64,000 nt of DNA. Origin: Phyllobacterium sp. 21LDTY02-6. GTDB taxonomy: Bacteria; Pseudomonadota; Alphaproteobacteria; Rhizobiales; Rhizobiaceae. Both the position numbers and the translations under genes were made by a program. Below are positions 1 to 64,000 of this stretch, in pieces (positions within the stretch are counted from its first letter, which is position 1; each line of letters starts with the position of its first letter). The notes under the pieces are model-generated. The model was not told the DNA's origin and searched no databases. It was given only the letters and a program-made list of their open reading frames with translations. The stretch is taken from the NCBI RefSeq assembly GCF_023554255.2, contig NZ_JAMJWD020000006.1, positions 186,001-250,000 on the forward strand, read 5' to 3'.

Positions 1-557
1 GCGACTGCGATGAACTGCATCGACTGGTCCGGCCGCATGAAAAAGTTGAACTGTCCCTGATCCAGGCCGAAACCCGGCATCATCAGCATTTCCATGAAGG
101 ATGCCGGGCGCACGATCGTTGCCGTGATCGGCAGCGTACGGATATGCGCTTCGATCCGCGCCTTGCTGTCGAAGTGGCCCATTCCCGTCGGTACATCGCC
201 GACAGCGCCGCCCGAGCTATAGACCAGATGACTGACCCCTGCCTCCACCGCAAGGTCGGCAATGGCGATACCCATGCCGACTTCCTCTTCGTCGGTGACC
301 GTGCCTCCGGGTGAACTCGGCTGCACGCTGAAGACACCGTGGACGCCAGACATCGCATCGCGGATGGTTTGCGGCTCGGCGAACGCACCCTGAACCACCT
401 CGATGCCATTGGCCTGAAGGGCCAGCGCCTTGGACCCGTTCCGGTCGCGGACGAACGCGCGAACGCGCCAGCCCGCATTCGACAAGGCGCCGGATACGGA
501 ACCGCCCTGCTGGCCGGTTGCTCCGAAAACCAGGATGGGACGATTATGATTGGACAT
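1..557 (-). CDS. NmrA-like NAD(P)-binding oxidoreductase, 3' end cut by window
   Basis: The protein starts at the ATG reading leftward from 557 and runs off the window edge, so the C-terminus is missing. Residues about 6-20 hold a Rossmann dinucleotide motif (ILVFGATGQQGGSV), followed by a typical NmrA/atypical SDR body (WRVRAFVRD near 30, VYSSGG near 110, IVRPASFMEM near 155). Members of this family bind NAD(P)H and act either as quinone or isoflavone-type reductases or as redox sensors. The gene is divergent from an HxlR regulator, an arrangement often seen for HxlR and the reductase it controls. Substrate unknown. The family call is solid; a function is not given by the sequence. Confidence 0.8.
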   Translation of the reverse strand, partial: MSNHNRPILVFGATGQQGGSVSGALSNAGWRVRAFVRDRNGSKALALQANGIEVVQGAFAEPQTIRDAMSGVHGVFSVQPSSPGGTVTDEEEVGMGIAIADLAVEAGVSHLVYSSGGAVGDVPTGMGHFDSKARIEAHIRTLPITATIVRPASFMEMLMMPGFGLDQGQFNFFMRPDQSMQFIAV

Positions 558-563
558 CTGAGA

Positions 564-587
564 AACCCTCTATGTTGAACAAGGGTT
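564..587. promoter_or_regulatory. candidate HxlR operator, inverted repeat AACCCT-N12-AGGGTT
   Basis: Perfect 6-bp arms (AACCCT at 564-569, AGGGTT at 582-587) lie in the 92-bp gap between the divergent NmrA-like and HxlR genes. This is where an HxlR dimer could control both promoters. Binding is inferred from position and symmetry only. Confidence 0.35.
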
Positions 588-649
588 ACCCATATATACT
601 ATTGGAAATGCGATAGAAGACGGCACATTTCTGAACCCAGAGCACAAGG

Positions 650-1069
650 ATGATACGCTTGGAGAAACTCGTGCATGGCAGGCCTTATCAACTGACGGAG
701 CGGGGACCCAGATTCAAACCCTGCGCACCCAACAGCGTGCTGGCGCGGCTTGGCGACAAATGGACGATACTCGTCATGTCGCATCTTGCTATCGCCCCCG
801 GCCATCGGCTGCGTTTTTCGGAGCTGAAGACCGGCATCGAGGGCATCACGCAGCGAATGCTGACGCTCACTCTCCGCAACCTCGAGCGTGACGGCCTTCT
901 GGTACGGCACTATTTTCCCGAGGTGCCGCCGCGCGTGGAATATGAACTGACCGGCATGGGGGCGAGCATGCTGCCAGCGCTTGAAGGATTCACGTCCTGG
1001 ATCCGCGAGCACTGGCCCAGCATCGAGGCATGCCGCCAGTCCTATGACGAGACGCAAAAGCAGAAATAG
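650..1069 (+). CDS. HxlR-family winged-helix regulator
   Basis: A 139-residue protein with the HxlR winged helix: ARLGDKWTILVM near residues 32-43, RFSELKTGIEGITQRML near 55-71, and the wing LVRHYFPEVPPRVEYELT near 83-100. HxlR proteins are small dimeric regulators that respond to redox or reactive electrophiles. The gene is divergent from the NmrA-like oxidoreductase and probably controls it. Start choice is open: ATG at 650 has AAGG touching it, while an in-frame GTG at 671 has GGAG six bases upstream. The cysteine near residue 25 resembles the redox cysteine some members carry near their N-terminus, but a redox role here is not shown. Confidence 0.85.
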   Translation: MIRLEKLVHGRPYQLTERGPRFKPCAPNSVLARLGDKWTILVMSHLAIAPGHRLRFSELKTGIEGITQRMLTLTLRNLERDGLLVRHYFPEVPPRVEYELTGMGASMLPALEGFTSWIREHWPSIEACRQSYDETQKQK

Positions 1070-1072
1070 CGG

Positions 1073-1990
1073 TCAGGCAGATACGGACTCCGCCGAGATT
1101 TGCCTTGCGACCTCACCAATCAGCGAGCGTAGCCACCGATGCGCCGGATCGCTGCGATATCGGACGTGCCAGGCAAGCTCGACAGGAAAGCTCCCGAGAT
1201 CGACCGGCGCAGGTAGAACCTTCAACCGCTGGTCACGGCGGAGCCGCTCGCAGATCAGCCGTGGCAGCGTGGCGCAATAGTCCGTAACGGCAATCATCTC
1301 CGGAACGGCCAGAAAATGCGTCACCGATACTGCCACGTCGCGTTTGACGCCACGTTGCTGCAACGCCTGGAACAACCCGGTGCGCATCCGGCCGGGAGGC
1401 AGCACATTGACATGCTTCATCCGCTCGTACTGTTCCTGCGATATGCTGTCGCCGATTTCCGGATGATCCTTGCGCACGACGCAGGCCAGGCCATCATCCA
1501 TGAGATGCTGAACGACCATGTTGTCCGGCGCATCCATGATCCTGCCGAGCACCATCTCCGTCGTCCCGGAAATGGCCCCCGTCTCGACAAGATCATTGCC
1601 GAATGGCGTCAGACGAAGCCTGAGACCCGGGGCCTGTTCGCGCAGCCGTGCGGCGATCACCGGCATCAGGACGAATTCGACATAGCTGTTGGGGGCGACG
1701 GTAAACTGACGGGTAGCGAGGGCGGGATCGAATTGCTGTTGGCCCAGAATCGCGTCGTCCAGGCCTGCGAGCGCGGCGCGCACGACAGGGGCAAGTTCCT
1801 CGGCCATCTGCGTCGGCTTCATGCCGTAGCGCTCGCGGATGAAGAGAGGATCGCGCAACGTATCGCGCAGACGATTGAGCGCATTGGACAGCGCGGGCTG
1901 CGTCATTCCAAGCCGCCGAGCAGCGCGGGTAACGTTGCGCTCGTCCATCAGAGCCAGGAAGATCGGCAGGAGATTCAGGTCATATTTCAT
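1073..1990 (-). CDS. LysR-family transcriptional regulator
   Basis: A 305-residue protein of standard LysR length. The N-terminal helix-turn-helix is clear (NVTRAARRLGMTQPALSNAL, residues about 19-38), followed by the LysR effector-binding domain. The N-terminus, which begins MKYDLNLLPIF, resembles the NodD/PcpR-like branch of the family. It is divergent from the DJ-1/PfpI gene at 2110, with about 120 bp between the starts, and LysR regulators commonly control a divergent neighbour. Convergent with the HxlR gene, three bases apart. The effector cannot be read from sequence. Confidence 0.9.
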   Translation of the reverse strand: MKYDLNLLPIFLALMDERNVTRAARRLGMTQPALSNALNRLRDTLRDPLFIRERYGMKPTQMAEELAPVVRAALAGLDDAILGQQQFDPALATRQFTVAPNSYVEFVLMPVIAARLREQAPGLRLRLTPFGNDLVETGAISGTTEMVLGRIMDAPDNMVVQHLMDDGLACVVRKDHPEIGDSISQEQYERMKHVNVLPPGRMRTGLFQALQQRGVKRDVAVSVTHFLAVPEMIAVTDYCATLPRLICERLRRDQRLKVLPAPVDLGSFPVELAWHVRYRSDPAHRWLRSLIGEVARQISAESVSA

Positions 1991-2109
1991 TCAATCATAT
2001 TGCTTGGAACATATCTGCAATCAAGAAGATAAATTTCCGAAATAATCAAACCTGAGGCATGATCAACGCATCCAAACAGCTGCTACAGCAATTCGAAAGG
2101 ATCAAGCAC

Positions 2110-2802
2110 ATGAACATCCTGATGGTGCTCACCTCGCATGACGAACTCGGCAATACCGGCCGCAAGACCGGCTTCTGGCTGGAGGAATTCGCCGCGCCCT
2201 ATTACACCTTCCTCGAAGCGGGCGCGACGGTCACGGTCGCATCTCCGAAAGGAGGCCAGCCGCCGCTCGACCCGAAGAGCAACGAGCCGGACTCCCAGAC
2301 GGAGCAGACCCGGCGTTTCCATGACGACTCCGCCGCGCAGGCAGTTCTTGCATCGACGGTGCCGCTCGCGTCGGTTGCCCACGACGATTACGACGCCGTC
2401 TTCTATCCCGGTGGCCATGGTCCGCTTTGGGACCTGGCGGAAGACCGAAATTCAATCAACCTCATCCAGTCCTTGTATCGCTCCGGCAAGCCCGTCGCCT
2501 TCGTTTGCCATGCACCCGGCGTTCTGCGGCATGTCCAGGCCGAAGACGGTACGCCTCTGGTCAAGGGCAAGAAAGTCACGGGCTTCAAGAACACGGAAGA
2601 GGACGCCGTCGGCCTGACGGATGTCGTCCCCTTTCTGGTCGAGGATGTCCTGAAGCAGAATGGCGGCATCTATTCGAGCGGCGCCGACTGGTCATCCCAT
2701 GCGGTCGAGGACGGCTTGCTGATCACCGGCCAGAATCCGGGATCCTCCGTGGAGACAGCCGGCATACTGATCGGCAAGCTGAAATCCGCGACAGCCGCCT
2801 GA
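2110..2802 (+). CDS. DJ-1/PfpI-family (type 1 glutamine amidotransferase-like) protein
   Basis: A 230-residue protein with the nucleophile elbow FVCHAPGVL (Cys near residue 135) and the conserved YPGGHGPLWD loop near 100. This places it in the Hsp31/GATase1-like part of the DJ-1/PfpI superfamily, whose members act as glyoxalase III, deglycase-like or chaperone proteins. I prefer the ATG at 2110 because GAAAGGATC lies at the right distance and the sequence after it (MNILMVLTS) starts the first beta strand; an in-frame start at 2059 would add 17 residues. It is divergent from a LysR regulator, so electrophile or aldehyde stress induction is plausible but not shown. Confidence 0.85.
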   Translation: MNILMVLTSHDELGNTGRKTGFWLEEFAAPYYTFLEAGATVTVASPKGGQPPLDPKSNEPDSQTEQTRRFHDDSAAQAVLASTVPLASVAHDDYDAVFYPGGHGPLWDLAEDRNSINLIQSLYRSGKPVAFVCHAPGVLRHVQAEDGTPLVKGKKVTGFKNTEEDAVGLTDVVPFLVEDVLKQNGGIYSSGADWSSHAVEDGLLITGQNPGSSVETAGILIGKLKSATAA

Positions 2803-2845
2803 TCGGAAGCGCGCACGGCAATGACTGCATTTTCGGATGGTGGCG

Positions 2846-3883
2846 CTATTGCCAGTCGAGCACCACCTTGCCGGAGTTGCCGGAGCGCATCGCATCGAAA
2901 CCGGTCTGGAATTCATCGATGGGCAGCCTGTGCGTGATGATGGGCGAGAGGTCGAGCCCACCCTGCACGAAGGCGATCATCTTGTACCAGGTCTCGAACA
3001 TTTCGCGGCCATAGATGCCCTTCAGGTTGAGCATCTTGAAGATGACCTTGTTCCAGTCGATCTCGAAGCCCGTCGGTGCAATGCCGAGAATGGCGATCTT
3101 GCCGCCATTGTTCATCTTGTCGATCATGTCGCGGAAGGCCGGGGCGGCGCCGGACATTTCGAGCCCGACGTCGAAGCCTTCGGTCATGCCGATATCCTTC
3201 ATCACGTCGGCGAGGTTCTGCTTCGACGCATCGACCACATGGTCGATGCCGAGTTGCCGCGCGAGGGCGAGCCGTATCGGATTGATGTCCGTTATGACCA
3301 CCTTGCGCGCGCCGGATCGCTTGGCGACGAGGGCACCCATGATGCCGATCGGCCCGGCGCCCGTCACCAGGACGTCCTCACCGACGAGATCGAAGCTCAG
3401 CGCCGTGTGAACGGCATTGCCGAACGGGTCGAATATCGCCGCCACCTCGTCGGGCACGTCATCGGGGATCGGCACGACATTATATTCGGGAATGCAGACA
3501 TATTCGCCGAACGAGCCGGGCCGATGCACGCCGACGCCGAGCGTATTGCGGCACAAATGGCCCCGCCCGGCCCGGCAGTTGCGGCAAACGCCGCACACGA
3601 TATGACCTTCGCCGGACACGCGCTGCCCGACCTTGTATTTTGTCACGGCGGAGCCGACATCGGCGATCTCGCCACAGAATTCATGGCCGACGACCATCGG
3701 GACCGGGATCGTCGCCTGGGCCCACTGATCCCAATTGTAGATGTGGACGTCGGTTCCGCAGATCGCGGATTTCCTGACGCGGATCAACACGTCGTTCGGC
3801 CCCGGTTCCGGCACGGGCACCCGCTCCATCCAGATGCCGGGTTCGGCTTTCGCCTTCACGAGGGCTTTCATCATGTTGGACAT
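2846..3883 (-). CDS. tdh: L-threonine 3-dehydrogenase
   Basis: A 345-residue zinc-dependent medium-chain dehydrogenase that oxidises L-threonine to 2-amino-3-ketobutyrate with NAD. Seen: the catalytic zinc region [14 protein letters not shown] and GHEFCGEI, the structural zinc cysteine cluster ([15 protein letters not shown]), and the Rossmann GAGPIGIMG. The ATG at 3883 gives [16 protein letters not shown], close to the usual N-terminus; an upstream in-frame start would overlap kbl. One base separates it from the kbl stop (TGACATG), so the pair is translationally coupled. It works with Kbl to turn threonine into glycine and acetyl-CoA. Confidence 0.95.
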
Positions 3884-3884
3884 G

Positions 3885-5081
3885 TCAGTTCGCTCCGATA
3901 ATTCCAAGCTCGCGCCCGACTTCGGCGAAGACTTCGATTGCGCGGGCCACATCGTCGCTCGTATGGGCGGCGGACATCTGCGTACGGATACGCGCCTGTC
4001 CCTTGGGCACGACAGGGAATGAAAACCCTATCACATAGACGCCTTTTTCAAGCATGCGCGCGGCCATTTGCTGGGCCAGCGCGGCATCCCCGAGCATGAC
4101 CGGGATGATCGCATGATCGGCGCCGGCGAGCGTGAAGCCGAGCTTTGTCATGTCGCGCCGAAAATGCTCGGCATTCGCCTGCAGCCTCGAGCGCAATTCG
4201 CCCCCGCTCTCGATGAGATCGAAAACCTTGAGCGAGGCAGCGGCGATGACCGGCGCCAGCGTATTTGAGAACAGATAGGGCCGCGAGCGCTGCCGGAGCC
4301 ATTCGACGACTTTCGCCGACGCCGACGTATAGCCGCCGGACGCGCCGCCGAGCGCCTTGCCGAGCGTGCCGGTGATGATGTCTATCCGGCCTTCGACGCC
4401 GCAATGTTCGGGCGAGCCGCGGCCATGCTTGCCGACGAAGCCGACGGCATGGCTGTCGTCGACCATGACCATGGCGCCATATTTGTCGGCGAGATCGCAG
4501 ATGCCGCCGAGATTGGCGATAATTCCGTCCATCGAGAAGACGCCGTCCGTCGCGATCATCTTGAAGCGGCTGCCTTCGGCCTTCTTCAATTCTTCCTCAA
4601 GCGCCGCCATGTCATTATTGGCGTAGCGGAACCGCTTGGCCTTGGAGAGCCGCACGCCGTCGATGATCGAGGCATGATTGAGGGAGTCGGAGATGATCGC
4701 GTCTTCCTCGCCAAGCAATGTCTCGAACAGTCCGCCATTGGCATCGAAACAACTCGAATAGAGGATGGTGTCCTCCATGCCGAGAAAGCTCGAAATGCGG
4801 CTTTCCAGCTGCTTGTGTTCCTCCTGCGTGCCGCAGATGAAGCGAACCGAAGCCATGCCATAGCCGTAACGGCTCAGTGCCGCTCTGGCAGCCTCCGCAA
4901 GTTCCTCATTATCGGCAAGGCCGAGATAATTATTGGCGCAGAAGTTCAGGACCTTGGCGCCCGATGCGACCTCGATCCTGCCCGATTGCTTGGAGGTGAT
5001 GACGCGCTCGGATTTGTAGAGCCCGGCGCCCTTCAGCTCTTCCAATTCTGCCGAAATATGTTCGATGAAAGACTTGGTCAT
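3885..5081 (-). CDS. kbl: glycine C-acetyltransferase (2-amino-3-ketobutyrate CoA ligase)
   Basis: A 398-residue PLP enzyme of the alpha-oxoamine synthase family, which cleaves 2-amino-3-ketobutyrate with CoA to glycine and acetyl-CoA. Seen: the N-terminal [10 protein letters not shown], the PLP stacking region [11 protein letters not shown], the cofactor aspartate in VDDSHAVG, and the Schiff-base lysine in [10 protein letters not shown]. Length equals that of characterised Kbl. It is the first gene of kbl-tdh; the 103-bp gap to the next gene upstream must hold its promoter. Distinguished from 5-aminolevulinate synthase and AONS by its tdh partner and overall sequence. Confidence 0.95.
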
Positions 5082-5184
5082 GGCGGTCCCGATGTCGACA
5101 CGGTCAATTGATGCCGGTTGTCATCTCATGAACCGCCCGACGGCTCAAGTCCGTATTCGTCCGGAGCTCCAGAATACGCCCTGT

Positions 5185-6999
5185 TCAGACCTGGACGAGA
5201 TGGCCGGCGGCGACTTCCCTATATTGCCGCTCGGGCATGACGAAGTCTGGCGGGCGAACCGGACTCCTGATCTCGTCATTGGAAACAGGCCGTTTCAGGC
5301 CACGCCTCGAAGGATCGGGGACCGGCACCGCGGATATGAGTTTCTTCGTATAGGGGTGCTGCGGATTCTCGAATATCGCGGCGCGCGAACCGATCTCGAC
5401 GATTTCCCCGAGATACATCACTGCTATTCGGTGGCTGACGCGCTCGACGACCGCGATATCGTGGGAAATGAAGAGGAATGCCAGGTTCAGGCTCGCCTGG
5501 AGGTCGAGCAGCAGGTTGATGACCTGCGCCTTGATCGAAACGTCGAGCGCCGACACGGATTCATCCGCGACGATCAGCTTCGGATCCAGTGCCAGCGCGC
5601 GGGCGATGCAGACGCGCTGACGCTGGCCGCCGGAAAACTCATGCGGATAGCGCGCCGCCATATCGGCGGACAGCCCGACCCGCTCCAGAAGATCGCTCAC
5701 CTTTTCCCGCGCTTGCGAGCGCGAGCCAAGCCGGTGTTCGAGAAACGGCTCGGCAATGGCGGCGCCCACCGTCATGCGCGGATTGAGGCTGGCGAAAGGA
5801 TCCTGAAAGATCATCTGCATCGTCCGGCGCGCGGCCTTCATCTCCGCCGCATCCATGGTCAATACATCCTGCCCGTTCAGGAGCACCTCGCCCGATTGTG
5901 GCTGCACCAGCCGCATGATCGAACGGCCGGTCGTCGATTTGCCGCAGCCGGATTCACCGACGAGCGACAGCGTTTCGCCCGGCTGCAACGAGAATGACAG
6001 GTTCTCGACCGCATGGACCCGGCCTTCCAGCTGGCCGAACATGCCGGAATGAATGTTGAAACGGGTCGTCAGGTTGCGCACTTCGAGCAGCGGCGGCTTG
6101 TCGGCCTGCACGGTGTCGGCCGCCTCGACAGGCTGATCGGAGGTGCCGGTGAGCTTGTCCACGACCGGGAACCGCAAGGGTCTTGTATGGCCCTGCATCG
6201 AACCGAGAATCGGCACGGCAGAGAGCAGAGAACGCGTATAGCCGTGTTGCGGGCGCTGGAAAATATCGGCGGTAGCACCGGTTTCCACTGCCTCGCCATT
6301 ATACATGACGACGGTACGGTCGGCGATTTCGGCGACGACGCCCATGTCGTGCGTAATGAAAAGGACGGAGGTGCCCTCCTCGTCCTGCAGCAGCTTTATC
6401 AGATCGAGAATCTGCCCCTGGATAGTCACGTCCAGTGCCGTCGTCGGCTCATCGGCGATCAGCAGTTTCGGCTTGCTGGCGAGGGCCATGGCGATCATCA
6501 CTCTTTGCCGCATGCCGCCGGAGAACCGATGCGGAAATTCGTCGAACCGGGCCTTTGCCGCCGGGATGCGCACCTTTTCCAGAAGACGGATGGTTTCGGC
6601 CTTGGCGTCCGCCCGCGACATGTCATGGTGGCAGAGCAGCGCTTCGCTGATCTGCCGGCCGATGGTGAAGAGCGGGTTCAGGCTGGTCATCGGCTCCTGG
6701 AAGATCATGGCGACGTCATTGCCGCGAACGTCGCGCATGCTCCGCTCGGGCAGCGCCAGGATGTCCTTGCCGCCGAGCATTATCCGGCCTTCGATGCGGC
6801 TCTTGTCCTTCTGGAGCAGCCGCATGATCGACAATGACGTCACGCTCTTGCCGGAACCGGATTCGCCGACGATCGCCACGGTTTCGCGCGGCGCGACGTC
6901 GAAGGAAACGTTGCGAACCACCGGCCGCCATTTGCCATCCGCCAGGAAGGATGTGGTCAGGTTGGAAACCGAAAGAACCGGGCTGGTCACTCTATCCAT
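5185..6999 (-). CDS. dipeptide-type ABC transporter, fused double ATPase (DppD-DppF-like)
   Basis: A 604-residue protein with two complete peptide-family nucleotide-binding domains. NBD1: Walker A GESGSGKS near 48, signature FSGGMRQRV, Walker B LLIADEPTTALD. NBD2: Walker A GESGCGKST near 355, signature FSGGQRQRV, Walker B LIVADESVSALD, where DES replaces the usual DEP. Each NBD is followed by an oligopeptide-type C-terminal extension. This is the GsiA-like fused form. It probably powers the permeases at 10856-12666 and the binding protein at 12725, although the IclR, RidA and PLP-enzyme genes lie between. It follows the SelA-like gene by nine bases, so the two are one transcript. Confidence 0.9.
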   Translation of the reverse strand: MDRVTSPVLSVSNLTTSFLADGKWRPVVRNVSFDVAPRETVAIVGESGSGKSVTSLSIMRLLQKDKSRIEGRIMLGGKDILALPERSMRDVRGNDVAMIFQEPMTSLNPLFTIGRQISEALLCHHDMSRADAKAETIRLLEKVRIPAAKARFDEFPHRFSGGMRQRVMIAMALASKPKLLIADEPTTALDVTIQGQILDLIKLLQDEEGTSVLFITHDMGVVAEIADRTVVMYNGEAVETGATADIFQRPQHGYTRSLLSAVPILGSMQGHTRPLRFPVVDKLTGTSDQPVEAADTVQADKPPLLEVRNLTTRFNIHSGMFGQLEGRVHAVENLSFSLQPGETLSLVGESGCGKSTTGRSIMRLVQPQSGEVLLNGQDVLTMDAAEMKAARRTMQMIFQDPFASLNPRMTVGAAIAEPFLEHRLGSRSQAREKVSDLLERVGLSADMAARYPHEFSGGQRQRVCIARALALDPKLIVADESVSALDVSIKAQVINLLLDLQASLNLAFLFISHDIAVVERVSHRIAVMYLGEIVEIGSRAAIFENPQHPYTKKLISAVPVPDPSRRGLKRPVSNDEIRSPVRPPDFVMPERQYREVAAGHLVQV

Positions 7000-7008
7000 T
7001 GCGCTTCC

Positions 7009-8220
7009 TCAATCCGGCCATTGCAGGAGTTTGTCGATACGCGCGGCGTAGCGTTTCTCGTATGGCGTGGCGATGATCTCGTTCGACTGGCGCGCCTTGC
7101 TCAACTCCTCGTCCAGACGGGCGGCGACGATCTCCGCCTCGCCAGGATGGAGATTGCACGGGTCCATGTAGAAATAGCCATGCTCGGTTTCATGATCGCG
7201 AACGATCACCGGACGCGCTCCCGAAGCCAGGGCATCCGCGAGATCCCAGGCGGTGATATGCGCCTCCTGCGGATCGATAGTTACGCGCAGCCGGTCGAGC
7301 GGATTGTGGGTCGGGTCCGGCTCCAGCGCCGTGGCAACGCCCGGCCTGCCGGCAAGGGTGCGCTGCCACAGATCGAGATAGCCGCTTTCGGTGGCGCGGA
7401 TTGCCGCATGATCGCGCTTTTCCCATGCCTCCAGCGCGGCAATCGTGCCGAGGATGCTTTCCTTGCCGACCTTCATCCCACGGCCGATGCCGCGATTCTG
7501 CAGAAACGCGCTGCGAACGAGGGATTTTGAACCGGCGACGATGCCGCCCGTAGGGCCGCCCAGGAACTTGTGCGAGGAATAGAGCACCACATCGGCACCC
7601 TGTTCCAGGAACAGCCGCAGATCATATTCGGACGCCGCATCGACGATGACCGGAACGCCGCGCGCATGGCAGGTCTCGGCAAATTGCTTCAGGCCGATAA
7701 GCCCGTACTGCACGGTGTGGTGCGAAACCACGAAGACGGCCGCCGCCGTCCGTTCATTGATGGCGCCATCGAGATGATAGGGATAGCAGGAGGTTGCCTG
7801 GCCGATATAGATGGCCTTGGCGCCAGCGAGCCGGATGCCCTGATCGACCGGCGCGCCATAGCTGACGACCTGGCCGGTCTGGATGATGACTTCGTCCTTG
7901 AGGCCGGTCGCATCCGGCAGTCGCTCGATGGCAGCCAGATCATCGCCAGTCATCGCACCTGCCACGGCAAGCGTGATGCCGGCTGAACAGGACGCCGTGA
8001 CGAAGCCCGCCTCGCCGCCGGTGAGACGCGCGATGACGGGACTGGCGATCTTGTGCAATTCGTTGATCTCGACGAATTCCGGCAGGATGGCGGCAACGGC
8101 AGCCACCGCTTCCGGCACGACGATCGACGCCCCCAATGCCGTCATGGTCCCGGAGACGTTGATGACGGGCCGCAGTTTCCGCGCTGCGCGAATATCGGGT
8201 GCCAGGCTCAGATCAGTCAT
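7009..8220 (-). CDS. SelA-like PLP-dependent enzyme, probable ammonia-lyase or aminotransferase-fold enzyme
   Basis: About 403 residues, related to L-seryl-tRNA(Sec) selenium transferase (COG1921) but of the subgroup that includes D-glucosaminate-6-phosphate ammonia lyase and the 'selA-related' PLP enzymes. Seen: the lysine motif [15 protein letters not shown] and an upstream D in [12 protein letters not shown] likely to hold the pyridine nitrogen. No selenocysteine genes are nearby, so selenium chemistry is unlikely. The ATG at 8220 has GGAG seven bases upstream, so I prefer it over 8232. Neighbours (COG3964 hydrolase, RidA, peptide-type ABC) suggest beta-elimination or deamination of a released amino acid. 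The exact substrate is unknown. Confidence 0.75.
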
Positions 8221-8258
8221 GAAGGTCTCCATTGCAAGGAAATAAGTTCCATTTCTTT

Positions 8259-8268
8259 GGCATATGCC
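8259..8268. promoter_or_regulatory. candidate IclR operator, palindrome GGCATATGCC
   Basis: A perfect 10-bp palindrome about 40 bp upstream of the SelA-like gene and about 55 bp upstream of the preferred start of the divergent IclR regulator. Short symmetric sites are usual for IclR dimers. Function is inferred from position. Confidence 0.35.
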
Positions 8269-8321
8269 GTAATAATGTAATAGCTTTCGCCAGAATCCTT
8301 CACCAAAGGGGAGCCGGACAC

Positions 8322-9131
8322 TTGGACAGCACTTCCATCGCGCAGACTGAAGCGGCCTCTCAAAAGGCGAAGCGCTCGCGCGTGAGCGGAATAGATCGCG
8401 CGCTGCAGGTCATCGACTATCTTTATGACACCGGGAGCGCGGTCGGCGTCTATGCCATAGCCAAGGCGATCGGCGCTCCGCTTTCCACCGTCTATGTCAT
8501 CATCGACGATCTGGTCGAGAAGAACCTTCTGTCCCGCAACCGGGATGGAACGGTCTGGCTCGGTGCGCGGCTCTACCATTACGGCCTGGCCTATGGTCGG
8601 TCGCTGGATTTTCTCAACGTGGCCAATCACGAAATGCACGATCTGAGCCGCCTTGCCGGCGAGACCGTGCAGGTTTGCGGCCGCGATGGAGATCATATGA
8701 TCGTTCTCGCCATGGCCGATGGCCCCGGTCACTTCCAGGTCGCCTCGCGCGTCGGAACGCGCGTGCCGTTGAACTGGACGGCTTCCGGCCGGCTTCTCGT
8801 CGGACACCTGCCCGAGCAGGAGCGCCTCGATCTTTTCGAACATTGCGCCAAATCCTCGCCGACTGGCCGGGCCATCATCGATCCCGCCGCGCTGTCCACT
8901 GCGGCGAGCGAGGCCCTCAAGACGCGCATTTCCATCCAGGCCGGCGAGTCGGATTACGCCGTCGCCTGCGTGGCCTCGCCGATCTGCGACGACAAGGGCG
9001 CCTGCATCGCCACGATATCGATCGTCCTCGCCGAGCAGAAGATCGCCGAGAACCCGGAACGCTATACGGCCGAGGTCATGGCGTCGGCGGAGCGGATCGA
9101 GACGGTTATGGGCTGGCGCGGTCATTCCTGA
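8322..9131 (+). CDS. IclR-family transcriptional regulator
   Basis: About 269 residues from a TTG at 8322, preceded by AAGGGGAG at good spacing; an in-frame ATG at 8232 would add 30 residues of poor character and overlap the divergent gene's start, so I prefer TTG. Seen: the N-terminal winged HTH ([14 protein letters not shown], then [19 protein letters not shown]) and the IclR effector domain ([20 protein letters not shown], then [16 protein letters not shown]). It sits between the two halves of the peptide-type ABC cluster, convergent with the RidA gene and divergent from the SelA-like gene, and likely controls both transcripts in response to the cluster's substrate. Confidence 0.85.
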
Positions 9132-9138
9132 TCTTCCG

Positions 9139-9633
9139 TCAGCTCTTCAAGGCGACGATCGCCTCGATCTCGACTGTGATGTTGCCCGGCAGCGAGCCGA
9201 AACCCACGGCCGAACGGGCATGATTTCCAGCCTCGCCAAACACCTCGATCAATAGGTCGGAGCAGCCATTGATCACCGAAGGATGGTCGCCGAATTCAGG
9301 TATGGCATTGACCATGCCGAGCAGCTTTACGACGCGCTTGACCCGGCCGAGATCACCCAGCGCGGATTGCATGACCGCGAGCAGGTTGATGCCTGTCAGC
9401 CGCGCATGGTGGTAAGCGTCCGCGGCGGAGACGTCCCGCCCGACCTTGCCCGTATGGAGGAAGCCGTCATCCTCGCGCGGCCCCTGCCCCGACAGATAGA
9501 GAAGATTGCCCTCCTGGATATGGGTGACGAAGTTCGCAATGGGGCTTGGCGGTGGCGGCAGCACCACGCCGAGCGCCTTCAGCCGCTCATAGGGCGACTG
9601 GGTCTCGGCGATCGTATCGGAATTGGAATTCAC
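9139..9633 (-). CDS. RidA-family protein (enamine/imine deaminase family)
   Basis: A 164-residue YjgF/YER057c/UK114 protein with an N-terminal extension of about 30 residues compared with E. coli RidA. Seen: the strand LYLSGQGPRE near residue 50 and the catalytic-type arginine in NHARSAVGFGSLPGN near 140. RidA proteins hydrolyse reactive enamine/imine intermediates released by PLP-dependent dehydratases, to keto acids and ammonia. That fits the SelA-like PLP enzyme nearby. The start is GTG at 9633, with AGGA eight bases upstream. It follows the amidohydrolase by nine bases and probably ends that transcript. Confidence 0.85.
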   Translation of the reverse strand: MNSNSDTIAETQSPYERLKALGVVLPPPPSPIANFVTHIQEGNLLYLSGQGPREDDGFLHTGKVGRDVSAADAYHHARLTGINLLAVMQSALGDLGRVKRVVKLLGMVNAIPEFGDHPSVINGCSDLLIEVFGEAGNHARSAVGFGSLPGNITVEIEAIVALKS

Positions 9634-9642
9634 GACGGGGTC

Positions 9643-10854
9643 CTAACGGTAAGAATAGGGCGCAATGGCGCCGGATGTTTCGGGTTTCTGCGGCTGGTGG
9701 CGGCTCGCGGAATGGGTTTCGTTGCCGAGAACGACGAGCCTCGGCTCGAAAAGCCTGTCGAGTTGTGCTTCGTAGCCCATGGAGTCGATGACGCGCAGAT
9801 CGGAATCGGCAAGATCGAAAAGGGTAAAGTCGGCGCGCGTTCCCTTCGCAAGCAGGTTCTCCGTCGGCAGGCCGATGGCAGATGCCGGCGAGATGGTGAC
9901 GGCCTCGACCACCTTGTCGAAAGGCATGCCGACGCTGAGCAGCTTGGACATGGTGGTGCTGAGGTCCCAGACCGAGAAATTGAGGCTGCGCAGGTGGATA
10001 TCGGTGGAGATGGAAAACGGCAGCAGCCCGCGCTGGATTGCAACTTCAGCCACACGGAACGAGAACGATGCGCCACCATGGCCGATATCAAGACGGATGC
10101 CCTCGCCGGCACAACGCTCCGCCAGCTCGAACAGGTCGTCATCTTCGATGATGCTGCTGCCCACCTTGCCGTTGAAGCAATGGGTGATGATATCGCCCGG
10201 CCCGAGGATTTCGAGCACTTCCTCATAGAGCGCCGGCGGTTCGCCGACATGCACCATCATCGGGATCTTCAGGATCTTGGCGATCTTCTTGCCGAGCTTT
10301 ACCGGGGTCACGCCCCATGAACCGGTAATGACATGGCTGGCGCGCACCTTCAGGCCGACGATGTGATCGCGGTTCTCGTTGACGCAGGCGACAGTGCGGT
10401 CGATGTCGATCGAACGGATATCGCTCAACTCGCTGACGCGATTGCAGGCAACAAGGCCGATCGACCCGAGGTTGAGGAACGCCTTGATGCGCTCCTTGGC
10501 GGGATCGATGATATATTCACGGAACCCATGGAAATTCGCCTCGCCGGCCGAGCCCGCATCGACGATCGTCGTGACGCCGCGCTCGATACCGCAAAGCTGC
10601 GGGCGCACGGATATGTCCGTGCCGCCGTGCCAGATATGGGTGTGAAGATCCACCCAACCCGGCGAGATCCAGGAACCGCCGCCATCCACGCGCTTGATAT
10701 CGCCCGGCACATCGAGCGACGGCCCATGGTCGGCGATGGTACCGTCGGCGCCGATAAGGATGTCGATGGTACCGGAAGGCGTGGAAGGACCGAAAGCAAC
10801 CGGTTTGACATTGGTTACCAGGAGGCGCCCATCGGTTGCTGGGGAGGCTTGCAT
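9643..10854 (-). CDS. amidohydrolase-superfamily deacetylase, COG3964 / EF_0837-AHA_3915 type
   Basis: A 403-residue metal-dependent hydrolase. Seen: metal ligands HTH in WVDLHTHIWHGG near residue 70, a lysine in HIVGLKVRAS that probably bridges two metals as a carbamate, MVHVGEPP, ITHCFNG, and the catalytic aspartate region FSISTDIHLRS. These match the COG3964 group, often misnamed dihydroorotase. As I recall, characterised members (such as Atu3266) remove acetyl groups from alpha-acyloxy carboxylates rather than act on pyrimidines. It is one base downstream of the permease gene, so it is part of the transport operon. I infer it removes an acyl group from the imported compound. Confidence 0.8.
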   Translation of the reverse strand: MQASPATDGRLLVTNVKPVAFGPSTPSGTIDILIGADGTIADHGPSLDVPGDIKRVDGGGSWISPGWVDLHTHIWHGGTDISVRPQLCGIERGVTTIVDAGSAGEANFHGFREYIIDPAKERIKAFLNLGSIGLVACNRVSELSDIRSIDIDRTVACVNENRDHIVGLKVRASHVITGSWGVTPVKLGKKIAKILKIPMMVHVGEPPALYEEVLEILGPGDIITHCFNGKVGSSIIEDDDLFELAERCAGEGIRLDIGHGGASFSFRVAEVAIQRGLLPFSISTDIHLRSLNFSVWDLSTTMSKLLSVGMPFDKVVEAVTISPASAIGLPTENLLAKGTRADFTLFDLADSDLRVIDSMGYEAQLDRLFEPRLVVLGNETHSASRHQPQKPETSGAIAPYSYR

Positions 10855-10855
10855 T

Positions 10856-11725
10856 TCAGAGATCCTTTCTTAGGCGTGGGTCGAGAAGGTCGCGGAACCC
10901 GTCGCCAACCATTTGCAGTGACAGCACGGCAAGCACGATGGCGACGCCTGGGAAAAGCGTCATCCAGTCGGCGGTGCCGATATATTGGCGCCCGGCCGCT
11001 ATCATGGTTCCCCAGGTGGGGATTTCGGGGCTGACGCCGAGGCCGAGGAAGGACAGACCCGCCTCTGCAAGCATGGCATTGGCGAAAAGAAACGTTCCCT
11101 GCACCAGGATCGGCGACAGCAGATTGCGCAATATGTGCCGCGTCATGATGTGCCAGGTGGAAATGCCGAGCGACGTCGCCGCCTCCACGTAGGGCAATTC
11201 GCGGATTACCAGCGTCGAAGCGCGCACGACACGCGCGAGGCGCGGCGCATAGACGATGCTGAGCGCGATGATGACCGTCGTGAGCGAGGGGCCGAGCGCC
11301 GCGACGAGTGCGATCGCCAGCAGAATATCCGGAAATGCCATCATCGCATCGATCAGCCGCGTGATCGGCGCATCCAGCCGGTGAAAGAAGCCGGCGAGCA
11401 TGCCGAGCGTCACGCCGATCACCGATGCCAGGATCACGACGGCGAAGCCGACGAGCAGCGACAGCCGTGCCGCGAAGATGGTGCGGGAAAATACGTCCCG
11501 GCCAAACTCATCCGTGCCGAACAGCCAGCGCGCATCCGGCGGTTTCAGACGGTTGACGATCGAAAGCTTGTTGGGCGCATAGGGCGTTATGACTGGCGCG
11601 AGCGCCGCGAGCAGCACGAAGAGGACGAGGACGATCAGCCCGAACAGCACGGTCTTGCGCTTGATCAGCGTCCTCAGGAACTTTGCCCGCTCGGTTCGCG
11701 GTGCCGCAGTGGAGATATCGGCCAT
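10856..11725 (-). CDS. dipeptide-type ABC transporter permease (DppC-like)
   Basis: A 289-residue inner-membrane permease. A first membrane segment near residues 28-50 precedes the DppC-family N-terminal region (FGTDEFGRDVFSRTIFAARLS), and the permease EAA-type loop lies around EAATSLGISTWHIMTRHILRN near residue 175. The start codon overlaps the stop of the DppB-like gene by one base (TGATG), and the stop is one base before the amidohydrolase start, which ties transport and hydrolysis together. Pairs with the DppB-like protein and the fused ATPase at 5185. Confidence 0.92.
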   Translation of the reverse strand: MADISTAAPRTERAKFLRTLIKRKTVLFGLIVLVLFVLLAALAPVITPYAPNKLSIVNRLKPPDARWLFGTDEFGRDVFSRTIFAARLSLLVGFAVVILASVIGVTLGMLAGFFHRLDAPITRLIDAMMAFPDILLAIALVAALGPSLTTVIIALSIVYAPRLARVVRASTLVIRELPYVEAATSLGISTWHIMTRHILRNLLSPILVQGTFLFANAMLAEAGLSFLGLGVSPEIPTWGTMIAAGRQYIGTADWMTLFPGVAIVLAVLSLQMVGDGFRDLLDPRLRKDL

Positions 11726-12666
11726 CAGTAGCGAACCCTCGGATCGACAAGAAGATAGAGCATGTCGATGGCAAAATTGATGAGCACGTAAAGTGCGGCG
11801 ATGATCAGCAGCGCGCCCTGGATGACGGGATAATCCCGCCGCAGCACGGCCGAAACGACAAGACTGCCGACGCCGGGAAGACCGAAGACGGTTTCGGTGA
11901 CGACGGCGCCCGAGACAAGCACGGCAGCGGTGAGGCCGATGACCGTCAGGATGGGAATGAGCGCGTTCTTGAACGCATGTTTCAACACCACGCTGCGCTC
12001 CTCGACACCCTTGGCACGGGCGGTGCGGATATAGTCATCGCCGAGCACGTCGAGCATCGAAGCACGGGTGAAGCGCATGATGAGGGCCGAGGACACGATG
12101 CCCAGCGCGAAGGACGGCAGGACCAGATAGCCGAGACGCTCGTGCAGCGCCGTTCCCGGCCCACCATAGCCGGAGACCGGAAACAGGCCGAAGCGAACGG
12201 AAAATATCTGCATCAGGATCAGGCCGAGCCAGAAGCTCGGAATGCTCGCCGCCAGCATGGCAAGGGCGGTGGCGGCCTGGTCGAACAGGGAACCGCGCCG
12301 ATAGGCGGCATAGATGCCGATGGGAATGGCGATGATGCTGGCGATGGCGAGCGAGAACACCGTCAGGAAGAATGTCGGCTCGGCCCGTTGCACCAGCGCC
12401 TGCAGCACCGGCTGATTGAGGAAGATCGATTGACCGAGATCGCCCTGCAACAGGTTGCCGATGAAATAGAAATATTGCAGCGGTATCGACTGATCGAGCC
12501 CGAGTTGCTGGCGCAAGGCGGCGATATCGGCCGCCGTCGCCTCCGGTCCGAGCATCACGGCAGCAGGATCGCCCGGTGTCACCCGGACGATGACGAAGAC
12601 GATCGTCACCACCAGGAACATCACGATGATCATGCCGATAAAGCGTTGTATGATGTAACGGAGCAT
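11725..12666 (-). CDS. dipeptide-type ABC transporter permease (DppB-like)
   Basis: A 313-residue inner-membrane permease of the DppB family. Seen: the N-terminal membrane helix (residues about 9-30), the conserved RVTPGDPAAVMLG region, the PSFWLGLILMQIF segment near 135, and the EAA-type loop DYIRTARAKGVEERSVVLKHAFKNAL near 200 onward, where the motif spans more than one helix turn. It begins about 60 bp after the binding-protein gene, with a GC-rich hairpin between the two. Confidence 0.92.
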   Translation of the reverse strand: MLRYIIQRFIGMIIVMFLVVTIVFVIVRVTPGDPAAVMLGPEATAADIAALRQQLGLDQSIPLQYFYFIGNLLQGDLGQSIFLNQPVLQALVQRAEPTFFLTVFSLAIASIIAIPIGIYAAYRRGSLFDQAATALAMLAASIPSFWLGLILMQIFSVRFGLFPVSGYGGPGTALHERLGYLVLPSFALGIVSSALIMRFTRASMLDVLGDDYIRTARAKGVEERSVVLKHAFKNALIPILTVIGLTAAVLVSGAVVTETVFGLPGVGSLVVSAVLRRDYPVIQGALLIIAALYVLINFAIDMLYLLVDPRVRY

Positions 12667-12697
12667 CTGCTTGACGAAATCCTTGCGGCAGCAATGC

Positions 12698-12716
12698 GGC
12701 GGGCAGCCAGCCCGCC
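12698..12716 (-). other. intercistronic hairpin between binding-protein and permease genes
   Basis: GGCGGGC and GCCCGCC (7-bp arms, 5-base loop) lie between the binding-protein stop (12725) and the DppB-like start (12666). No T-tract follows, so it is more likely an mRNA-stabilising structure that raises binding-protein yield than a terminator. Confidence 0.45.
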
Positions 12717-12724
12717 GGGCGGCG

Positions 12725-14257
12725 CTATTGCTGTTTCAGCGAAACGTTCCAGAAGTACGGCCAGGGCGCGGGCGTGAACCCTTCGAGCTTGGGCGATTTG
12801 GCCGACAGCGCGTTGAAATCGCCGATCTTGATGATCGGCACCTCCGCATAGATCACCTTCTGCACCTCGGCCCAGAGCGCGATGCGCTTTTGCGGGTCGA
12901 CTTCCGCGTTGAACGCATCGACAGCCACCTTGCGTGCGGGCGTATCCCAATTGCCGGGGGCGCTGGTCGACAGCGATCCGATCAGCGCGGGCTCCGGAAG
13001 GAATGGGCTGTGGCTGATATAGATGTCCCAGAGCTTGGGATCGGCGCGGCGCTGCGTCAGCGTCGCCCAATCGACGACCTGCATGTCGACGGTGAAGCCG
13101 GCAGCCTTCAGATATTCGGCCGCGACCTGGGCCATCTTGTAGTGGAACTCATATTGCCGGCTGGTGAGAATACGGATCGGCTCGCCATTGTAGCCGGCCT
13201 TCTTCATCAGCTCCCCGGCCTTTTCCGGGTCGGCGACATTATAGGCGCCCTCAGTGCCGGCATCGGTCTTCCAGCTATAGCCATCGGGGTAGAGCGAGGC
13301 GTTGAGCGCGTAGAATTCGGGACTGCCGAACGCCGCCGCCATCATGTCTTCCATGCTGAGCGCATCACGTATCGCGAGGCGGATGTCCTGGTTCTTGGTG
13401 ATACCGGCCGCGGTATTCATGACGAAGACCGGCCATCCGAACGGCTTGAGCAGGACGGGTTCGGCCGTGGTCTGGCCCTTCAGCCGCTCATAGGCTTCGA
13501 CGGGCAAACTATCCACATAGTCGAACTGGCCGGAAACTGCGCCTTCCACGCGGGTGTTCGCGTCCGGTACAGGCACGAAGCGGATCTCGTCGAGATATTG
13601 ATGCCGCGCACCGCCATAGCCGTTTTCTTCGCCCTCGATCGACTTGTAGGCGTCAAAACGCTCGAGCTGGATATATTGGTCCGGCTTGCGCTCCTTCAGC
13701 TTGTAGGGTCCGGTTCCGACCGGCTCCGTCATCGGGTTCTGCTGCTTCTCGCTCGGGAGGATGATTGCTGCGGCATTGTTGAAGGCCAGCAGCGACAGCA
13801 GCGGCGCATGCGGCGCGTTCAGGGTGATCTTCACCGTCGCCGCATCGGGCGCCTCGATCGAGGTGATCAGCGGAGCGACCTGCTTGCCGCGCGATGCGAG
13901 CTCCGTCCACCGCTTCAGCGAAGCAACGACGTCGGCCGAATCCATGTCGGTTCCGTCGTGGAACTTCACGCCCGTGCGCAGCTTGATCGTATATACTTTT
14001 CCATCCGCCGAAATCTCGGGCAGCGCGGCGGCCAGCAAGGGAGTCGGGTTCCAGCTCTTGTCGAAGGTATACAGGGTCTCGAAAATGTGCTGCGAGACGA
14101 TGCCGACAAGATCGGCCGTCGATGCCATGGCATCCAGCGTCGGCGGTTCGCCGATGGTCGCCACATTGATGACGCCGCCCTTGGATTGCGCGAAGGCGGA
14201 TATATTGCTGGCGACGATCGCGGTTCCGAGCAGCAGCGCGAGTTTTAAAGCTTGCAT
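12725..14257 (-). CDS. dipeptide-type ABC transporter substrate-binding protein (SBP family 5)
   Basis: About 510 residues with a cleavable signal peptide (KLALLLGTAIVASNISAFAQ), then a DppA/OppA-type periplasmic binding protein. Seen: the conserved HIFETLYTFD near 60 and the family signature region VKFHDGTDMDSADVVASLKR near 110. Three ATGs are possible (14272, 14260, 14257); AGGGGA sits five bases from the one at 14257. It is the first gene of a leftward operon with both permeases, the amidohydrolase and RidA. Family 5 proteins bind peptides, glutathione, opines or acylated compounds, so the ligand is not fixed by family alone. Confidence 0.92.
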   Translation of the reverse strand: MQALKLALLLGTAIVASNISAFAQSKGGVINVATIGEPPTLDAMASTADLVGIVSQHIFETLYTFDKSWNPTPLLAAALPEISADGKVYTIKLRTGVKFHDGTDMDSADVVASLKRWTELASRGKQVAPLITSIEAPDAATVKITLNAPHAPLLSLLAFNNAAAIILPSEKQQNPMTEPVGTGPYKLKERKPDQYIQLERFDAYKSIEGEENGYGGARHQYLDEIRFVPVPDANTRVEGAVSGQFDYVDSLPVEAYERLKGQTTAEPVLLKPFGWPVFVMNTAAGITKNQDIRLAIRDALSMEDMMAAAFGSPEFYALNASLYPDGYSWKTDAGTEGAYNVADPEKAGELMKKAGYNGEPIRILTSRQYEFHYKMAQVAAEYLKAAGFTVDMQVVDWATLTQRRADPKLWDIYISHSPFLPEPALIGSLSTSAPGNWDTPARKVAVDAFNAEVDPQKRIALWAEVQKVIYAEVPIIKIGDFNALSAKSPKLEGFTPAPWPYFWNVSLKQQ

Positions 14258-14298
14258 CATGTTCCCCTGCATTGTTCTATAATTATGGATTAAAGTGC

Positions 14299-14314
14299 CT
14301 TATAGTAGAATAAG
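14299..14314. promoter_or_regulatory. candidate operator upstream of peptide-type ABC operon, CTTAT-N6-ATAAG
   Basis: Inverted 5-bp arms lie about 45 bp upstream of the binding-protein start, in an AT-rich stretch likely to hold the promoter. It shares no obvious sequence with the GGCATATGCC palindrome in front of the IclR gene. Weak evidence. Confidence 0.25.
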
Positions 14315-14343
14315 AACAAAAGCTGCATGGGATGTCAATGCAA

Positions 14344-14368
14344 AAAGGCAGCGCGCGGCGCTGCCTTT
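14344..14368 (-). terminator. Rho-independent terminator of rhaD-rhaI
   Basis: A perfect 11-bp stem with a 3-base loop (AAAGGCAGCGC / GCGCTGCCTTT). Read leftward, it is followed by a T-run ending near 14342. It begins about 33 bases after the rhaI stop. Confidence 0.85.
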
Positions 14369-14400
14369 GCCGTTGATGAACCGGGAGATGCGAGGTTTGG

Positions 14401-15690
14401 CTAGACGATGCCGCCACCGCCGGCAATGGCGGCGGGCCTTTCCTTGCCGATACTGGCGCGATAGCCGCTCCGGCGATAGGCGGCTATCGGGTCGATGGCC
14501 CCACCAGAACGCAGGCGGGCTTCCGCCAGTATGGGCTCGACATCGGTGCGGTAGGCAATTTTCAGTGCCTGCGCCGCCATCAGCGCATCATTGTCGTCCT
14601 GATAGCCCTCCAGTGCCTCGCGGTCCACAAGCATGGCCTGGGCATAGGCCCGCCGAATCTCGTTGGCGCTGCTGATGAGGCTTTCGATCGGATCGGTCAC
14701 ATTGTGCGACTGGTCGATCATATGCGCCGGCTGGAAACCCTCAGCGCCGCGCCGCTCCGCATCGACGAGCTCGTTGAACACCAGGAACAGCCGGTATGGA
14801 TCGATGGAGCCGGCGTCGAGATCGTCATCGCCATATTTCGAATCGTTGAAATGGAAGCCGCCGAGCTTGCCGAACTGGATCAGCCGCGAAACGATCATTT
14901 CAATGTTGGTATTGGGCGCATGATGACCGAGGTCGACGAGGCAGAACGCCTTGGGGCCGAGCGTCTGCGCAATAAGATAGTTGGTACCCCAGTCCTGGAC
15001 CACCGTCGAGTAAAAGGCCGGTTCGAACATCTTGTGTTCCGAGAACAGCCGCCAATCATCCGGCAGCGCCTGGTAGATCTGCGCCATGGAATCCAGATAG
15101 CGCTCGAACGACCTGGCGAAATTGCTCTGGCCGGGGAAGTTGGACCCGTCACCGATCCACACCGTCAGCGCTTTCGAGCCTAGCGCCTTGCCGATCTCGA
15201 TACATTCAAGATTGTGTTCGACCGCCTGGCTGCGCGTCGCCGCATCGACATGGCTCAGCGATCCATATTTATAGGAATGGGCCTGATCGGGCGCGTCCGA
15301 GAAGGTATTGGAGTTCATGGCATCGAAGCCGAGTCCCAATCCCTCGGCGCGTTGCTTCAGCTTCTGCACGTCCGCCTTGTCCCAGGGAATATGCAGCGAA
15401 ACCGTGGGCGTCGCCCTCGTCAGCTGGTGGATGACGCCGCAATCGTCCAGCTTGTCGAAAATATCGCGAGGCTCGCCTCTACCCGGAAACCGCGCGAAGC
15501 GCGTGCCTCCCGTGCCGACGCCCCACGAAGGCACCGCAACGAAGAACTCTGCAACCTTCGCAGTTATCTGCTCGATGTCGATGCCGCGCCGCGCCAATTG
15601 AGCGCCGAGCGCCTCATAGTCGCTTTTCTGCGCCGATTGCAGCCGTCCGTTTTCCTCAACGATCAGCTCGTCGCTTATCCGCTCAACCAT
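14401..15690 (-). CDS. rhaI: L-rhamnose isomerase (rhizobial type)
   Basis: A 429-residue TIM-barrel sugar isomerase converting L-rhamnose to L-rhamnulose. It is of the RhaI/Pseudomonas-type family, not E. coli RhaA. Metal-site regions seen: SEHKMFEPAFYST near 220, LVDLGHHAPNTNIEM near 260 and GGFHFNDSKYGDDDLDAG near 285. The ATG at 15690 has GGGGAGG upstream; the longer open frame overlaps rhaD and is not needed. Second gene of rhaD-rhaI, ending in a strong terminator. Confidence 0.93.
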   Translation of the reverse strand: MVERISDELIVEENGRLQSAQKSDYEALGAQLARRGIDIEQITAKVAEFFVAVPSWGVGTGGTRFARFPGRGEPRDIFDKLDDCGVIHQLTRATPTVSLHIPWDKADVQKLKQRAEGLGLGFDAMNSNTFSDAPDQAHSYKYGSLSHVDAATRSQAVEHNLECIEIGKALGSKALTVWIGDGSNFPGQSNFARSFERYLDSMAQIYQALPDDWRLFSEHKMFEPAFYSTVVQDWGTNYLIAQTLGPKAFCLVDLGHHAPNTNIEMIVSRLIQFGKLGGFHFNDSKYGDDDLDAGSIDPYRLFLVFNELVDAERRGAEGFQPAHMIDQSHNVTDPIESLISSANEIRRAYAQAMLVDREALEGYQDDNDALMAAQALKIAYRTDVEPILAEARLRSGGAIDPIAAYRRSGYRASIGKERPAAIAGGGGIV

Positions 15691-15728
15691 TCTATCCTCC
15701 CCGACAATCTTAGCGTGTAAGCCCTGGC

Positions 15729-17825
15729 CTAGCGTGTAAAGCTCTGCGCGTTGCCCGCATCGACATTGATGATATTGCCCGTGGACTTGGACGAAGCATC
15801 GGATGCGAGGAAATGGATCGCTTCGGCGATATCTTCCGGGAACACGTTCAGTTTCAGCATCGAGCGTTTGCGATAATGCTCCTCGAGTTCGTCGACCTGG
15901 AGATTGGAGGACGCGGCGCGCTGCTCGCGCCACTCGCCGTTCCAGATTTTCGAACCGCGCAGCACAGCATCGGGATTGACGGTATTCACCCGGATGCCGG
16001 CCTCCGCACCTTCAAGCGCGAGACAGCGGGCGAGATGAATCTCGGCAGCCTTGGCCGCGCAATAGGCGCTTGCGTTCGGCGAGGCGGCGAGACCATTCTT
16101 CGAGGCGACGAACACGATATTGCCGCCCAACCGCTGGCGCCGGAACAGGCGGAACGCTTCCCGCGACACGAGGAAATAGCCGGTCGCGAGAATATCCATG
16201 TTGCGGGACCAGACTGACAATTCGGTGCTCTCGATCGGTGCGGCGGATGCGATGCCCGCATTGGAGACAAGAATGTCGATGCCACCGAACTCGACGGTCG
16301 CCTCGGCGAAACCGGCAGCAACGGCGGACTCGTCCGTGACGTCGAGCTTGACGCTGCGAACCGTGTCGGCGGTGAAGCGCTTGGCGAAGTCGGTTTGCGC
16401 GGCGGCTAGCGCGGCATCGTCGATATCGGCAAGCACGACGCAGGCGCCCTCGCCCAACAGCCTCTCGGCCGTGGCGCGGCCTATGCCGCCGGCACCGCCG
16501 GTGACGAAGGCGACACGGCCGGCAAGCGATTTCGGCTTCGGCATGCGCTGCAGCTTGGCCTCCTCGAGCAGCCAGTATTCAATGTCGAACGCCTCCTGCT
16601 CCGGCAGGCCCTGATATTCCGATACGGTCGAGGCGCCGCGCATGACGTTGATGGCATTGACGTAGAACTCGCCGGCGATCCGCGCCGTCGCCTTGTCCTT
16701 GGCGAAAGACAACATGCCGACGCCGGGTATGAGGAAAATGACCGGATTCGGATCTCGCATGGGCGGCGAATTGTCGTGCCTGCAGGCATTATAATAGCGG
16801 GCATAGTCGGCACGGTAGGCCTCGAGCGCCTGATCCAGCGCAGCAATGACGGCGTCCGCATCGGGATTGGCGGCGTCGAAATCCAGCACCAGCGGCCGGA
16901 TCTTCGTGCGCAGGAAATGGTCGGGACAGCTGGTGCCGAGCGCGGCAAGGTCGCGGAGCGCATGGGAATTCACGAATTCGAGCACGGCTGGCTGGTCGTC
17001 GAAATGGCCGAGCTTGCGCTCCGCCTGTCCGATGCGCCCGCGGATTTCCGGCATCAAACGCGCGGCGACGTCGCGCCGGGCCTTTGCATCGAGGCTGCCG
17101 CCAACCGCGCCGCCGAATATCTCTTTTCCGGCCGTCTGATCCTCGAACCAGACGATCGCCTTGTTGATGACATCGAGCGTCAGTTCATAGCATTCCCTGG
17201 CATCATCGGCCCAGGTAAAGAGCCCGTGGCTCTCCAGAACCACGCCTTTGGCGTTCGGATTGGCGGCAACGAAGGCGCCAAGATCGAGACCGAGCTGGAA
17301 ACCGGGCCGACGCCATGGCAGCCAGCCGATGTCATCGCCGAAGACCTGCCGGGTCAACTCGCGCGAGTTCTTCGAGGCTGCGATCGCAATGATGGCGTCG
17401 GGATGCATATGGTCCACATGCCTGAAGGGCACGAAGCCATGAAGCGGCGTGTCGATCGAGGCAGCGCGGGAATTGAGGTTGAACGTGCAATGCGGCAGGA
17501 AGCCGACCATCCTGTCCTCATCCTCGACGCCCTTGTAGATCGATTTCAACGAATGCAGCTTGTCGAGATAAAGCGTGGCGAAGCCATCGAGCTTGATCGT
17601 GCCGACATCGCCGCCGGAGCCCTTCACCCAGAGGACCTCGACGGGCTCGCCCGTCAGCGGATCGGTTTCCGTTACCTTGGCGGAGGTATTGCCGCCGCCA
17701 TAATTCGTGATGCGCTTGTCCGCACCGAGAAGATTCGACCGGTAAAGGAGCTTGCCGGGCTCGTCCAGGGTGGCCGCCTTGGCATCGTCCCAGCGATTAT
17801 CAAGAAGTTTTACCTTGTCTGCCAT
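15729..17825 (-). CDS. rhaD: bifunctional rhamnulose-1-phosphate aldolase / short-chain dehydrogenase
   Basis: A 698-residue two-domain protein. Residues about 1-420 form a class II aldolase (AraD/FucA type) with the zinc-ligand histidines in HVDHMHPDAI. Residues about 430-698 form an SDR with FVTGGAGGIGRAT and the active-site YCAAKA. It cleaves rhamnulose(-1-phosphate) to dihydroxyacetone phosphate and L-lactaldehyde; the dehydrogenase half probably oxidises lactaldehyde. This fusion is typical of rhizobial and Bacillus rha loci. Divergent from rhaR with a 209-bp promoter region rich in repeats. Confidence 0.93.
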   Translation of the reverse strand: MADKVKLLDNRWDDAKAATLDEPGKLLYRSNLLGADKRITNYGGGNTSAKVTETDPLTGEPVEVLWVKGSGGDVGTIKLDGFATLYLDKLHSLKSIYKGVEDEDRMVGFLPHCTFNLNSRAASIDTPLHGFVPFRHVDHMHPDAIIAIAASKNSRELTRQVFGDDIGWLPWRRPGFQLGLDLGAFVAANPNAKGVVLESHGLFTWADDARECYELTLDVINKAIVWFEDQTAGKEIFGGAVGGSLDAKARRDVAARLMPEIRGRIGQAERKLGHFDDQPAVLEFVNSHALRDLAALGTSCPDHFLRTKIRPLVLDFDAANPDADAVIAALDQALEAYRADYARYYNACRHDNSPPMRDPNPVIFLIPGVGMLSFAKDKATARIAGEFYVNAINVMRGASTVSEYQGLPEQEAFDIEYWLLEEAKLQRMPKPKSLAGRVAFVTGGAGGIGRATAERLLGEGACVVLADIDDAALAAAQTDFAKRFTADTVRSVKLDVTDESAVAAGFAEATVEFGGIDILVSNAGIASAAPIESTELSVWSRNMDILATGYFLVSREAFRLFRRQRLGGNIVFVASKNGLAASPNASAYCAAKAAEIHLARCLALEGAEAGIRVNTVNPDAVLRGSKIWNGEWREQRAASSNLQVDELEEHYRKRSMLKLNVFPEDIAEAIHFLASDASSKSTGNIINVDAGNAQSFTR

Positions 17826-17908
17826 TTGCGCCTCCCGGAAATATATTCAAGGCCGTCATCGCGGGCCTTCTGAGTTTCCCTAGCTATGGGCAGATCGGAA
17901 TTTGATGT

Positions 17909-17995
17909 CAATCATAAACAATCATGTTCGATCATAAACTTCCATGCTGCAGCGCAATATGAAATTATATGATTGAAGTTGATTGACACCAATCC
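17909..17995. promoter_or_regulatory. probable RhaR operator array, 10-bp-phased repeats
   Basis: CAATCAT, CAATCAT and CGATCAT occur at 17909, 17919 and 17929, exactly one helical turn apart. In the opposite orientation, ATGATTG and TTGATTG occur at 17969 and 17979, also 10 bp apart. The array lies between rhaD and rhaR, where a DeoR-family repressor should bind. Phasing and symmetry are seen; RhaR binding is inferred. Confidence 0.6.
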
Positions 17996-18034
17996 TGATT
18001 ATGCGCATTAAATACGGCCAGGAGGAGCATTTGC

Positions 18035-18841
18035 ATGCACGAGCGCGAACGCCACCGCATTATCCTGAGCGCCGTTCAGGAAAAGCCGGTCATCACGGTC
18101 CAGGACATTGCGGAACTGACGGAAGCGTCGGAAGCAACGATCCGCCGCGACATCGCCGCGCTTCATGTGCAGGGCAAGTTGCGCCGCGTGCGTGGCGGTG
18201 CCGAGGCGGTGCATCCGTTACAGCTAGCCCCCCTCGCCGGACGGCATTTCCATGTCTCCGAATCCGAAAATGCCGACAAGAAGCGCGCCATCGCCCGCGA
18301 GGCCGTCGCCCTTTGCGACGAAGGCGATGCCATCATCATCAATGGCGGCACCACGACATTCCAGATGGTGCATTTCCTCGCATCGCGCCGCCTGCAGATC
18401 ATGACCAATTCCTTCGCCATCGCAGAGCATCTGGTGAAGAACTCGAAAAGCTCGGTGACGATTCCGGGCGGGGCGATCTACCGTGAGCAGAGCATCATCC
18501 TGTCGCCGTTCGACAATGACGTGACGCGCAATTTCTATGGAAAGCGCATGTTCATGGGCGCGCAGGGCGTCGGTTCGTTCGGAGTGATGGAATCCGACGC
18601 CCTGATCATCCAGGGCGAGCAGAAACTGATCAACCAGGCGGACGAACTCGTTCTCCTGGTCGACTCGACCAAGTTCCAGCGGCGTTCCAGCCTGATACTC
18701 TGCCCACTCCAGCGGGTCTCCACCATCATCACGGATGATGGCATCGCCGAGGCCGACCGCAGGTTGGTAGAGGAGGCGGGCGTCAAGCTGATCGTGGCGA
18801 AAGTACAGGACAAATCCAGAAACTCCGCATCGGTAGCCTAG
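18035..18841 (+). CDS. rhaR: DeoR-family repressor of L-rhamnose genes
   Basis: A 268-residue DeoR protein. N-terminal HTH: ITVQDIAELTEASEATIRRD near residues 20-40 and LRRVRGGAEA. C-terminal sugar-phosphate-sensing domain: IIINGGTTTFQMV near 105 and MTNSFAIAEHL near 130. AGGAGGAG lies seven bases before the ATG. In rhizobia the repressor at this position controls both rhaDI and the transporter operon. It is divergent from rhaD and 45 bp upstream of rhaS. Confidence 0.9.
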   Translation: MHERERHRIILSAVQEKPVITVQDIAELTEASEATIRRDIAALHVQGKLRRVRGGAEAVHPLQLAPLAGRHFHVSESENADKKRAIAREAVALCDEGDAIIINGGTTTFQMVHFLASRRLQIMTNSFAIAEHLVKNSKSSVTIPGGAIYREQSIILSPFDNDVTRNFYGKRMFMGAQGVGSFGVMESDALIIQGEQKLINQADELVLLVDSTKFQRRSSLILCPLQRVSTIITDDGIAEADRRLVEEAGVKLIVAKVQDKSRNSASVA

Positions 18842-18886
18842 CTGCCGATGTGACCGGGTAAGACAGTCAATCTTTGGGAGGATGAC

Positions 18887-19885
18887 ATGAAACGATTGAA
18901 ACAACTGATATTGGGGTCGGCATTCGCGGTCGCCATGGTGGCGTCGCAAGCCTATGCGGCAGAGACGGTGAAGATCGGCCTTGTGGCGAAATCGCTTGGA
19001 AACGGCTTCTTCGAAGCTGCGAACAAGGGCGCGCAGGAGGCAGCCAAGGAACTCGGCGATGTCGAGGTCATCTATACGGGCCCGACATCGACGACTGCCG
19101 AAGGGCAGATCGAGGTCATCAATTCGCTGATCGCCCAGAACGTCAATGCGATCGCCATTTCCGCCAACGACCCGGACGCGGTCGTGCCGGTACTGAAAAA
19201 GGCCATGCAGCGCGGCATCAAGGTCATTTCGTGGGATTCTGCCGTCGGCAAGGAAGGCCGCGTCGTGCACCTCAACCCTTCGTCGAACGAGCTCATCGGC
19301 AAGATGTGCCTGCAGCTCGCCGCGGATCACCTGCCGGACGGCAAGGGCGATTTCGCCATTCTCTCGGCAACCACGACCTCGACCAACCAGAACACCTGGA
19401 TCGAGGAGATGAAGAAGCAGTTGCCGAGCTTTCCGGGTCTCAACCTCGTGACCACCGTCTATGGCGACGATCTTGCCGACAAGAGCTATCGCGAAGCGCA
19501 GGGCCTCTTGACCTCGCAACCGAACGTCAAGGTGATCGTCGCTCCGACGACGGTCGGCGTGCTTGCCGCCTCGCAGGCCGTCGCCGATGCCAAGAAGATC
19601 GGCGACGTCTATGTCACCGGCCTCGGCCTGCCCTCCGAGATGGCGGGCGCCATCAAGTCCGGCGCAACCAAGGAATTCGCCATCTGGAACCCGATCGACC
19701 TCGGCTATTCCGCCACGCAGATCGCCTATCGGCTGGTGAAGGAGGAAACCGACGGCGCGCCGGGCAGCGAGATCGCTGCGGGCCGCATGGGCAAGATCAA
19801 GATCGGCGACAATGGCGAAGCCGCGATGGCCGATCCCTTCGTCTATGATGCGAAGAACATCGACGAGTTCTCGAAAATATTCTGA
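18887..19885 (+). CDS. rhaS: L-rhamnose ABC transporter, substrate-binding protein
   Basis: A 332-residue periplasmic binding protein of the ribose-binding type (peripla_BP_4). Signal peptide: residues about 1-24 (LILGSAFAVAMVASQAYAA). Seen: GLVAKSLGNGFFEAANKGAQ near 30, INSLIAQNVNAIAISANDPD near 80 and VTGLGLPSEMAGAIKSGA near 240. GGGAGGATGAC precedes the ATG. A terminator-like hairpin follows the gene, which would give extra binding protein relative to RhaTPQ. Note that rhizobial rhaS is a transporter subunit, unlike the E. coli activator of the same name. Confidence 0.93.
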   Translation: MKRLKQLILGSAFAVAMVASQAYAAETVKIGLVAKSLGNGFFEAANKGAQEAAKELGDVEVIYTGPTSTTAEGQIEVINSLIAQNVNAIAISANDPDAVVPVLKKAMQRGIKVISWDSAVGKEGRVVHLNPSSNELIGKMCLQLAADHLPDGKGDFAILSATTTSTNQNTWIEEMKKQLPSFPGLNLVTTVYGDDLADKSYREAQGLLTSQPNVKVIVAPTTVGVLAASQAVADAKKIGDVYVTGLGLPSEMAGAIKSGATKEFAIWNPIDLGYSATQIAYRLVKEETDGAPGSEIAAGRMGKIKIGDNGEAAMADPFVYDAKNIDEFSKIF

Positions 19886-19904
19886 TCGCTGAACATTGTG
19901 CAGG

Positions 19905-19933
19905 GCCCGGCAGTCCGCTGCCGGGCATTTTTT
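19905..19933 (+). terminator. intercistronic attenuating terminator between rhaS and rhaT
   Basis: GCCCGGCAG / CTGCCGGGC (perfect 9-bp stem, 4-base TCCG loop) followed by ATTTTTT. It has the full form of a Rho-independent terminator yet lies inside the operon, 20 bases after the rhaS stop. Partial readthrough would set the subunit ratio. Confidence 0.8.
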
Positions 19934-19944
19934 CCGGTAGTTTC

Positions 19945-21477
19945 ATGAGCCAATCCGCCCAGCCCGAGCCAGTTACCGATGTCCCGCTGCTTGAAATGCG
20001 TGGCATCTCCAAGTCCTTTCCCGGCGTGATGGCGCTGGACGGCGTGGATATCGCGCTTTTCGCCGGCAAGGTCACTGCCCTGATCGGCGAGAACGGCGCA
20101 GGAAAATCGACGCTGGTCAAGATCTTGACCGGCATCTACGCGGCCGATGCCGGCGAGATCCTGGTCGACGGCGCGCCGGTGCATTTCGCCAATGCCCAGG
20201 ACGCCATCGATGCCGGCGTGACCGCCATTCACCAGGAAACGGTGCTGTTCGACGAATTGTCGGTCGCCGAGAACATCTTCCTTGGCCACGCGCCGAGAAC
20301 GCGCCTTGGCTTCGTCGACTGGAAGGCGGTCAATGCACGCGCACTGGCGCTGCTCCATTCGCTGGAAAGCAACATCGACCCCCGCATTCGCCTGAAGGAC
20401 CTGTCGATCGCGCAACGGCATCTCGTCGCGATCGCGCGCGCCCTGTCGGTCGATGCCCGCATCGTCATCATGGACGAGCCGACGGCCGCCTTGTCGCGCA
20501 AGGAAGTCGATGACCTGTTCCAGATCGTCCAGCGTCTGAAGAGACAGGGCAAGGCGATCCTCTTCATCAGCCACAAATTCGATGAAGTCTATGAAATCGC
20601 CGATCATTATGCCGTATTCAGGGATGGCCGGGCCGTTGGCAGCGGCGAGCTGGCCGGCGTGAGCCAGGATGAGATCGTCCGCCTGATGGTCGGGCGCTCC
20701 ATCGCCCATGCCTTCCCGAAGGCGGAGGTCCGATTGGGCGAGACGGTGCTTTCGGTGGAAGCCTATACGCATCCGACCGAGTTCAGGAACATATCCTTTG
20801 CCCTGCGCAAGGGCGAAATATTCGGCATTTACGGGCTCGTCGGCGCGGGACGTTCGGAAATATGCCAGTCGCTGTTCGGCATCACGCGACCTTCGGCGGG
20901 CCGGCTGGTGCTGGAAGGCCGCGAGATCGCCATCCGCTCTCCCGGCGACGCCATCGGGGCCGGCATCGTCTACGTACCGGAAGAGCGCGGCCGCCATGGC
21001 GCCGTACTGCAATTGCCGATCTACCAGAACATCTCGCTGCCTTCGCTGAGCCGCACCTCGCGCTCGGGCTTCCTGCGCGCCGCCGAGGAATTCGCCCTCG
21101 CCCGCAAATATGCCGAGCGCTTCGACCTGCGTGCCGCGGCGCTGTCCGTCCCGGTCGGAACGCTGTCCGGCGGCAATCAGCAGAAGGTCGTCATCGGCAA
21201 ATGGCTCGCCACGCAGCCGAAGATACTCATCCTGGACGAACCGACCAAGGGCATCGACATCGGGTCGAAGGCTGCCGTGCATGCCTTCATCAGCGAACTC
21301 GCCAGCGAGGGGCTCAGCATCATCATGGTATCATCGGAACTACCCGAAATCGTCGGCATGTCGGATCGCGTCATGGTCATGCGCGAAGGGCTCTCCGCCG
21401 GCATATTCGAACGGGACGGGCTCAACCCTGAAGCGCTGGTCCGGGCCGCAACCGGCAATGCGGGTATCCAGCCATGA
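19945..21477 (+). CDS. rhaT: L-rhamnose ABC transporter, double ATPase
   Basis: A 510-residue sugar-type ATPase with two NBDs. NBD1: Walker A GENGAGKSTL near 50 and Walker B IVIMDEPTAALS near 175. NBD2 lacks a good Walker A (GLVGAGRSE), as usual in the RbsA/MglA family, but has signature LSGGNQQKVV near 410 and Walker B ILILDEPTKGID. It energises RhaP and RhaQ. The stop overlaps rhaP by four bases (ATGA). Confidence 0.93.
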   Translation: MSQSAQPEPVTDVPLLEMRGISKSFPGVMALDGVDIALFAGKVTALIGENGAGKSTLVKILTGIYAADAGEILVDGAPVHFANAQDAIDAGVTAIHQETVLFDELSVAENIFLGHAPRTRLGFVDWKAVNARALALLHSLESNIDPRIRLKDLSIAQRHLVAIARALSVDARIVIMDEPTAALSRKEVDDLFQIVQRLKRQGKAILFISHKFDEVYEIADHYAVFRDGRAVGSGELAGVSQDEIVRLMVGRSIAHAFPKAEVRLGETVLSVEAYTHPTEFRNISFALRKGEIFGIYGLVGAGRSEICQSLFGITRPSAGRLVLEGREIAIRSPGDAIGAGIVYVPEERGRHGAVLQLPIYQNISLPSLSRTSRSGFLRAAEEFALARKYAERFDLRAAALSVPVGTLSGGNQQKVVIGKWLATQPKILILDEPTKGIDIGSKAAVHAFISELASEGLSIIMVSSELPEIVGMSDRVMVMREGLSAGIFERDGLNPEALVRAATGNAGIQP

Positions 21478-22475
21478 TCAAATATCTGCTCCGCTACCGT
21501 GAAATCCTGCTGGTCGTCATCATCGCCGTTCTGCTTGCGGCGTTCTCCACGCGCTCGCCGGGCTTCGCCCGTCCCGCCAATCTGTCGAACATCTTCAACG
21601 ACACTTCGATCCTTATCATCCTTGCGCTGGGCCAGATGGCGGTCATATTGACCAAGTCGATCGATCTTTCCGTGGCGGCGAACGTCGCCTTCACCGGCAT
21701 GGCAGTGGCAATGCTGAACGCCGCCTATCCGGGACTACCCCTGATCGTGATCCTGGCCGCTGCGCTCGGCATCGGCGCGGTACTCGGGGCGTTAAACGGC
21801 ATTCTCGTCTGGAAGCTCAACATCCCCTCCATCGTCGTCACGCTCGGAACATTGACCATCTACCGCGGCATGGCCTTCGTCCTTTCCGGCGGCGGATGGG
21901 TGAATGCCCACCAGATGACGGAACCCTTCCTCCAGACGCCGCGCCAGATCTTTCTCGGCCTGCCACTCCTCGGCTGGACCGCAATCCTGATCGTCGCGGC
22001 GATGTATCTTGTCATGTCCCGGACATTGCTCGGCCGCGCCATATATGCTTCCGGCGGCAATCCCGCCGCCGCCGTCTATGCGGGGATCGATGTCGGCCGC
22101 ACGCGCTTCCTTGCCTTCACCATCTCGGGCACCCTGGCAGGACTGTGCGGCTATCTCTGGGTCTCGCGCTATGCCGTCGCCTATGTGGACATCGCCGCCG
22201 GCTTCGAGCTCGACAGCGTCGCCGCCTGCGTCATCGGCGGCATCTCGACCCTTGGCGGCATCGGATCGGTCGCCGGGGCAGTGCTCGGCTCGCTGTTTCT
22301 CGGCGTCATCAAGAACGCCTTGCCCGTCATCAACATCTCGCCATTCTCGCAGATGGCCATATCGGGTGCGGTCATCATCGCCGCGGTCGTCTTCAATGCC
22401 AGGCAGGAGCGCCGCCGCGGCCGCATCATCCTGCGCGATCGTGGTGCATCCGAGCAGATCGAGGGAGTAACATGA
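21474..22475 (+). CDS. rhaP: L-rhamnose ABC transporter permease 1
   Basis: A 333-residue permease of the BPD_transp_2/RbsC family, with about nine or ten hydrophobic segments. Seen: the family motif MAVILTKSIDLSVAANVAFT near residue 60 and the coupling-loop region IYASGGNPAAAVYAGI near 190. It overlaps rhaT upstream and rhaQ downstream by four bases each, so translation of the transporter genes is coupled. Confidence 0.92.
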   Translation: MIKYLLRYREILLVVIIAVLLAAFSTRSPGFARPANLSNIFNDTSILIILALGQMAVILTKSIDLSVAANVAFTGMAVAMLNAAYPGLPLIVILAAALGIGAVLGALNGILVWKLNIPSIVVTLGTLTIYRGMAFVLSGGGWVNAHQMTEPFLQTPRQIFLGLPLLGWTAILIVAAMYLVMSRTLLGRAIYASGGNPAAAVYAGIDVGRTRFLAFTISGTLAGLCGYLWVSRYAVAYVDIAAGFELDSVAACVIGGISTLGGIGSVAGAVLGSLFLGVIKNALPVINISPFSQMAISGAVIIAAVVFNARQERRRGRIILRDRGASEQIEGVT

Positions 22476-23473
22476 GCACCATGCAGGAAAAGCGGAACAT
22501 CCCCGACCGGCTCGGCACATCGACGGCGCGATTGCTCGGAAGCTGGGAGATGCTGCTTCTGGGCGTTGCGATCCTGATATTCATCGCCAACGCATTTGCC
22601 TCGCCCTATTTTCTCAATGCCTGGAACCTGTCCGATGCGACCTTCAACTTCACGGAGAAGGCGCTGGTCGCCTTCGCCATGGCGCTGCTGATCATTGCCG
22701 GTGAAATCGATCTCTCGGTCGCCGCGATCATCGCGCTGGCTTCCACGGCCATGGGAGCCGCGGCACAGGCGGGCGTCGGCAGCTTCGGCCTCGTCATGAT
22801 CGGCATCGGCGTCGGCCTTGGCTGCGGCATCGTCAACGGTACGCTCGTTTCGGTATTGCGGCTGCCGTCGATTGTCGTCACCATCGGCACGATGAGCCTG
22901 TTTCGCGGCATCGCCTATATCGTTCTCGGCGACAAGGCCTATGGCGGCTATCCGGATTCCTTCGCCTATTTCGGCCAGGGCTATGTCTTTTGGGTCATTT
23001 CGTTCGAATTCGCCCTGTTCGTCGTCTTTGCGATCGGTTTTGCGATCCTCCTGCATGCGACGAATTTCGGGCGGCGCATCTATGCCATAGGCAACAATGA
23101 ATTCGCCGCGCGGTTCTCCGGCATCCGCGTCGAACGCATCAAGTTCATCCTGTTCCTGTTGACGGGCCTGATGTCGGGCATCGCCGCCATCTGCCTCACC
23201 TCGCGCCTCGGCTCGACGCGACCATCGATAGCGCAGGGCTGGGAACTTGAAATCGTGACCATGGTCGTGCTTGGCGGCATATCGATCCTCGGCGGTTCCG
23301 GCCGCATCGGCGGGGTCGTCATAGCAGCCTTCGTCATGGGTCTTGTCACCTTCGGCCTCGGCCTGCTCAATGTCCCCGGCATCGTCATGTCCATCTTCAT
23401 CGGCCTGCTGCTGATCGTCACGATCACGCTGCCGATCCTCATCCGCCAGATCAGGCAAAGGGCCACGGCATGA
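22472..23473 (+). CDS. rhaQ: L-rhamnose ABC transporter permease 2
   Basis: A 333-residue RbsC-like permease. The ATG at 22472 overlaps the rhaP stop (ATGA); the open frame extends far upstream only because of high G+C. Seen: [20 protein letters not shown] near 75 and the coupling loop [16 protein letters not shown] near 205. It forms the membrane channel with RhaP. The stop overlaps the mutarotase gene by four bases. Confidence 0.92.
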
Positions 23474-23793
23474 TCCGGACGGAACGATACGCCTTCACCA
23501 TGCAGCTCAACCCGGGCATGGAAGAGGAATACAGGCGCAGGCATGATGCGATCTGGCCGGAGCTTGTCGATCTCCTACACGACGCCGGCATCAGCGATTA
23601 TTCCATCCATCTCGACCGGGCGACCGGTACGCTGTTCGGTGTCCTGACGCGCCACGACGGCCATGGCATGGAGGCGCTTCCGAGCCACCCCGTCATGAGG
23701 AAATGGTGGGAGCATATGGCGGACATCATGCGGACGAACCCTGACAATTCGCCCGTGCAAACCGAACTCGCCTGCCTTTTCCACCTGCCATGA
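23470..23793 (+). CDS. rhaM: L-rhamnose mutarotase
   Basis: A 107-residue dimeric alpha/beta protein of the RhaM/YiiL family, also called rhaU in rhizobia. It interconverts alpha and beta anomers of L-rhamnose. Seen: [20 protein letters not shown] at the N-terminus, with the catalytic-type histidine, and the conserved [10 protein letters not shown] near residue 80. It is coupled to rhaQ and rhaK by ATGA overlaps. Length matches E. coli RhaM (104 residues). Confidence 0.92.
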
Positions 23794-25160
23794 ACGCTCC
23801 GGGGAACATCGCCGTCCTCGATGTCGGCAAGACCAACGCCAAGCTGGTGATCGTCGATGCTCGCTCCGGCAAGGAGGTCGCCGCACGCAACACCGCCAAC
23901 CGCGTTATCGACAGTGGGCCCTATCCCCATCATGATGTCGATGCGCTGTGGCAGTTCTTCATCGAGGCGCTGCGTTCATTCGCCAAGGAACCCAGCTTCG
24001 ACGCCATATCCGTCACCGCGCACGGCGCCGCAGCAGCATTGCTCGGCGCTGACGGACTGGCGATGCCGGTCATCGATTATGAATTCATCTATCCTGAAAC
24101 GGTGCAGGCGGAATATGACGCGATCCGTCCCGATTTCGCCGAAACGGGCTCGCCCCGCCTGCCCGGGGGGCTGAACGTCGGGGCGCAGTTGCACTATCAG
24201 AAGACGTGTTTCCCGGCCGATTTCGCCAAGGTGCGAAAGATCGTCACCTATGCGCAATATTGGACGTGGCGGCTGACCGGCATCGCCGTCAACGAACTGA
24301 CGTCGCTTGGTTGCCATACCGATCTCTGGAACCCACATCAGGGCGGTTTCTCCAGCCTCGTCGGCAGGCTCGGCATTGGCGGACTTCTCGCGCCGATCAA
24401 GCCCGCCTTCGAGCCCATCGGCAAGCTCACGCCGGGACTCACTCAGACGCTCGGCCTGCCCGCGCCGGTGCCGGTCTATTGCGGCATCCATGATTCCAAT
24501 GCTTCGCTCCTTCCGCATCTCGTCAGCCGCGAAGCACCATTCTCGGTCATATCGACCGGCACCTGGGTCGTGTGTTTTGCAGCGGGCGGCCAGATCGCCA
24601 CGCTCGATCCGCTGCGCGACACGCTGATCAATATCGACGCCCACGGCAATCCGGTACCCTCGGCCCGCTTCATGGGCGGACGGGAGTTCGACATTGCATG
24701 TCGCGGCAATGCCGCGACGGAACCGGATGCGGCCACCATCGCGCGCGTCATCGAGAACAGGCATATGATCCTGCCTGCCCTTGTCGCCGGCTCCGGACCC
24801 TTTCCGCAGACGCATGCCGCAGTGCCCGATCTTGCCTCGCTCGACCCCGAGGAACGGGTGGTCGTCGCCTCGCTCTATGCGGCTCTGATGACGCAGACAT
24901 GTCTTCAGCTGATCGGCGGTGCGGGGATAACGATCGTCGAGGGGCCGTTCGCGCGCAACGGCGTCTACCTGTCGGCCTTGCGAACATCGACCGGACGCGA
25001 CGTGATTGCCTGGCCGGGGTCCACCGGCACCAGCCTGGGCGCGGCGATCCTCGCCGGTGCACAGGCGCCATCCTCCGATGGCGGGGTGATGGCGACGCCG
25101 CTCGATGTCGATTTCAGCGATTATGCACGCCTATGGCACCAGCGGGCACGCGCGTCCTGA
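23790..25160 (+). CDS. rhaK: L-rhamnulokinase (FGGY family)
   Basis: A 456-residue sugar kinase phosphorylating L-rhamnulose at O1. Seen: the N-terminal phosphate-binding strand [30 protein letters not shown] near 230 and [10 protein letters not shown] near 255. Rhizobial RhaK differs from E. coli RhaB and has been reported to be needed for rhamnose uptake as well as phosphorylation, which fits its place at the end of the transporter operon. A strong hairpin at 25177 lies just past the stop. Confidence 0.9.
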
Positions 25161-25176
25161 TCCATGAAAACAAAAA

Positions 25177-25198
25177 AGCGGGGGCTGGTGCCCCCGCT
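25177..25198 (-). terminator. terminator of dctA, possibly shared with rhaK
   Basis: AGCGGGGGC / GCCCCCGCT (9-bp stem, loop TGGT). Read leftward, the stem is followed by a six-T run, which suits dctA, whose stop is at 25221. On the plus strand there is no T-run, so for the convergent rhaK transcript it could only be a weak terminator. Confidence 0.85.
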
Positions 25199-25220
25199 CT
25201 GCCTGCATTTGACTGGAGGG

Positions 25221-26552
25221 TCAGCTGGCAACTGCTAATACGTCTTCCTCGTCGATACCGCCATTCATGGCCTGCTGCAGCTTGACGGTGTCCAGCTCGC
25301 CTTCCCAGCGCGCCACGACGATGGTCGCGACCGCATTGCCGACGAGATTGGTAAGCGCGCGGCATTCCGACATGAAGCGGTCGATGCCGAGGATGAGCGC
25401 CATGCCGGCGACCGGAACGGCGGGCACGACCGAGAGCGTCGCGGCAAGGGTGATGAAGCCCGCACCGGTAATGCCGGCGGCGCCCTTGGAGCTCAGCATG
25501 GCGACGAGCAACAGCAGTATCTGGTCTGAAAGGCTCAGATCGATATTGGTTGCCTGCGCGATGAAGAGCGCTGCCAGGGTCATGTAGATATTGGTGCCGT
25601 CAAGGTTGAAGGAATAGCCGGTGGGAATGACCAGGCCGACGACCGATTTCTTGCAGCCGGCCTTTTCCATCTTGGCCATGAGCGTCGGCAAAGCCGCTTC
25701 AGAAGAACTCGTGCCGAGGACGAGCAGCAGTTCTTCCTTGATGTAGCGGATGAGCGCGAGGATGGAGAAACCGTTGTACCAGGCGACGGCGCCGAGGACG
25801 ACCAGCACGAAAAGCAGCGAGGTCAGGTAGAACGTGCCGATCAGCATGATGAGATTGGCGACCGAGCCGATCCCGTATTTGCCGATCGTGAACGCCATAG
25901 CGCCGAAGGCACCGATCGGTGCGGCCTTCATCAGGATGGCGACAAGCTTGAAGATCGGGGCCGACAAGGTCTGCAGGAAGTTGGTGACGGGTTCGGCCTT
26001 TTCGCCGACCATCGCAAGCGACAGGCCGAACAGGACCGAGAAGAAGAGCACCTGCAAAATGTCACCGGATGCGAAGGCGCCGACGATCGTTGTCGGTATG
26101 ATGTTGGTCAGGAAGCCGACGATGCTCTGCTCATGCGCCTGCTGCGTATAGGTCGCGACGGCTTTCGGATCGAGCGTGGCCGGATCGATGTTCATTCCGC
26201 TGCCCGGATGAACGACATTGGCGACGATGAGCCCGACGATGAGGGCCAGCGTCGAAAAGGTCAGGAAGTAGATCATCGCCTTGCCGGCAACGCGGCCGAC
26301 CTTCTTGAGATCGCTCATGCCGGCGATGCCGGTCGAGACGGTGAGGAAGATGACGGGTGCGATGATCATCTTGACCAGCTTGATGAAGGCATCGCCGAGC
26401 GGCTTCATGCTGGTGCCGATTTCAGGATAGTAATGGCCAAGCCCTATGCCGATGACGATGGCGACGATGACCTGGAAGTAAAGATGGGCGTAAAGTGGTG
26501 TCTTCTTGGCAGGCTGCGGCAGGGGTGCTGCATTGAGTGTTACTGGACTCAT
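25221..26552 (-). CDS. dctA: C4-dicarboxylate:proton/sodium symporter
   Basis: A 443-residue secondary transporter of the DAACS family importing succinate, fumarate and malate. Seen: eight or more hydrophobic segments, the [14 protein letters not shown] serine-rich hairpin near residue 270, [20 protein letters not shown] near 300 and [11 protein letters not shown] near 350. The ATG at 26552 has GGAGGA four bases upstream; the longer frame is not needed. A sigma-54 promoter lies about 100 bp upstream and dctB is divergent. Length equals rhizobial DctA. In symbiotic rhizobia it feeds nitrogen-fixing bacteroids. Confidence 0.96.
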
Positions 26553-26647
26553 GACTTCCTCCATGATGCGAGCCTCGTTGCCAACCAGACGGCAACCTCC
26601 CAGGCTCCTACGTTCAAGGGCGGTCAAGCCTGCCCTGCCACTCCTTC

Positions 26648-26663
26648 AGCAAATGCCGTGCCA
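26648..26663 (-). promoter_or_regulatory. sigma-54 (-24/-12) promoter of dctA
   Basis: Read leftward: TGGCACGGCATTTGCT, an excellent match to the RpoN consensus TGGCACG-N4-TTGCW. It lies about 100 bp upstream of the dctA start codon and about 85-115 bp from the tandem enhancer sites. DctD is the expected activator. Confidence 0.9.
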
Positions 26664-26737
26664 ACAGAGGCTGGAAAGCCATAAGATATTGAATTTACGG
26701 GATAAAGTTTTTCGAGACCCTACCGAATACTGCAAAA

Positions 26738-26786
26738 TGTGCGAAAAACCGCACAAAGAATTTGATTGTCGTGCGGATTGATGCAC
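26738..26786. promoter_or_regulatory. tandem DctD enhancer sites, GTGC-N8-GCAC twice
   Basis: Two sites with the same layout: GTGC at 26739-26742 with GCAC at 26751-26754, and GTGC at 26771-26774 with GCAC at 26783-26786. The first extends to TGTGCG/CGCACA. Centres are 32 bp apart, about three helical turns, as expected for cooperative binding by a sigma-54 activator. The second site covers the likely dctB start codon. Confidence 0.75.
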
Positions 26787-28634
26787 AATGGCGCCATGAC
26801 GACAGAAGCTGCAGGCGGCCGCAGGAACAACGGGCTTGCCGGGATAATCTTCGTGCTCGCGGTGCTCCTGCTTGTGGCCGGTGCGCTTTTCGTTGCCGAT
26901 GGATATGGGCGCCGACGGGCCTATGACATTCTCGAGGCAAGAGCGACGAATGCCGCCGAGCTGAATGCTGTCCTCCTGCGCACGGTTCTGGAAAAGCAGC
27001 GCTCGCTGCCCTTCGTGCTGTCGCAGGATCGCGATGTGATCACGGCACTTCGCTCCAGGGACCCGGCGCTGCTGCAGGGGCTGAACGAGAAATTCGAGGG
27101 CCTGCTGCCCGGCACCCGGGCCTCGGTGATCTATCTGCTCGATGCGGCTGGCCTGTCTTTGTCCGCCAGCAACTGGAACCAGCCCGACAGCTTCGTCGGC
27201 GTCTCCTATAGTTTCCGCCCCTATTATACGCGGGCGATGGAGACCGGCAGCGCCGAACATTATGCACTCGGGACGATCAGCAAGCGTCCAGGCCTTTATA
27301 TCTCGCGGCGGATGGAGGGACCGGACGGCGTGCTCGGGGTCGTCGTCGTCAAGGTGGAGTTCGATGAGCTCGAAGCCGACTGGCGGCGAAACAGCGACCC
27401 GTCATTCGTCGTGGATGGCCGTGGCATCGTGCTCATCACCAGTTCCCCGGAATGGCGGTTCATGGCCGCGGCGCCAATTGCCCGCGAACAGATCGGCCCG
27501 ATCCGCGAAAGCCTGCAGTTTGGCGACGCATCACTGGAGCCGCTCGCGATCAGGCCCTTGGCCCTGCGGGATCAACAGCCGGATCTCGTCAGGGCGCGCC
27601 TTCCGGACATGGAGAAAGACGGTTCGTTCCTGCGTGTCACCGCAGCCGTGCCGACGACGAACTGGACCCTGCAATTGCTGACGCCGGCCGCCGCGACAAT
27701 TGCCGAATCCGTCAGGACCGCGCAATTGCTCGCTCTGCTTTTCCTCGCGCCGCTGGTGGGCATCACCGGCTTCTTCCTGCGCAGGCGCAACCTCGCGCTG
27801 CGACGGGCGCAGGAGCAGGAACAATCGCGCCTCGAACTGGAACGGCGCGTCGCCGAGCGCACTGCGGACCTCAGCAAGGCGCATTCCGAACTCCTCTCCG
27901 AGGCCGAGGAGCGCCAGAAGGCGGAAACCAAGCTGCAGACCGTGCAGCTGGAGCTGGTCCAGGCCAACCGCCTCGCCATACTCGGGCAGGTGACGGCCGG
28001 TGTCGCCCATGAGATCAACCAGCCTGTCGCTGCGATCCGCTCCTATGCCGACAATGCCGCCACCCTGCTCGCCCGCAACAAGTTCGATCCGCTGAAGGAC
28101 AATCTTGCGGCGATCGCCGGTCTTACCGAGCGCATCGGTTCGATCACCGACGAGTTGCGAACCTTTTCGCGCAAGGGCACGGGCGACGCCGGTCCGGTCG
28201 CCGTTGCGGAGATCATCGAGGGCGCGCTGCTGCTGCTTGGCAGCCGCTTCCGGCAGCGGGCGGGCCAGATCCTCACCAAAGTGCCTGCGCCCGACCTGAA
28301 GGTTCACGGCAACAGGATCAGGCTGGAGCAGGTGCTGATCAACCTGCTGCAGAACGCCCTGGAAGCGACCGAGGGCGGACCGTCGAGCCAGATCAGCGTC
28401 CGCTACGCCGATGCCGGCGAGCAGGTGGAACTGATCGTCTCCGACAATGGTCCCGGTATCCCCGCCCATATCATGGAAGCGCTGTTCACACCGTTCAACA
28501 CGTCGAAGGATCGCGGGCTCGGACTGGGCCTCGTCATCTGCCACGACATCGTCGCCGAATATGGCGGTCGGATCGAGGTGGAAACCGGCTCCAACGGCAC
28601 AAAATTCACCATCTATTTGCGCAAGGCAGGCTGA
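26781..28634 (+). CDS. dctB: C4-dicarboxylate sensor histidine kinase
   Basis: About 617 residues. A membrane helix near residues 22-42, a periplasmic double-Cache-type sensor to about 305, a second helix ([17 protein letters not shown]), then a coiled coil. The HisKA phospho-acceptor is in [17 protein letters not shown]; the HATPase boxes are [19 protein letters not shown] and [10 protein letters not shown]. Candidate starts are 26766, 26781 and 26796; none has a strong ribosome site, and CGGA before 26781 is the best. It senses dicarboxylates, phosphorylates DctD and lies two bases... that is, one base, upstream of dctD. Confidence 0.93.
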
Positions 28635-28635
28635 A

Positions 28636-29967
28636 ATGAGCGTTAATCACGTGGTTTTTGTCGATGATGATGATGATCTGCGCAGGGCCAACAGCCAGAC
28701 CCTCGAACTCGCCGGCTTCACTGTCATCCCCTTCGCCGATGCGATGAGCGCCCTGCAGCATCTGTCACCGGACTTTGCCGGCGTGGTGGTGACGGATGTG
28801 CGCATGCCGCATGTCGACGGGCTCGAATTCGCGCGGCGGCTGCGGGAGATGGATGACGGCCTGCCGGTGCTGCTCATCACCGGCCATGGCGATATCGAGA
28901 TGGCCGTATCCGCCATTCATGAAGGCGCCTATGATTTCATTGCCAAGCCCTATCCGGCGGAGCGGCTGGTGCAGAGCATTCGCCGCGCGCTCGACAAGCG
29001 AGCGCTGGTGCTCGAAAACAGGCAATTGCGGCTGGCGGCGGAAAGCTCGGAGGAGAGCCTGCCGCTGATCGGGCAGACCCCGGTGATGGAGAACCTGCGC
29101 AAGACGCTGCGGCAGGTGGCGAATGCCGATGTGGACGTACTCATTGCGGGAGAGACCGGCACGGGCAAGGAAGTGGTTGCCGGGCTCCTGCATCAGTGGA
29201 GCCGGAGGAAAGAGGGAAACTTCGTCGCGCTGAATTGCGGCGCGCTGCCTGAAACGGTCATCGAGAGCGAATTGTTCGGGCATGAGGCCGGCGCTTTCAC
29301 CGGTGCGCAGAAGAAGCGCATCGGCCGTATCGAATATGCCAGCGGCGGCACGCTCTTCCTCGACGAGATAGAGAGCATGCCCCTCTCGACCCAGGTCAAG
29401 CTGCTGCGGGTTCTCGAAACGCGGGAAATCGCCCCGCTCGGCACCAATGAGCAGCGTGCCGTGGACCTGCGCGTCGTAGCTGCGGCGAAAGTCGATCTCG
29501 GCAGCCCCGAACAGCGCAGCAGCTTTCGCGAGGACCTCTATTACCGCCTGAACGTCGTTACGATTTCCATTCCGCCCCTGCGGGAGCGGCGCGACGATAT
29601 CCTGCTGCTGTTCGCGCATTTCGCACGCCGCGCCTCGGCCAGGTTCGGCACCGAGCCGGTGGAACTGACGGCAACCCTGCGGGCGCGACTGCTGGAGCAT
29701 GACTGGCCGGGCAATGTGCGCGAGCTTGCGCATTTCGCCGAACGGACGGCGCTTGGAATAAAGGAGAGCGAACCGGCCCGGGAGAGGAGCCTAGAGGCTA
29801 GCCTGCCGCAAGCCATGGAGCGTTTCGAGGCCAAGCTTATTCGCGATGCTCTCGAGGCCCATGATGGCGACGTCCGCTCCACCATCGAAGCGCTGGGCAT
29901 CCCGCGCAAGACGTTCTACGACAAGCTGCAGCGGCACAATATCGATCGCTCCGCCTATGTGAAGTGA
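28636..29967 (+). CDS. dctD: C4-dicarboxylate response regulator, sigma-54 activator
   Basis: A 443-residue NtrC-type regulator. Receiver: acidic pocket DDDDDL, phospho-acceptor D in [12 protein letters not shown] near residue 55 and K in [12 protein letters not shown]+ domain: Walker [10 protein letters not shown] near 175, the sigma-54 loop GAFTGA near 220 and Walker [11 protein letters not shown]. The C-terminal Fis-like HTH includes [17 protein letters not shown]. The ATG at 28636 follows the dctB stop by one base. It should bind the tandem sites at 26738-26786 and activate dctA. Its last 13 bases overlap the convergent LacI gene. Confidence 0.95.
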
Positions 29968-31130
29968 TCTGCGCCCGCGGCGGAATGCTCCCTGCAGGCC
30001 GCCACCGAATGGCGCTCGACCAGCGGGCATTCCAGCTTGGTGATCGGATGGCGCTCGGGCCGCGCCCCATGCGTCACGTCGAGCTGTTCGATGGCCCAGC
30101 GACCCATGGCGCGGTGCGGCAGCACCGATGTGGTCAACTGGGGATGCAAATGGCGGGAGATTTCCTCGTCATCATAGCCGATGACGGAAATGTCGTCGGG
30201 AATGACCATTCCCGCCTCTTTCAGCGCCTCATAGCAGCCAATCGCCGTGCGGTCGTTCTGGCAGAAGATTGCTGTCGGCCGCTCCTGCAGGGCCAGTAGC
30301 TTCTTGGTCGCGTCATAGCCGGCGCTGGCCGACCAGTCGCCCTCGATGACCAGCGCGGGATCGAATGGGATATCCGCCGTGGCCAAGGCGCGGCGGTAGC
30401 CCTTGAGCCGGTCCTGCGCGGCCTCCATCCAGGGTTCGCCCGTGATCGTCCCGATCCGCCGGTGGCCATGTTGGATGAGATGCCGCGTCGAATGCTGGCC
30501 GCCGGCGATCTCGCTTGGAACGACCGCCGGAAAGGCGTGATCGGCCGTGTAGCAATTGAGCAGGATCACCGGAATGTCGAGATCATATATAGCCTGCGGC
30601 AGCACCACTTCGCGCGTGAAGATCGCCATGTAGATCAGCGCCGATATGCCCTGCTCCTGCAAGGCCTGGATGGTACGCGGCTCCATTTCCGGATCGTTGA
30701 GCGTCTGCGCGACGAGAATGATGTTGCCGGCGTTCCACGACGCCTGCCGCGCGCCCTCGATCGCGACCACCGCCTCCGGGCTCGTCGCCAACTGGTCGAC
30801 GATGAAGCCGATCTTGCCGTCGATAGCTGGAGCCGGAGCAATGGATCCATCCAGATGGGCAAAGCTCGGGGCAGCATAGCCGAGGCTCCTCGCCGCCTCG
30901 ATCACCCGCTCGCGCGTCTCCGCCGCGAGCTTTATGCCCGGCGTCTTGTTGAGCACGAAGGAAACCGTCGCCTGCGAACAGCCGGCCAGGCGGGCGATAT
31001 CCGTCATGGTGACGCGCTTGCTCGTGCGCTTGCGGCGCGCCGCCGGTCCAGCGGACGCCGATTTCCCAGCGGGAGGGTCCACTATCTCGTTCATTGGCAC
31101 GGGTTTCCCGGATTGAGGCTGATCAGTCAT
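29955..31130 (-). CDS. LacI-family transcriptional regulator
   Basis: A 391-residue regulator. After a 40-residue basic extension comes the LacI HTH ([20 protein letters not shown], residues about 41-60), hinge region, and a periplasmic-binding-protein-like effector domain (IGFIVDQLA near 110, [20 protein letters not shown] near 285, [10 protein letters not shown] near 310). An alternative ATG at 31094 would remove 12 residues. It is divergent from the YtfQ-type transporter operon and should repress it, with the transported sugar as inducer. Its 3' end overlaps dctD by 13 bp on the opposite strand. Confidence 0.88.
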
Positions 31131-31268
31131 AGACGGCGAATATTAGGTGCAGTCAACGCTACTAATCAACATAAATTATTATTGACTAATTTTTATAAAT
31201 GAACATGATCGCCAGGTGGGATCACCACAGCGTTGGTCAAAAACGCAAATTTCTGGGAGGAAATTTCA
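31131..31268. promoter_or_regulatory. AT-rich divergent promoter region between LacI regulator and sugar ABC operon
   Basis: This 138-bp gap contains an imperfect inverted repeat, CTAATCAA (31162-31169) and TTGACTAA (31182-31189), within a strongly AT-rich stretch. It is a candidate LacI-type operator. A good ribosome site, GGGAGGAA, precedes the binding-protein ATG. The operator call is tentative. Confidence 0.35.
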
Positions 31269-32246
31269 ATGAACATTACCCGCCGCTCAATCCTTCTCGC
31301 GTCGGCCCTTGGCATTGCAGCCATGGCCGCCGGAGGCGCCATTGCCGCATCGCCGCCGCTGGAGAAGAAGGAGACCTACAAGGTCGGCTTCGCGCAGACC
31401 GAGAGCAACAATCCCTGGAGGCTTGCCCAGACCGCGAGCATGCAGGAAGAGGCGAAGAAGCGCGGCTGGCAGCTCGTCTATACGGACGCCGCCGGCTCGG
31501 CCGCCAAGCAGGTCGCAGACGTCAATTCGATGATCGCGCAGGGCGTCGATCTCATCTTCCTCGCTCCGCGCGAAGAAAAACCGCTCATTCCGGCCATCAA
31601 GGCCGCGAAGAATGCGGGAATCCCGGTCATTCTTCTCGATCGCAGCGTCGATCCTTCGCTGGCCAAGCCGGGTGAGGATTATGTGACCTTCATCGGCTCC
31701 AATTTCGTCGAGGAAGGCCAGCGCGTTGCCGAATGGCTGATCGCCAACGGCAAGGACAAGACCAAGATCATCGAGCTCGAGGGCACCACGGGTTCCTCAC
31801 CGGCCAATGATCGCAAGAAGGGCTTCGACGACGTGGTCGCCAAGAACCCGCAATTCAGCATCGTCGCATCGCAGAGCGGCGATTTCGCCCGCGACAAGGG
31901 CCGCCAGGTGGCGGAAACCCTGCTTCAGGCCCATCCCGACGCCAATGTGATCTACGCCCATAATGACGAGATGGCGATCGGCGCGATCTCGGCCATCGAG
32001 GCAGCCGGCAAGGTACCAGGCAAGGACATCCTGGTCCTGTCGATCGACGGCGGCAAGGAAGCCGTTCAGGCCGTGGTCGACGGCAAGATCGCAGCGGTCG
32101 TCGAGTGCAATCCGCGCTTCGGACCGAAGGCTTTCGACACGGCGGTCGCCTATGCCAATGGCGAGACAATTCCGGAAAAGATCATCAATCCGGACCAGTT
32201 CTACGACGACAAGAACGCCAAGGAACTCTTGAGCACCGCCTATTGA
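31269..32246 (+). CDS. ytfQ: sugar ABC transporter substrate-binding protein, YtfQ-like
   Basis: A 325-residue periplasmic binding protein with a Tat-like signal (NITRRSILLASALGIAAMAA). The body closely resembles E. coli YtfQ (galactofuranose/galactose binding) as I remember it: VILLDRSVDP, ELEGTTGSSPANDRKKGF, SQSGDFARDKGR, VIYAHNDEMAIGAI and ILVLSIDGGKEA. The ATG at 31269 has GGGAGGAA upstream. First gene of a binding protein-ATPase-permease-permease-mutarotase operon. A galactose or arabinose-type aldose in furanose or pyranose form is the likely ligand, but this is inferred. Confidence 0.8.
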   Translation: MNITRRSILLASALGIAAMAAGGAIAASPPLEKKETYKVGFAQTESNNPWRLAQTASMQEEAKKRGWQLVYTDAAGSAAKQVADVNSMIAQGVDLIFLAPREEKPLIPAIKAAKNAGIPVILLDRSVDPSLAKPGEDYVTFIGSNFVEEGQRVAEWLIANGKDKTKIIELEGTTGSSPANDRKKGFDDVVAKNPQFSIVASQSGDFARDKGRQVAETLLQAHPDANVIYAHNDEMAIGAISAIEAAGKVPGKDILVLSIDGGKEAVQAVVDGKIAAVVECNPRFGPKAFDTAVAYANGETIPEKIINPDQFYDDKNAKELLSTAY

Positions 32247-32260
32247 TCGAGCATCGGGAA

Positions 32261-32285
32261 CCGGCCATTGTCCGATAATGGCCGG
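32261..32285 (+). other. intercistronic hairpin after binding-protein gene
   Basis: CCGGCCATT / AATGGCCGG (perfect 9-bp stem, 7-base loop), 14 bases after the stop. No T-run follows, so it is likely a 3'-end-stabilising structure that favours binding-protein mRNA, in contrast with the T-tailed hairpin in the rha operon. Confidence 0.5.
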
Positions 32286-32326
32286 GCCCGCCGCCTGGCG
32301 CAGCCCTCATGTCTCCGGAGATAGCC

Positions 32327-33865
32327 ATGTCCCCTCTCCTGTCCATGACGCATATCGACAAGCGCTTTGCGGGAATACCGGCGCTTTCCAGCGCAACTTT
32401 CGAGGTCGCGCCCGGCGAGGTGCACGCCTTGATCGGCCAGAACGGCGCCGGGAAATCCACGCTGATCAAGGTGTTGACCGGCTACCACAAGCGCGATGCC
32501 GGCGAGATCGTCTTCGACGGCGCGCCGTTCGAGGCGACCTCGCCGCACCATGCGCAGGCGAGCGGCATCAGCACGATCTACCAGGAAATCAACCTCGTTC
32601 CCTATCGCTCGGTGACCGAGAACATCTGCCTTGGCCGTGAAGCGCGCCGCTTCGGCCTGCTGGACTGGAAGCGCATGCACGCCGAAGCAGAAAGCCTGCT
32701 GGAGCGCTTCAACCTTGATCTCGACGTGCGCCGCCCGCTGATGGAATTCAACACGGCAACGCAGCAGCTCGTCGCCATCGCGCGCGCCATCGGTTTTTCC
32801 GCCAAGCTCGTCATCATGGACGAGCCGACATCGTCGCTGGACGAGCGCGAAGTCGCGGTGCTTTTCGAAGTGATCCGCCAATTGAAGCAGGACGGCGTTT
32901 CGGTCGTCTTCGTCAGCCACAAGATCGACGAGCTATACGCCGTCTGTGACCGCGTCACGATCATGCGCGACGGCCGAACCGTCAAGACGGCGGCCATGCA
33001 GGAGATCGACCGCATCGATCTCGTATCTTCGATGCTTGGCCGCTCGATCGAGAAGAATGCCGGCCACGCCACCGCCTTCACCAGCCGCGACCCGAAGAAG
33101 ATCGGCGCAGAGCTGCTGTCGGCACGCAACATGGCCGTCGATCAATCGGTCCAGGACGTGTCCTTCGACATTCGCAGCGGAGAAATCGCCGGCTTTGCCG
33201 GACTGCTCGGCGCCGGCCGGACCGAGACCGCCCGGCTGGTATTCGGCGTCGACCGGCCGCGCAACGGCGCAATGAAATTCGAGGGCCAGGACTATTCGCC
33301 GCGCAATCCCGGCGAGGCAATCGCCGCCGGCATGGGCTTCTGCACCGAGGACCGGAAAAGCGAAGGCATCGTGCCGGAGATGAGCGTCGCGGAGAACATG
33401 ATGCTGGCGCTGATGCCGAAACTGAACAGGTCCGGCATCATCGACGAGAAGGCGCAGCGCGCGATCGTCGAGCGCTTCATCGCGCAGCTCGGCATCAAAT
33501 GCTCCGGCCCCGACCAGAAGATCCGCGAACTTTCGGGCGGCAACCAGCAGAAGGTACTGCTGGCGCGCTGGCTTGCCATGAACCCCCGCCTGCTCATCCT
33601 CGACGAGCCGACGCGCGGGATCGACATCGGCGCCAAGGGCGAGATCCAGACATTGATCAAATCGCTCGCCGACCAGGGCCTTGCGGTGCTCATGATCTCC
33701 TCGGAGCTGGAGGAAGTAATCGAAGGCGCCGATCGCGTCTTCGTGCTGCGCGAGGGCAAGAGCGTTGCCGAACTGCAGCGCGAGGCGGCAACGGAGGATG
33801 CCGTGATGGCGGCAATGGCTGAAGGCGCCGGCCCGGCACAGGAGGAGGCGAGAGTTGAGCAATAG
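32327..33865 (+). CDS. ytfR: sugar ABC transporter double ATPase, YtfR-like
   Basis: A 512-residue RbsA/MglA-type protein. NBD1: Walker A GQNGAGKSTLI near 40, Walker B LVIMDEPTSSLD near 165. NBD2: degenerate Walker A (GLLGAGRTET), signature LSGGNQQKVLLARW near 405 and Walker B LLILDEPTRGID. The ATG at 32327 has GGAG eight bases upstream, better than the ATG at 32309. Its 3' end overlaps the next permease gene by 11 bases. Confidence 0.88.
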   Translation: MSPLLSMTHIDKRFAGIPALSSATFEVAPGEVHALIGQNGAGKSTLIKVLTGYHKRDAGEIVFDGAPFEATSPHHAQASGISTIYQEINLVPYRSVTENICLGREARRFGLLDWKRMHAEAESLLERFNLDLDVRRPLMEFNTATQQLVAIARAIGFSAKLVIMDEPTSSLDEREVAVLFEVIRQLKQDGVSVVFVSHKIDELYAVCDRVTIMRDGRTVKTAAMQEIDRIDLVSSMLGRSIEKNAGHATAFTSRDPKKIGAELLSARNMAVDQSVQDVSFDIRSGEIAGFAGLLGAGRTETARLVFGVDRPRNGAMKFEGQDYSPRNPGEAIAAGMGFCTEDRKSEGIVPEMSVAENMMLALMPKLNRSGIIDEKAQRAIVERFIAQLGIKCSGPDQKIRELSGGNQQKVLLARWLAMNPRLLILDEPTRGIDIGAKGEIQTLIKSLADQGLAVLMISSELEEVIEGADRVFVLREGKSVAELQREAATEDAVMAAMAEGAGPAQEEARVEQ

Positions 33866-34841
33866 CACCCGTTCGGCGAACATGGTCGATCCGTTCGACT
33901 TCCTGGCGCGCTATGGCACCCTCATCGCGCTGGCCCTGCTGATCATCTTCAATATCGCCTTCACGCGAAACTTCGCCACCATGCAGACCCTGAACGTCAA
34001 CCTCACCCAGGTCTGCACCATCGTCATCGTCGCCGTCGGCATGACGCTGGTGATCGGAACGGGCGGTATCGACCTTTCCGTCGGCTCGCTGATGGCGATA
34101 TCCGGGGCGCTGGCGCCGATGATCTTCCTCGGCAAGATCGTGCCGATCGACAATATCTACCTCGCCGTTGCCGTGGCCATGCTCGCCTCGATCCTGGTGG
34201 CTGGCCTGTTCGGGCTGTTCAATGGCTGGCTCGTCGCGCATTACAGGATCCAGCCCATCGTCGCCACGCTTGTGCTGTTCATCGCCGGGCGCGGCATCGC
34301 CCAGGTCATGACCAATGGCAATCTGCAGACCTTCCGCGTGCCGGAGTTCCAGTTCATCGGGCTTGGCCGCGTCTTCGGCATCCCGTTCCAGGTGATCCTG
34401 ATGGCGGCCATCGTGCTCGTGGCCTATTACGTGCTGAAGCGCACCGTGTTCGGCCGGCAGATCATCGCGATCGGCGGCAATGAACGCGCCGCCGAGCTTT
34501 CCGGGGTCGCCGTGTCGAAAGTCAAGCTCATCGTCTATGCGGTCAGCGGCCTTTGCGCCGGCGTCGCCGGTCTCATCGTCATCGCCATCAACTCCTCCAG
34601 CGATGCCAATCTGGTCGGGCTCGGCATGGAACTCGATGCCATCGCCGCCGTCGCCGTGGGCGGCACCTTCCTCAGCGGCGGCAAGGCGACCATCATCGGC
34701 ACATTGCTCGGCGCCATGACCATCCAGCTCGTCCGCTATACGCTGCTCGCCAATGGCGTGCCCGATGCGGCCGCGCTGGTGGTGAAGGCGGCGATCATCG
34801 TGCTGGCAGTGTGGATACAGCAGCAGGGCAGGCAGGCATGA
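33855..34841 (+). CDS. ytfT: sugar ABC transporter permease, YtfT-like
   Basis: A 328-residue RbsC-family permease starting at a TTG codon preceded by GGAGGAGG. Seen: VGMTLVIGTGGIDLSVGSLM near 60 and the coupling loop IIAIGGNERAAELSGV near 200. About nine or ten hydrophobic segments. It overlaps the ATPase gene by 11 bases and the next permease by four. The YtfT assignment follows from gene order and the YtfQ-like binding protein. Confidence 0.85.
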   Translation: MSNSTRSANMVDPFDFLARYGTLIALALLIIFNIAFTRNFATMQTLNVNLTQVCTIVIVAVGMTLVIGTGGIDLSVGSLMAISGALAPMIFLGKIVPIDNIYLAVAVAMLASILVAGLFGLFNGWLVAHYRIQPIVATLVLFIAGRGIAQVMTNGNLQTFRVPEFQFIGLGRVFGIPFQVILMAAIVLVAYYVLKRTVFGRQIIAIGGNERAAELSGVAVSKVKLIVYAVSGLCAGVAGLIVIAINSSSDANLVGLGMELDAIAAVAVGGTFLSGGKATIIGTLLGAMTIQLVRYTLLANGVPDAAALVVKAAIIVLAVWIQQQGRQA

Positions 34842-35809
34842 ACAGGGTTCGTCTCATCAAGCTCGCCGGCAGCTATGGCGTCGTGATCGCGCTCATCCTG
34901 CTCGTCCTGTTCGGCTGGGCGCGCTATGACTACTTCCTCGGCTTTTTCAACATCACCAGCGTCCTGCGCTACAATGCCATGTTCGCCCTCGTCGCGCTCG
35001 GCATGTGCTTCGTGATCATGACCGGCGGGATCGACCTTTCCGTCGGCTCCACCGCCGCGCTCGGCAGTGTCGTGGCGGCATTGGCCAGCCCCTATGGCGC
35101 CTGGACAGGGCTTGGCGCCGGCGTGGCTGCAGGCCTCTGCGTCGGGCTCGTCAATGCGGGCCTTATCGCCGGCATGAGGATAATGCCATTCGTCGCGACG
35201 CTCGCCACCATGCTCGGCGCCAGCGGCGTCGCCCTGCTCCTCGCCGACAATCAATCCGTCTCGGTGTCCTACGAGAGCGGCTTCACCGTGATCGGCCAGG
35301 ACAATTTCCTCGGCTTTCCCATACCGGCATGGATCGCCATGCTCGCCTATCTTGCCGGCTGGGTGATCCTGAATTTCACCAGCACGGGCCGCGGCATCCT
35401 TGCGGTCGGCGGCAATGAGGATGCTTCGCGCATGATGGGATTGCCGGCGGGCCGCATCAAGTTCCTGGTCTATCTTGCCAGCGGCGGCCTTGCCGGCCTC
35501 GCCGGCGTCATCCTCGCGTCGCAGTTCGGCGCCGGGCAACCGATCGAAGGCGTCGGCTGGGAACTCTTCGCCATCGCGGCGGTGGTGGTCGGCGGAACAT
35601 TGCTCACCGGCGGCGTCGGTTCGGTCGGCGCCACGCTCGCGGGCGTATTGCTGCTCGGCATATTGTTCAATGTACTGAATTTCGAGAACGGCAAGGGCTG
35701 GATATCGCTTTCCGCCTATTGGCAATCGGTCATTCGGGGAATATTCCTGCTCATCGTCGTCATCATACAGGCCAAGCTCGCTTCCCGCGTTGCCGGCAGG
35801 GAGCACTAA
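34838..35809 (+). CDS. yjfF: sugar ABC transporter permease, YjfF-like
   Basis: A 323-residue RbsC-family permease, ATG at 34838 in an ATGA overlap with the previous gene. Seen: LGMCFVIMTGGIDLSVGSTA near 50 and the coupling loop ILAVGGNEDASRMMGL near 190. It forms a heterodimer with the YtfT-like protein. The long upstream open frame in the same phase is a high-G+C artefact. Confidence 0.85.
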   Translation: MNRVRLIKLAGSYGVVIALILLVLFGWARYDYFLGFFNITSVLRYNAMFALVALGMCFVIMTGGIDLSVGSTAALGSVVAALASPYGAWTGLGAGVAAGLCVGLVNAGLIAGMRIMPFVATLATMLGASGVALLLADNQSVSVSYESGFTVIGQDNFLGFPIPAWIAMLAYLAGWVILNFTSTGRGILAVGGNEDASRMMGLPAGRIKFLVYLASGGLAGLAGVILASQFGAGQPIEGVGWELFAIAAVVVGGTLLTGGVGSVGATLAGVLLLGILFNVLNFENGKGWISLSAYWQSVIRGIFLLIVVIIQAKLASRVAGREH

Positions 35810-35810
35810 T

Positions 35811-36824
35811 TTGCGCAGCGTCACCACCCCCGCAACCTTCGGTACCTTCGAAGGCCAACCCGTTTTCGAAGCGACCATAACGTCCGACAGCGGCGCAATC
35901 GCCAGAATATTGAACTGGGGAGCTACGATCCGGGACCTGCAGGTGCCGCTTGCGGGCCAGGGGCTGCAGCGCGTGGTGCTTGGCTTCGACCGGTTCGAGG
36001 ACTACCCCTTGCGGTCGCCCTATTTCGGCGCGCTGGTCGGGCGCTATGCGAACAGGATAGCCAATGGCCGCTTTTCGCTTGACGGCAGGGTCTATGAGAC
36101 CGACCGTAACGAGGGCGGAAGGCAGACCCTGCATGGCGGCAGCAAGGGCGTTTCACAGCGCCTGTGGACCATGGTCGACTGGACGCCCGCTTCCGTCAGC
36201 CTCGCTCTCGATCTTGCCGATGGCGACCAGGGCTTCCCCGGCAATATGCAGGTGCGCTGCACCTATGCCTTTTCGGCCGCGGACGTGCTGACGCTGACGG
36301 TCGAAGCCACTTGCGACATGCCGACGGTGGTGAACTTCGCCCAGCACAGCTACTTCAACCTCGATGGCTCGGCCGATGTTCGCGGCCACAGCCTGCAGAT
36401 CGAGGCGGATCAATATACGCCCGTCGACGAGCATCTCATTCCGACGGGCGAGCTTGTTCCGGTATGTGGAACCGAGTTCGATTTTCGTGCTGCGCGCCCG
36501 ATCGGGCAGGAAGGAAGCTACGATCATAATTTCGTGCTTCGGCCCGGAAAGGCGGGCACGCTTCGCCCTGCCGCGCTGCTTGCCGGCAATAACGGGCTGG
36601 CCATGCAGGTCAGTACCACGGAACCCGGCCTGCAATTCTATAATGGCTCGATGATCGGCGATCTCACCGGACTATCCGGAAAGTCCTACCAGGCCTATTC
36701 CGGCATCTGTCTCGAAGCGCAGCGTTTTCCGGACGGCCCCAACCAGCCCGGTTTTCCCGATTCGAGGCTGATTCCGGGCGAAATATATCGCCAGATAACG
36801 GAATTCCGCTTCCTCCAGCGCTAA
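35811..36824 (+). CDS. aldose 1-epimerase (galactose mutarotase family)
   Basis: About 337 residues of the GalM family. Seen: LNWGATIRDLQVPL near 30, the substrate-binding RYANRIANGRF near 75, HGGSKGVSQRLW near 105, the catalytic histidine in FAQHSYFNLDGS near 175, and the general base E in GICLEAQRFPD near 305. It starts at a TTG one base after the permease stop, with AGGGAG upstream; another TTG at 35790 is possible. Position at the end of the operon indicates it equilibrates anomers of the imported sugar, supporting a galactose-like substrate. Confidence 0.88.
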   Translation: MRSVTTPATFGTFEGQPVFEATITSDSGAIARILNWGATIRDLQVPLAGQGLQRVVLGFDRFEDYPLRSPYFGALVGRYANRIANGRFSLDGRVYETDRNEGGRQTLHGGSKGVSQRLWTMVDWTPASVSLALDLADGDQGFPGNMQVRCTYAFSAADVLTLTVEATCDMPTVVNFAQHSYFNLDGSADVRGHSLQIEADQYTPVDEHLIPTGELVPVCGTEFDFRAARPIGQEGSYDHNFVLRPGKAGTLRPAALLAGNNGLAMQVSTTEPGLQFYNGSMIGDLTGLSGKSYQAYSGICLEAQRFPDGPNQPGFPDSRLIPGEIYRQITEFRFLQR

Positions 36825-36881
36825 TCGGTTGCTAATCGTGCAATCTCGTCCTATTCCAATTCTATGAACATTGGAGGTATC

Positions 36882-38201
36882 ATGAATACAAATGTTGCAT
36901 TGACGGGATTGGCGCGGGACATGCAGGCGCGGGCCGACGCGGGCCGCCCAATCCGCATAGGCCTCATCGGATCCGGCGAGATGGGCACGGATATCGTCAC
37001 GCGCGTGGCTCATATGCCCGGCGTGGAGATCGGCGCAATCTCCGAACTCAACATTCCAAATGCTCTGAAAGCGGTCGACATCGCCTATCAGGAAGAAGGA
37101 CATCATCGGGAGACTTCCAACGCCTCGTCGCTGACGGCGGCCATGGAGGCTGGCAAGATCGCCGTTACCAGCGACGCCAACCTGATCCTCGAAAACGATC
37201 TCATCGACGTTGTGATCGATGCGACGGGCGTCCCTGCCGTCGGCGCGGAGATCGGCCTGCGCGCAATGGAACATGGCAAGCACCTCGTCATGATGAATGT
37301 CGAGGCGGACGTCACCATCGGCGCCTACCTGAAGAGCGAGGCGGACCGGCTCGGCGTCACCTATTCCCTCGGCGCCGGCGACGAGCCTTCGTCCTGCATG
37401 GAACTGATCGAATTCGTTTCGGCGATGGGGCATCCGATCGTCGCGGCCGGCAAGGGCAAGAACAATCCGCTCAATATCGACGCCATTCCCGACGATTATC
37501 AGGAGGAGGCGGCGCGGCGTCACATGAATGTGCGTATGCTGGTCGAGTTCGTCGACGGTTCGAAGACCATGGTCGAAATGGCCGCCATTGCCAATGCCAC
37601 AGGCCTTGTTCCCGACAAGCCCGGCATGCACGGACCGGCCGCGACGCTGGATCAATTGTCGAGCACGCTGATCCCGGAGAAGGATGGCGGCGTGCTGTCA
37701 CGCGTCGGCGTGGTGGATTATTCCATCGGCAAGGGCGTGGCGCCGGGCGTCTTCGTGGTCGCCGACATGTCGCATCCGCGTATTTCGGAGCGCATGGAAG
37801 ACCTGAAGATGGGCAAGGGTCCCTATTTCACCTTCCACCGCCCCTATCACCTGACCTCGCTCGAAGTTCCCCTCACCTGCGCCCGCGTCGTGCTCTATGG
37901 CAAGGCCGACATGGTGCCGCTGGCCAAGCCCGTTGCGGAAGTCTGCGCCGTCGCCAAGAAGGACCTGAAGCCCGGCGACAAGCTCGATGCGATCGGCGAA
38001 TATTGCTATCGCGCCTGGATCATGACGGCGGCCGAAGCGCGCAGCGCAGGCGCCATCCCCTGCGGCCTGCTGCAGGGCGGCACGGTGACTGCGCCGATCG
38101 CCAAGGGCGAACTCATCACCAGCGCCAATGCGGCGCCTGTGCCGGGGTCGAAGATCGTTGAACTGCGGGCCCGCCAGGACAAGCTCGTCTACGGTGGATA
38201 A
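36882..38201 (+). CDS. NAD(P)-dependent oxidoreductase with SAF-like C-terminal domain
   Basis: A 439-residue protein. Residues about 25-150 form a Rossmann domain (RIGLIGSGEMGTDIVTRV) related to homoserine dehydrogenase; the middle section carries SLGAGDEPSSCMELIEFVSA; the C-terminal 100 residues resemble SAF-domain folds (KDLKPGDKLDAIGEYCYRAW). Proteins of this architecture occur near sugar operons in rhizobia, but I do not know a firm reaction. GGAGGT sits just before the ATG at 36882. It follows the mutarotase by 57 bp and may be the last gene of the YtfQ-type operon, acting on the imported sugar or a derivative. Confidence 0.7.
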   Translation: MNTNVALTGLARDMQARADAGRPIRIGLIGSGEMGTDIVTRVAHMPGVEIGAISELNIPNALKAVDIAYQEEGHHRETSNASSLTAAMEAGKIAVTSDANLILENDLIDVVIDATGVPAVGAEIGLRAMEHGKHLVMMNVEADVTIGAYLKSEADRLGVTYSLGAGDEPSSCMELIEFVSAMGHPIVAAGKGKNNPLNIDAIPDDYQEEAARRHMNVRMLVEFVDGSKTMVEMAAIANATGLVPDKPGMHGPAATLDQLSSTLIPEKDGGVLSRVGVVDYSIGKGVAPGVFVVADMSHPRISERMEDLKMGKGPYFTFHRPYHLTSLEVPLTCARVVLYGKADMVPLAKPVAEVCAVAKKDLKPGDKLDAIGEYCYRAWIMTAAEARSAGAIPCGLLQGGTVTAPIAKGELITSANAAPVPGSKIVELRARQDKLVYGG

Positions 38202-38255
38202 GTTCTGCGCTCACCATTTCGTTCCGCTGACGTAACGGACCGGAATATCGCGTTT

Positions 38256-38322
38256 ATTCAAGGCATTAGGCTAGATTTACGTGAGCTTGTGCCTTGAATT
38301 GTTCTCTAAATGTTCCATTTAG
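38256..38322 (+). other. two hairpins in AT-rich gap after the SAF-domain gene
   Basis: ATTCAAGGCA (38256-38265) pairs with TGCCTTGAAT (38290-38299) across a 24-base loop. A second small hairpin CTAAAT / ATTTAG spans 38306-38322. They lie in the 194-bp gap before the unknown protein. A perfect palindrome AATATTAATATT at 38349-38360 and GTTAAC follow. No T-run is present, so these may be promoter or mRNA structures. Confidence 0.35.
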
Positions 38323-38395
38323 TTCTTGCAATCCGGCTGTCAAGTACCAATATTAATATTTGGTTAACGATGAGTCGTATGCGCAGGAGCAGACA

Positions 38396-38755
38396 ATGCC
38401 CGCCTTTCAGGTCAAGATCGCTTATTTGACGAAGTACAAGCAGTCGCGCCACCTCTTCCATGAGCTTGTGATCGCCGACGATGCCGGTGGCGCGCTCGAC
38501 GAAGGGCGCAAGCGCCTGGCCCGGCGGTCCCGCGAGGCACGCATCATCCATGAAGCCTGCTCGATACGGCCGGACAGCGAGGAAGTCGAACGGGCGGCAG
38601 CCCATGGCTGGACGCTGAACGATAATTGGTGGTCGCGCCCGGTGAAGGCGGAGGACGATCTCGCCGCCATCGCACGGCACGGCTTCACCCACAGCAATGT
38701 CATTCACGCCAAATCGGCGCAGGATTGCGTCGCCATCGACAGACATGCGGCGTGA
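38396..38755 (+). CDS. hypothetical protein, 119 residues
   Basis: I do not recognise this family. The ATG at 38396 has AGGAGC six bases upstream, and the protein starts MPAFQVKIAYLTKYKQSRHL. It has no signal peptide or membrane segment, is rich in charged residues (Arg, Glu, Asp, His) and carries two tryptophans in LNDNWWSRP near residue 85. It is isolated: the 194-bp gap upstream and 208-bp gap downstream are filled with palindromes, so it has its own promoter. Codon use looks like that of its neighbours, which supports a real gene. Confidence 0.65.
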   Translation: MPAFQVKIAYLTKYKQSRHLFHELVIADDAGGALDEGRKRLARRSREARIIHEACSIRPDSEEVERAAAHGWTLNDNWWSRPVKAEDDLAAIARHGFTHSNVIHAKSAQDCVAIDRHAA

Positions 38756-38800
38756 GCAAGCCACCTTGGCGAATGACGCGGCTGCAATGATGCAGGGAAC

Positions 38801-38876
38801 CTAGTGACCCGAATCCGAAGTTCACTACATTGTTGCAGCAGCGTCAGATGAACTTCAGATTCGATAAGGTCACTAG
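38801..38876 (-). repeat. palindromic element A (CTAGTG-bounded)
   Basis: CTAGTGACC (38801-38809) pairs with GGTCACTAG (38868-38876), and GAATCCGAAGTTCA (38811-38824) with TGAACTTCAGATTC (38849-38862) with one mismatch. The asymmetric bulge is on the right side. The loop is 24 bases and, read leftward, contains CTGCTGC. Same plan as element B but in opposite orientation. Looks like a small non-coding mobile or REP-type repeat. Confidence 0.65.
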
Positions 38877-38889
38877 CAATTATATGTTT

Positions 38890-38967
38890 CTAGTGTGGTT
38901 CTCGGAATTGAAATACGCTCCGGCACCTGCTGCCATAGTCAGGCGTATTTCAATTCCACCACACTAG
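38890..38967 (+). repeat. palindromic element B (CTAGTG-bounded)
   Basis: CTAGTGTGGT (38890-38899) pairs with ACCACACTAG (38958-38967), and GGAATTGAAATACGC (38904-38918) with GCGTATTTCAATTCC (38943-38957), both perfect. A 4-base bulge (TCTC) lies on the left arm. The 24-base loop contains CTGCTGC. Its right-hand CTAG supplies the stop codon of kynU. Thirteen bases separate it from element A. Confidence 0.7.
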
Positions 38968-40208
38968 GTGACCGCCGTCCTGACCTTGTATTCCGGCCTG
39001 TCCCAGGCGCGTTCCTCCAGTATGGCCCTGAGTATGGATGCGGCCTGCGCCACCTCGGCATAGTTGAGATAGAGCGGCGTGAAGCCGAACCTGATGATGT
39101 CGGGCGCGCGGAAATCGCCGATCACGCCGCGGGCGATCAGCGCCTGCATGATGGCGTAGCCGTTTTCGCAGGCATAGGAAACCTGGCTGCCGCGCTTATC
39201 GGCCTCGCGCGGCGTTACCAGGCGCAAGCCGAATTCATCGGCAAAAGCGTCGATCTCGCGCATGAACAGTTCGGCCAGCGCCAGCGACTTGCGCCGCAGT
39301 GCGTCCATGTCCACCTCGTCCCACAGCGCGAGTGCTTCATCCAGCGCCACCATGCCCAATACTGGCGGCGTGCCGCAAAGATATTGTTCGACCCCGCCGG
39401 AGGGCACGTAGCCTGGTTCGAATTCGAACGGCACACGATGACCGAACCAGCCGGAGAGCGGCTGGCGGAAGCCGCCATGATGGCGCGGATCGACATAGAG
39501 GAAGGCCGGAGCTCCCGGACCGCCATTCAGGTATTTATAGCCGCAGCCTATGGCGAAATCCGCCTGCGCGGCTTCGACGTCCAGAGCCATGGCGCCGGCG
39601 CTGTGAGCGAGGTCCCAGATGGTCAATATGCCTTTTTCATGCGCCGCCTTCGTCAGTTCCGCCATATCGTGACGGTAGCCGGTGCGATAATTGACATGGG
39701 TCAGCATCAACACTGCAACGTCTTCATCGAGCAGCGCGGGAATGTCCTGCGGCGCGTCTGCGAGCACGAGGCCGTGCTTCCCGCCAAGCTGGCGCGCCAC
39801 GCCTTCGGCAATATAGAGGTCGGTCGGGAAGTTCTCGCGCTCGGAAACGATCGTCCGGCGCCCGGGATTGAGGTTCAGCGCCGCCGAGAGCACCTTGAAC
39901 AGATTGACCGACGTACTGTCGGCGGCAACGACCGTTCCCGCTTTCGCGCCGATGACGCGGGCGATCCTGTTGCCGACCTTTTGCGGCAGGTTCACCCACT
40001 CCGCGCTGTTCCAGCTTCGAATGAGGTCCGTGCCCCACTCGGTGCCGATCGCATGCGCCACCCGTTCCCGCACGCCTTTCGGCAGCGCGCCGAGCGAATT
40101 TCCATCGAGATAGATGACGCCCTCCGGCAATTCGAACCTGTCCCGGAAGCTGCGCAGCGGATCGGTTTCATCCGCTTCCTGCGCGGCGTTGCTATCGATG
40201 GTCATCAT
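38964..40208 (-). CDS. kynU: kynureninase
   Basis: A 414-residue PLP enzyme cleaving L-kynurenine to anthranilate and L-alanine. Seen: YLDGNSLGALPKGV near 35, the PLP-phosphate region DSTSVNLFKVL near 95, the aspartate in IWDLAHSAGAMALDV near 195, the Schiff-base lysine in GCGYKYLNGGPGAP near 225, and FEPGYVPSGG near 260. The stop codon lies inside the CTAG end of palindromic element B. The gene follows a GntR regulator by 12 bases, and together with the formamidase-like hydrolase downstream of the divergent transporter it indicates kynurenine catabolism. No tryptophan dioxygenase is present in the window. Confidence 0.95.
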   Translation of the reverse strand: MMTIDSNAAQEADETDPLRSFRDRFELPEGVIYLDGNSLGALPKGVRERVAHAIGTEWGTDLIRSWNSAEWVNLPQKVGNRIARVIGAKAGTVVAADSTSVNLFKVLSAALNLNPGRRTIVSERENFPTDLYIAEGVARQLGGKHGLVLADAPQDIPALLDEDVAVLMLTHVNYRTGYRHDMAELTKAAHEKGILTIWDLAHSAGAMALDVEAAQADFAIGCGYKYLNGGPGAPAFLYVDPRHHGGFRQPLSGWFGHRVPFEFEPGYVPSGGVEQYLCGTPPVLGMVALDEALALWDEVDMDALRRKSLALAELFMREIDAFADEFGLRLVTPREADKRGSQVSYACENGYAIMQALIARGVIGDFRAPDIIRFGFTPLYLNYAEVAQAASILRAILEERAWDRPEYKVRTAVT

Positions 40209-40220
40209 TGTCCTGTGATA

Positions 40221-40949
40221 TCAGGCCGCGGCGTCGATGCCGCTGGCGCGTGCGAGTTTCAGAAAGGAATCCTTCGCCAGCCGGATATGCTCCAGCATCA
40301 GCGTTTCGGCCGCATGTTTGTCGCGGTCGAGCGCCGCCTGCAGCAATGCGGCATGGGCATCGATGCCGAGCGCCTCGCGGGAAAGCACCTCTATGCCGCT
40401 GCCGCTGCCCTCATGGCGGCTGACATGGTCGATCCGCATGATGATGTAACGGCGATAGCGCTGCAATTGGAGGTGGGTCTGCTGGGCGAAGTTCATCAAC
40501 CAGCGCGACGAGGTGCCGGCAATGAGCGCCTGGTGGAATTCGCCATGGGCGGCATCCCATACGTCGATCGTATCGAGTTCGGAAAAGGAGGTCGGCACGA
40601 CGCATTTCGACAGCCGGTAATGGGCGCTGACCAGCCCCGCCTCCCAATTGCGGTCGCCCTGCTCGATGGAGGCGGTGAGAAGATGCGTCTCGATCACCGC
40701 CCGCGCGCCTTCGAGGTCTTCGAGTTCCTCGAGCGTGGTGGGCACCACGCGAAAACCCTTATTGGCCTCCGCGGTGACGAAATTCTCCGCGTGAAGCCTG
40801 CTCAGCGCCTCGCGCATGGGTGTCGGGCTGCCGCCAAGCTCCTGGGCGAGCGTGCGCAAACGCAGCGACTGGCCCGGCAGCAGATCGCCATTCAGGATCC
40901 GCGACCGAAGCAACGCATAGAGAGCATCGGATTTGACATTGACAGCCAT
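40221..40949 (-). CDS. GntR-family regulator (FCD subfamily)
   Basis: A 242-residue regulator. N-terminal winged HTH: LLRSRILNGDLLPGQSLRLR near residues 10-30 and LAQELGGSPTPMREALSRL near 35-53. C-terminal all-helical FCD ligand domain with metal-type histidines (HLLTASIEQGD, DAAHGEFHQALIAGTSSRW). The ATG at 40949 has GGGGAGG seven bases upstream. It is upstream of kynU in one transcript and divergent from the ABC transporter, so it is a good candidate for a kynurenine- or anthranilate-responsive regulator of both. Confidence 0.87.
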   Translation of the reverse strand: MAVNVKSDALYALLRSRILNGDLLPGQSLRLRTLAQELGGSPTPMREALSRLHAENFVTAEANKGFRVVPTTLEELEDLEGARAVIETHLLTASIEQGDRNWEAGLVSAHYRLSKCVVPTSFSELDTIDVWDAAHGEFHQALIAGTSSRWLMNFAQQTHLQLQRYRRYIIMRIDHVSRHEGSGSGIEVLSREALGIDAHAALLQAALDRDKHAAETLMLEHIRLAKDSFLKLARASGIDAAA

Positions 40950-40978
40950 TTGATCCCTCCCCTGCCGCCTGATTTCCG

Positions 40979-41016
40979 TATTGTATATCATTTCACGTTT
41001 GTTATATTGTTTTCAA
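40979..41016. promoter_or_regulatory. candidate GntR operator region
   Basis: TTGTATATCA at 40981 and the similar TTGTTATATTG-like sequence at about 41000 lie in the 100-bp gap between the GntR and ABC transporter genes. They resemble the AT-rich NGTATAC-type half-sites of FCD regulators. Tentative. Confidence 0.3.
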
Positions 41017-41049
41017 GCCAGAGGGCGGAACATAAAATGGGAGAATCGT

Positions 41050-42024
41050 ATGATCGCGGCAAAAAGAATCGCGAAGGCTGCGCTTGGAGTAGCGCTTGGG
41101 ATGGCACTGGGCCTTGGGGCGGCCTCGGCGGAAACCAAGATCGGTATTGCGCAGTTCGGCAAGCATCCGCAGCTGGACGAGACAGTAACGGCTTTCAAGG
41201 CAGAATTGACGAAGCTCGGCGTTTCCGATGCGGTCTATGATGAATTGCAGGTCAATTTCGACGCCACGCTCATCCCGCAGATGGTGACGAAGCTCACCTC
41301 CGCCAATCCGAAGCTGATCCTCGCCGTCACCACGCCGGTGGCGCAGGGCGCGCGCCAGATCGTCGGAAATTCCGGCACGCCGGTCGTTTTCGCCGCCGTC
41401 ACCGATCCGGTCGCCGCCAAGCTCACGCCTTCCTGGGAAGCGGGCGATCCCGGCATGACGGGCGCCTCCGACCTGCAGGACGTCGCCTCGGTCATCACCT
41501 TCATCAAGAAGCTGCTGCCGGAAGCCAAGCGCGTCGCATATCTCTACAATCCGGGCGAAGACAATGATGTCGCGGTGCTCAAGCTGATGCAGGAGACCAC
41601 CAAGGCCGAAGGGCTCGAACTGGTCGAAGTCGGCATCGACAACACCAATGATATTCCGATCCGCGTCGGCTCGCTCGCCGGCAAGGCGGATGTGATCTAC
41701 GTCCCCGGCTCCAACCTGGTCCAGCCAGCCGTTCCGGCCGTGGCTGCGGCGGCCCTCAGCATCAATATTCCCGTCGTCGATGCTTCGGCCCAGGCGGTCC
41801 GCGACGGCCTCGTCGCCGCGGCCTTCGAGGTTTCCTATACGAAGGTCGGGCAGAATGCCGCCAAGCTTGCGGCGGAGATCCTCGCCGGCAAGACCACGGC
41901 GAGCCTTGGACCGATCAAGCCGTCCTATGACGACCACACGGCGCTCATCAATGAGGCTGTCCTGGCGAAAACGGGCCAGAAAGTGCCCGATAGCCTGAAA
42001 GATTGCGGCTGTTTCGTTAAATAG
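41050..42024 (+). CDS. ABC transporter substrate-binding protein (ABC_sub_bind/DUF534, TrpX-like)
   Basis: A 324-residue protein with a signal peptide (GVALGMALGLGAASA), then the ABC_sub_bind fold: TKIGIAQFGKHPQLDETVTA near 28, TPVAQGARQIVGNSGTPVVF near 95 and YLYNPGEDNDVAVLKLMQE near 165. GGGAG precedes the ATG at 41050. Relatives (TrpX in streptococci) bind tryptophan or other aromatic compounds. With kynureninase divergent from it and a formamidase downstream, I infer that it binds kynurenine, formylkynurenine or a related aromatic amino acid. Confidence 0.82.
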   Translation: MIAAKRIAKAALGVALGMALGLGAASAETKIGIAQFGKHPQLDETVTAFKAELTKLGVSDAVYDELQVNFDATLIPQMVTKLTSANPKLILAVTTPVAQGARQIVGNSGTPVVFAAVTDPVAAKLTPSWEAGDPGMTGASDLQDVASVITFIKKLLPEAKRVAYLYNPGEDNDVAVLKLMQETTKAEGLELVEVGIDNTNDIPIRVGSLAGKADVIYVPGSNLVQPAVPAVAAAALSINIPVVDASAQAVRDGLVAAAFEVSYTKVGQNAAKLAAEILAGKTTASLGPIKPSYDDHTALINEAVLAKTGQKVPDSLKDCGCFVK

Positions 42025-42115
42025 TCCTAGACAATCGCGGTCAAATCTATAGTTCCTGCGCCATTCCAGCGCGGGAACTATCCTATTTTCGGACAGCTCA
42101 TCACAAGGGGCTCAT

Positions 42116-42907
42116 ATGACTGACATGCTCTCCGTCAAGGACGGCACCAAGATCTTCTATCGCGGTACACAGGATGAGCGCCGGGCGCTCGACAAGCTGA
42201 ACGTCACACTGTCGCCAGGGGATTTCTGCGTCGTCATCGGCAGCAATGGAGCAGGCAAGTCGAGTTTCCTCAATGCAGTCTCCGGCAAGCTGCCGCTCGA
42301 TTCGGGCCGCATCTTCATCGACGGCCAGGATGTCACCAGGCTCAACACCCATCGCCGCGCGCAATTCATCGCCCGCGTTTTCCAGGACCCGATGATCGGC
42401 ACGGCGCCGACGATGACCATTGGCGAAAACATGCTGCTCGCCGAACTGCGCGGCAAGCCGCGTGGTTTCACCTATGGGCTGACCGCGGCGCGCCGGGCGC
42501 GCTACAGCGAGCAATTGTCGGAACTGAATCTCGGTCTGGAAAAACGCCTCGACATGCAGGTCGGGCTGCTCTCCGGCGGCCAGCGCCAGTCATTGTCGCT
42601 GGTCATGGCGGTCTCGACGCGGCCGAAGCTGCTGCTGCTCGACGAACATACGGCGGCGCTCGACCCGCGCACGGCCAAGCTCGTCATGGATACGACCGTG
42701 CGCGCCGTGGAGGAATTGAACCTGACGACGCTCATGGTGACCCACAACATGGAACATGCCATCAAGTACGGCAACAGGATCATCATGATGGATGCCGGCA
42801 AGGTGCTGGTGGAGATCGGCGCCGAGGAAAAGCGCGGCATCACCGTTGCCGACCTGGTCGATCGCTTCCATACCAAGTCCGATATCATCGCGTTGCAGGG
42901 GGCTTGA
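42116..42907 (+). CDS. ABC transporter ATPase (TrpZ-like)
   Basis: A 263-residue single-NBD ATPase. Walker A GSNGAGKSSFL near 42, signature LSGGQRQSLSL near 145, and Walker B LLLLDEHTAALDP near 170, with DEH in place of DEP, a feature of the TrpYZ/YbbL-like uptake group. AAGGGG lies eight bases before the ATG. One base separates it from the permease gene. It energises the single permease. Confidence 0.85.
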   Translation: MTDMLSVKDGTKIFYRGTQDERRALDKLNVTLSPGDFCVVIGSNGAGKSSFLNAVSGKLPLDSGRIFIDGQDVTRLNTHRRAQFIARVFQDPMIGTAPTMTIGENMLLAELRGKPRGFTYGLTAARRARYSEQLSELNLGLEKRLDMQVGLLSGGQRQSLSLVMAVSTRPKLLLLDEHTAALDPRTAKLVMDTTVRAVEELNLTTLMVTHNMEHAIKYGNRIIMMDAGKVLVEIGAEEKRGITVADLVDRFHTKSDIIALQGA

Positions 42908-42908
42908 G

Positions 42909-43823
42909 ATGCTGAACGTCCTGACCAGCTTCTACGGCCTCATTCCCGTAACCATCGCCCAGAGCCTGATCGTCGCCTTCGTCGTGCTTGGCGTGATGCT
43001 GCCATTCCGCATTCTCAACTTTCCCGATCTTACCTCGGAAGGCGCGTTTCCGCTCGGCGGCTGCGTCTGCGGTGCGCTGATCACTGTGGGGGTGAACCCG
43101 TTTCTCGCCTGTTTCATCGCGCTTCTCTGCGGTTTCGCCGCTGGCTGCACCACGGCTTTCATCCATCTGCGCTTCAAGATCAACACGCTGCTTGCCGGCA
43201 TTCTCGTGATGACGATGCTCTACAGCATCAATCTGCGCATTCTCGGGCGCACCAACATACCGCTCTTCACCTATGACACGGTCTTCACTCTGACCGCCGG
43301 TGCTTCCGCCAACCTGCCCTGGGTCAAGATCCTCATCGTTGGCATCCTGATCGCCCTTGTCGTCGCGGCGATGCTCTATTTCTTCATGTCGGAAAAGGGC
43401 ACGTCCATGCGCGCCGTCGGCGCCAGCCCGGACATGGCCGAGGCACAGGGCATCAATGTCGGCACGGCGACCATCATCGGTGTCGGCGTCGCCAGCGCAT
43501 TGTCGGCGACGGGCGGCAGCATCATGGTGCAGACGCAGGGCTTTGCCGATGTGAACATGGGCTTTGGCATCCTGATCAATGGCCTGGCGGCGCTGATCAT
43601 CGGCGAAGCGATCACCGGCCGGCAGACCATATTGCGCCAGGTGGCGGCGCCCGTGGTCGGCTCGCTGGCCTATTACCAGCTGATCTCCTTCTGCCTGACG
43701 CTCGGGCTTGCCCCGGCGGACCTCAAATTCGCGACGGGCGCCTTCGTCCTGCTGATGCTGGCATTGCCGAGCCTGCGGAAGTCCTCGGGCGGAACGCAGA
43801 TCCGGGAAAAGATCAGGGAATAG
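42909..43823 (+). CDS. ABC transporter permease (TrpY-like, BPD_transp_2)
   Basis: A 304-residue membrane protein with about eight to ten hydrophobic segments. Family features: LNFPDLTSEGAFPLGG near 38 and FFMSEKGTSMRAVGASPDMA near 165 (coupling loop), GGSIMVQTQGFADVNMGFGI near 210. There is no second permease, so the transporter is probably a homodimer with two ATPase copies. The ATG at 42909 follows the ATPase stop by one base. Confidence 0.85.
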   Translation: MLNVLTSFYGLIPVTIAQSLIVAFVVLGVMLPFRILNFPDLTSEGAFPLGGCVCGALITVGVNPFLACFIALLCGFAAGCTTAFIHLRFKINTLLAGILVMTMLYSINLRILGRTNIPLFTYDTVFTLTAGASANLPWVKILIVGILIALVVAAMLYFFMSEKGTSMRAVGASPDMAEAQGINVGTATIIGVGVASALSATGGSIMVQTQGFADVNMGFGILINGLAALIIGEAITGRQTILRQVAAPVVGSLAYYQLISFCLTLGLAPADLKFATGAFVLLMLALPSLRKSSGGTQIREKIRE

Positions 43824-43917
43824 CCTTTCGGCCGCTCGAAAAGCATAGACGGCTTGCGAACTTCGCCAGTCTCTGCTTGAAATCGCCCGGGGATTGTTGA
43901 CCGGGGGGACAGCAGGA

Positions 43918-44745
43918 ATGACCGAGGCCATTGACTGGGACGACGCCTATTCCAACTTCGCCTATATTCCGGATGGCTATGGCTATCCGGCGAAATGGGT
44001 CGTGGAGGCGCAGAAGTTCCGCGACGAGATGCAGCAGAAGACACTGCTGAAGTCGGACATCTCCTATGGCGCGCGTGAGCGCAACCGGTTCGACCTGTTC
44101 ATGCCCTGGGGCGACCTCAAGGGCCTCGTCGTCTTCGTCCATGGCGGTTACTGGATGGAGGATTTCGACAAGTCGAACTGGTCGCATCTCGCCCGCGGGC
44201 CGCATGCCCATGGCTTCGCGGTGGCCATCCCGTCCTATCGATTGTGTCCGCAGGTCCGCATCAGCGACATTACCGTCGAGATTGGCCAGGCGATCAGCCA
44301 TGCCGCTGCAGAAGTGCCCGGGCCCATCCACCTCACCGGCCATTCCGCCGGTGGCCATCTCGTGGCGCGCATGGTAACCGCCACGTCGCCGCTGCCGCAG
44401 GCCGTGAGGCAGCGGATCCGCAAGACGGTCGCCATATCGCCGATCACGGATCTGCGGCCGCTGATGAAAACGGAAATGAACGACACGCTGCACCTCGATG
44501 CCATCGAGGCGCGGCTGGAAAGCCCTGCCCTGCTGGAACCCCAGGAGGGCACGGACCTGACGGCCTGGGTCGGGGAACTTGAGCGGCCGGAATTCCGGCG
44601 CCAGAACGCGCTACTTGCCAATATCTGGTCGGGCTTCGACTGCCGCATCGACGCGGTCGAGGAGCCGGAGCGGCATCACGCGAACATTATCGAGGGGTTG
44701 GCAGACGCGGCCCATCCGCTGACTCACAGGCTTTTATGCCTCTAG
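43918..44745 (+). CDS. alpha/beta hydrolase, probable arylformamidase (kynurenine formamidase)
   Basis: A 275-residue alpha/beta hydrolase. The oxyanion motif HGGYW (near residue 75) and the nucleophile elbow GHSAGGH (near 140) are hallmarks of the AFMID type of kynurenine formamidase, distinct from the bacterial KynB metalloenzyme. It would hydrolyse N-formylkynurenine to kynurenine. The ATG at 43918 has an AGCAGGA site. It lies 94 bp after the permease gene, in the same direction, and supplies the substrate for KynU. A more general esterase role cannot be excluded. Confidence 0.75.
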   Translation: MTEAIDWDDAYSNFAYIPDGYGYPAKWVVEAQKFRDEMQQKTLLKSDISYGARERNRFDLFMPWGDLKGLVVFVHGGYWMEDFDKSNWSHLARGPHAHGFAVAIPSYRLCPQVRISDITVEIGQAISHAAAEVPGPIHLTGHSAGGHLVARMVTATSPLPQAVRQRIRKTVAISPITDLRPLMKTEMNDTLHLDAIEARLESPALLEPQEGTDLTAWVGELERPEFRRQNALLANIWSGFDCRIDAVEEPERHHANIIEGLADAAHPLTHRLLCL

Positions 44746-44808
44746 GGGTCCGATGGTCGCCGCGTCCGGGAACTGCCCGGTTATGGAACGAGGCAGGCTG
44801 TCTTGGGT

Positions 44809-45075
44809 TTATGCGCTGAGGCGGCTGGAATCTTCGATGATCATGGCATTGCTAGGCAGGCCGAGCGCATGAGCAATACGCTCCAGCTTGCTGGGGTCGG
44901 CATTCTGGCCGCTTTCGATGGTTTCGATTTCAAGGGATGTCAATCCGCAAGACACCGCCAAATCGTCGACCGAATAGCCGAATTGCTCGCGGAATGCCCT
45001 CACAATATTGGTACCATTGGCAATTGCTGTGGAAATGGATTCTGGCAAAGAATAATCCCTGACGGCTTTGTTCAT
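44809..45075 (-). CDS. small XRE-family HTH regulator
   Basis: An 88-residue protein with one XRE helix-turn-helix (FGYSVDDLAVSCGLTSLEIE near residues 35-55, then IESGQNADPSKLERIAHALG). The ATG at 45075 has AGGAG eight bases upstream; the upstream extension of the frame is not needed. It is a single gene with its own upstream region of 260 bp shared with a divergent small lipoprotein. No toxin partner is adjacent, so it does not look like an antitoxin. Targets unknown. Confidence 0.82.
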   Translation of the reverse strand: MNKAVRDYSLPESISTAIANGTNIVRAFREQFGYSVDDLAVSCGLTSLEIETIESGQNADPSKLERIAHALGLPSNAMIIEDSSRLSA

Positions 45076-45164
45076 CGCTTTGCTCCTAACGTGAATGGTT
45101 TGGTTAACAAATCGGAAGGCAGAACTTATACGCCCACCGTTCCGGATCAACCTTTTTGTGCTCC

Positions 45165-45181
45165 ATCACGAAAAACGTGAT
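45165..45181. promoter_or_regulatory. inverted repeat ATCACG-N5-CGTGAT, possible XRE operator
   Basis: Perfect 6-bp arms with an AAAAA spacer, about 90 bp upstream of the XRE gene start in the 260-bp divergent gap. The symmetric AT-rich core is suitable for a small XRE dimer. The remainder of the gap shows only AT-rich promoter-like sequence. Confidence 0.3.
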
Positions 45182-45335
45182 CGAAACTGTTGTTTCAGGT
45201 CCGCCATAATAAGGCGCCGGATCTGTCTAAGATGGTTCGCTGTTCCGATTGTTGAATACACATTTGCTGAAGAATATCAGCAGATTGATACGCCGCTGTG
45301 ACACTCGCAGCACGACCTATATAGGAAGCGCGACC

Positions 45336-45524
45336 ATGAAAGGGAACCCTTCGACCTTGAAATATTTCACCCTGATCCTTCTGACACTCGCCATATCCGG
45401 CACCCTGCTTGGCGGCTGTGCCCGCGTCTATTACGGAACATTCCGCTATGAAGCGCAATGCGCCGATGCCGATCCGCGCCAGCCGGAACGCGGATCGGTT
45501 TGCGTCGTCGAGCGAACGAAGTAG
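45336..45524 (+). CDS. small predicted lipoprotein, 62 residues
   Basis: The ATG at 45336 follows AGGAAG by five bases. It codes for a signal peptide (YFTLILLTLAISGTLLGGC) with lipobox LGGC near residue 24, then a 38-residue mature part with a second cysteine pair (AQCADADP, SVCVVERTK). A lipid-anchored envelope protein by prediction. The family is not recognised. It is followed four bases later by the convergent scoB stop, so it is monocistronic. Two cysteines besides the lipobox could form a disulfide. Confidence 0.6.
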   Translation: MKGNPSTLKYFTLILLTLAISGTLLGGCARVYYGTFRYEAQCADADPRQPERGSVCVVERTK

Positions 45525-45528
45525 CCTG

Positions 45529-46170
45529 CTACAGGCCGACCTCGAACTTCGCCTGCGTCTTCGCCCTGATCTCGTCGAGGCTCACATCCGGCGCAATCTC
45601 GATCAGCGTCATGCGGGGCTCGCCGCGGCGCTCGAAGGTGAAAACGCCAAGATCGGTGATGACGAGATCGGTCACGCGCTGGCCCGTCAGCGGCAGGCTG
45701 CACTCTTCGAGCAGCTTCGCCTCGCCCTTGGCCTCATGCTCCATGACGACGACGACCTTCTTCACGCCGGCAACGAGATCCATGGCGCCGCCCATGCCCT
45801 TGACCATCTTGCCCGGCACCATCCAATTGGCGAGGTCACCGCTGCGCGACACCTGCATGGCGCCGAGGATCGACAGGTCGATATGACCGCCACGGATCAT
45901 GCCGAAACTGTCGGCGCCGGAAAAATAGCTCGTCGTCGGCAGTTCGGTGATGGTCTGCTTGCCGGCATTGATGAGGTCGGCATCCTCCTCGCCTTCATAG
46001 GGGAAGGGTCCCATGCCGAGCATGCCGTTCTCGCTTTGCAGCTGAACATTGATGCCGGCCGGAATGTAATTGGCAACGAGCGTCGGAATGCCGATGCCGA
46101 GATTGACGTAGAAACCGTCCTGCAGTTCCCTGGCGGCGCGTTCCGCCATCTGATCGCGTGTCCAGGCCAT
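45529..46170 (-). CDS. scoB: CoA-transferase subunit B (succinyl-CoA:3-ketoacid type)
   Basis: A 213-residue CoA transferase family I beta subunit. The catalytic glutamate is in [11 protein letters not shown] near residue 48; other hallmarks are [14 protein letters not shown] near 25, [20 protein letters not shown] near 95 and [12 protein letters not shown] near 125. It strongly resembles ScoB/AtoA and less so PcaJ. It moves CoA from succinyl-CoA to acetoacetate or a related 3-oxoacid. One base separates it from scoA. No thiolase is adjacent. Confidence 0.88.
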
Positions 46171-46171
46171 C

Positions 46172-46894
46172 TCAGTTCACCTCGCTGCCAGCCACCGGAC
46201 GCTTGCGCGTGGTTCTCTGTTCGATATGTTTGACGGGATCGGGTACGTGCACGATCCGCTTGACGAAAATTCCCGGCGTATGGATGTGATCGCCGTCGAT
46301 TTCGCCGGCTTCGACGATATGTTCGACTTCCGCAACCGTGAAGCGCGACGCCGTCGCCATGATCGGGTTGAAGTTGCGCGCCGTCTTGCGGTAGACGAGA
46401 TTGCCTTCCGTATCGCCCTTATAGGCGTGCACGATCGACAGGTCGGCGAAGAGGCCGCGTTCCATCACATAGGACTCACCGTCGAATTCGCGCACATCCT
46501 TGCCCTCCGCAATGATGGTGCCGACGCCGGTCTTGGTGAAGAAGGCCGGAATGCCTGCGCCGCCGGCGCGGATGCGTTCGGCCAGCGTGCCTTGCGGGTT
46601 GAATTCCAGCTCGAGTTCGCCCGACAGATATTGCTGGGCGAACAGCTTGTTCTCGCCGACATAGGACGAGATCATCTTGCGAATCTGCTTGGTCTCCAGC
46701 AGCACGCCGAGGCCGATGCCATCGACGCCCGCATTGTTCGAAATGACCGTCAGGTCCTTGACGCCTGAATCGCGTATTGCATGAATCAGCGCTTCAGGAA
46801 TGCCGCAAAGGCCGAATCCGCCTGCCATGATGGTCATGCCGTCGAACAGCACGCCTTCCAGGGCATCGGTTACGTTCGATTGAAGTTTTTTCAA
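46172..46894 (-). CDS. scoA: CoA-transferase subunit A (succinyl-CoA:3-ketoacid type)
   Basis: A 240-residue alpha subunit: [20 protein letters not shown] near residue 20, [14 protein letters not shown] near 48, [15 protein letters not shown] near 115. A TTG start at 46894, preceded by GGGAG seven bases away, gives a normal-length protein; the longer frame has no good start. First gene of scoAB and divergent from a PAS-LuxR regulator 79 bp away, which may control it. It probably serves acetoacetate/ketone-body use or polyhydroxybutyrate turnover. Confidence 0.87.
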
Positions 46895-46959
46895 CGATAG
46901 TCTCCCATGATCCTCCGTCCGTTCGCCACGGTATGGCTTGTGCATGGGGGGCAGGTAGT

Positions 46960-46971
46960 CGTATTAATACG
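46960..46971. promoter_or_regulatory. palindrome CGTATTAATACG in front of PAS-LuxR gene
   Basis: A perfect 12-bp palindrome in the 79-bp scoA/regulator gap, ending two bases before the regulator's ATG. Such short symmetric boxes are typical of LuxR/FixJ-type binding sites. It may be the operator for autorepression and scoAB control. Confidence 0.45.
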
Positions 46972-46973
46972 GC

Positions 46974-47558
46974 ATGTCGCCACGCGAACCATCAGATCCA
47001 TCGAGGACTTCTGCCGAGGGCAGCGCCAGATTCGGGCTGGCCGACCTGCCGGTGCCGATGGTCTATGCCACGCACCGTATCATAAGGGATTGCAATACGG
47101 AATTCGCCGCCATCTTCGGCTATGAGCAGGCGGAACTCATCGACCAGAGCTTCAGCCGGCTCTACCCGAAGATCCGCGATTTCGTCCGCACGGGCGAGAT
47201 GTGGCGGAGCAATTTCGCCGGCGGCAAGGTCTATTACGACGAGCGGCTGATGCGCCGGCGCGACGGAACGAGCTTCTGGTGCAAGGTCCGCGGCCGCAGC
47301 CGCAATCATTCCGATCCCTTCGCCGAAGCGCTCTATTGCTTCGAGCCGATGAACAGGCCCGCCGGCGATGCGAGCCTGCTTTCCGATCGCCAGAAACAGG
47401 TGTTGACGCTCGTATCGCAGGGCAAGACCAATGGCGAGATCGCGCTGGAACTCGGGCTGTCGCAACGGACCATCGAGGCCCACCGCGCCCGGCTCATGCG
47501 CGCCCATTCGCTGCGCAACAGCGCCGAGCTCATCGCCTGGTTCTCCAATCTCAGATAG
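46974..47558 (+). CDS. PAS domain / LuxR-type HTH regulator
   Basis: A 194-residue single-polypeptide regulator. Residues about 25-125 form a PAS domain (MVYATHRIIRDCNTEFAAIF, GYEQAELI, RRRDGTSFWCKV). Residues about 135-190 form a LuxR/GerE HTH (LSDRQKQVLTLVSQGKTNGE, ALELGLSQRTIEAHRARLM). No receiver domain, so the PAS ligand itself is the likely signal. No Shine-Dalgarno sequence precedes the ATG; the palindrome at 46960 lies there instead. Divergent from scoAB. Its last eight bases overlap the convergent permease gene. Confidence 0.82.
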   Translation: MSPREPSDPSRTSAEGSARFGLADLPVPMVYATHRIIRDCNTEFAAIFGYEQAELIDQSFSRLYPKIRDFVRTGEMWRSNFAGGKVYYDERLMRRRDGTSFWCKVRGRSRNHSDPFAEALYCFEPMNRPAGDASLLSDRQKQVLTLVSQGKTNGEIALELGLSQRTIEAHRARLMRAHSLRNSAELIAWFSNLR

Positions 47559-48333
47559 CGCTGGTCTTCGGGCGCCATACCAGCAGGCGGTTCTCCACCA
47601 ACGTCACGATCCAGTCCACCAGGATGACGAAGAAAGTGAGCACCACCATGCCGGCAAAGACGCCATTGACGTCGAATACGCTCTCCGCCTCATGGATGAG
47701 ATAGCCGAGCCCTGCCGCCGAGCCGAGATATTCGCCGACGACCGCGCCGACGACGGCAAAGCCCACCGATGTGTGCAGCGACGAGAACATCCAGGACAGC
47801 GCGGAGGGAAGATAGACGTGGCGCAGCAGCTGCCGCCCGTTCATGCCCAGCATGCGGGCATTGGAAAGCACCGCCGGACTGACCTCCTTGACGCCCTGAT
47901 AGACGTTGAAGAACACGATGAAGAACACCAGCGTGACGCCGAGCGCGACTTTCGACCAGATGCCGAGCCCCAGCCAGAGCGCGAAGATCGGGGCGAGCAC
48001 GACTCGCGGCAGGGCGTTGGCTGCCTTCACATAGGGATCGAACACGGCGGCGAGCAAGGGCCGGCGCGCGAACCAGAAGCCGATGACGACGCCGCCGATC
48101 GAACCGATGGCGAAGGCGAGCGCGGCTTCGGTCAGGGTGATGCCGAGATGGTACCAGATGGAGCCTTCCTGCACCCAGCTGACGATCCGCTCCGCCACCA
48201 GGATCGGCTCGCCGAAGAAGAAGCTTATCGTCTTCGGATTGCCGAGCAGCGTGGTGGTGGTGGCCACATGCCACAGGGCGATGGTCACCACGGCCACCAA
48301 TATCTGCAGCGTCAGCAGGACCGCGCGGTTCAT
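47551..48333 (-). CDS. ABC transporter permease (SsuC/TauC-like)
   Basis: A 260-residue permease of the BPD_transp_1 group, with six hydrophobic segments. Coupling loop: NARMLGMNGRQLLRHVYLPS near residue 160. GGAG precedes the ATG at 48333, which overlaps the ATPase stop by four bases. Last gene of a binding protein-ATPase-permease operon. Relatives import sulfonates, taurine, nitrate, thiamine precursors or riboflavin-like compounds. Confidence 0.87.
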   Translation of the reverse strand: MNRAVLLTLQILVAVVTIALWHVATTTTLLGNPKTISFFFGEPILVAERIVSWVQEGSIWYHLGITLTEAALAFAIGSIGGVVIGFWFARRPLLAAVFDPYVKAANALPRVVLAPIFALWLGLGIWSKVALGVTLVFFIVFFNVYQGVKEVSPAVLSNARMLGMNGRQLLRHVYLPSALSWMFSSLHTSVGFAVVGAVVGEYLGSAAGLGYLIHEAESVFDVNGVFAGMVVLTFFVILVDWIVTLVENRLLVWRPKTSAI

Positions 48334-49178
48334 GACAGTTTCTCCGCCTGTTTGTAGCCCTTCAGGACCTCCTCCTTCAGCGCATTCCATATTTCGCGGT
48401 GCACTTCGTGGAATTCCGGGGCGGATTTGATGTCGGCCATGTTGCGCGGGCGGGCAAGCGGAATGGTGTAATCGCCGATGATGCGCGACGCCGGGCCGGC
48501 GGACATGATGATGACGCGGTCGGCGAGGCCGATCGCCTCGTCGAGATCATGGGTGACGAACATCACGGCTTTCTGATCCGCCGTCCACAGGTCGAGCAGG
48601 AGATCGCCCATGATCAGGCGGGTCTGTGCGTCGAGCGGCCCGAAAGGCTCGTCCATGAGGATGATCTTCGGATCGCGGATCAATACCTGCGCGAGGCCGA
48701 CGCGCTTGCGCTGGCCGCCGGAAAGCATGTGCGGATAGCGGTCGGCAAAGGCTGCGAGCCCTACCCGCGACAGCCATTCGCGGGCCCGCTCCAGCGCTTC
48801 GCGCCTCGCTACGCCGGCGACTTCCAGCCCGATCGCGACATTGTCGACGGCGGTCTTCCACGGCATCAGCGAATCCTGCTGGAACAGGTAGCCGGCATGG
48901 GCATTGATGCCGGTATGAGCCTTGCCGAAGATCCTGACATTGCCGGCGGCAGGCTTGATGAGGCCCGCCGTGGCGTTCAGCAATGTCGATTTTCCGCAGC
49001 CCGTCGGCCCGACGATGGCGACGAATTCCCGGTCCCTGACCTCGAGATTGGTTTCGCCGACCGCCTCATAGGCGGTGCCATTGGCCATGGGAAAGGCGAT
49101 GCGGACGCCTTGCAGTTCCACAGCGCGGCTATCGGCCGGACCGCTGGAACCGGCGGCATGCTTGGGCGCAATTGTCAT
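48330..49178 (-). CDS. ABC transporter ATPase (SsuB/TauB-like)
   Basis: A 282-residue ATPase: Walker A GPTGCGKSTLL near 58, Q-loop LFQQDSLMPW near 95, signature LSGGQRKRVGLA near 152, Walker B IILMDEPFGPLDAQTR near 172 and switch H in VTHDLDEAIGLAD. These match the nitrate/sulfonate/taurine family. It follows the binding-protein gene by 15 bases and overlaps the permease gene. Confidence 0.88.
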   Translation of the reverse strand: MTIAPKHAAGSSGPADSRAVELQGVRIAFPMANGTAYEAVGETNLEVRDREFVAIVGPTGCGKSTLLNATAGLIKPAAGNVRIFGKAHTGINAHAGYLFQQDSLMPWKTAVDNVAIGLEVAGVARREALERAREWLSRVGLAAFADRYPHMLSGGQRKRVGLAQVLIRDPKIILMDEPFGPLDAQTRLIMGDLLLDLWTADQKAVMFVTHDLDEAIGLADRVIIMSAGPASRIIGDYTIPLARPRNMADIKSAPEFHEVHREIWNALKEEVLKGYKQAEKLS

Positions 49179-49193
49179 GCGGTATGTTTAACC

Positions 49194-50210
49194 TCAGCCC
49201 TTGATGAAGCGGTCGTCGAAAGTCGCGGCAAGATCGATCTTCGCCTGCGCAAATTCGGGGTCCAGCACCTTCAGCGTGTTGAGAACCGACTGCATGCCTT
49301 CCATGGTCAGCACGCCATTGAGCGAATAGGTCGGCAGCGAATTGGCAACCGCCTTGAGGTAGAGCCCCTTGTCGCCGAGCTGGTATTCCGCCGGCACCGT
49401 ATCGGCTATCTCCTCGGGCGTCGCCTTGTGCAGCCAGTCGAGCGCCTTGACGAAGGCCTTGACCAGCGCCCGCGACGTATTCGGGTTGGCGTCGGCGAAT
49501 TCCTTCTTGGCATAAAGGACCGCTGCCGGGTTCGATCCGCCGAACAGCGCCTTGGTGCCTTCCTCGGTGCGGGTGTCGATCAGCACGGAAATATCGCCGT
49601 CCGCCTCGAGCTTGGCAATCACCGGATCGAGATGCGACAGCGCATCCACCTGGCCCTGCTTGATCGCCGCGACCGCGCTCGCACCGCCGCCAATGCCGAT
49701 CAGCGGCGCATCGCTGGCCTTGAGCCCGGCCTTCACCATCGCATATTGCACCGTCAATGCAGTGGAGGACCCCGGCGCGGTCACGCCGATCTTGAGGCCC
49801 GCAAGGTCGGCAGGCGTCTTCACCTTGTCTGCGAGTTCCTTGCGCACGGCAATGACGATGGCGGGGAAACGGCCAAGCTCGCAGAGCGCCCGGATATCCT
49901 GGCCCTTGGCCTGCATGCGGATCGTATGTTCATAGGCTCCGGTCACCACATCGACCGATCCGCCGACGAGCGCCTGCAGCGATTTCGCGCCGCCGCCGAA
50001 ATCGTTGATCGCCACGTCGAGGCCCTCTTCCTTGAAGAAGCCCTTGCGCTCGGCAATCGTCAGCGGGAGATAATAAAGCAGCGGCTTGCCACCGACGCCA
50101 AGCGTCACGCTGGTCTTTTCGAGTGCGCCCGCCTGCGCCAGTGCCGGCCTGCCGGACACGCCGAGCACAGATAGCGCCGCCGCGCCCGCAAGAAATTGCC
50201 GCCGTTCCAT
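49194..50210 (-). CDS. ABC transporter substrate-binding protein (NMT1/THI5/SsuA-like)
   Basis: A 338-residue periplasmic protein. It starts MERRQFLAGAAALSVLGVSG, a Tat-like signal with a short RR pair. The mature part has LPLTIAERKGFFKEEGLDV near 52, GGGAKSLQALVGGSVDVVTG near 75 and GLKIGVTAPGSSTALTVQYA near 130, typical of the NMT1 superfamily. GGGAGA precedes the ATG. First gene of its operon. The ligand is not predictable; no TPP-type riboswitch motif was visible upstream. Upstream there are about 165 bp without a gene. Confidence 0.85.
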   Translation of the reverse strand: MERRQFLAGAAALSVLGVSGRPALAQAGALEKTSVTLGVGGKPLLYYLPLTIAERKGFFKEEGLDVAINDFGGGAKSLQALVGGSVDVVTGAYEHTIRMQAKGQDIRALCELGRFPAIVIAVRKELADKVKTPADLAGLKIGVTAPGSSTALTVQYAMVKAGLKASDAPLIGIGGGASAVAAIKQGQVDALSHLDPVIAKLEADGDISVLIDTRTEEGTKALFGGSNPAAVLYAKKEFADANPNTSRALVKAFVKALDWLHKATPEEIADTVPAEYQLGDKGLYLKAVANSLPTYSLNGVLTMEGMQSVLNTLKVLDPEFAQAKIDLAATFDDRFIKG

Positions 50211-50376
50211 GGAGATCTCCCTTTCCTCCACACAGGTCCCGACCGCCATCCGGCGCACGAGACAAATGTGCAATTGTTTTATCTGTTTTGCAAAAGTTAG
50301 CATCAGGGTTTTGGCAGTGCAAGGCATTGCAGCCACGGAACCTGGCTCGGTCCCCAGCAAGAAAAGCACCTCCAGT

Positions 50377-50748
50377 TCAGACGCTTGGCCGCGTGACCAC
50401 GTAGACGGCGCTGGCGATGAAAAACAGCGCGACGAAGCCGGCAAGCGCCGGGGTGGGACGCGCGAAATAGTAGAAGGAGCCGAAGCCGAACGCCATGCCG
50501 GCAAGGGCGATGAGCTTGATTCTGCCGGGTATAGCGCCGCTCTGGCGCCATTTGACCAGAGTCGGGCCAAAAACGGGGTGGGTCAGCAGCCAATTCTCGA
50601 AGCGCGGCGACGAGCGGCTGAAGCACCAGGCCGCGATGATGAGAAAGATCGTGGTCGGCATGACGGGCAGCAAGGCACCGACGAAACCAAGCGCAACCAT
50701 TATCCAGCCAACGACGAAATAGACGGTTCGCTTCGTTCTTCCCATCAT
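50377..50748 (-). CDS. DUF454 (YbaN-like) inner-membrane protein
   Basis: A 123-residue membrane protein with three or four hydrophobic segments: VYFVVGWIMVALGFVGALLP near the N-terminus, IFLIIAAWCFSRSSPRFENW near 35-55, and a C-terminal pair. The motif AAWCFSRSSPRFE and LPVMPTTIF identify the DUF454/YbaN family, whose function is unknown. Monocistronic by spacing; the gap upstream (50749-50822) holds a short imperfect hairpin. Confidence 0.85.
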   Translation of the reverse strand: MMGRTKRTVYFVVGWIMVALGFVGALLPVMPTTIFLIIAAWCFSRSSPRFENWLLTHPVFGPTLVKWRQSGAIPGRIKLIALAGMAFGFGSFYYFARPTPALAGFVALFFIASAVYVVTRPSV

Positions 50749-50822
50749 CGATATCCCACCATGCCGGCCAAGCTTTATATGCTTGTGGCCGCCTTGTCAG
50801 CTAGGGGGAATGACGGCCATGC

Positions 50823-51215
50823 TCAGGCAGCCTTCATCTCGATGATCTGGATGAGATTGCCGCAACTATCGTCCAGCACCGCCATCCGGACCGGACCGGC
50901 ATCCATCGGCTCGCGGGTGAACGCCACGCCGAGCGCGCGCAACCGGGCATATTCGGCATCGATATTGTCGACCTGGAACGACGTCGCCGGGATGCCGTCC
51001 GCCACCAGCGCGGTCTTGTACGGCTGCACGGCCGGGTGATCGCCCGGCTCCAGCAACAGTTCCGTCCCTTCCGGGTTTTCGGGCGAGACGACGGTCAGCC
51101 AGCGATGTTCGCCCATCGGAATGTCGTGCTTCACCTGGAACCCGAGAACGCGCGTATAGAAATCCAGCGCTTTCGACTGGTCGTCCACGAAGACGCTCGA
51201 AATATAGATCCTCAT
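50823..51215 (-). CDS. glyoxalase/bleomycin-resistance-family (VOC) protein
   Basis: A 130-residue VOC-fold protein: YISSVFVDDQSKALDFYTRV at the N-terminus, GTELLLEPGDHPAV near 50 and VRMAVLDDSCGNLIQIIEM at the C-terminus, with metal-ligand-type His and Glu positions (E of LIQIIE). The ATG at 51215 overlaps the stop of the upstream ArsR-type regulator by four bases, so both are cotranscribed. VOC/ArsR pairs of this kind are common in proteobacteria; the substrate is unknown. Confidence 0.87.
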   Translation of the reverse strand: MRIYISSVFVDDQSKALDFYTRVLGFQVKHDIPMGEHRWLTVVSPENPEGTELLLEPGDHPAVQPYKTALVADGIPATSFQVDNIDAEYARLRALGVAFTREPMDAGPVRMAVLDDSCGNLIQIIEMKAA

Positions 51216-51520
51216 CGTCTTTTCCCTTTCTGCAGTCGGCTGCGAAGCCACGCGTCGAACGCCTCGCGCATCGGCCCCGGCTCAAAGGAATGAATTCTGG
51301 TCCGCCCCGACCATTCGACGCGGACGAGGCCGGCTCTTTGCAGCATGTCGAGATGCTGCGTTATCGCCTGGCGGGACAGTCCCGCTCCATCTTCCGCATG
51401 GGAAGCTGCACAGATCTCGAACAATGACTGGTTCGGACGCTCCCTCAGCCGATCGATGATCCTGCGGCGCGTGGGATCGCCCAGCGCCTTGAAGACGCGA
51501 TCGAGTTCATCATCGTTCAT
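51212..51520 (-). CDS. ArsR-type winged-helix regulator
   Basis: About 102 residues: DRVFKALGDPTRRRIIDRLR near the N-terminus, the HTH around GLSRQAITQHLDMLQRAGLV, and the wing VRVEWSGRTRIHSFEPGPM. It lacks the cysteine metal site of true arsenic sensors and belongs to the SdpR/YczG-like 'PTR' branch. An in-frame TTG at 51529 would add three residues. Upstream partner of the VOC gene, likely autoregulating the pair. Confidence 0.87.
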   Translation of the reverse strand: MNDDELDRVFKALGDPTRRRIIDRLRERPNQSLFEICAASHAEDGAGLSRQAITQHLDMLQRAGLVRVEWSGRTRIHSFEPGPMREAFDAWLRSRLQKGKRR

Positions 51521-51583
51521 GGGGTCCAATATGCAATAAAATCATTGCATGTCAAGCGCCCGAAAACAGCCCCGAAAACAACA

Positions 51584-51615
51584 ATGGCGGCAGCGATCAG
51601 AACCGCTGCCGCCAT
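51584..51615 (-). terminator. terminator of the DUF892 gene
   Basis: ATGGCGGCAGCG / CGCTGCCGCCAT, a perfect 12-bp stem with an 8-base loop. Read leftward it is followed by a T-rich stretch (TTGTTGTTTTC). It lies about 38 bases after the stop of the gene at 51653. Confidence 0.75.
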
Positions 51616-51652
51616 GATGGTGGAAGCCTGTCGGTTTCGCCCGGCCGCCGGA

Positions 51653-52156
51653 TCAGGCAGCGGCGGCGTTGACGTGGCTTTCGGCCAGGCCGGTGAGGGT
51701 CTTGTCGGTCTTCATCTCTTCATCGAGATTCTGTTGCAGCAGCGCCGCGCAATCGGGGCGGCCCAGCTGATTGGCCCAGGCCACCAGCGTGCCATAGCGG
51801 GTGATCTCGTAATGTTCGACCGCCTGTGCGGCCGCGATCAGCGCCGCATCCAGCACCTGGTCGTCATCGACTTCGCCGGCCACCTCGTCGGCTTCCTCGA
51901 GAATGCCGTCGATCGCCGGGCAGTTGACGCCGCTGACGTCGACGCCATGCTGCTTGAACACCTGTTCCAGCCGCTCGATCTGCATCTGGGTCTCCTGAAG
52001 ATGCTTTTCGAAGCCGCTCTTCAATTCCTGGTTGGAAGCCTTGTCGATCATTTCAGGCAGCGCCTTCACGATCTGGTTCTCGGCGTAATAGATGTCGCGC
52101 AGCGTATGAACGAACAGATCGTCCATCGACTTGATGTCCTTGGAAAAGAATCCCAT
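51653..52156 (-). CDS. DUF892 ferritin-like protein (YciE/YciF family)
   Basis: A 167-residue all-helical protein. Seen: LFVHTLRDIYYAENQIVKAL near residue 14 and QAVEHYEITRYGTLVAWANQ near 105, the E-x-x-H type helices of a ferritin-like di-metal site. YciE/YciF proteins are general-stress proteins of uncertain chemistry. AAGGAGGAA lies seven bases before the ATG at 52156; the frame open further upstream is not coding. Single gene with a strong terminator, which fits an RpoE/EcfG-type stress regulon in rhizobia, though no such promoter was confirmed here. Confidence 0.85.
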   Translation of the reverse strand: MGFFSKDIKSMDDLFVHTLRDIYYAENQIVKALPEMIDKASNQELKSGFEKHLQETQMQIERLEQVFKQHGVDVSGVNCPAIDGILEEADEVAGEVDDDQVLDAALIAAAQAVEHYEITRYGTLVAWANQLGRPDCAALLQQNLDEEMKTDKTLTGLAESHVNAAAA

Positions 52157-52302
52157 GTCATTCCTCCTTCGCATCGGAAATTCAACAGCCATCGGCGGCT
52201 CCCGGCGGGAATCCGTCGCAGCATGTGCTTCTTGGCAGTGACGGAATATCAACGAGAGGCGGGCGGAATAGTTCCTGAGCGCGATGCGGGAAACGCGGAG
52301 GG

Positions 52303-53175
52303 CTAAAGTCGTACCGGAGGATCGAGGCGGCCCTTGCCTTCCGTCTTCACCAGAAGGGTTTTCCCCGCATCGGGATCGCCGCGGCGCGCATTCGCGCTCA
52401 TATCCTGGAACGCGGTGGTGACGATGATATCGCCGCTCGTTTCGCTGACGAATGCCGGACAGGAGGTCTGCTGGACCGGCAGGTCGATCGTCCTGATGCG
52501 CTGCCCCGTCGGTGCGTAGATATCGACAGCCGACCGCCCCCAGCAGGCGTTCCACAGATTGCCTTCCGCATCGACGACGGCTCCATCGACACCGCCTTTT
52601 TCGCGGTGTTCATGGAAGACCACCGGTTCACCGCTCGGCAGGCCGGTTTCGGCATCGGTCTCGACGCGCCAGATGATATTCCTCCCCGTATCGGCGAAAT
52701 AGGCGGTGCGGCCATCCGGTGCGAAGCAGATGGAATTGGTGATCGTCATGTCCGCGAACAGCTTGCGCAATTCGCCTTGCCTGTACCAGTAGATCGACCC
52801 CGCGCCCTTTTCCGCCTTCTTGCCCATCGTGCCGATCCAGAACGCACCGGCCGGATGAACGCGCGCATCATTGGAGCGGGTCGACGGATTGTCGGCTTCG
52901 ATAGGCTGGTGCATCGTCAGGGCGCCGGAGCGCCTGTCGCGCAGGAAAAGGCCGGTCTCGGTGGATATCAACTGGCGGTTTGCATCGACTATGGCCAGCG
53001 CGCTCGCCATCTGGCCAAGCTCATGCACGCTTGCCGCGCCACCGGACAGTGGTTTCTCGAAAAGGCGGCCCGTGACGATGTCGAACCACCAGACATTGCC
53101 GGTCAGCGGATCATAGCCCGGCCCCTCGCCCAGTTCGCATGCCTCGTCGTGAAAAATGCCGATCTCGTCCGTCAT
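52303..53175 (-). CDS. SMP-30/gluconolactonase-family sugar lactonase
   Basis: A 290-residue six-bladed beta-propeller. Metal-site residues are visible: E in CELGEGPGYDP near residue 16, N and D in RSNDARVHPAGAFWIGTMG near 98-116, N in TNSICFAPDG near 145, and D in GGVDGAVVDAEGNLW near 190. In this dgo operon it probably hydrolyses galactonolactone (or a similar aldonolactone) formed by the SDR. AAGGAGGAGG precedes the ATG. Last gene of the operon. Confidence 0.87.
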   Translation of the reverse strand: MTDEIGIFHDEACELGEGPGYDPLTGNVWWFDIVTGRLFEKPLSGGAASVHELGQMASALAIVDANRQLISTETGLFLRDRRSGALTMHQPIEADNPSTRSNDARVHPAGAFWIGTMGKKAEKGAGSIYWYRQGELRKLFADMTITNSICFAPDGRTAYFADTGRNIIWRVETDAETGLPSGEPVVFHEHREKGGVDGAVVDAEGNLWNACWGRSAVDIYAPTGQRIRTIDLPVQQTSCPAFVSETSGDIIVTTAFQDMSANARRGDPDAGKTLLVKTEGKGRLDPPVRL

Positions 53176-53223
53176 CGTTTCCTCCTCCTTGCCCGCCGGG
53201 CGCGTTCCTTGTCCTTGGCGCCG

Positions 53224-53862
53224 TCAGGCCGGAAAGGCCGCATCATAGCTTGCGACGCTTGTCCTTGCCCTCTCGCCGACCGCCGCGGCCGTGGCGCCGG
53301 GCTTGTAGAGGCTCGAGCCGAGGCCAAAGGTGCGCACGCCGATTTTCGCATAGGCCGCAAAGCTCGTCTCGTCGACGCCGCCCACAGCGCCGATCACAGT
53401 GCCCTTCGGCAGCACGGCGCTGATCGCCTTCAACCCGTCAGGGCCAAGAACGCTGGCCGGGAAGAATTTCAACCCGGAAGCGCCGGCTTTCAACGCCGAA
53501 AATGCCTCGGTTGGCGTGAAAATGCCGGGCATGGTCACCATTCCGGCCTTGCCCGCCGCCTCGAGCACGGCGCGATCGACATTGGGGCTGATGACCAGCC
53601 GCCCGCCGGAATCGTTCAGCCGCGCCACGTCCGCAGGCTCGAGGACCGTTCCCGCCCCCACCAGCACCGACGCCGGCATGGATTTCGCCAATTGTTCGAT
53701 GGAGCGAAACGGCTCGGGCGAGTTCAGCGGCACTTCGATGATTTCGATGCCGGCTTCGACGAGCTGCTCGCCGATGGCGACGACTTCATCGGGCCGGACA
53801 CCGCGCAGGATGGCGATGAGATCGCGCTTGAACTTCGGCCAGGCGATGGTCGGAGATGTCAT
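53224..53862 (-). CDS. dgoA: 2-dehydro-3-deoxy-6-phosphogalactonate aldolase
   Basis: A 212-residue KDPG/KDPGal-aldolase-fold protein. Catalytic E in GIEIIEVPLNSPE near 38 and the Schiff-base K in GASGLKFFPASVLGPDG near 130, with GAGTVLEPADV near 70. It cleaves KDPGal to pyruvate and glyceraldehyde 3-phosphate. The ATG at 53862 overlaps the dgoK stop (ATGA). LNSPEP and FFPAS point to DgoA rather than Eda, in line with the dgoK partner. Confidence 0.92.
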   Translation of the reverse strand: MTSPTIAWPKFKRDLIAILRGVRPDEVVAIGEQLVEAGIEIIEVPLNSPEPFRSIEQLAKSMPASVLVGAGTVLEPADVARLNDSGGRLVISPNVDRAVLEAAGKAGMVTMPGIFTPTEAFSALKAGASGLKFFPASVLGPDGLKAISAVLPKGTVIGAVGGVDETSFAAYAKIGVRTFGLGSSLYKPGATAAAVGERARTSVASYDAAFPA

Positions 53863-54776
53863 GGCATTGTTCCTTGGATTGGCCACATGGCGGAAGCGGC
53901 GGCAAAAAGACCCTTGCGGACTGCCTCGTCCGCATCGACCAGCTGGAAGTCGATCGAGGCGATTTCAAGCGCGCGGCCATAAAGCGTGGCCATCGCGCCC
54001 GAAGCGACGAGGATGATGTTTCGGGGTGCCCCTGCGCCCGCGATCTCGGCGCCGATCAAGAGCCCGGAAAGGCGCGAGGCCGCTGCCTCAGGCAATTGCC
54101 CCTCGAGCAGCATCGCCGCCCTTATATTGAACAGATGCCCGAGCATCGACCCGCCGGCCAGCATTTCCTTCACGGCTTCGGCGAATTGCGGATGATCGGC
54201 AGCAGCGGCCGCATCGCCGATCGAGTGCCGCAGGATCGATTGGCCCGAGAGCAGCCCGTAGAGTTCGCCCGTCATGTAGGTCGAGAACCGTTGCGCCCGT
54301 CCGCCCACGAGATGCACCCATTTCGAATGCGTGCCCGGCATGGCGACGACGCCATCCATGAGGCTTTTCGCCAGCATCGCCCCGAGAAGCTGGGTTTCCT
54401 CGCCGCGCATGACATTTGCCCGTTCGGTGCCGCCTTGCGACAGGCCGGGTATGATGCGCACCTCGCGGTCGATGTCGGCAATCTTCACCGCGCCGGAGAG
54501 GATAGCCGCGAGATCGGCCGGAACCGCGACATAATTGGCTTCCATCCAGCCTTGCCGCGATCCTGCCATGCCGCAGATCGCAGCCGGCAGGTCGCGCGGC
54601 GCATCGAGGGCGGCAAGGTGGGATTCCAGCGTCTTCGCGAAGCCCTTTTCACGCGAGGCATCGAGGCCGTCATCGGCGCGCCGCTCGGCAAGGACCTCGC
54701 CATTGCCATCGACCAGCCACAGCCGAAAGCGCGAGGTGCCCCAGTCGCACAGCGCGAAGACCGGTGCAGCGCTCAC
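53859..54776 (-). CDS. dgoK: 2-dehydro-3-deoxygalactonokinase
   Basis: A 305-residue DgoK-family kinase phosphorylating KDGal. Seen: ALCDWGTSRFRLWLVDGNGE at the N-terminus, AICGMAGSRQGW near 68 and GVVAMPGTHSKWVHL near 140. It starts with GTG at 54776, overlapping the SDR stop by four bases (GTGA); the open frame continues upstream without meaning. It sits between the SDR and dgoA, giving the enzymes for the last two steps. Confidence 0.92.
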   Translation of the reverse strand: MSAAPVFALCDWGTSRFRLWLVDGNGEVLAERRADDGLDASREKGFAKTLESHLAALDAPRDLPAAICGMAGSRQGWMEANYVAVPADLAAILSGAVKIADIDREVRIIPGLSQGGTERANVMRGEETQLLGAMLAKSLMDGVVAMPGTHSKWVHLVGGRAQRFSTYMTGELYGLLSGQSILRHSIGDAAAAADHPQFAEAVKEMLAGGSMLGHLFNIRAAMLLEGQLPEAAASRLSGLLIGAEIAGAGAPRNIILVASGAMATLYGRALEIASIDFQLVDADEAVRKGLFAAASAMWPIQGTMP

Positions 54777-55540
54777 AGGTAGCCCCCGTCGACGATCAGC
54801 ACCTGCGCGCTCAGCATGCGCGCCGCGTCGGAAGCGAGGAACAGGCAGGGGCCGACCATGTCGCCCGGCTCGATTTCCTCCCGCAGCGCCTGGCGGTCGA
54901 TATGGCCCTGCAGCCCCTCGCTCGTCACCCATAGCTCGCGCTGGCGCTCGGTGATGACCCAGCCCGGAGCGATGGCGTTGACCCTGATCTTTTCAGGTCC
55001 GAGGCGACCGGCAAGACCCTTGGTCAAGCCGACAATGCCGGCCTTTGCCGCCGTATAGGCAGGAAAACCGCCATGATTGATCATGAAAGAGGTCGAGGTG
55101 AAGTTGACGATCGAACCGCCGCCCGCTTCGCGCATCCCCGGCAATACGGCCTGCGCCGCGAAGAATTGCGGCCGCAGGTTGATCGACTGGTTGAGATCCC
55201 AATATTCCACCGTCACGTCGTCGACATCGTGCCTGTCGTCCCAGGCGGCATTGTTGACGAGAACCGTGACCGGTCCATTGGCCTCCACGGCTGTCGCGAC
55301 GGCGGCCTTGAGCGCTTCGACATCGCGCAGGTCGGCCTTCAGGTAGAGTGGCCGATTGCCGTGGTCGGCAGCGAGCTTCTCGGCCAGCGCCTGCGACGGC
55401 GCCTCGGCTATGTCGATGAAGGCGACCCTGGAACCCTGCCGCACGAAGCCTTCGGTGAGGGAGGCGCCGATGCCGGTGCCGCCGCCGGTTATGAGGACGG
55501 AGCGACCCTTGAGATCGGGGAAAATGGCAGAAGGCATCAT
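54773..55540 (-). CDS. SDR-family oxidoreductase, probable D-galactose 1-dehydrogenase
   Basis: A 255-residue classical SDR: cofactor motif LITGGGTGIGAS near 16, VLVNNAAW near 90, catalytic S in FTSTSFM near 140 and YTAAK near 155. In a dgoK-dgoA-lactonase operon, the natural role is oxidation of D-galactose (or a close aldose such as L-arabinose or D-fucose) to its lactone. Start ATG at 55540 or 55537. First gene of the operon; divergent from an IclR regulator. Confidence 0.82.
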   Translation of the reverse strand: MMPSAIFPDLKGRSVLITGGGTGIGASLTEGFVRQGSRVAFIDIAEAPSQALAEKLAADHGNRPLYLKADLRDVEALKAAVATAVEANGPVTVLVNNAAWDDRHDVDDVTVEYWDLNQSINLRPQFFAAQAVLPGMREAGGGSIVNFTSTSFMINHGGFPAYTAAKAGIVGLTKGLAGRLGPEKIRVNAIAPGWVITERQRELWVTSEGLQGHIDRQALREEIEPGDMVGPCLFLASDAARMLSAQVLIVDGGYL

Positions 55541-55559
55541 GATTGAAGACTCGCGAAGG

Positions 55560-55578
55560 AGTTCCACTATTCGGAACT
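55560..55578. promoter_or_regulatory. candidate IclR operator, AGTTCC-N7-GGAACT
   Basis: Perfect 6-bp arms at 55560-55565 and 55573-55578, about 20 bp upstream of the SDR start and 47 bp upstream of the IclR start. GTTCC/GGAAC half-sites are common in operators of sugar-acid IclR regulators (KdgR type). Confidence 0.5.
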
Positions 55579-55624
55579 GTGTTTGACTATGTAGAATTTT
55601 GCTTTTACGGTCGCAGAAGTCAAG

Positions 55625-56425
55625 GTGGAGAACCGATTGAAAACAGCGCCGAAGCCAGCCGCAAGAGCCGAGACCGGGACGCTTGGAAAGGCCGTCGATG
55701 TCCTCGACATCGTGGCGCGGGCCGATACGCCGCTGCGCTTCACCGATATATTGCGGCTGGCGGACCAGCCACGGGGCACGCTGCACCGGCAGATCGCCAA
55801 TCTGCTCGAAGAAGGTCTTCTCGTCCTCAACAGCGACAATTCCTATGGATTGGGCATGCGGCTGATGCAGCTCGCGGCCAAGGCATGGTCGCGCAACGAT
55901 CTTCGCCTCATCGCCGCCCCGCATCTGCAGAAGCTGCATGAAGCGACCGGGGAAACGGTGCATCTCGGCGTGCTGCGCGGCGTCGACGTGGTCTATCTCG
56001 ACAAGATCGAGAGCCGCCAGAGCGTGCGCATGGTTTCGCAGATCGGCAATACCGCCCCGGCCTATTGCACCGGCGTCGGCAAGGCGGCGCTTTCGGCATT
56101 GCCGGAGGCGGAACTCGACGCTCTCGTCAAGCAGATCCGTTTCCGCTTCTATACGAGCCAGACGCTGATGGACAAGATGGCGCTCTACCGCCATCTGAAG
56201 GAGGTAAGGGAACGCGGCGTCGCCTTCGACCGGCAGGAGCATGAAGTCGGTATCGCCTGCGTCGCGGCGCCGATCCATCTGAGCAATGGCGCGGCGGGGA
56301 TATCAGTCACCGGGCCGTCCTACCGCCTGACCTGGCAGGTGCTGGCCTCCTATGTCGAGGTCACGCGCAAGGCGGCGGCAGCGATCATGGACGACCTTGC
56401 GGCGGGGCTTGCACCGCGCAGCTGA
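55625..56425 (+). CDS. IclR-family regulator of the dgo operon
   Basis: A 266-residue regulator from a GTG at 55625. An in-frame TTG at 55637 has GGTGGAG six bases upstream and may be the true start. N-terminal HTH: RFTDILRLADQPRGTLHRQI near residues 38-57. Effector domain: ESRQSVRMVSQIGNTAPAYC near 130 and VGIACVAAPIHLSNGAAG near 210. Divergent from the SDR-dgoKA-lactonase operon and likely its repressor, responding to KDGal, KDPGal or galactonate. Confidence 0.87.
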   Translation: MENRLKTAPKPAARAETGTLGKAVDVLDIVARADTPLRFTDILRLADQPRGTLHRQIANLLEEGLLVLNSDNSYGLGMRLMQLAAKAWSRNDLRLIAAPHLQKLHEATGETVHLGVLRGVDVVYLDKIESRQSVRMVSQIGNTAPAYCTGVGKAALSALPEAELDALVKQIRFRFYTSQTLMDKMALYRHLKEVRERGVAFDRQEHEVGIACVAAPIHLSNGAAGISVTGPSYRLTWQVLASYVEVTRKAAAAIMDDLAAGLAPRS

Positions 56426-56439
56426 GCCCGGACCTGCTC

Positions 56440-56457
56440 CCCCGGCTTGCACCGGGG
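56440..56457. other. hairpin CCCCGG-N6-CCGGGG in convergent gap
   Basis: A 6-bp GC stem between the convergent IclR and aldehyde-dehydrogenase genes. It has no T-run in either direction, so termination is doubtful. Reported as the only structure in that 47-bp gap. Confidence 0.3.
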
Positions 56458-56472
56458 AAGCGTTGCGGCGGC

Positions 56473-58872
56473 CTATTCGCCGTATGGCACCCAGATATTC
56501 TTGACCTGCACGGCGCGGCGCAGATAGTCGCGGCCCTGGCCCTGCTGCTGGCTGGCCCAGTCGCGCTGGCGCCCATGGTTGACCCATGCCGCCTTCAGAT
56601 TGCCGCTGGAGGCTTTCTCCACCATGGCGCTGCCCTCGACGGTACCGACATACCAGATGGCATCCACCTCATCATGATCGGCGAGCGTTTTCGCCAGCAC
56701 GTCCCTTTCGCCGGTGACGATATTGACGACGCCGCCCGGAACGTCGGACGTATCCAGGATCTGGTAGAAATTGGTGGCGAGCAGCGGATGCCGCGTCGAG
56801 GGGACCGCCACGACCCTGTTGCCCATGGCGATCGCCGGCAGCACCAGCGACACGAAGGAGAGGAGCGGCGCTTCGTCCGGGCAGAGGATGCCCATCACGC
56901 CCCAGGGCTCGTTCATGGCCAGCGTCACATGGCGCGACTTGGTGGCATGCACGGCGCCGTCATATTTGTCGGCCTGCGCGGCATAGTAGAAGATACGGCG
57001 CAGGCTGAGGTCGAATTCGGCCGTGGCGGCCTTGGCGCCGATGCCGGTGCTCGCCTGCAGCAATTCCTCGAATTCGCCGCGCCGGGCATCGAGGTTCTCG
57101 CCGAGATAATAAAGAACCTGCGCGCGGTTATGCGCCGTCGCGCCGCCCCAGGAGCCCGCCTTGGCAGCGGCCTCGACGGCATTGCGGATGTCCTTGCGAT
57201 TGCCGATGCCGGCCTGGCCGATGACCTGCCCGCCCTTGCCGACGACCGAATAGGAATATCCGCCATCCGGCCGCGCCTGCTTGCCGCCGACATAATTCTT
57301 CGCCGTGCGGTCGATACCGCCGCCGGCTGCGATCTTCGCATCGCCGTCCGGCGCAGCGGAAGGCTTGAACGGCTTTTCGGATTTCGCCAGCGGCAGCGCC
57401 TTTTCCCAATCCGCGACGAGATATTCGTAGAGCCCTTCCTTGCCGCCTTCGCGGCCGAATCCGCTTTCGCGGTAGCCGCCAAAGCCGGCGCCGGCATCGA
57501 GCAGGTTGGTGGAATTGATCCACACCACGCCGGCCTTGACCCTCGCCGCCATGTCCAGCGCCAGATTGATGTTCTCCGACCAGACCGATGCCGCAAGCCC
57601 GTATCTGGTATTGTTGGCCAGCGCTATCGCCTCGTCCGGCGTGCGGAAGGTCGTCGTGGTGGCGACGGGTCCGAATATTTCGACCTCGCAGACGGTCGAT
57701 GCGGGATCGACCTCGGTAAAGAAGGCCGGGGCGAAGAAACTGCCCTTGGCCGGCAGGGTCACCGGAGCCTGCCACAGGGTGCCGCCTTCAACCTTGCCCT
57801 GTTCGACCAGGCCGGCAACGCGCTTCAACTGGCCGGGCGATACGAGCGCACCCACATCCATCGTCTTGTCGAGCGGATCGCCGACGCGCAATGTCTCCAT
57901 GCGCTTGCGCAACTTTTCGTAGAAGCGCGGTGCGATGCCTTCCTGCACGAGAATGCGCGAACCGGCGCAGCACACCTCGCCCTGGTTGAACCAGATGGCA
58001 TCGACGACGCCCTCGACGGCGCCGTCCATGTCGGCATCCTCGAACACGATGAAGGGCGACTTGCCGCCGAGCTCGAGCGAGAGCTTCTTGCCCGAACCGG
58101 CGATCTGGTCGCGGATGATGCGGCCGACTTCGGTCGAGCCCGTGAAGGCTACCTTGTCGACACCGGCATGGCCGCAAATGGCAGCGCCCGTCGCACCGTC
58201 GCCATGGACGATGTTCACGACGCCGGCCGGCAGGCCCACCTCATGGCAGACCTCGGCGAAGGCGATGGCGCTGAGCGGCGTGAGTTCCGCCGGCTTGAGC
58301 ACGACGGTATTGCCCGCAGCGAGCGCCGGCGCGATCTTCCAGGCCAGCATGAGCAGCGGAAAGTTCCACGGAATGACCTGCCCGCAGACGCCGACCGGCG
58401 AAAAACCTTCGAACTCGCTCTCGACCATCTCGGCCCAGCCGGCGTGATGGTAGAAATGCCGGGCGACGAGCGGTATGTCGATGTCGCGGGTTTCCCGGAT
58501 CGGCTTGCCATTGTCCATGGTCTCCAGCACGGAGAAGAAGCGCTCGCGCTTCTGGATATGGCGGGCGATGGCGTAGAGATATCTGGCGCGCTCATGGCCC
58601 GGCAAGGCCGACCATTTGCCGAAGGCGGCGCGCGCGGCCTTGACTGCTGCGTCCACGTCTTCGGCGCTGCCCTCGGTCACCCGGGCGAGCAGTCTTTCAT
58701 TGGCGGGGTTATGAACCGCGAAGGTCTTGCGGCCTTCGGCGCTGACGAACCTGCCATTGATGAAATGGCCGAAGCCGCCTTCATTGGCATCGAGCCAGTT
58801 CTGCACGTCGACATTGCTCTCCGGAGCCGGGCCGTAATCCATGGTGCGAAGAATATCCTTGATCTGTCCCAT
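56473..58872 (-). CDS. two-domain aldehyde dehydrogenase, ALDH16-like
   Basis: A 799-residue protein, far longer than a normal aldehyde dehydrogenase (about 490). The first domain is complete: PWNFP near 168, K193 in VLKPAE, FTGSTEVG near 243, E267 in LELGG and the nucleophile Cys301/302 in EVCCAGS. The last 270 residues are a second ALDH-like half with CPDEAP in place of PWNFP and no catalytic cysteine, ending at an ALDH-type C-terminal oligomerisation segment. This matches the ALDH16 architecture. It follows deoC by ten bases, so acetaldehyde from DeoC is the natural substrate. Confidence 0.85.
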   Translation of the reverse strand: MGQIKDILRTMDYGPAPESNVDVQNWLDANEGGFGHFINGRFVSAEGRKTFAVHNPANERLLARVTEGSAEDVDAAVKAARAAFGKWSALPGHERARYLYAIARHIQKRERFFSVLETMDNGKPIRETRDIDIPLVARHFYHHAGWAEMVESEFEGFSPVGVCGQVIPWNFPLLMLAWKIAPALAAGNTVVLKPAELTPLSAIAFAEVCHEVGLPAGVVNIVHGDGATGAAICGHAGVDKVAFTGSTEVGRIIRDQIAGSGKKLSLELGGKSPFIVFEDADMDGAVEGVVDAIWFNQGEVCCAGSRILVQEGIAPRFYEKLRKRMETLRVGDPLDKTMDVGALVSPGQLKRVAGLVEQGKVEGGTLWQAPVTLPAKGSFFAPAFFTEVDPASTVCEVEIFGPVATTTTFRTPDEAIALANNTRYGLAASVWSENINLALDMAARVKAGVVWINSTNLLDAGAGFGGYRESGFGREGGKEGLYEYLVADWEKALPLAKSEKPFKPSAAPDGDAKIAAGGGIDRTAKNYVGGKQARPDGGYSYSVVGKGGQVIGQAGIGNRKDIRNAVEAAAKAGSWGGATAHNRAQVLYYLGENLDARRGEFEELLQASTGIGAKAATAEFDLSLRRIFYYAAQADKYDGAVHATKSRHVTLAMNEPWGVMGILCPDEAPLLSFVSLVLPAIAMGNRVVAVPSTRHPLLATNFYQILDTSDVPGGVVNIVTGERDVLAKTLADHDEVDAIWYVGTVEGSAMVEKASSGNLKAAWVNHGRQRDWASQQQGQGRDYLRRAVQVKNIWVPYGE

Positions 58873-58882
58873 TGTCTGATCC

Positions 58883-59887
58883 TCAAGCGAGCGCGTGGCG
58901 CGACGACGCGGCGTAGCGGCCCGTTACATAATGTTCCAGCTGCCGCTCGATATCGCCGAGCATCGAACTTGCGCCGAGCCGGAACAGGTTCGGTTGCATC
59001 CACGGCAGGCCCAGTTCTTCCTTCATCAGGATCAGCCAGTTCATGGCGTCCTTCGCGGTCTTCATGCCGCCGGCAGGCTTGAAGCCGACGGTCTGGCCCG
59101 AAAGCTCGCCATAATCGCGCAGGGCGCGCAGCATGATCAGGCTGACCGGCAGGGTCGCATTGACGTCCTCCTTGCCGGTCGAGGTCTTGATGAAGTCTGC
59201 GCCCGCCTGCATGGCGACCATGGAGGCGCGGTAGACATTGCGCAGCGTATTGAGATCGCCGGTGGCGAGGATCGCCTTCAGATGGGCCTTGCCGCAGGCC
59301 TGGCGCATCTGCGCGATCTCGTCATAGAGCGCGCTCCAGTTCTGGGTCAGGACATGTTCGCGCGTGATCACGATGTCGATCTCGTCGGCTCCCTCCCCGA
59401 CCGCATATTCGATCTCGGCGAGGCGCTGCGGCAGTGGCGTCAGCCCGGCCGGAAAGCCGGTGGCGACCGAGGCGACGGGGATGTTCGTCCCCTGCAGCGC
59501 CTTCACCGCATGCGGCACCATGGTCGGATAGACGCAGACCGCGCCGGTGGTGATGTTCTCGTTCTCGAGGCCGAGCGCCGCCAGAATATCGGCCCGGACG
59601 GGCCGGCGCGCCTTGGCGCAGAGGCGCTGCACGCGGCCCGGCGTATCGTCGCCGGCCAGGGTGGTCAGGTCGATGCAGGTGATCGCCTTCACGAGCCAGG
59701 CGGCCTGATATTCCTTCTTCACCGTCCGGCGCGTCGGCAGCGTCGCAGCGCGCCGTTCCGTCGCCGAACGATTGACGGCAATGTCCTCGAACCATTCCGG
59801 CTTCAGCCTGGTGCCGCCGTTGCGTCCATGATCCGGTTGCACCAGCAACTCCGTTCCTTTTGTCACCAATATCTCCTGGCGGTTCAT
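58883..59887 (-). CDS. deoC: deoxyribose-phosphate aldolase
   Basis: A 334-residue class I aldolase of the rhizobial/eukaryote-like DeoC type, with a longer N-terminus than E. coli DeoC. Schiff-base lysine in ADFIKTSTGKED near residue 225, catalytic K in VGFKPAGGMK near 260, and EIDIVITREH near 165. It cleaves 2-deoxyribose 5-phosphate to glyceraldehyde 3-phosphate and acetaldehyde. The ATG overlaps the permease stop (ATGA), so it is coupled to sugar transport rather than to nucleoside phosphorylases. Confidence 0.92.
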   Translation of the reverse strand: MNRQEILVTKGTELLVQPDHGRNGGTRLKPEWFEDIAVNRSATERRAATLPTRRTVKKEYQAAWLVKAITCIDLTTLAGDDTPGRVQRLCAKARRPVRADILAALGLENENITTGAVCVYPTMVPHAVKALQGTNIPVASVATGFPAGLTPLPQRLAEIEYAVGEGADEIDIVITREHVLTQNWSALYDEIAQMRQACGKAHLKAILATGDLNTLRNVYRASMVAMQAGADFIKTSTGKEDVNATLPVSLIMLRALRDYGELSGQTVGFKPAGGMKTAKDAMNWLILMKEELGLPWMQPNLFRLGASSMLGDIERQLEHYVTGRYAASSRHALA

Positions 59888-60891
59888 TCCCGACCCTTCC
59901 TATGATCGATAAAGCGATTGAGCAGGATGGCTGCAACGATGATGATACCTGTCACAGTCATCTGATAGAAGGAACCCAAGCCGAGAAGATTGAATATATT
60001 TCGCAGCACCTGCAGCAGCATCACGGCGAAGAAGGTGCCGAGAATGCCGCCGCGGCCGCCGAAAAGGCTGGTGCCGCCGAGTACGACAGCTGCTATGGCA
60101 TCGAGTTCCAGTCCCTGCGCGGCGGTCGGCTGACCGATGCGCAGGCGCGACGTTAGAAGAATGCCGCCAAGCGCGGCCATGAAGCCGGAAACCGCGAAGA
60201 CGGCGGTGATCATCAGCCGGGTCGGCAGGCCGGAAAGCCGCGCCGCCTGCGGGTTTCCACCCGTGGCGAAGACATATTCGCCGAAGACCGTCAGGCGGAG
60301 CACGATGCCGGCGATGATGCACAATCCGATGAAGATGAGCCCCATCGACGAGATGGCGAAGCCCGGCAACACGGGAACCATGGTCGATCCGATGGCGGAG
60401 AAGCCTTTCGGCAGGCCGCTGACCGGCACGCCGTCCGTCAGCAGATAGGTTACGCCGCGAAACGAGACGAGACCGGCGAGCGTCACGATGAAGCTCGGCA
60501 CCTGGGCGAGCGCGCTGATCGCGCCCATCGCCGCGCCGCAGGCGGTTCCGATCAGGGCGGTGATCGCGACCGCCACGAAGGGATCGAAGCCGTTCTGCAT
60601 CAGCACCGCGACCAGCATGCCGCACAGGGCGACGACGCTGCCGACCGACAGATCGATATTCCCGGTGAGGATGACGAAGGTCATGCCGATGGCGACGACG
60701 CCGACCACCGCCGCCTGCTGGAACAGGTTGGCGACATTGGCGAACGTCAGGAAATTGTCCGAAAGCATGGTCGCGACGGCGACGACGATCAGAAAGATGA
60801 CGATGAAATTATATTCGATCGCCATATCCGCAAGACGTTTGCCAATCGGCGGATAGGGCGCTTCGACGGAAGGCGTTGCGGTCTTAGACAT
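59884..60891 (-). CDS. sugar ABC transporter permease (RbsC-like)
   Basis: A 335-residue permease of the BPD_transp_2 family: MTFVILTGNIDLSVGSVVAL near 70 and the coupling loop VFATGGNPQAARLSGL near 210. ATG at 60891, overlapping the ATPase stop by eight bases. A single permease gene, so it is probably a homodimer. No binding protein is present in the window; one may lie beyond the kinase past position 64000. Confidence 0.9.
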   Translation of the reverse strand: MSKTATPSVEAPYPPIGKRLADMAIEYNFIVIFLIVVAVATMLSDNFLTFANVANLFQQAAVVGVVAIGMTFVILTGNIDLSVGSVVALCGMLVAVLMQNGFDPFVAVAITALIGTACGAAMGAISALAQVPSFIVTLAGLVSFRGVTYLLTDGVPVSGLPKGFSAIGSTMVPVLPGFAISSMGLIFIGLCIIAGIVLRLTVFGEYVFATGGNPQAARLSGLPTRLMITAVFAVSGFMAALGGILLTSRLRIGQPTAAQGLELDAIAAVVLGGTSLFGGRGGILGTFFAVMLLQVLRNIFNLLGLGSFYQMTVTGIIIVAAILLNRFIDHRKGRE

Positions 60892-62374
60892 GTTGTTCAC
60901 CCAATATTGTAGCGCGCAGGATAGCATCGCGGTCAGTGTTGGCAGGGTCGTAGCGGCCGATGTTGCGACCCTCGTGGAAGACCCAGATATTGTCGCAGGC
61001 GGCATAGAGCTCCTCGAGCTCGCTGCTGGCGACGATGACGGCTGCGCCATCCTCCGCCAGCTTGTCCACCAGATCGTAGAGGTCGGCCTTGGCGCCGATA
61101 TCGAGGCCGCGGCTCGGCTCGTCGAGCAGCAGGATGCGCGCGCCGTTGATGATCCACTTCGCCAGCACGACTTTCTGCTGGTTGCCGCCGGAAAGCTGCA
61201 CCACGGCCTGTTCGGGCTTGCCGTATTTCGTCGACAGGCTCTTCAGGACCGGCACCGTGCGCTCCTTCTGCAGCTTGTGCCGCGTCAGCCAGCTGCTGCG
61301 CATCGACGGCAGGGTGGCATTCTTGTAGATCGGCGCATGGAGCACCAGACCCTCGGTCTTGCGGTTCTCCGGCACGAGGCCCACGCCGCGGCGAATGGCA
61401 TCCGCCGGATGCCGCGGATGAAACGGCCTGTCCTCGAGCAGTATCTCGCCGTCGAAATGATGTGCGCCGAACAGCGCCTTGAGGAAGGAGGTGCGCCCCG
61501 AACCATTGAGGCCGGTCAGCCCCACGACTTCGCCCCAGCGAACCTCGAGGCCGGCAATGTCGAGGCCTTCCGCGCCGCGCAGGCGGTTGACCCGCAGGGC
61601 GGTATCGCCGGTGACGGGCTTGCGCGGCTTGCGCTCGATCAGGGACCTCTGCTTGCCGATGATGGCCTCGACCAGCGCCGTGTCGCTTGTCTCTTCTATG
61701 CTGTAGGTGCCGATCGTGCGGCCGCCGCGCAATACGGTGACGCGGTCGCCGATCTCGCGCAGTTCGCCGAGGCGATGGCTGACATAGACGATGGCGACGC
61801 CCTGCCTGACGAGTTCGCGGATCACCTCGAACACCGATTTCAGCTCGGTCTCGTTCAACGATGCGGAAGGCTCGTCCATGATGATGACTTTCGCATCCAT
61901 GGTCAGCGACCGGGCAATGGCGGTCAGCTGCTGGTTGGCGACCGAGAGCGTCTCGACGCGGGCATCGGGCCGGAAGCGGGCGCCCACGCGCGCCAGCGCC
62001 TCGTTCGCGCGCCGCCGCCGCTCCGCATGATCGATGATGCCCATCCGCGTCGGCGCATGGCCGAGGAACAGGTTCTGCTCCACGGTCAGCTGCGGCACGA
62101 GATCCAGCTCCTGGTAGATCATGGAAATGCCGTGGCGCGCCGCATCGGCGGGCGAGCGCAGTTCCACCGGCTGGCCGCCGATGGCCAGTTCGCCGCCCGT
62201 CGGGCGGAAGGCGCCGGCGATGATCTTCAGCAGGGTGGACTTGCCGGCGCCATTGGCACCAAGCAGGCAATGGACCTCGCCGGGCCGCACTTCCAGCGAC
62301 GCCGATTCCAGCGCCACGATGCTGGGCAGGAAGATCTTCGAGACATTGCGAACGGTTAGAACATTATCAGGCAT
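60884..62374 (-). CDS. sugar ABC transporter double ATPase (RbsA-like)
   Basis: A 496-residue two-NBD ATPase. NBD1: Walker A GANGAGKSTLL near 38, Walker B VIIMDEPSASLNE near 163. NBD2: degenerate Walker A (GLNGSGRTS), signature LSGGNQQKVVLAKW near 395 and Walker B ILLLDEPSRGLD. It overlaps both the SorC gene and the permease gene by eight bases, so the operon is tightly coupled. Confidence 0.9.
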   Translation of the reverse strand: MPDNVLTVRNVSKIFLPSIVALESASLEVRPGEVHCLLGANGAGKSTLLKIIAGAFRPTGGELAIGGQPVELRSPADAARHGISMIYQELDLVPQLTVEQNLFLGHAPTRMGIIDHAERRRRANEALARVGARFRPDARVETLSVANQQLTAIARSLTMDAKVIIMDEPSASLNETELKSVFEVIRELVRQGVAIVYVSHRLGELREIGDRVTVLRGGRTIGTYSIEETSDTALVEAIIGKQRSLIERKPRKPVTGDTALRVNRLRGAEGLDIAGLEVRWGEVVGLTGLNGSGRTSFLKALFGAHHFDGEILLEDRPFHPRHPADAIRRGVGLVPENRKTEGLVLHAPIYKNATLPSMRSSWLTRHKLQKERTVPVLKSLSTKYGKPEQAVVQLSGGNQQKVVLAKWIINGARILLLDEPSRGLDIGAKADLYDLVDKLAEDGAAVIVASSELEELYAACDNIWVFHEGRNIGRYDPANTDRDAILRATILGEQHV

Positions 62375-63359
62375 CCGACATCCTCAGCGCATATCGTGCG
62401 GTTGCTTCATCGGTAACGATGACCGAAACATAGCCGGCCTTGAGCGCCGACGCGGCGATGCGGAACTTCTCCTCGCCCGCGACGACGCCGATCGACCACT
62501 TCTTGGTTTTCAGGAATTCGAGCCGCATCCCGACGGTGCGGTCGTCAATGGCGCGGTCGACTATATTGCCGTCGCCATCGACGAAGCGGCCGAGTATGTC
62601 GCCGACGGCGCCGGCGTCCTTCAGCCGGTCTATGTCGGCTTCGTCGAGATAGCCGGAGCTGAGAAGCACCGATTCATGCGTGATGCCGCCCATGCCGAAG
62701 CAGACCACCTCCGCCTGCATGGCAAGGTCGAGCACGCGCTCGATGATCGGGTCTTCTTCGAGCACTTCGCGCGTGCTCTTCTTGCCGACGATGGCCGGCA
62801 CCGGCAGGAGCGTCGCCGTGCCATTGCCGGCCTTGGCGAATTCCTCCGCGACCGCGCTGGTATGGGTCATCGAGGAACGCAGGTTGGTAGCGCCATTGAC
62901 CAGCACCACATGCACGCCCGGGTTCCAGTTCGTCGGCAGGAACCGCGCCACCGCCGACATGGTGCGGCCCCAGGATACGCCGACGAGATCGGCCCGCGGC
63001 GTCAGGCCCGTCAGGTAGCGGGCCGCGGCCTGGGCGACGCTCTCGATCAGCAGCCCGGAATCCGCCGTGCCGCCGGAAGGAACGACGACGGCATCGTTGA
63101 GGCCGAATTCCTGCTGCAGCCGCACTTCGAGTTCGGTCTTGCGCTGGGCGCGCGGCGTGATCTCGATCCGCACGACGCCAAGCTCCTTGGCCTCCGTCAT
63201 CAGCCGGCCGACCTGCCAGCGCGTCAGGCCGAGCTCCTTGGCGATCTCGCTCTGTGTCTTGTCGAGGTCGTAATAGAGCTTGGCCACGCGCACCATCAGA
63301 TGCTCGCGCTGCTCGTCGGAAGGAAGCCTGGTGGAGGAAGTCAGCCGCGCATCGGTCAT
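62367..63359 (-). CDS. SorC-family sugar-binding transcriptional regulator
   Basis: A 330-residue regulator. HTH: LDKTQSEIAKELGLTRWQVG near residues 32-50. The C-terminal sugar-phosphate domain shows VGVSWGRTMSAVARFL near 135 and GMGGITHESVLLSSG near 220. LsrR, DeoR of Bacillus and SorC belong to this group and bind phosphorylated sugars made by an adjacent kinase. It is embedded between the FGGY kinase (4-base overlap) and the ATPase, so it is part of the operon it likely controls. Confidence 0.9.
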   Translation of the reverse strand: MTDARLTSSTRLPSDEQREHLMVRVAKLYYDLDKTQSEIAKELGLTRWQVGRLMTEAKELGVVRIEITPRAQRKTELEVRLQQEFGLNDAVVVPSGGTADSGLLIESVAQAAARYLTGLTPRADLVGVSWGRTMSAVARFLPTNWNPGVHVVLVNGATNLRSSMTHTSAVAEEFAKAGNGTATLLPVPAIVGKKSTREVLEEDPIIERVLDLAMQAEVVCFGMGGITHESVLLSSGYLDEADIDRLKDAGAVGDILGRFVDGDGNIVDRAIDDRTVGMRLEFLKTKKWSIGVVAGEEKFRIAASALKAGYVSVIVTDEATARYALRMSDA

Positions 63360-64000
63360 TGTTCGGTTCCCGCTCTTTGCCGCGCGCTGAGATCGTGGAG
63401 CACCGGCGTCAATGATTCCGTTGCCGTTCTATAAAGTTCCAGCATGTTGCGATAGCGCCTGCTGGCGGCGGGATCGGGCAGGAGTTCGCGCGTCGGCGCG
63501 GCACAGCTTTCCGAGGCGCTGATCAGGTCCGGAAACAGGCCGAGCGCATGGGCCGAGCACGCCGCCGTGCCGATGAGCGAGAGATTGTCGCCATAGGCCA
63601 CCTGCACCGGCCGGCCGAGTGCATCGACGGTGGCCTGCAACCAGAGCGGGTTCTTGCAGATGCCGCCCGCCACCACGATCCGATCGACCGATACGCTGCG
63701 TTCTTCAAGCACATCGACCACATTGGCCGAGCCGAGGGCGATCGAGTCCACGGCCGCCGAATATATGTCCGCCCGGCCATGGCCGAGGGAGAGCCCGAGA
63801 ATGGCGCCGCGCAGGTCGGCATCCCGGTAAGGCGTGCGGTTGCCCATCCAGTAGTCGAGGGTGAGCAGGCCGGAATTGCGGGCCGCGGCGGACGAGGCCT
63901 CGCGGATGAGATCGGCATGGCCGGCCTCGTCCAGCCCGAAAATCTTGCGGCTGAGCCAGTTGAGGATCGAGCCGGCGGAGACCTGCCCCGCCTCCACCAG
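63356..64000 (-). CDS. FGGY-family carbohydrate kinase, C-terminal part (cut by window)
   Basis: The 214 visible residues are the C-terminal half of an FGGY kinase. Seen: LDYWMGNRTPYRDADLRGAI with the ribulokinase-like motif GNRTPY, GLSLGHGRADIYSAAVDSIA and the nucleotide-binding VVAGGICKNPLWLQATVDAL. The N-terminus lies beyond position 64000. Stop overlaps the SorC start by four bases. It should phosphorylate the imported sugar to give the DeoC substrate or its precursor, but the substrate is unknown. Confidence 0.85.
   Translation of the reverse strand: MVEAGQVSAGSILNWLSRKIFGLDEAGHADLIREASSAAARNSGLLTLDYWMGNRTPYRDADLRGAILGLSLGHGRADIYSAAVDSIALGSANVVDVLEERSVSVDRIVVAGGICKNPLWLQATVDALGRPVQVAYGDNLSLIGTAACSAHALGLFPDLISASESCAAPTRELLPDPAASRRYRNMLELYRTATESLTPVLHDLSARQRAGTEQ

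What the first reader, a model, noticed from the sequence alone, without database searches (positions are those of the whole stretch)
5185..14257. Candidate undescribed catabolic pathway: ABC importer + COG3964 deacetylase + SelA-like PLP enzyme + RidA + IclR
The sequence shows a peptide-family transporter co-transcribed with a COG3964 amidohydrolase and RidA, and a SelA-like PLP enzyme next to the transporter ATPase, with one IclR regulator between. From family knowledge, COG3964 enzymes remove acyl groups from alpha-substituted carboxylates, PLP lyases release enamines, and RidA hydrolyses enamines. A consistent pathway is: import of an acylated or opine-like amino acid, deacylation, ammonia elimination, then enamine hydrolysis to a keto acid. 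The substrate is not assigned.
Basis: partly seen in the sequence, partly recalled or inferred. Interest (0 to 1): 0.78.

Follow-up and report, generated by a model that had tools for sequence, protein, structure and literature searches.

The report
Rhizobial N-acyl amino acid catabolic operon
A conserved but little-studied set of soil-bacterium genes appears to import an acylated amino acid (possibly an oxidised chitin sugar), strip the acyl group and then remove its ammonia; it is a variant of pathways known elsewhere, and its exact food molecule is still unproven.

Summary
Window 5185-14272 encodes a peptide-type ABC importer, a COG3964 hydrolase 72% identical to PDB 2ogj, a Rid protein, an IclR regulator and a SelA/DgaE-like PLP enzyme. 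It is one system: the gene set is conserved across related genomes, and a 20-bp palindrome marks both transcription units.

The main new result is a natural experiment. Where the importer is this SBP_bac_5 type, the hydrolase is adjacent in 52 of 55 loci; where it is a polar-amino-acid type, in 0 of 11. The lyase tree needs at least three changes between the states. So the hydrolase most likely frees the amino acid that the other group imports directly.

[quoted passage not shown] In one relative a 2-keto-3-deoxygluconate-kinase-like gene directly follows the operon. Best reading: N-acyl-D-glucosaminate-type compound, deacylated, then converted to a 2-keto-3-deoxy acid plus ammonia. The scheme is likely (about 0.8); the substrate is inferred (about 0.5). 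A new variant of a known kind.

The parts
12725..14272 (-). SBP_bac_5 substrate-binding protein of the ABC importer; true start may be 14260 or 14257
   Evidence: Pfam PF00496 242 bits; adjacent to the set in 55 loci
11725..12666 (-). Dpp/Gsi/Nik-type permease B
   Evidence: PF00528 141.6 bits
10856..11725 (-). Dpp/Gsi/Nik-type permease C
   Evidence: PF00528 and OppC_N
9643..10854 (-). COG3964 amidohydrolase/deacetylase, proposed N-deacylase
   Evidence: NCBIfam NF006689 423.8 bits, cut-off 371; 72.1% identical to 2ogj over 387 residues; H71, H73, K169, H202, H225, D285 kept in 107-108 of 108 homologues
9139..9633 (-). Rid-superfamily protein, proposed imine/enamine hydrolase
   Evidence: PF14588 74.5 bits, cut-off 35; R140 in 146 of 146 homologues
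8232..9131 (+). IclR-family regulator; likely start TTG 8322
   Evidence: PF01614 and PF09339
7009..8232 (-). SelA/DgaE-like PLP enzyme, proposed ammonia-lyase; possible start 8220
   Evidence: TIGR01437 298 bits, cut-off 385.3; best PDB relative 7lc0; H171/H172, K222, R314, R345 shared with DGL, C359 in place of R346
5185..6999 (-). fused two-domain ATPase of the importer
   Evidence: two ABC_tran domains; the two halves are separate genes in many relatives
14273..14292 (-). palindromic operator-like site upstream of the SBP gene
   Evidence: matrix trained without the window; none of 500 shuffles scored as high
8263..8282 (-). palindromic operator-like site in the IclR-PLP intergenic region
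   Evidence: same matrix; none of 500 shuffles scored as high

Best explanation
One IclR-linked catabolic system. The ABC importer takes up an N-acylated, beta-hydroxy, probably D-configured amino acid. The COG3964 enzyme removes the acyl group. The SelA/DgaE-like PLP enzyme eliminates water from the freed amino acid and releases an enamine/imine, which the Rid protein hydrolyses to a 2-keto-3-deoxy acid plus ammonia. The likeliest substrate is an N-acyl-D-glucosaminate (for example 2-acetamido-2-deoxy-D-gluconate, GlcNAc1A, from oxidised chitin), giving 2-keto-3-deoxygluconate (KDG), for which this genome has a KdgK-like kinase and a KDPG aldolase elsewhere. Shown by computation: one conserved gene set, a shared operator-like site, transporter-hydrolase coupling, conserved catalytic residues, partial loss of the phosphate cluster, a KdgK-like gene beside the operon in two relatives. 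Inferred: every reaction, the configuration and the sugar identity. I put the general scheme at about 0.8 and the glucosaminate-type substrate at about 0.5 (raised from 0.4); the score is for the whole statement.
For: Hydrolase adjacent in 52 of 55 SBP_bac_5-type loci against 0 of 11 polar-amino-acid-type loci (Fisher p 3.4e-10, not corrected for relatedness); at least three changes of state on the lyase tree; no column fixed differently between 126 lyases >=60% identical to the window's and 7 of the polar-amino-acid type. Operator-like palindrome held out in 31 of 45 IclR-PLP intergenic regions. Lyase keeps DGL His-162, His-163, Lys-213 (chain numbering), R301 and R332 and has Cys for R346 in 146 of 151 locus sequences. 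KdgK-like ORF directly downstream of the ATPase on the same strand in L122 (261 bits to the KdgK model, cut-off 400), and a RpiR-type regulator + KdgK-like + Eda cluster near the operon in L126 (Eda 195.7 bits, TIGR01182 cut-off 156). Priestia and C. difficile: COG3964 + DgaE lyase + KDGP aldolase + sugar kinase, Priestia also with a gluconate permease. Own genome: Eda over its equivalog cut-off, KdgK-like 282 bits.
Against: A KdgK-like gene was found in only 2 of 172 loci searched and Eda in 1 of 172; earlier queries from other phyla found none in the alphaproteobacterial loci. DGL R226, near the alpha-carboxylate in the published docking, is Ser in the window enzyme and variable in the family. 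Priestia keeps R346 although its operon has a gluconate permease, so loss of R346 is not a clean marker. More distant relatives sit with FMN dehydrogenase, RraA-like, PALP, gamma-glutamyltranspeptidase-like and MlrC genes. R. aethiopicum, which carries the cluster (L159, L175), was Biolog-negative for D-glucosaminic acid and for D-serine, though the importer may need the acylated form. The recalled preference of Atu3266 for acetyl-(R)-mandelate fits no obvious natural substrate. No reaction was measured.
Confidence: 0.5

Rival explanations
1. Same pathway logic, but the freed amino acid is a small or acidic beta-hydroxy D-amino acid (D-serine, D-threonine, 3-hydroxyaspartate, 3-hydroxyglutamate) imported as an N-acyl or dipeptide-like conjugate; the product is pyruvate, 2-oxobutyrate or an oxo-diacid.
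For: SBP_bac_3 proteins of the other class resemble polar-amino-acid binders; two arginines of the DGL phosphate cluster remain and could bind a distal carboxylate; the recalled weak activity of Atu3266 on N-acetyl-D-serine; OngC, a different fold, also deaminates D-serine and D-threonine; distant relatives sit with peptidase and amino-acid-type genes.
Against: Closest characterised lyase acts on a sugar acid; KdgK-like gene beside the operon in L122 and KdgK+Eda near L126; KDGP aldolase in the four other-phylum operons seen.
Confidence: 0.3
2. The hydrolase is an esterase or amidase for an unrelated carboxylate (such as acetyl-(R)-mandelate-like esters), and it shares the importer but not the lyase's pathway.
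For: Recalled in vitro preference of Atu3266 for alpha-acyloxy carboxylates; in Rhizobium the hydrolase and an IclR gene lie apart from the rest (26 of 80 named loci lack it within the fetched stretch).
Against: Hydrolase tied to importer type across independent changes; shared operator-like site; the same two families paired in Firmicutes and Klebsiella.
Confidence: 0.12
3. Chance neighbours with no joint function.
For: kbl and tdh beside the ATPase in the closest loci only show that unrelated neighbours occur here.
Against: Conservation in many genera and families, and the shared operator-like site.
Confidence: 0.03

Closest known systems
ong pathway for oxidised chitin (OngB, OngC, OngD, KdgK), Pseudoalteromonas (PMC9537276, passages and section 13 read)
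   Same: Deacetylase, then PLP deaminase, a Rid protein essential in vivo, and a KDG kinase; no prior phosphorylation
   Different: OngB is a subtype V D-aminoacylase-like enzyme (PMC12017989 passages), OngC is fold-type III PLP, the importer is an SSS symporter and the regulator MurR/RpiR; here COG3964, SelA/DgaE-like, ABC, IclR
[quoted passage not shown]
   Same: Lyase family, His-162/His-163, PLP lysine, R301, R332
   Different: PTS import and phosphorylated substrate; R346 is Cys here; about 36% identity; no dedicated aldolase in this operon
COG3964 + DgaE + KDGP aldolase operons of Priestia, C. difficile and Klebsiella
   Same: The same two enzyme families encoded side by side
   Different: Other importers, dedicated aldolase, sugar kinase in two of them, no Rid gene seen beside them; hydrolase and lyase much less similar to the window's
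Atu3266-type COG3964 hydrolase (PDB 2ogj; assignment and kinetics recalled)
   Same: 72.1% identity over 387 residues; metal-site residues kept
   Different: Known to me as a single assayed enzyme with no assigned pathway

Membership tests
Atu3266-type COG3964 hydrolase | Passes the PRK09237 amidohydrolase/deacetylase model | tested here: met
   423.8 bits, cut-off 371
Atu3266-type COG3964 hydrolase | HxH, Lys, His, His, Asp metal site (roles recalled) | tested here: met
   107-108 of 108 homologues
Atu3266-type COG3964 hydrolase | Hydrolyses alpha-acyl carboxylates | not testable with these tools
   needs enzyme assay
[quoted passage not shown]
   NF047797 280.8 vs 600; TIGR01437 298 vs 385.3
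[quoted passage not shown]
   H171/H172 and K222 in the window enzyme
[quoted passage not shown]
   R346 is Cys; the other two kept
SelA selenocysteine synthase | Curated model cut-off | tested here: not met
   51.3 vs 267.9 bits
Rid (imine deaminase) family | Active-site Arg equivalent to RidA Arg-105 (equivalence by motif) | tested here: met
   R140, 146 of 146; role from PMC5619798 passages
Rid (imine deaminase) family | TIGR00004 cut-off (RidA proper) | tested here: not met
   32.1 vs 106.25 bits; Pfam Rid-type models passed
ong pathway | Orthologous OngB/OngC enzymes | tested here: not met
   By family: COG3964 and SelA-like here, D-aminoacylase-like and fold-type III there; no direct sequence comparison made
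ong pathway | Converts GlcNAc1A to KDG | not testable with these tools
   needs enzyme assay

The most novel reading that the evidence does not exclude
This is a terrestrial N-acyl-D-glucosaminate (oxidised chitin) pathway, built independently of the marine ong pathway from COG3964 + SelA/DgaE-family + Rid. Its lyase would supply a gene for the unphosphorylated D-glucosaminate ammonia-lyase activity (EC 4.3.1.9) that I recall as described for Agrobacterium radiobacter, and it would give Atu3266-type hydrolases their natural substrate. These bacteria would have switched repeatedly between importing the acylated and the free amino sugar acid.
Probability: 0.35. Interest if true: 0.7.

Novelty: new variant of a known kind. 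Interest (0 to 1): 0.5.

Why it matters
The operon is found in many nodule-forming and soil alphaproteobacteria, yet the annotations seen are generic ('amidohydrolase/deacetylase', 'aminotransferase class V-fold', 'L-seryl-tRNA selenium transferase'). If the reading holds, it gives a natural role to a hydrolase whose crystal-structure homologue has no pathway that I know of, marks an apparently unphosphorylated branch of the DgaE family by testable residues, and shows the deacylase + PLP lyase + Rid logic assembled from different families than in the ong pathway. The transporter-hydrolase coupling makes the substrate question directly testable: the two binding-protein classes should bind the acylated and the free form of the same amino acid.

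Tried and rejected
In-frame TGA reported for several hydrolase homologues looked like possible selenocysteine beside a SelA-like gene; alignment showed stops only at or beyond query residue 388, at the C-terminal end. Rejected.

SelA (selenocysteine synthesis) function: 51.3 vs 267.9 bits. Rejected.

tdh/kbl as part of the pathway: adjacent only in the closest loci (4 of 72; 14 of 80). Not part.

Loss of R346 as a clean marker of an unphosphorylated substrate: weakened, since Priestia keeps Arg.

Haloarchaeal relatives (PLP gene with Rid and glucose 1-dehydrogenase, or with D-aminoacylase, PIG-L deacetylase and GH20; chitin clusters of Natrarchaeobius, PMC12343721 passages) looked like support for glucosaminate; the five aligned lack His-163 and R332, so I give them little weight.

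KDG kinase/aldolase near the operon: none with queries from Priestia, C. difficile and Klebsiella in the alphaproteobacterial loci; with this genome's own KdgK-like and Eda proteins, two loci of 172.

Further operator sites: apart from the two sites, the only hits are at 3 mismatches (three places, against two for the reversed-pattern control). L272 lies by an IHF-like gene and L271 by sugar-nucleotide-type genes (by inspection); C5:307841 was not looked at. Shared 16-mers between the two promoter regions gave little.

Literature: searches of the held open library found no paper on Atu3266 or its neighbours and none, among the listed titles and abstracts, on this pathway in rhizobia. Ornelas et al. 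2013 is not held and is cited from memory, as is the Agrobacterium radiobacter enzyme. PMC4433059 and PMC8581550 were searched for terms and gave nothing useful.
Full report
WHAT IS THERE. The window lies on contig C9 of a 4.6 Mb genome. Its nearest named relatives at this locus are Phyllobacterium strains and an unplaced Rhizobiales isolate (capped at 80 loci; records of the genome itself may be left out). The genes claimed are all present. Family scans name an SBP_bac_5 binding protein, two Dpp-type permeases, a fused two-domain ATPase, a COG3964 amidohydrolase/deacetylase, a Rid-type protein, an IclR regulator and a SelA/DgaE-like PLP enzyme. The hydrolase is 72.1% identical over 387 residues to PDB 2ogj, which I recall as Atu3266 of Agrobacterium, active on acetyl-(R)-mandelate and weakly on N-acetyl-D-serine (recalled; the paper is not held). 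[quoted passage not shown]

CONSERVATION. The PLP enzyme alone matched 24 of 199 genomes of the order (E<=1e-30), 54 of 297 of the family (E<=1e-60) and 21 of 385 of the class (E<=1e-40). I fetched regions for 55 of the 56 places, 22 of the 27 and 20 regions for the 36 places; the own copy and several short contigs were left out. Of the 92 loci, 1 had no PLP match at the threshold and 10 had one below 45% identity. Of the other 81, 55 carry the SBP_bac_5 (SBP5) importer, 11 a polar-amino-acid (SBP3) importer and 15 neither by these queries. Among the 80 named loci, 54 hold the hydrolase and 26, all of the Rhizobium type with SBP, permeases, Rid, PLP and ATPase, lack it within the fetched stretch. 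Plasmid records of Salipiger, Paracoccus and Sagittula (Rhodobacterales) hold importer, hydrolase, Rid, IclR and PLP in one block.

THE NATURAL EXPERIMENT. In SBP5 loci the hydrolase is adjacent in 52 of 55; in SBP3 loci in 0 of 11 (Fisher p 3.4e-10, which ignores relatedness). The SBP3 protein resembles binders of polar amino acids. Of the six family genomes with an SBP3 locus, one search gives no hydrolase of >=45% identity for four (none at E<=1e-60 for G371 and G239; 34-38% matches for G136 and G349); in the other two (G279, G069) it lies at a second lyase locus. On a maximum-likelihood tree of 73 lyases (a selection), well-supported branches force at least three changes of the SBP3 state; three changes may be one gain and two losses. 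One SBP3 lyase (L082) nests among SBP5 lyases, and its genome G279 also has an SBP5 locus (L078). L092, whose lyase nests with an SBP3 lyase, has a hydrolase and an oligopeptide-type binding protein. No column is fixed differently (>95% each) between 126 lyases at >=60% identity to the window's, mostly SBP5 type, and 7 SBP3-type ones. The simplest reading is that both groups degrade the same amino acid and the hydrolase frees it from a conjugate that the peptide-type importer brings in. Rid is adjacent in 55 of 55 SBP5 loci and in 7 of 11 SBP3 loci at >=45% identity.

CO-REGULATION. A matrix trained on SBP upstream regions of 45 loci (window excluded) converged on TATTCCATAATTATGGAATA. In the IclR-PLP intergenic regions of the same 45 loci, not used in training, 31 scored above the 95th percentile of base shuffles (Mann-Whitney p 2.7e-10; loci are related, and shuffles keep only base composition). 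The window's sites at 14273-14292 and 8263-8282 each beat all 500 shuffles. A pattern written to fit these two sites has no other place under 3 mismatches in the genome; at 3 mismatches there are three others, against two for the reversed-pattern control. That the IclR protein binds these sites is inferred.

CHEMISTRY. The six expected metal-site residues of the hydrolase are kept in 107-108 of 108 homologues, the Rid arginine in 146 of 146 and the PLP lysine in 162 of 162. Against DGL the enzyme keeps His-162 and His-163 (His-163 protonates C3 and avoids enamine release; PMC9529869), R301 and R332. R346 of the phosphate cluster is Cys in 146 of 151 locus sequences, and K/R20, K160 and R297 are also replaced across the alphaproteobacterial clade. 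This suggests an unphosphorylated substrate. Against it: Priestia keeps R346, and DGL R226, placed near the alpha-carboxylate by docking in that paper, is Ser here and variable in the family.

SUBSTRATE. For a glucosaminate type: the lyase's family; COG3964-DgaE-KDGP aldolase operons in Priestia (with sugar kinase and gluconate permease), C. difficile (with sugar kinase) and Klebsiella; the ong pathway, which shows the same order of steps with enzymes of other families (PMC9537276; PMC12017989 passages). In L122 a KdgK-like ORF (6419-7399, 326 aa, 261 bits to the KdgK model with cut-off 400) directly follows the ATPase on the same strand, the ORFs as called overlapping by 59 bases; in L126 a HexR/RpiR-type regulator, a KdgK-like gene and an Eda gene (over TIGR01182's cut-off) stand side by side about 3.5 kb beyond the SBP gene. 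This genome has an Eda over its equivalog cut-off and a KdgK-like kinase (282 vs 400 bits) elsewhere. Against: these two are the only KdgK hits in 172 loci; more distant relatives sit with MlrC, FMN dehydrogenase, RraA-like, PALP and GGT-like genes; R. aethiopicum, whose genome carries the cluster (L159, L175), was Biolog-negative for D-glucosaminic acid and D-serine (PMC5278577 passage). Ensifer aridi is positive for D-glucosaminic acid (PMC5237526 passage), but I do not know whether it carries either class. I commit to N-acyl-D-glucosaminate as the best single candidate at about 0.5, with the general scheme at about 0.8.

MEMBERSHIP AND NOVELTY. The hydrolase belongs to the Atu3266-type COG3964 group. 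The lyase probably works like DgaE but fails the DgaE cut-offs and one defining residue, so I do not file it as DgaE. The cluster resembles the ong pathway in logic, not in parts. The Rid protein's relatives in the PDB include PA0814 and ACIAD3089, Rid1 proteins with imine deaminase activity (PMC5619798 passages). In the held open library I found no paper on these loci; most subscription journals are not covered. Verdict: new variant of a known kind, of moderate interest, with a short and direct set of tests.

Noticed in passing
window 2846-5081: L-threonine 3-dehydrogenase and glycine C-acetyltransferase genes follow the ATPase on the same strand; adjacent only in the closest loci.
   Followed up: yes
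window 14401-19885; L218 4205-8849: A rhamnose-type catabolic operon (name by inspection) borders the system here and in close relatives; in R. etli pA a homologous operon sits beside the relocated IclR and hydrolase-length genes.
   Followed up: partly
window 51653-56425: A DgoA-like 2-dehydro-3-deoxy-6-phosphogalactonate aldolase (285 bits, cut-off 207) with an SDR and another IclR regulator (KdgR model 135 bits, below cut-off).
   Followed up: partly
L125, L126, L232, L242: MlrC/M81-type metallopeptidase genes recur near distant lyase relatives (weaker matches in L235, L238, L187); they may be another deacylase solution.
   Followed up: no
L248-L251: Haloarchaeal SelA-like enzymes lie with Rid, glucose 1-dehydrogenase, PIG-L deacetylase, D-aminoacylase or GH20 genes but lack the His-163 and R332 equivalents.
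   Followed up: partly
L216 2265-3287; L181, L191, L209: A putative beta-N-acetylhexosaminidase gene, beside an ABC importer in R. etli, lies within about 10 kb of the operon in 12 loci, Rhizobium and Microvirga.
   Followed up: no
L074 4682-5838: The hydrolase gene is split into two overlapping pieces in different frames; a frameshift or an assembly error.
   Followed up: no
L252 6971-8575: A distant SelA-like homologue (30%) in S. meliloti lies in a cluster with phosphoenolpyruvate mutase and phosphocholine-type genes, unrelated to this operon.
   Followed up: no
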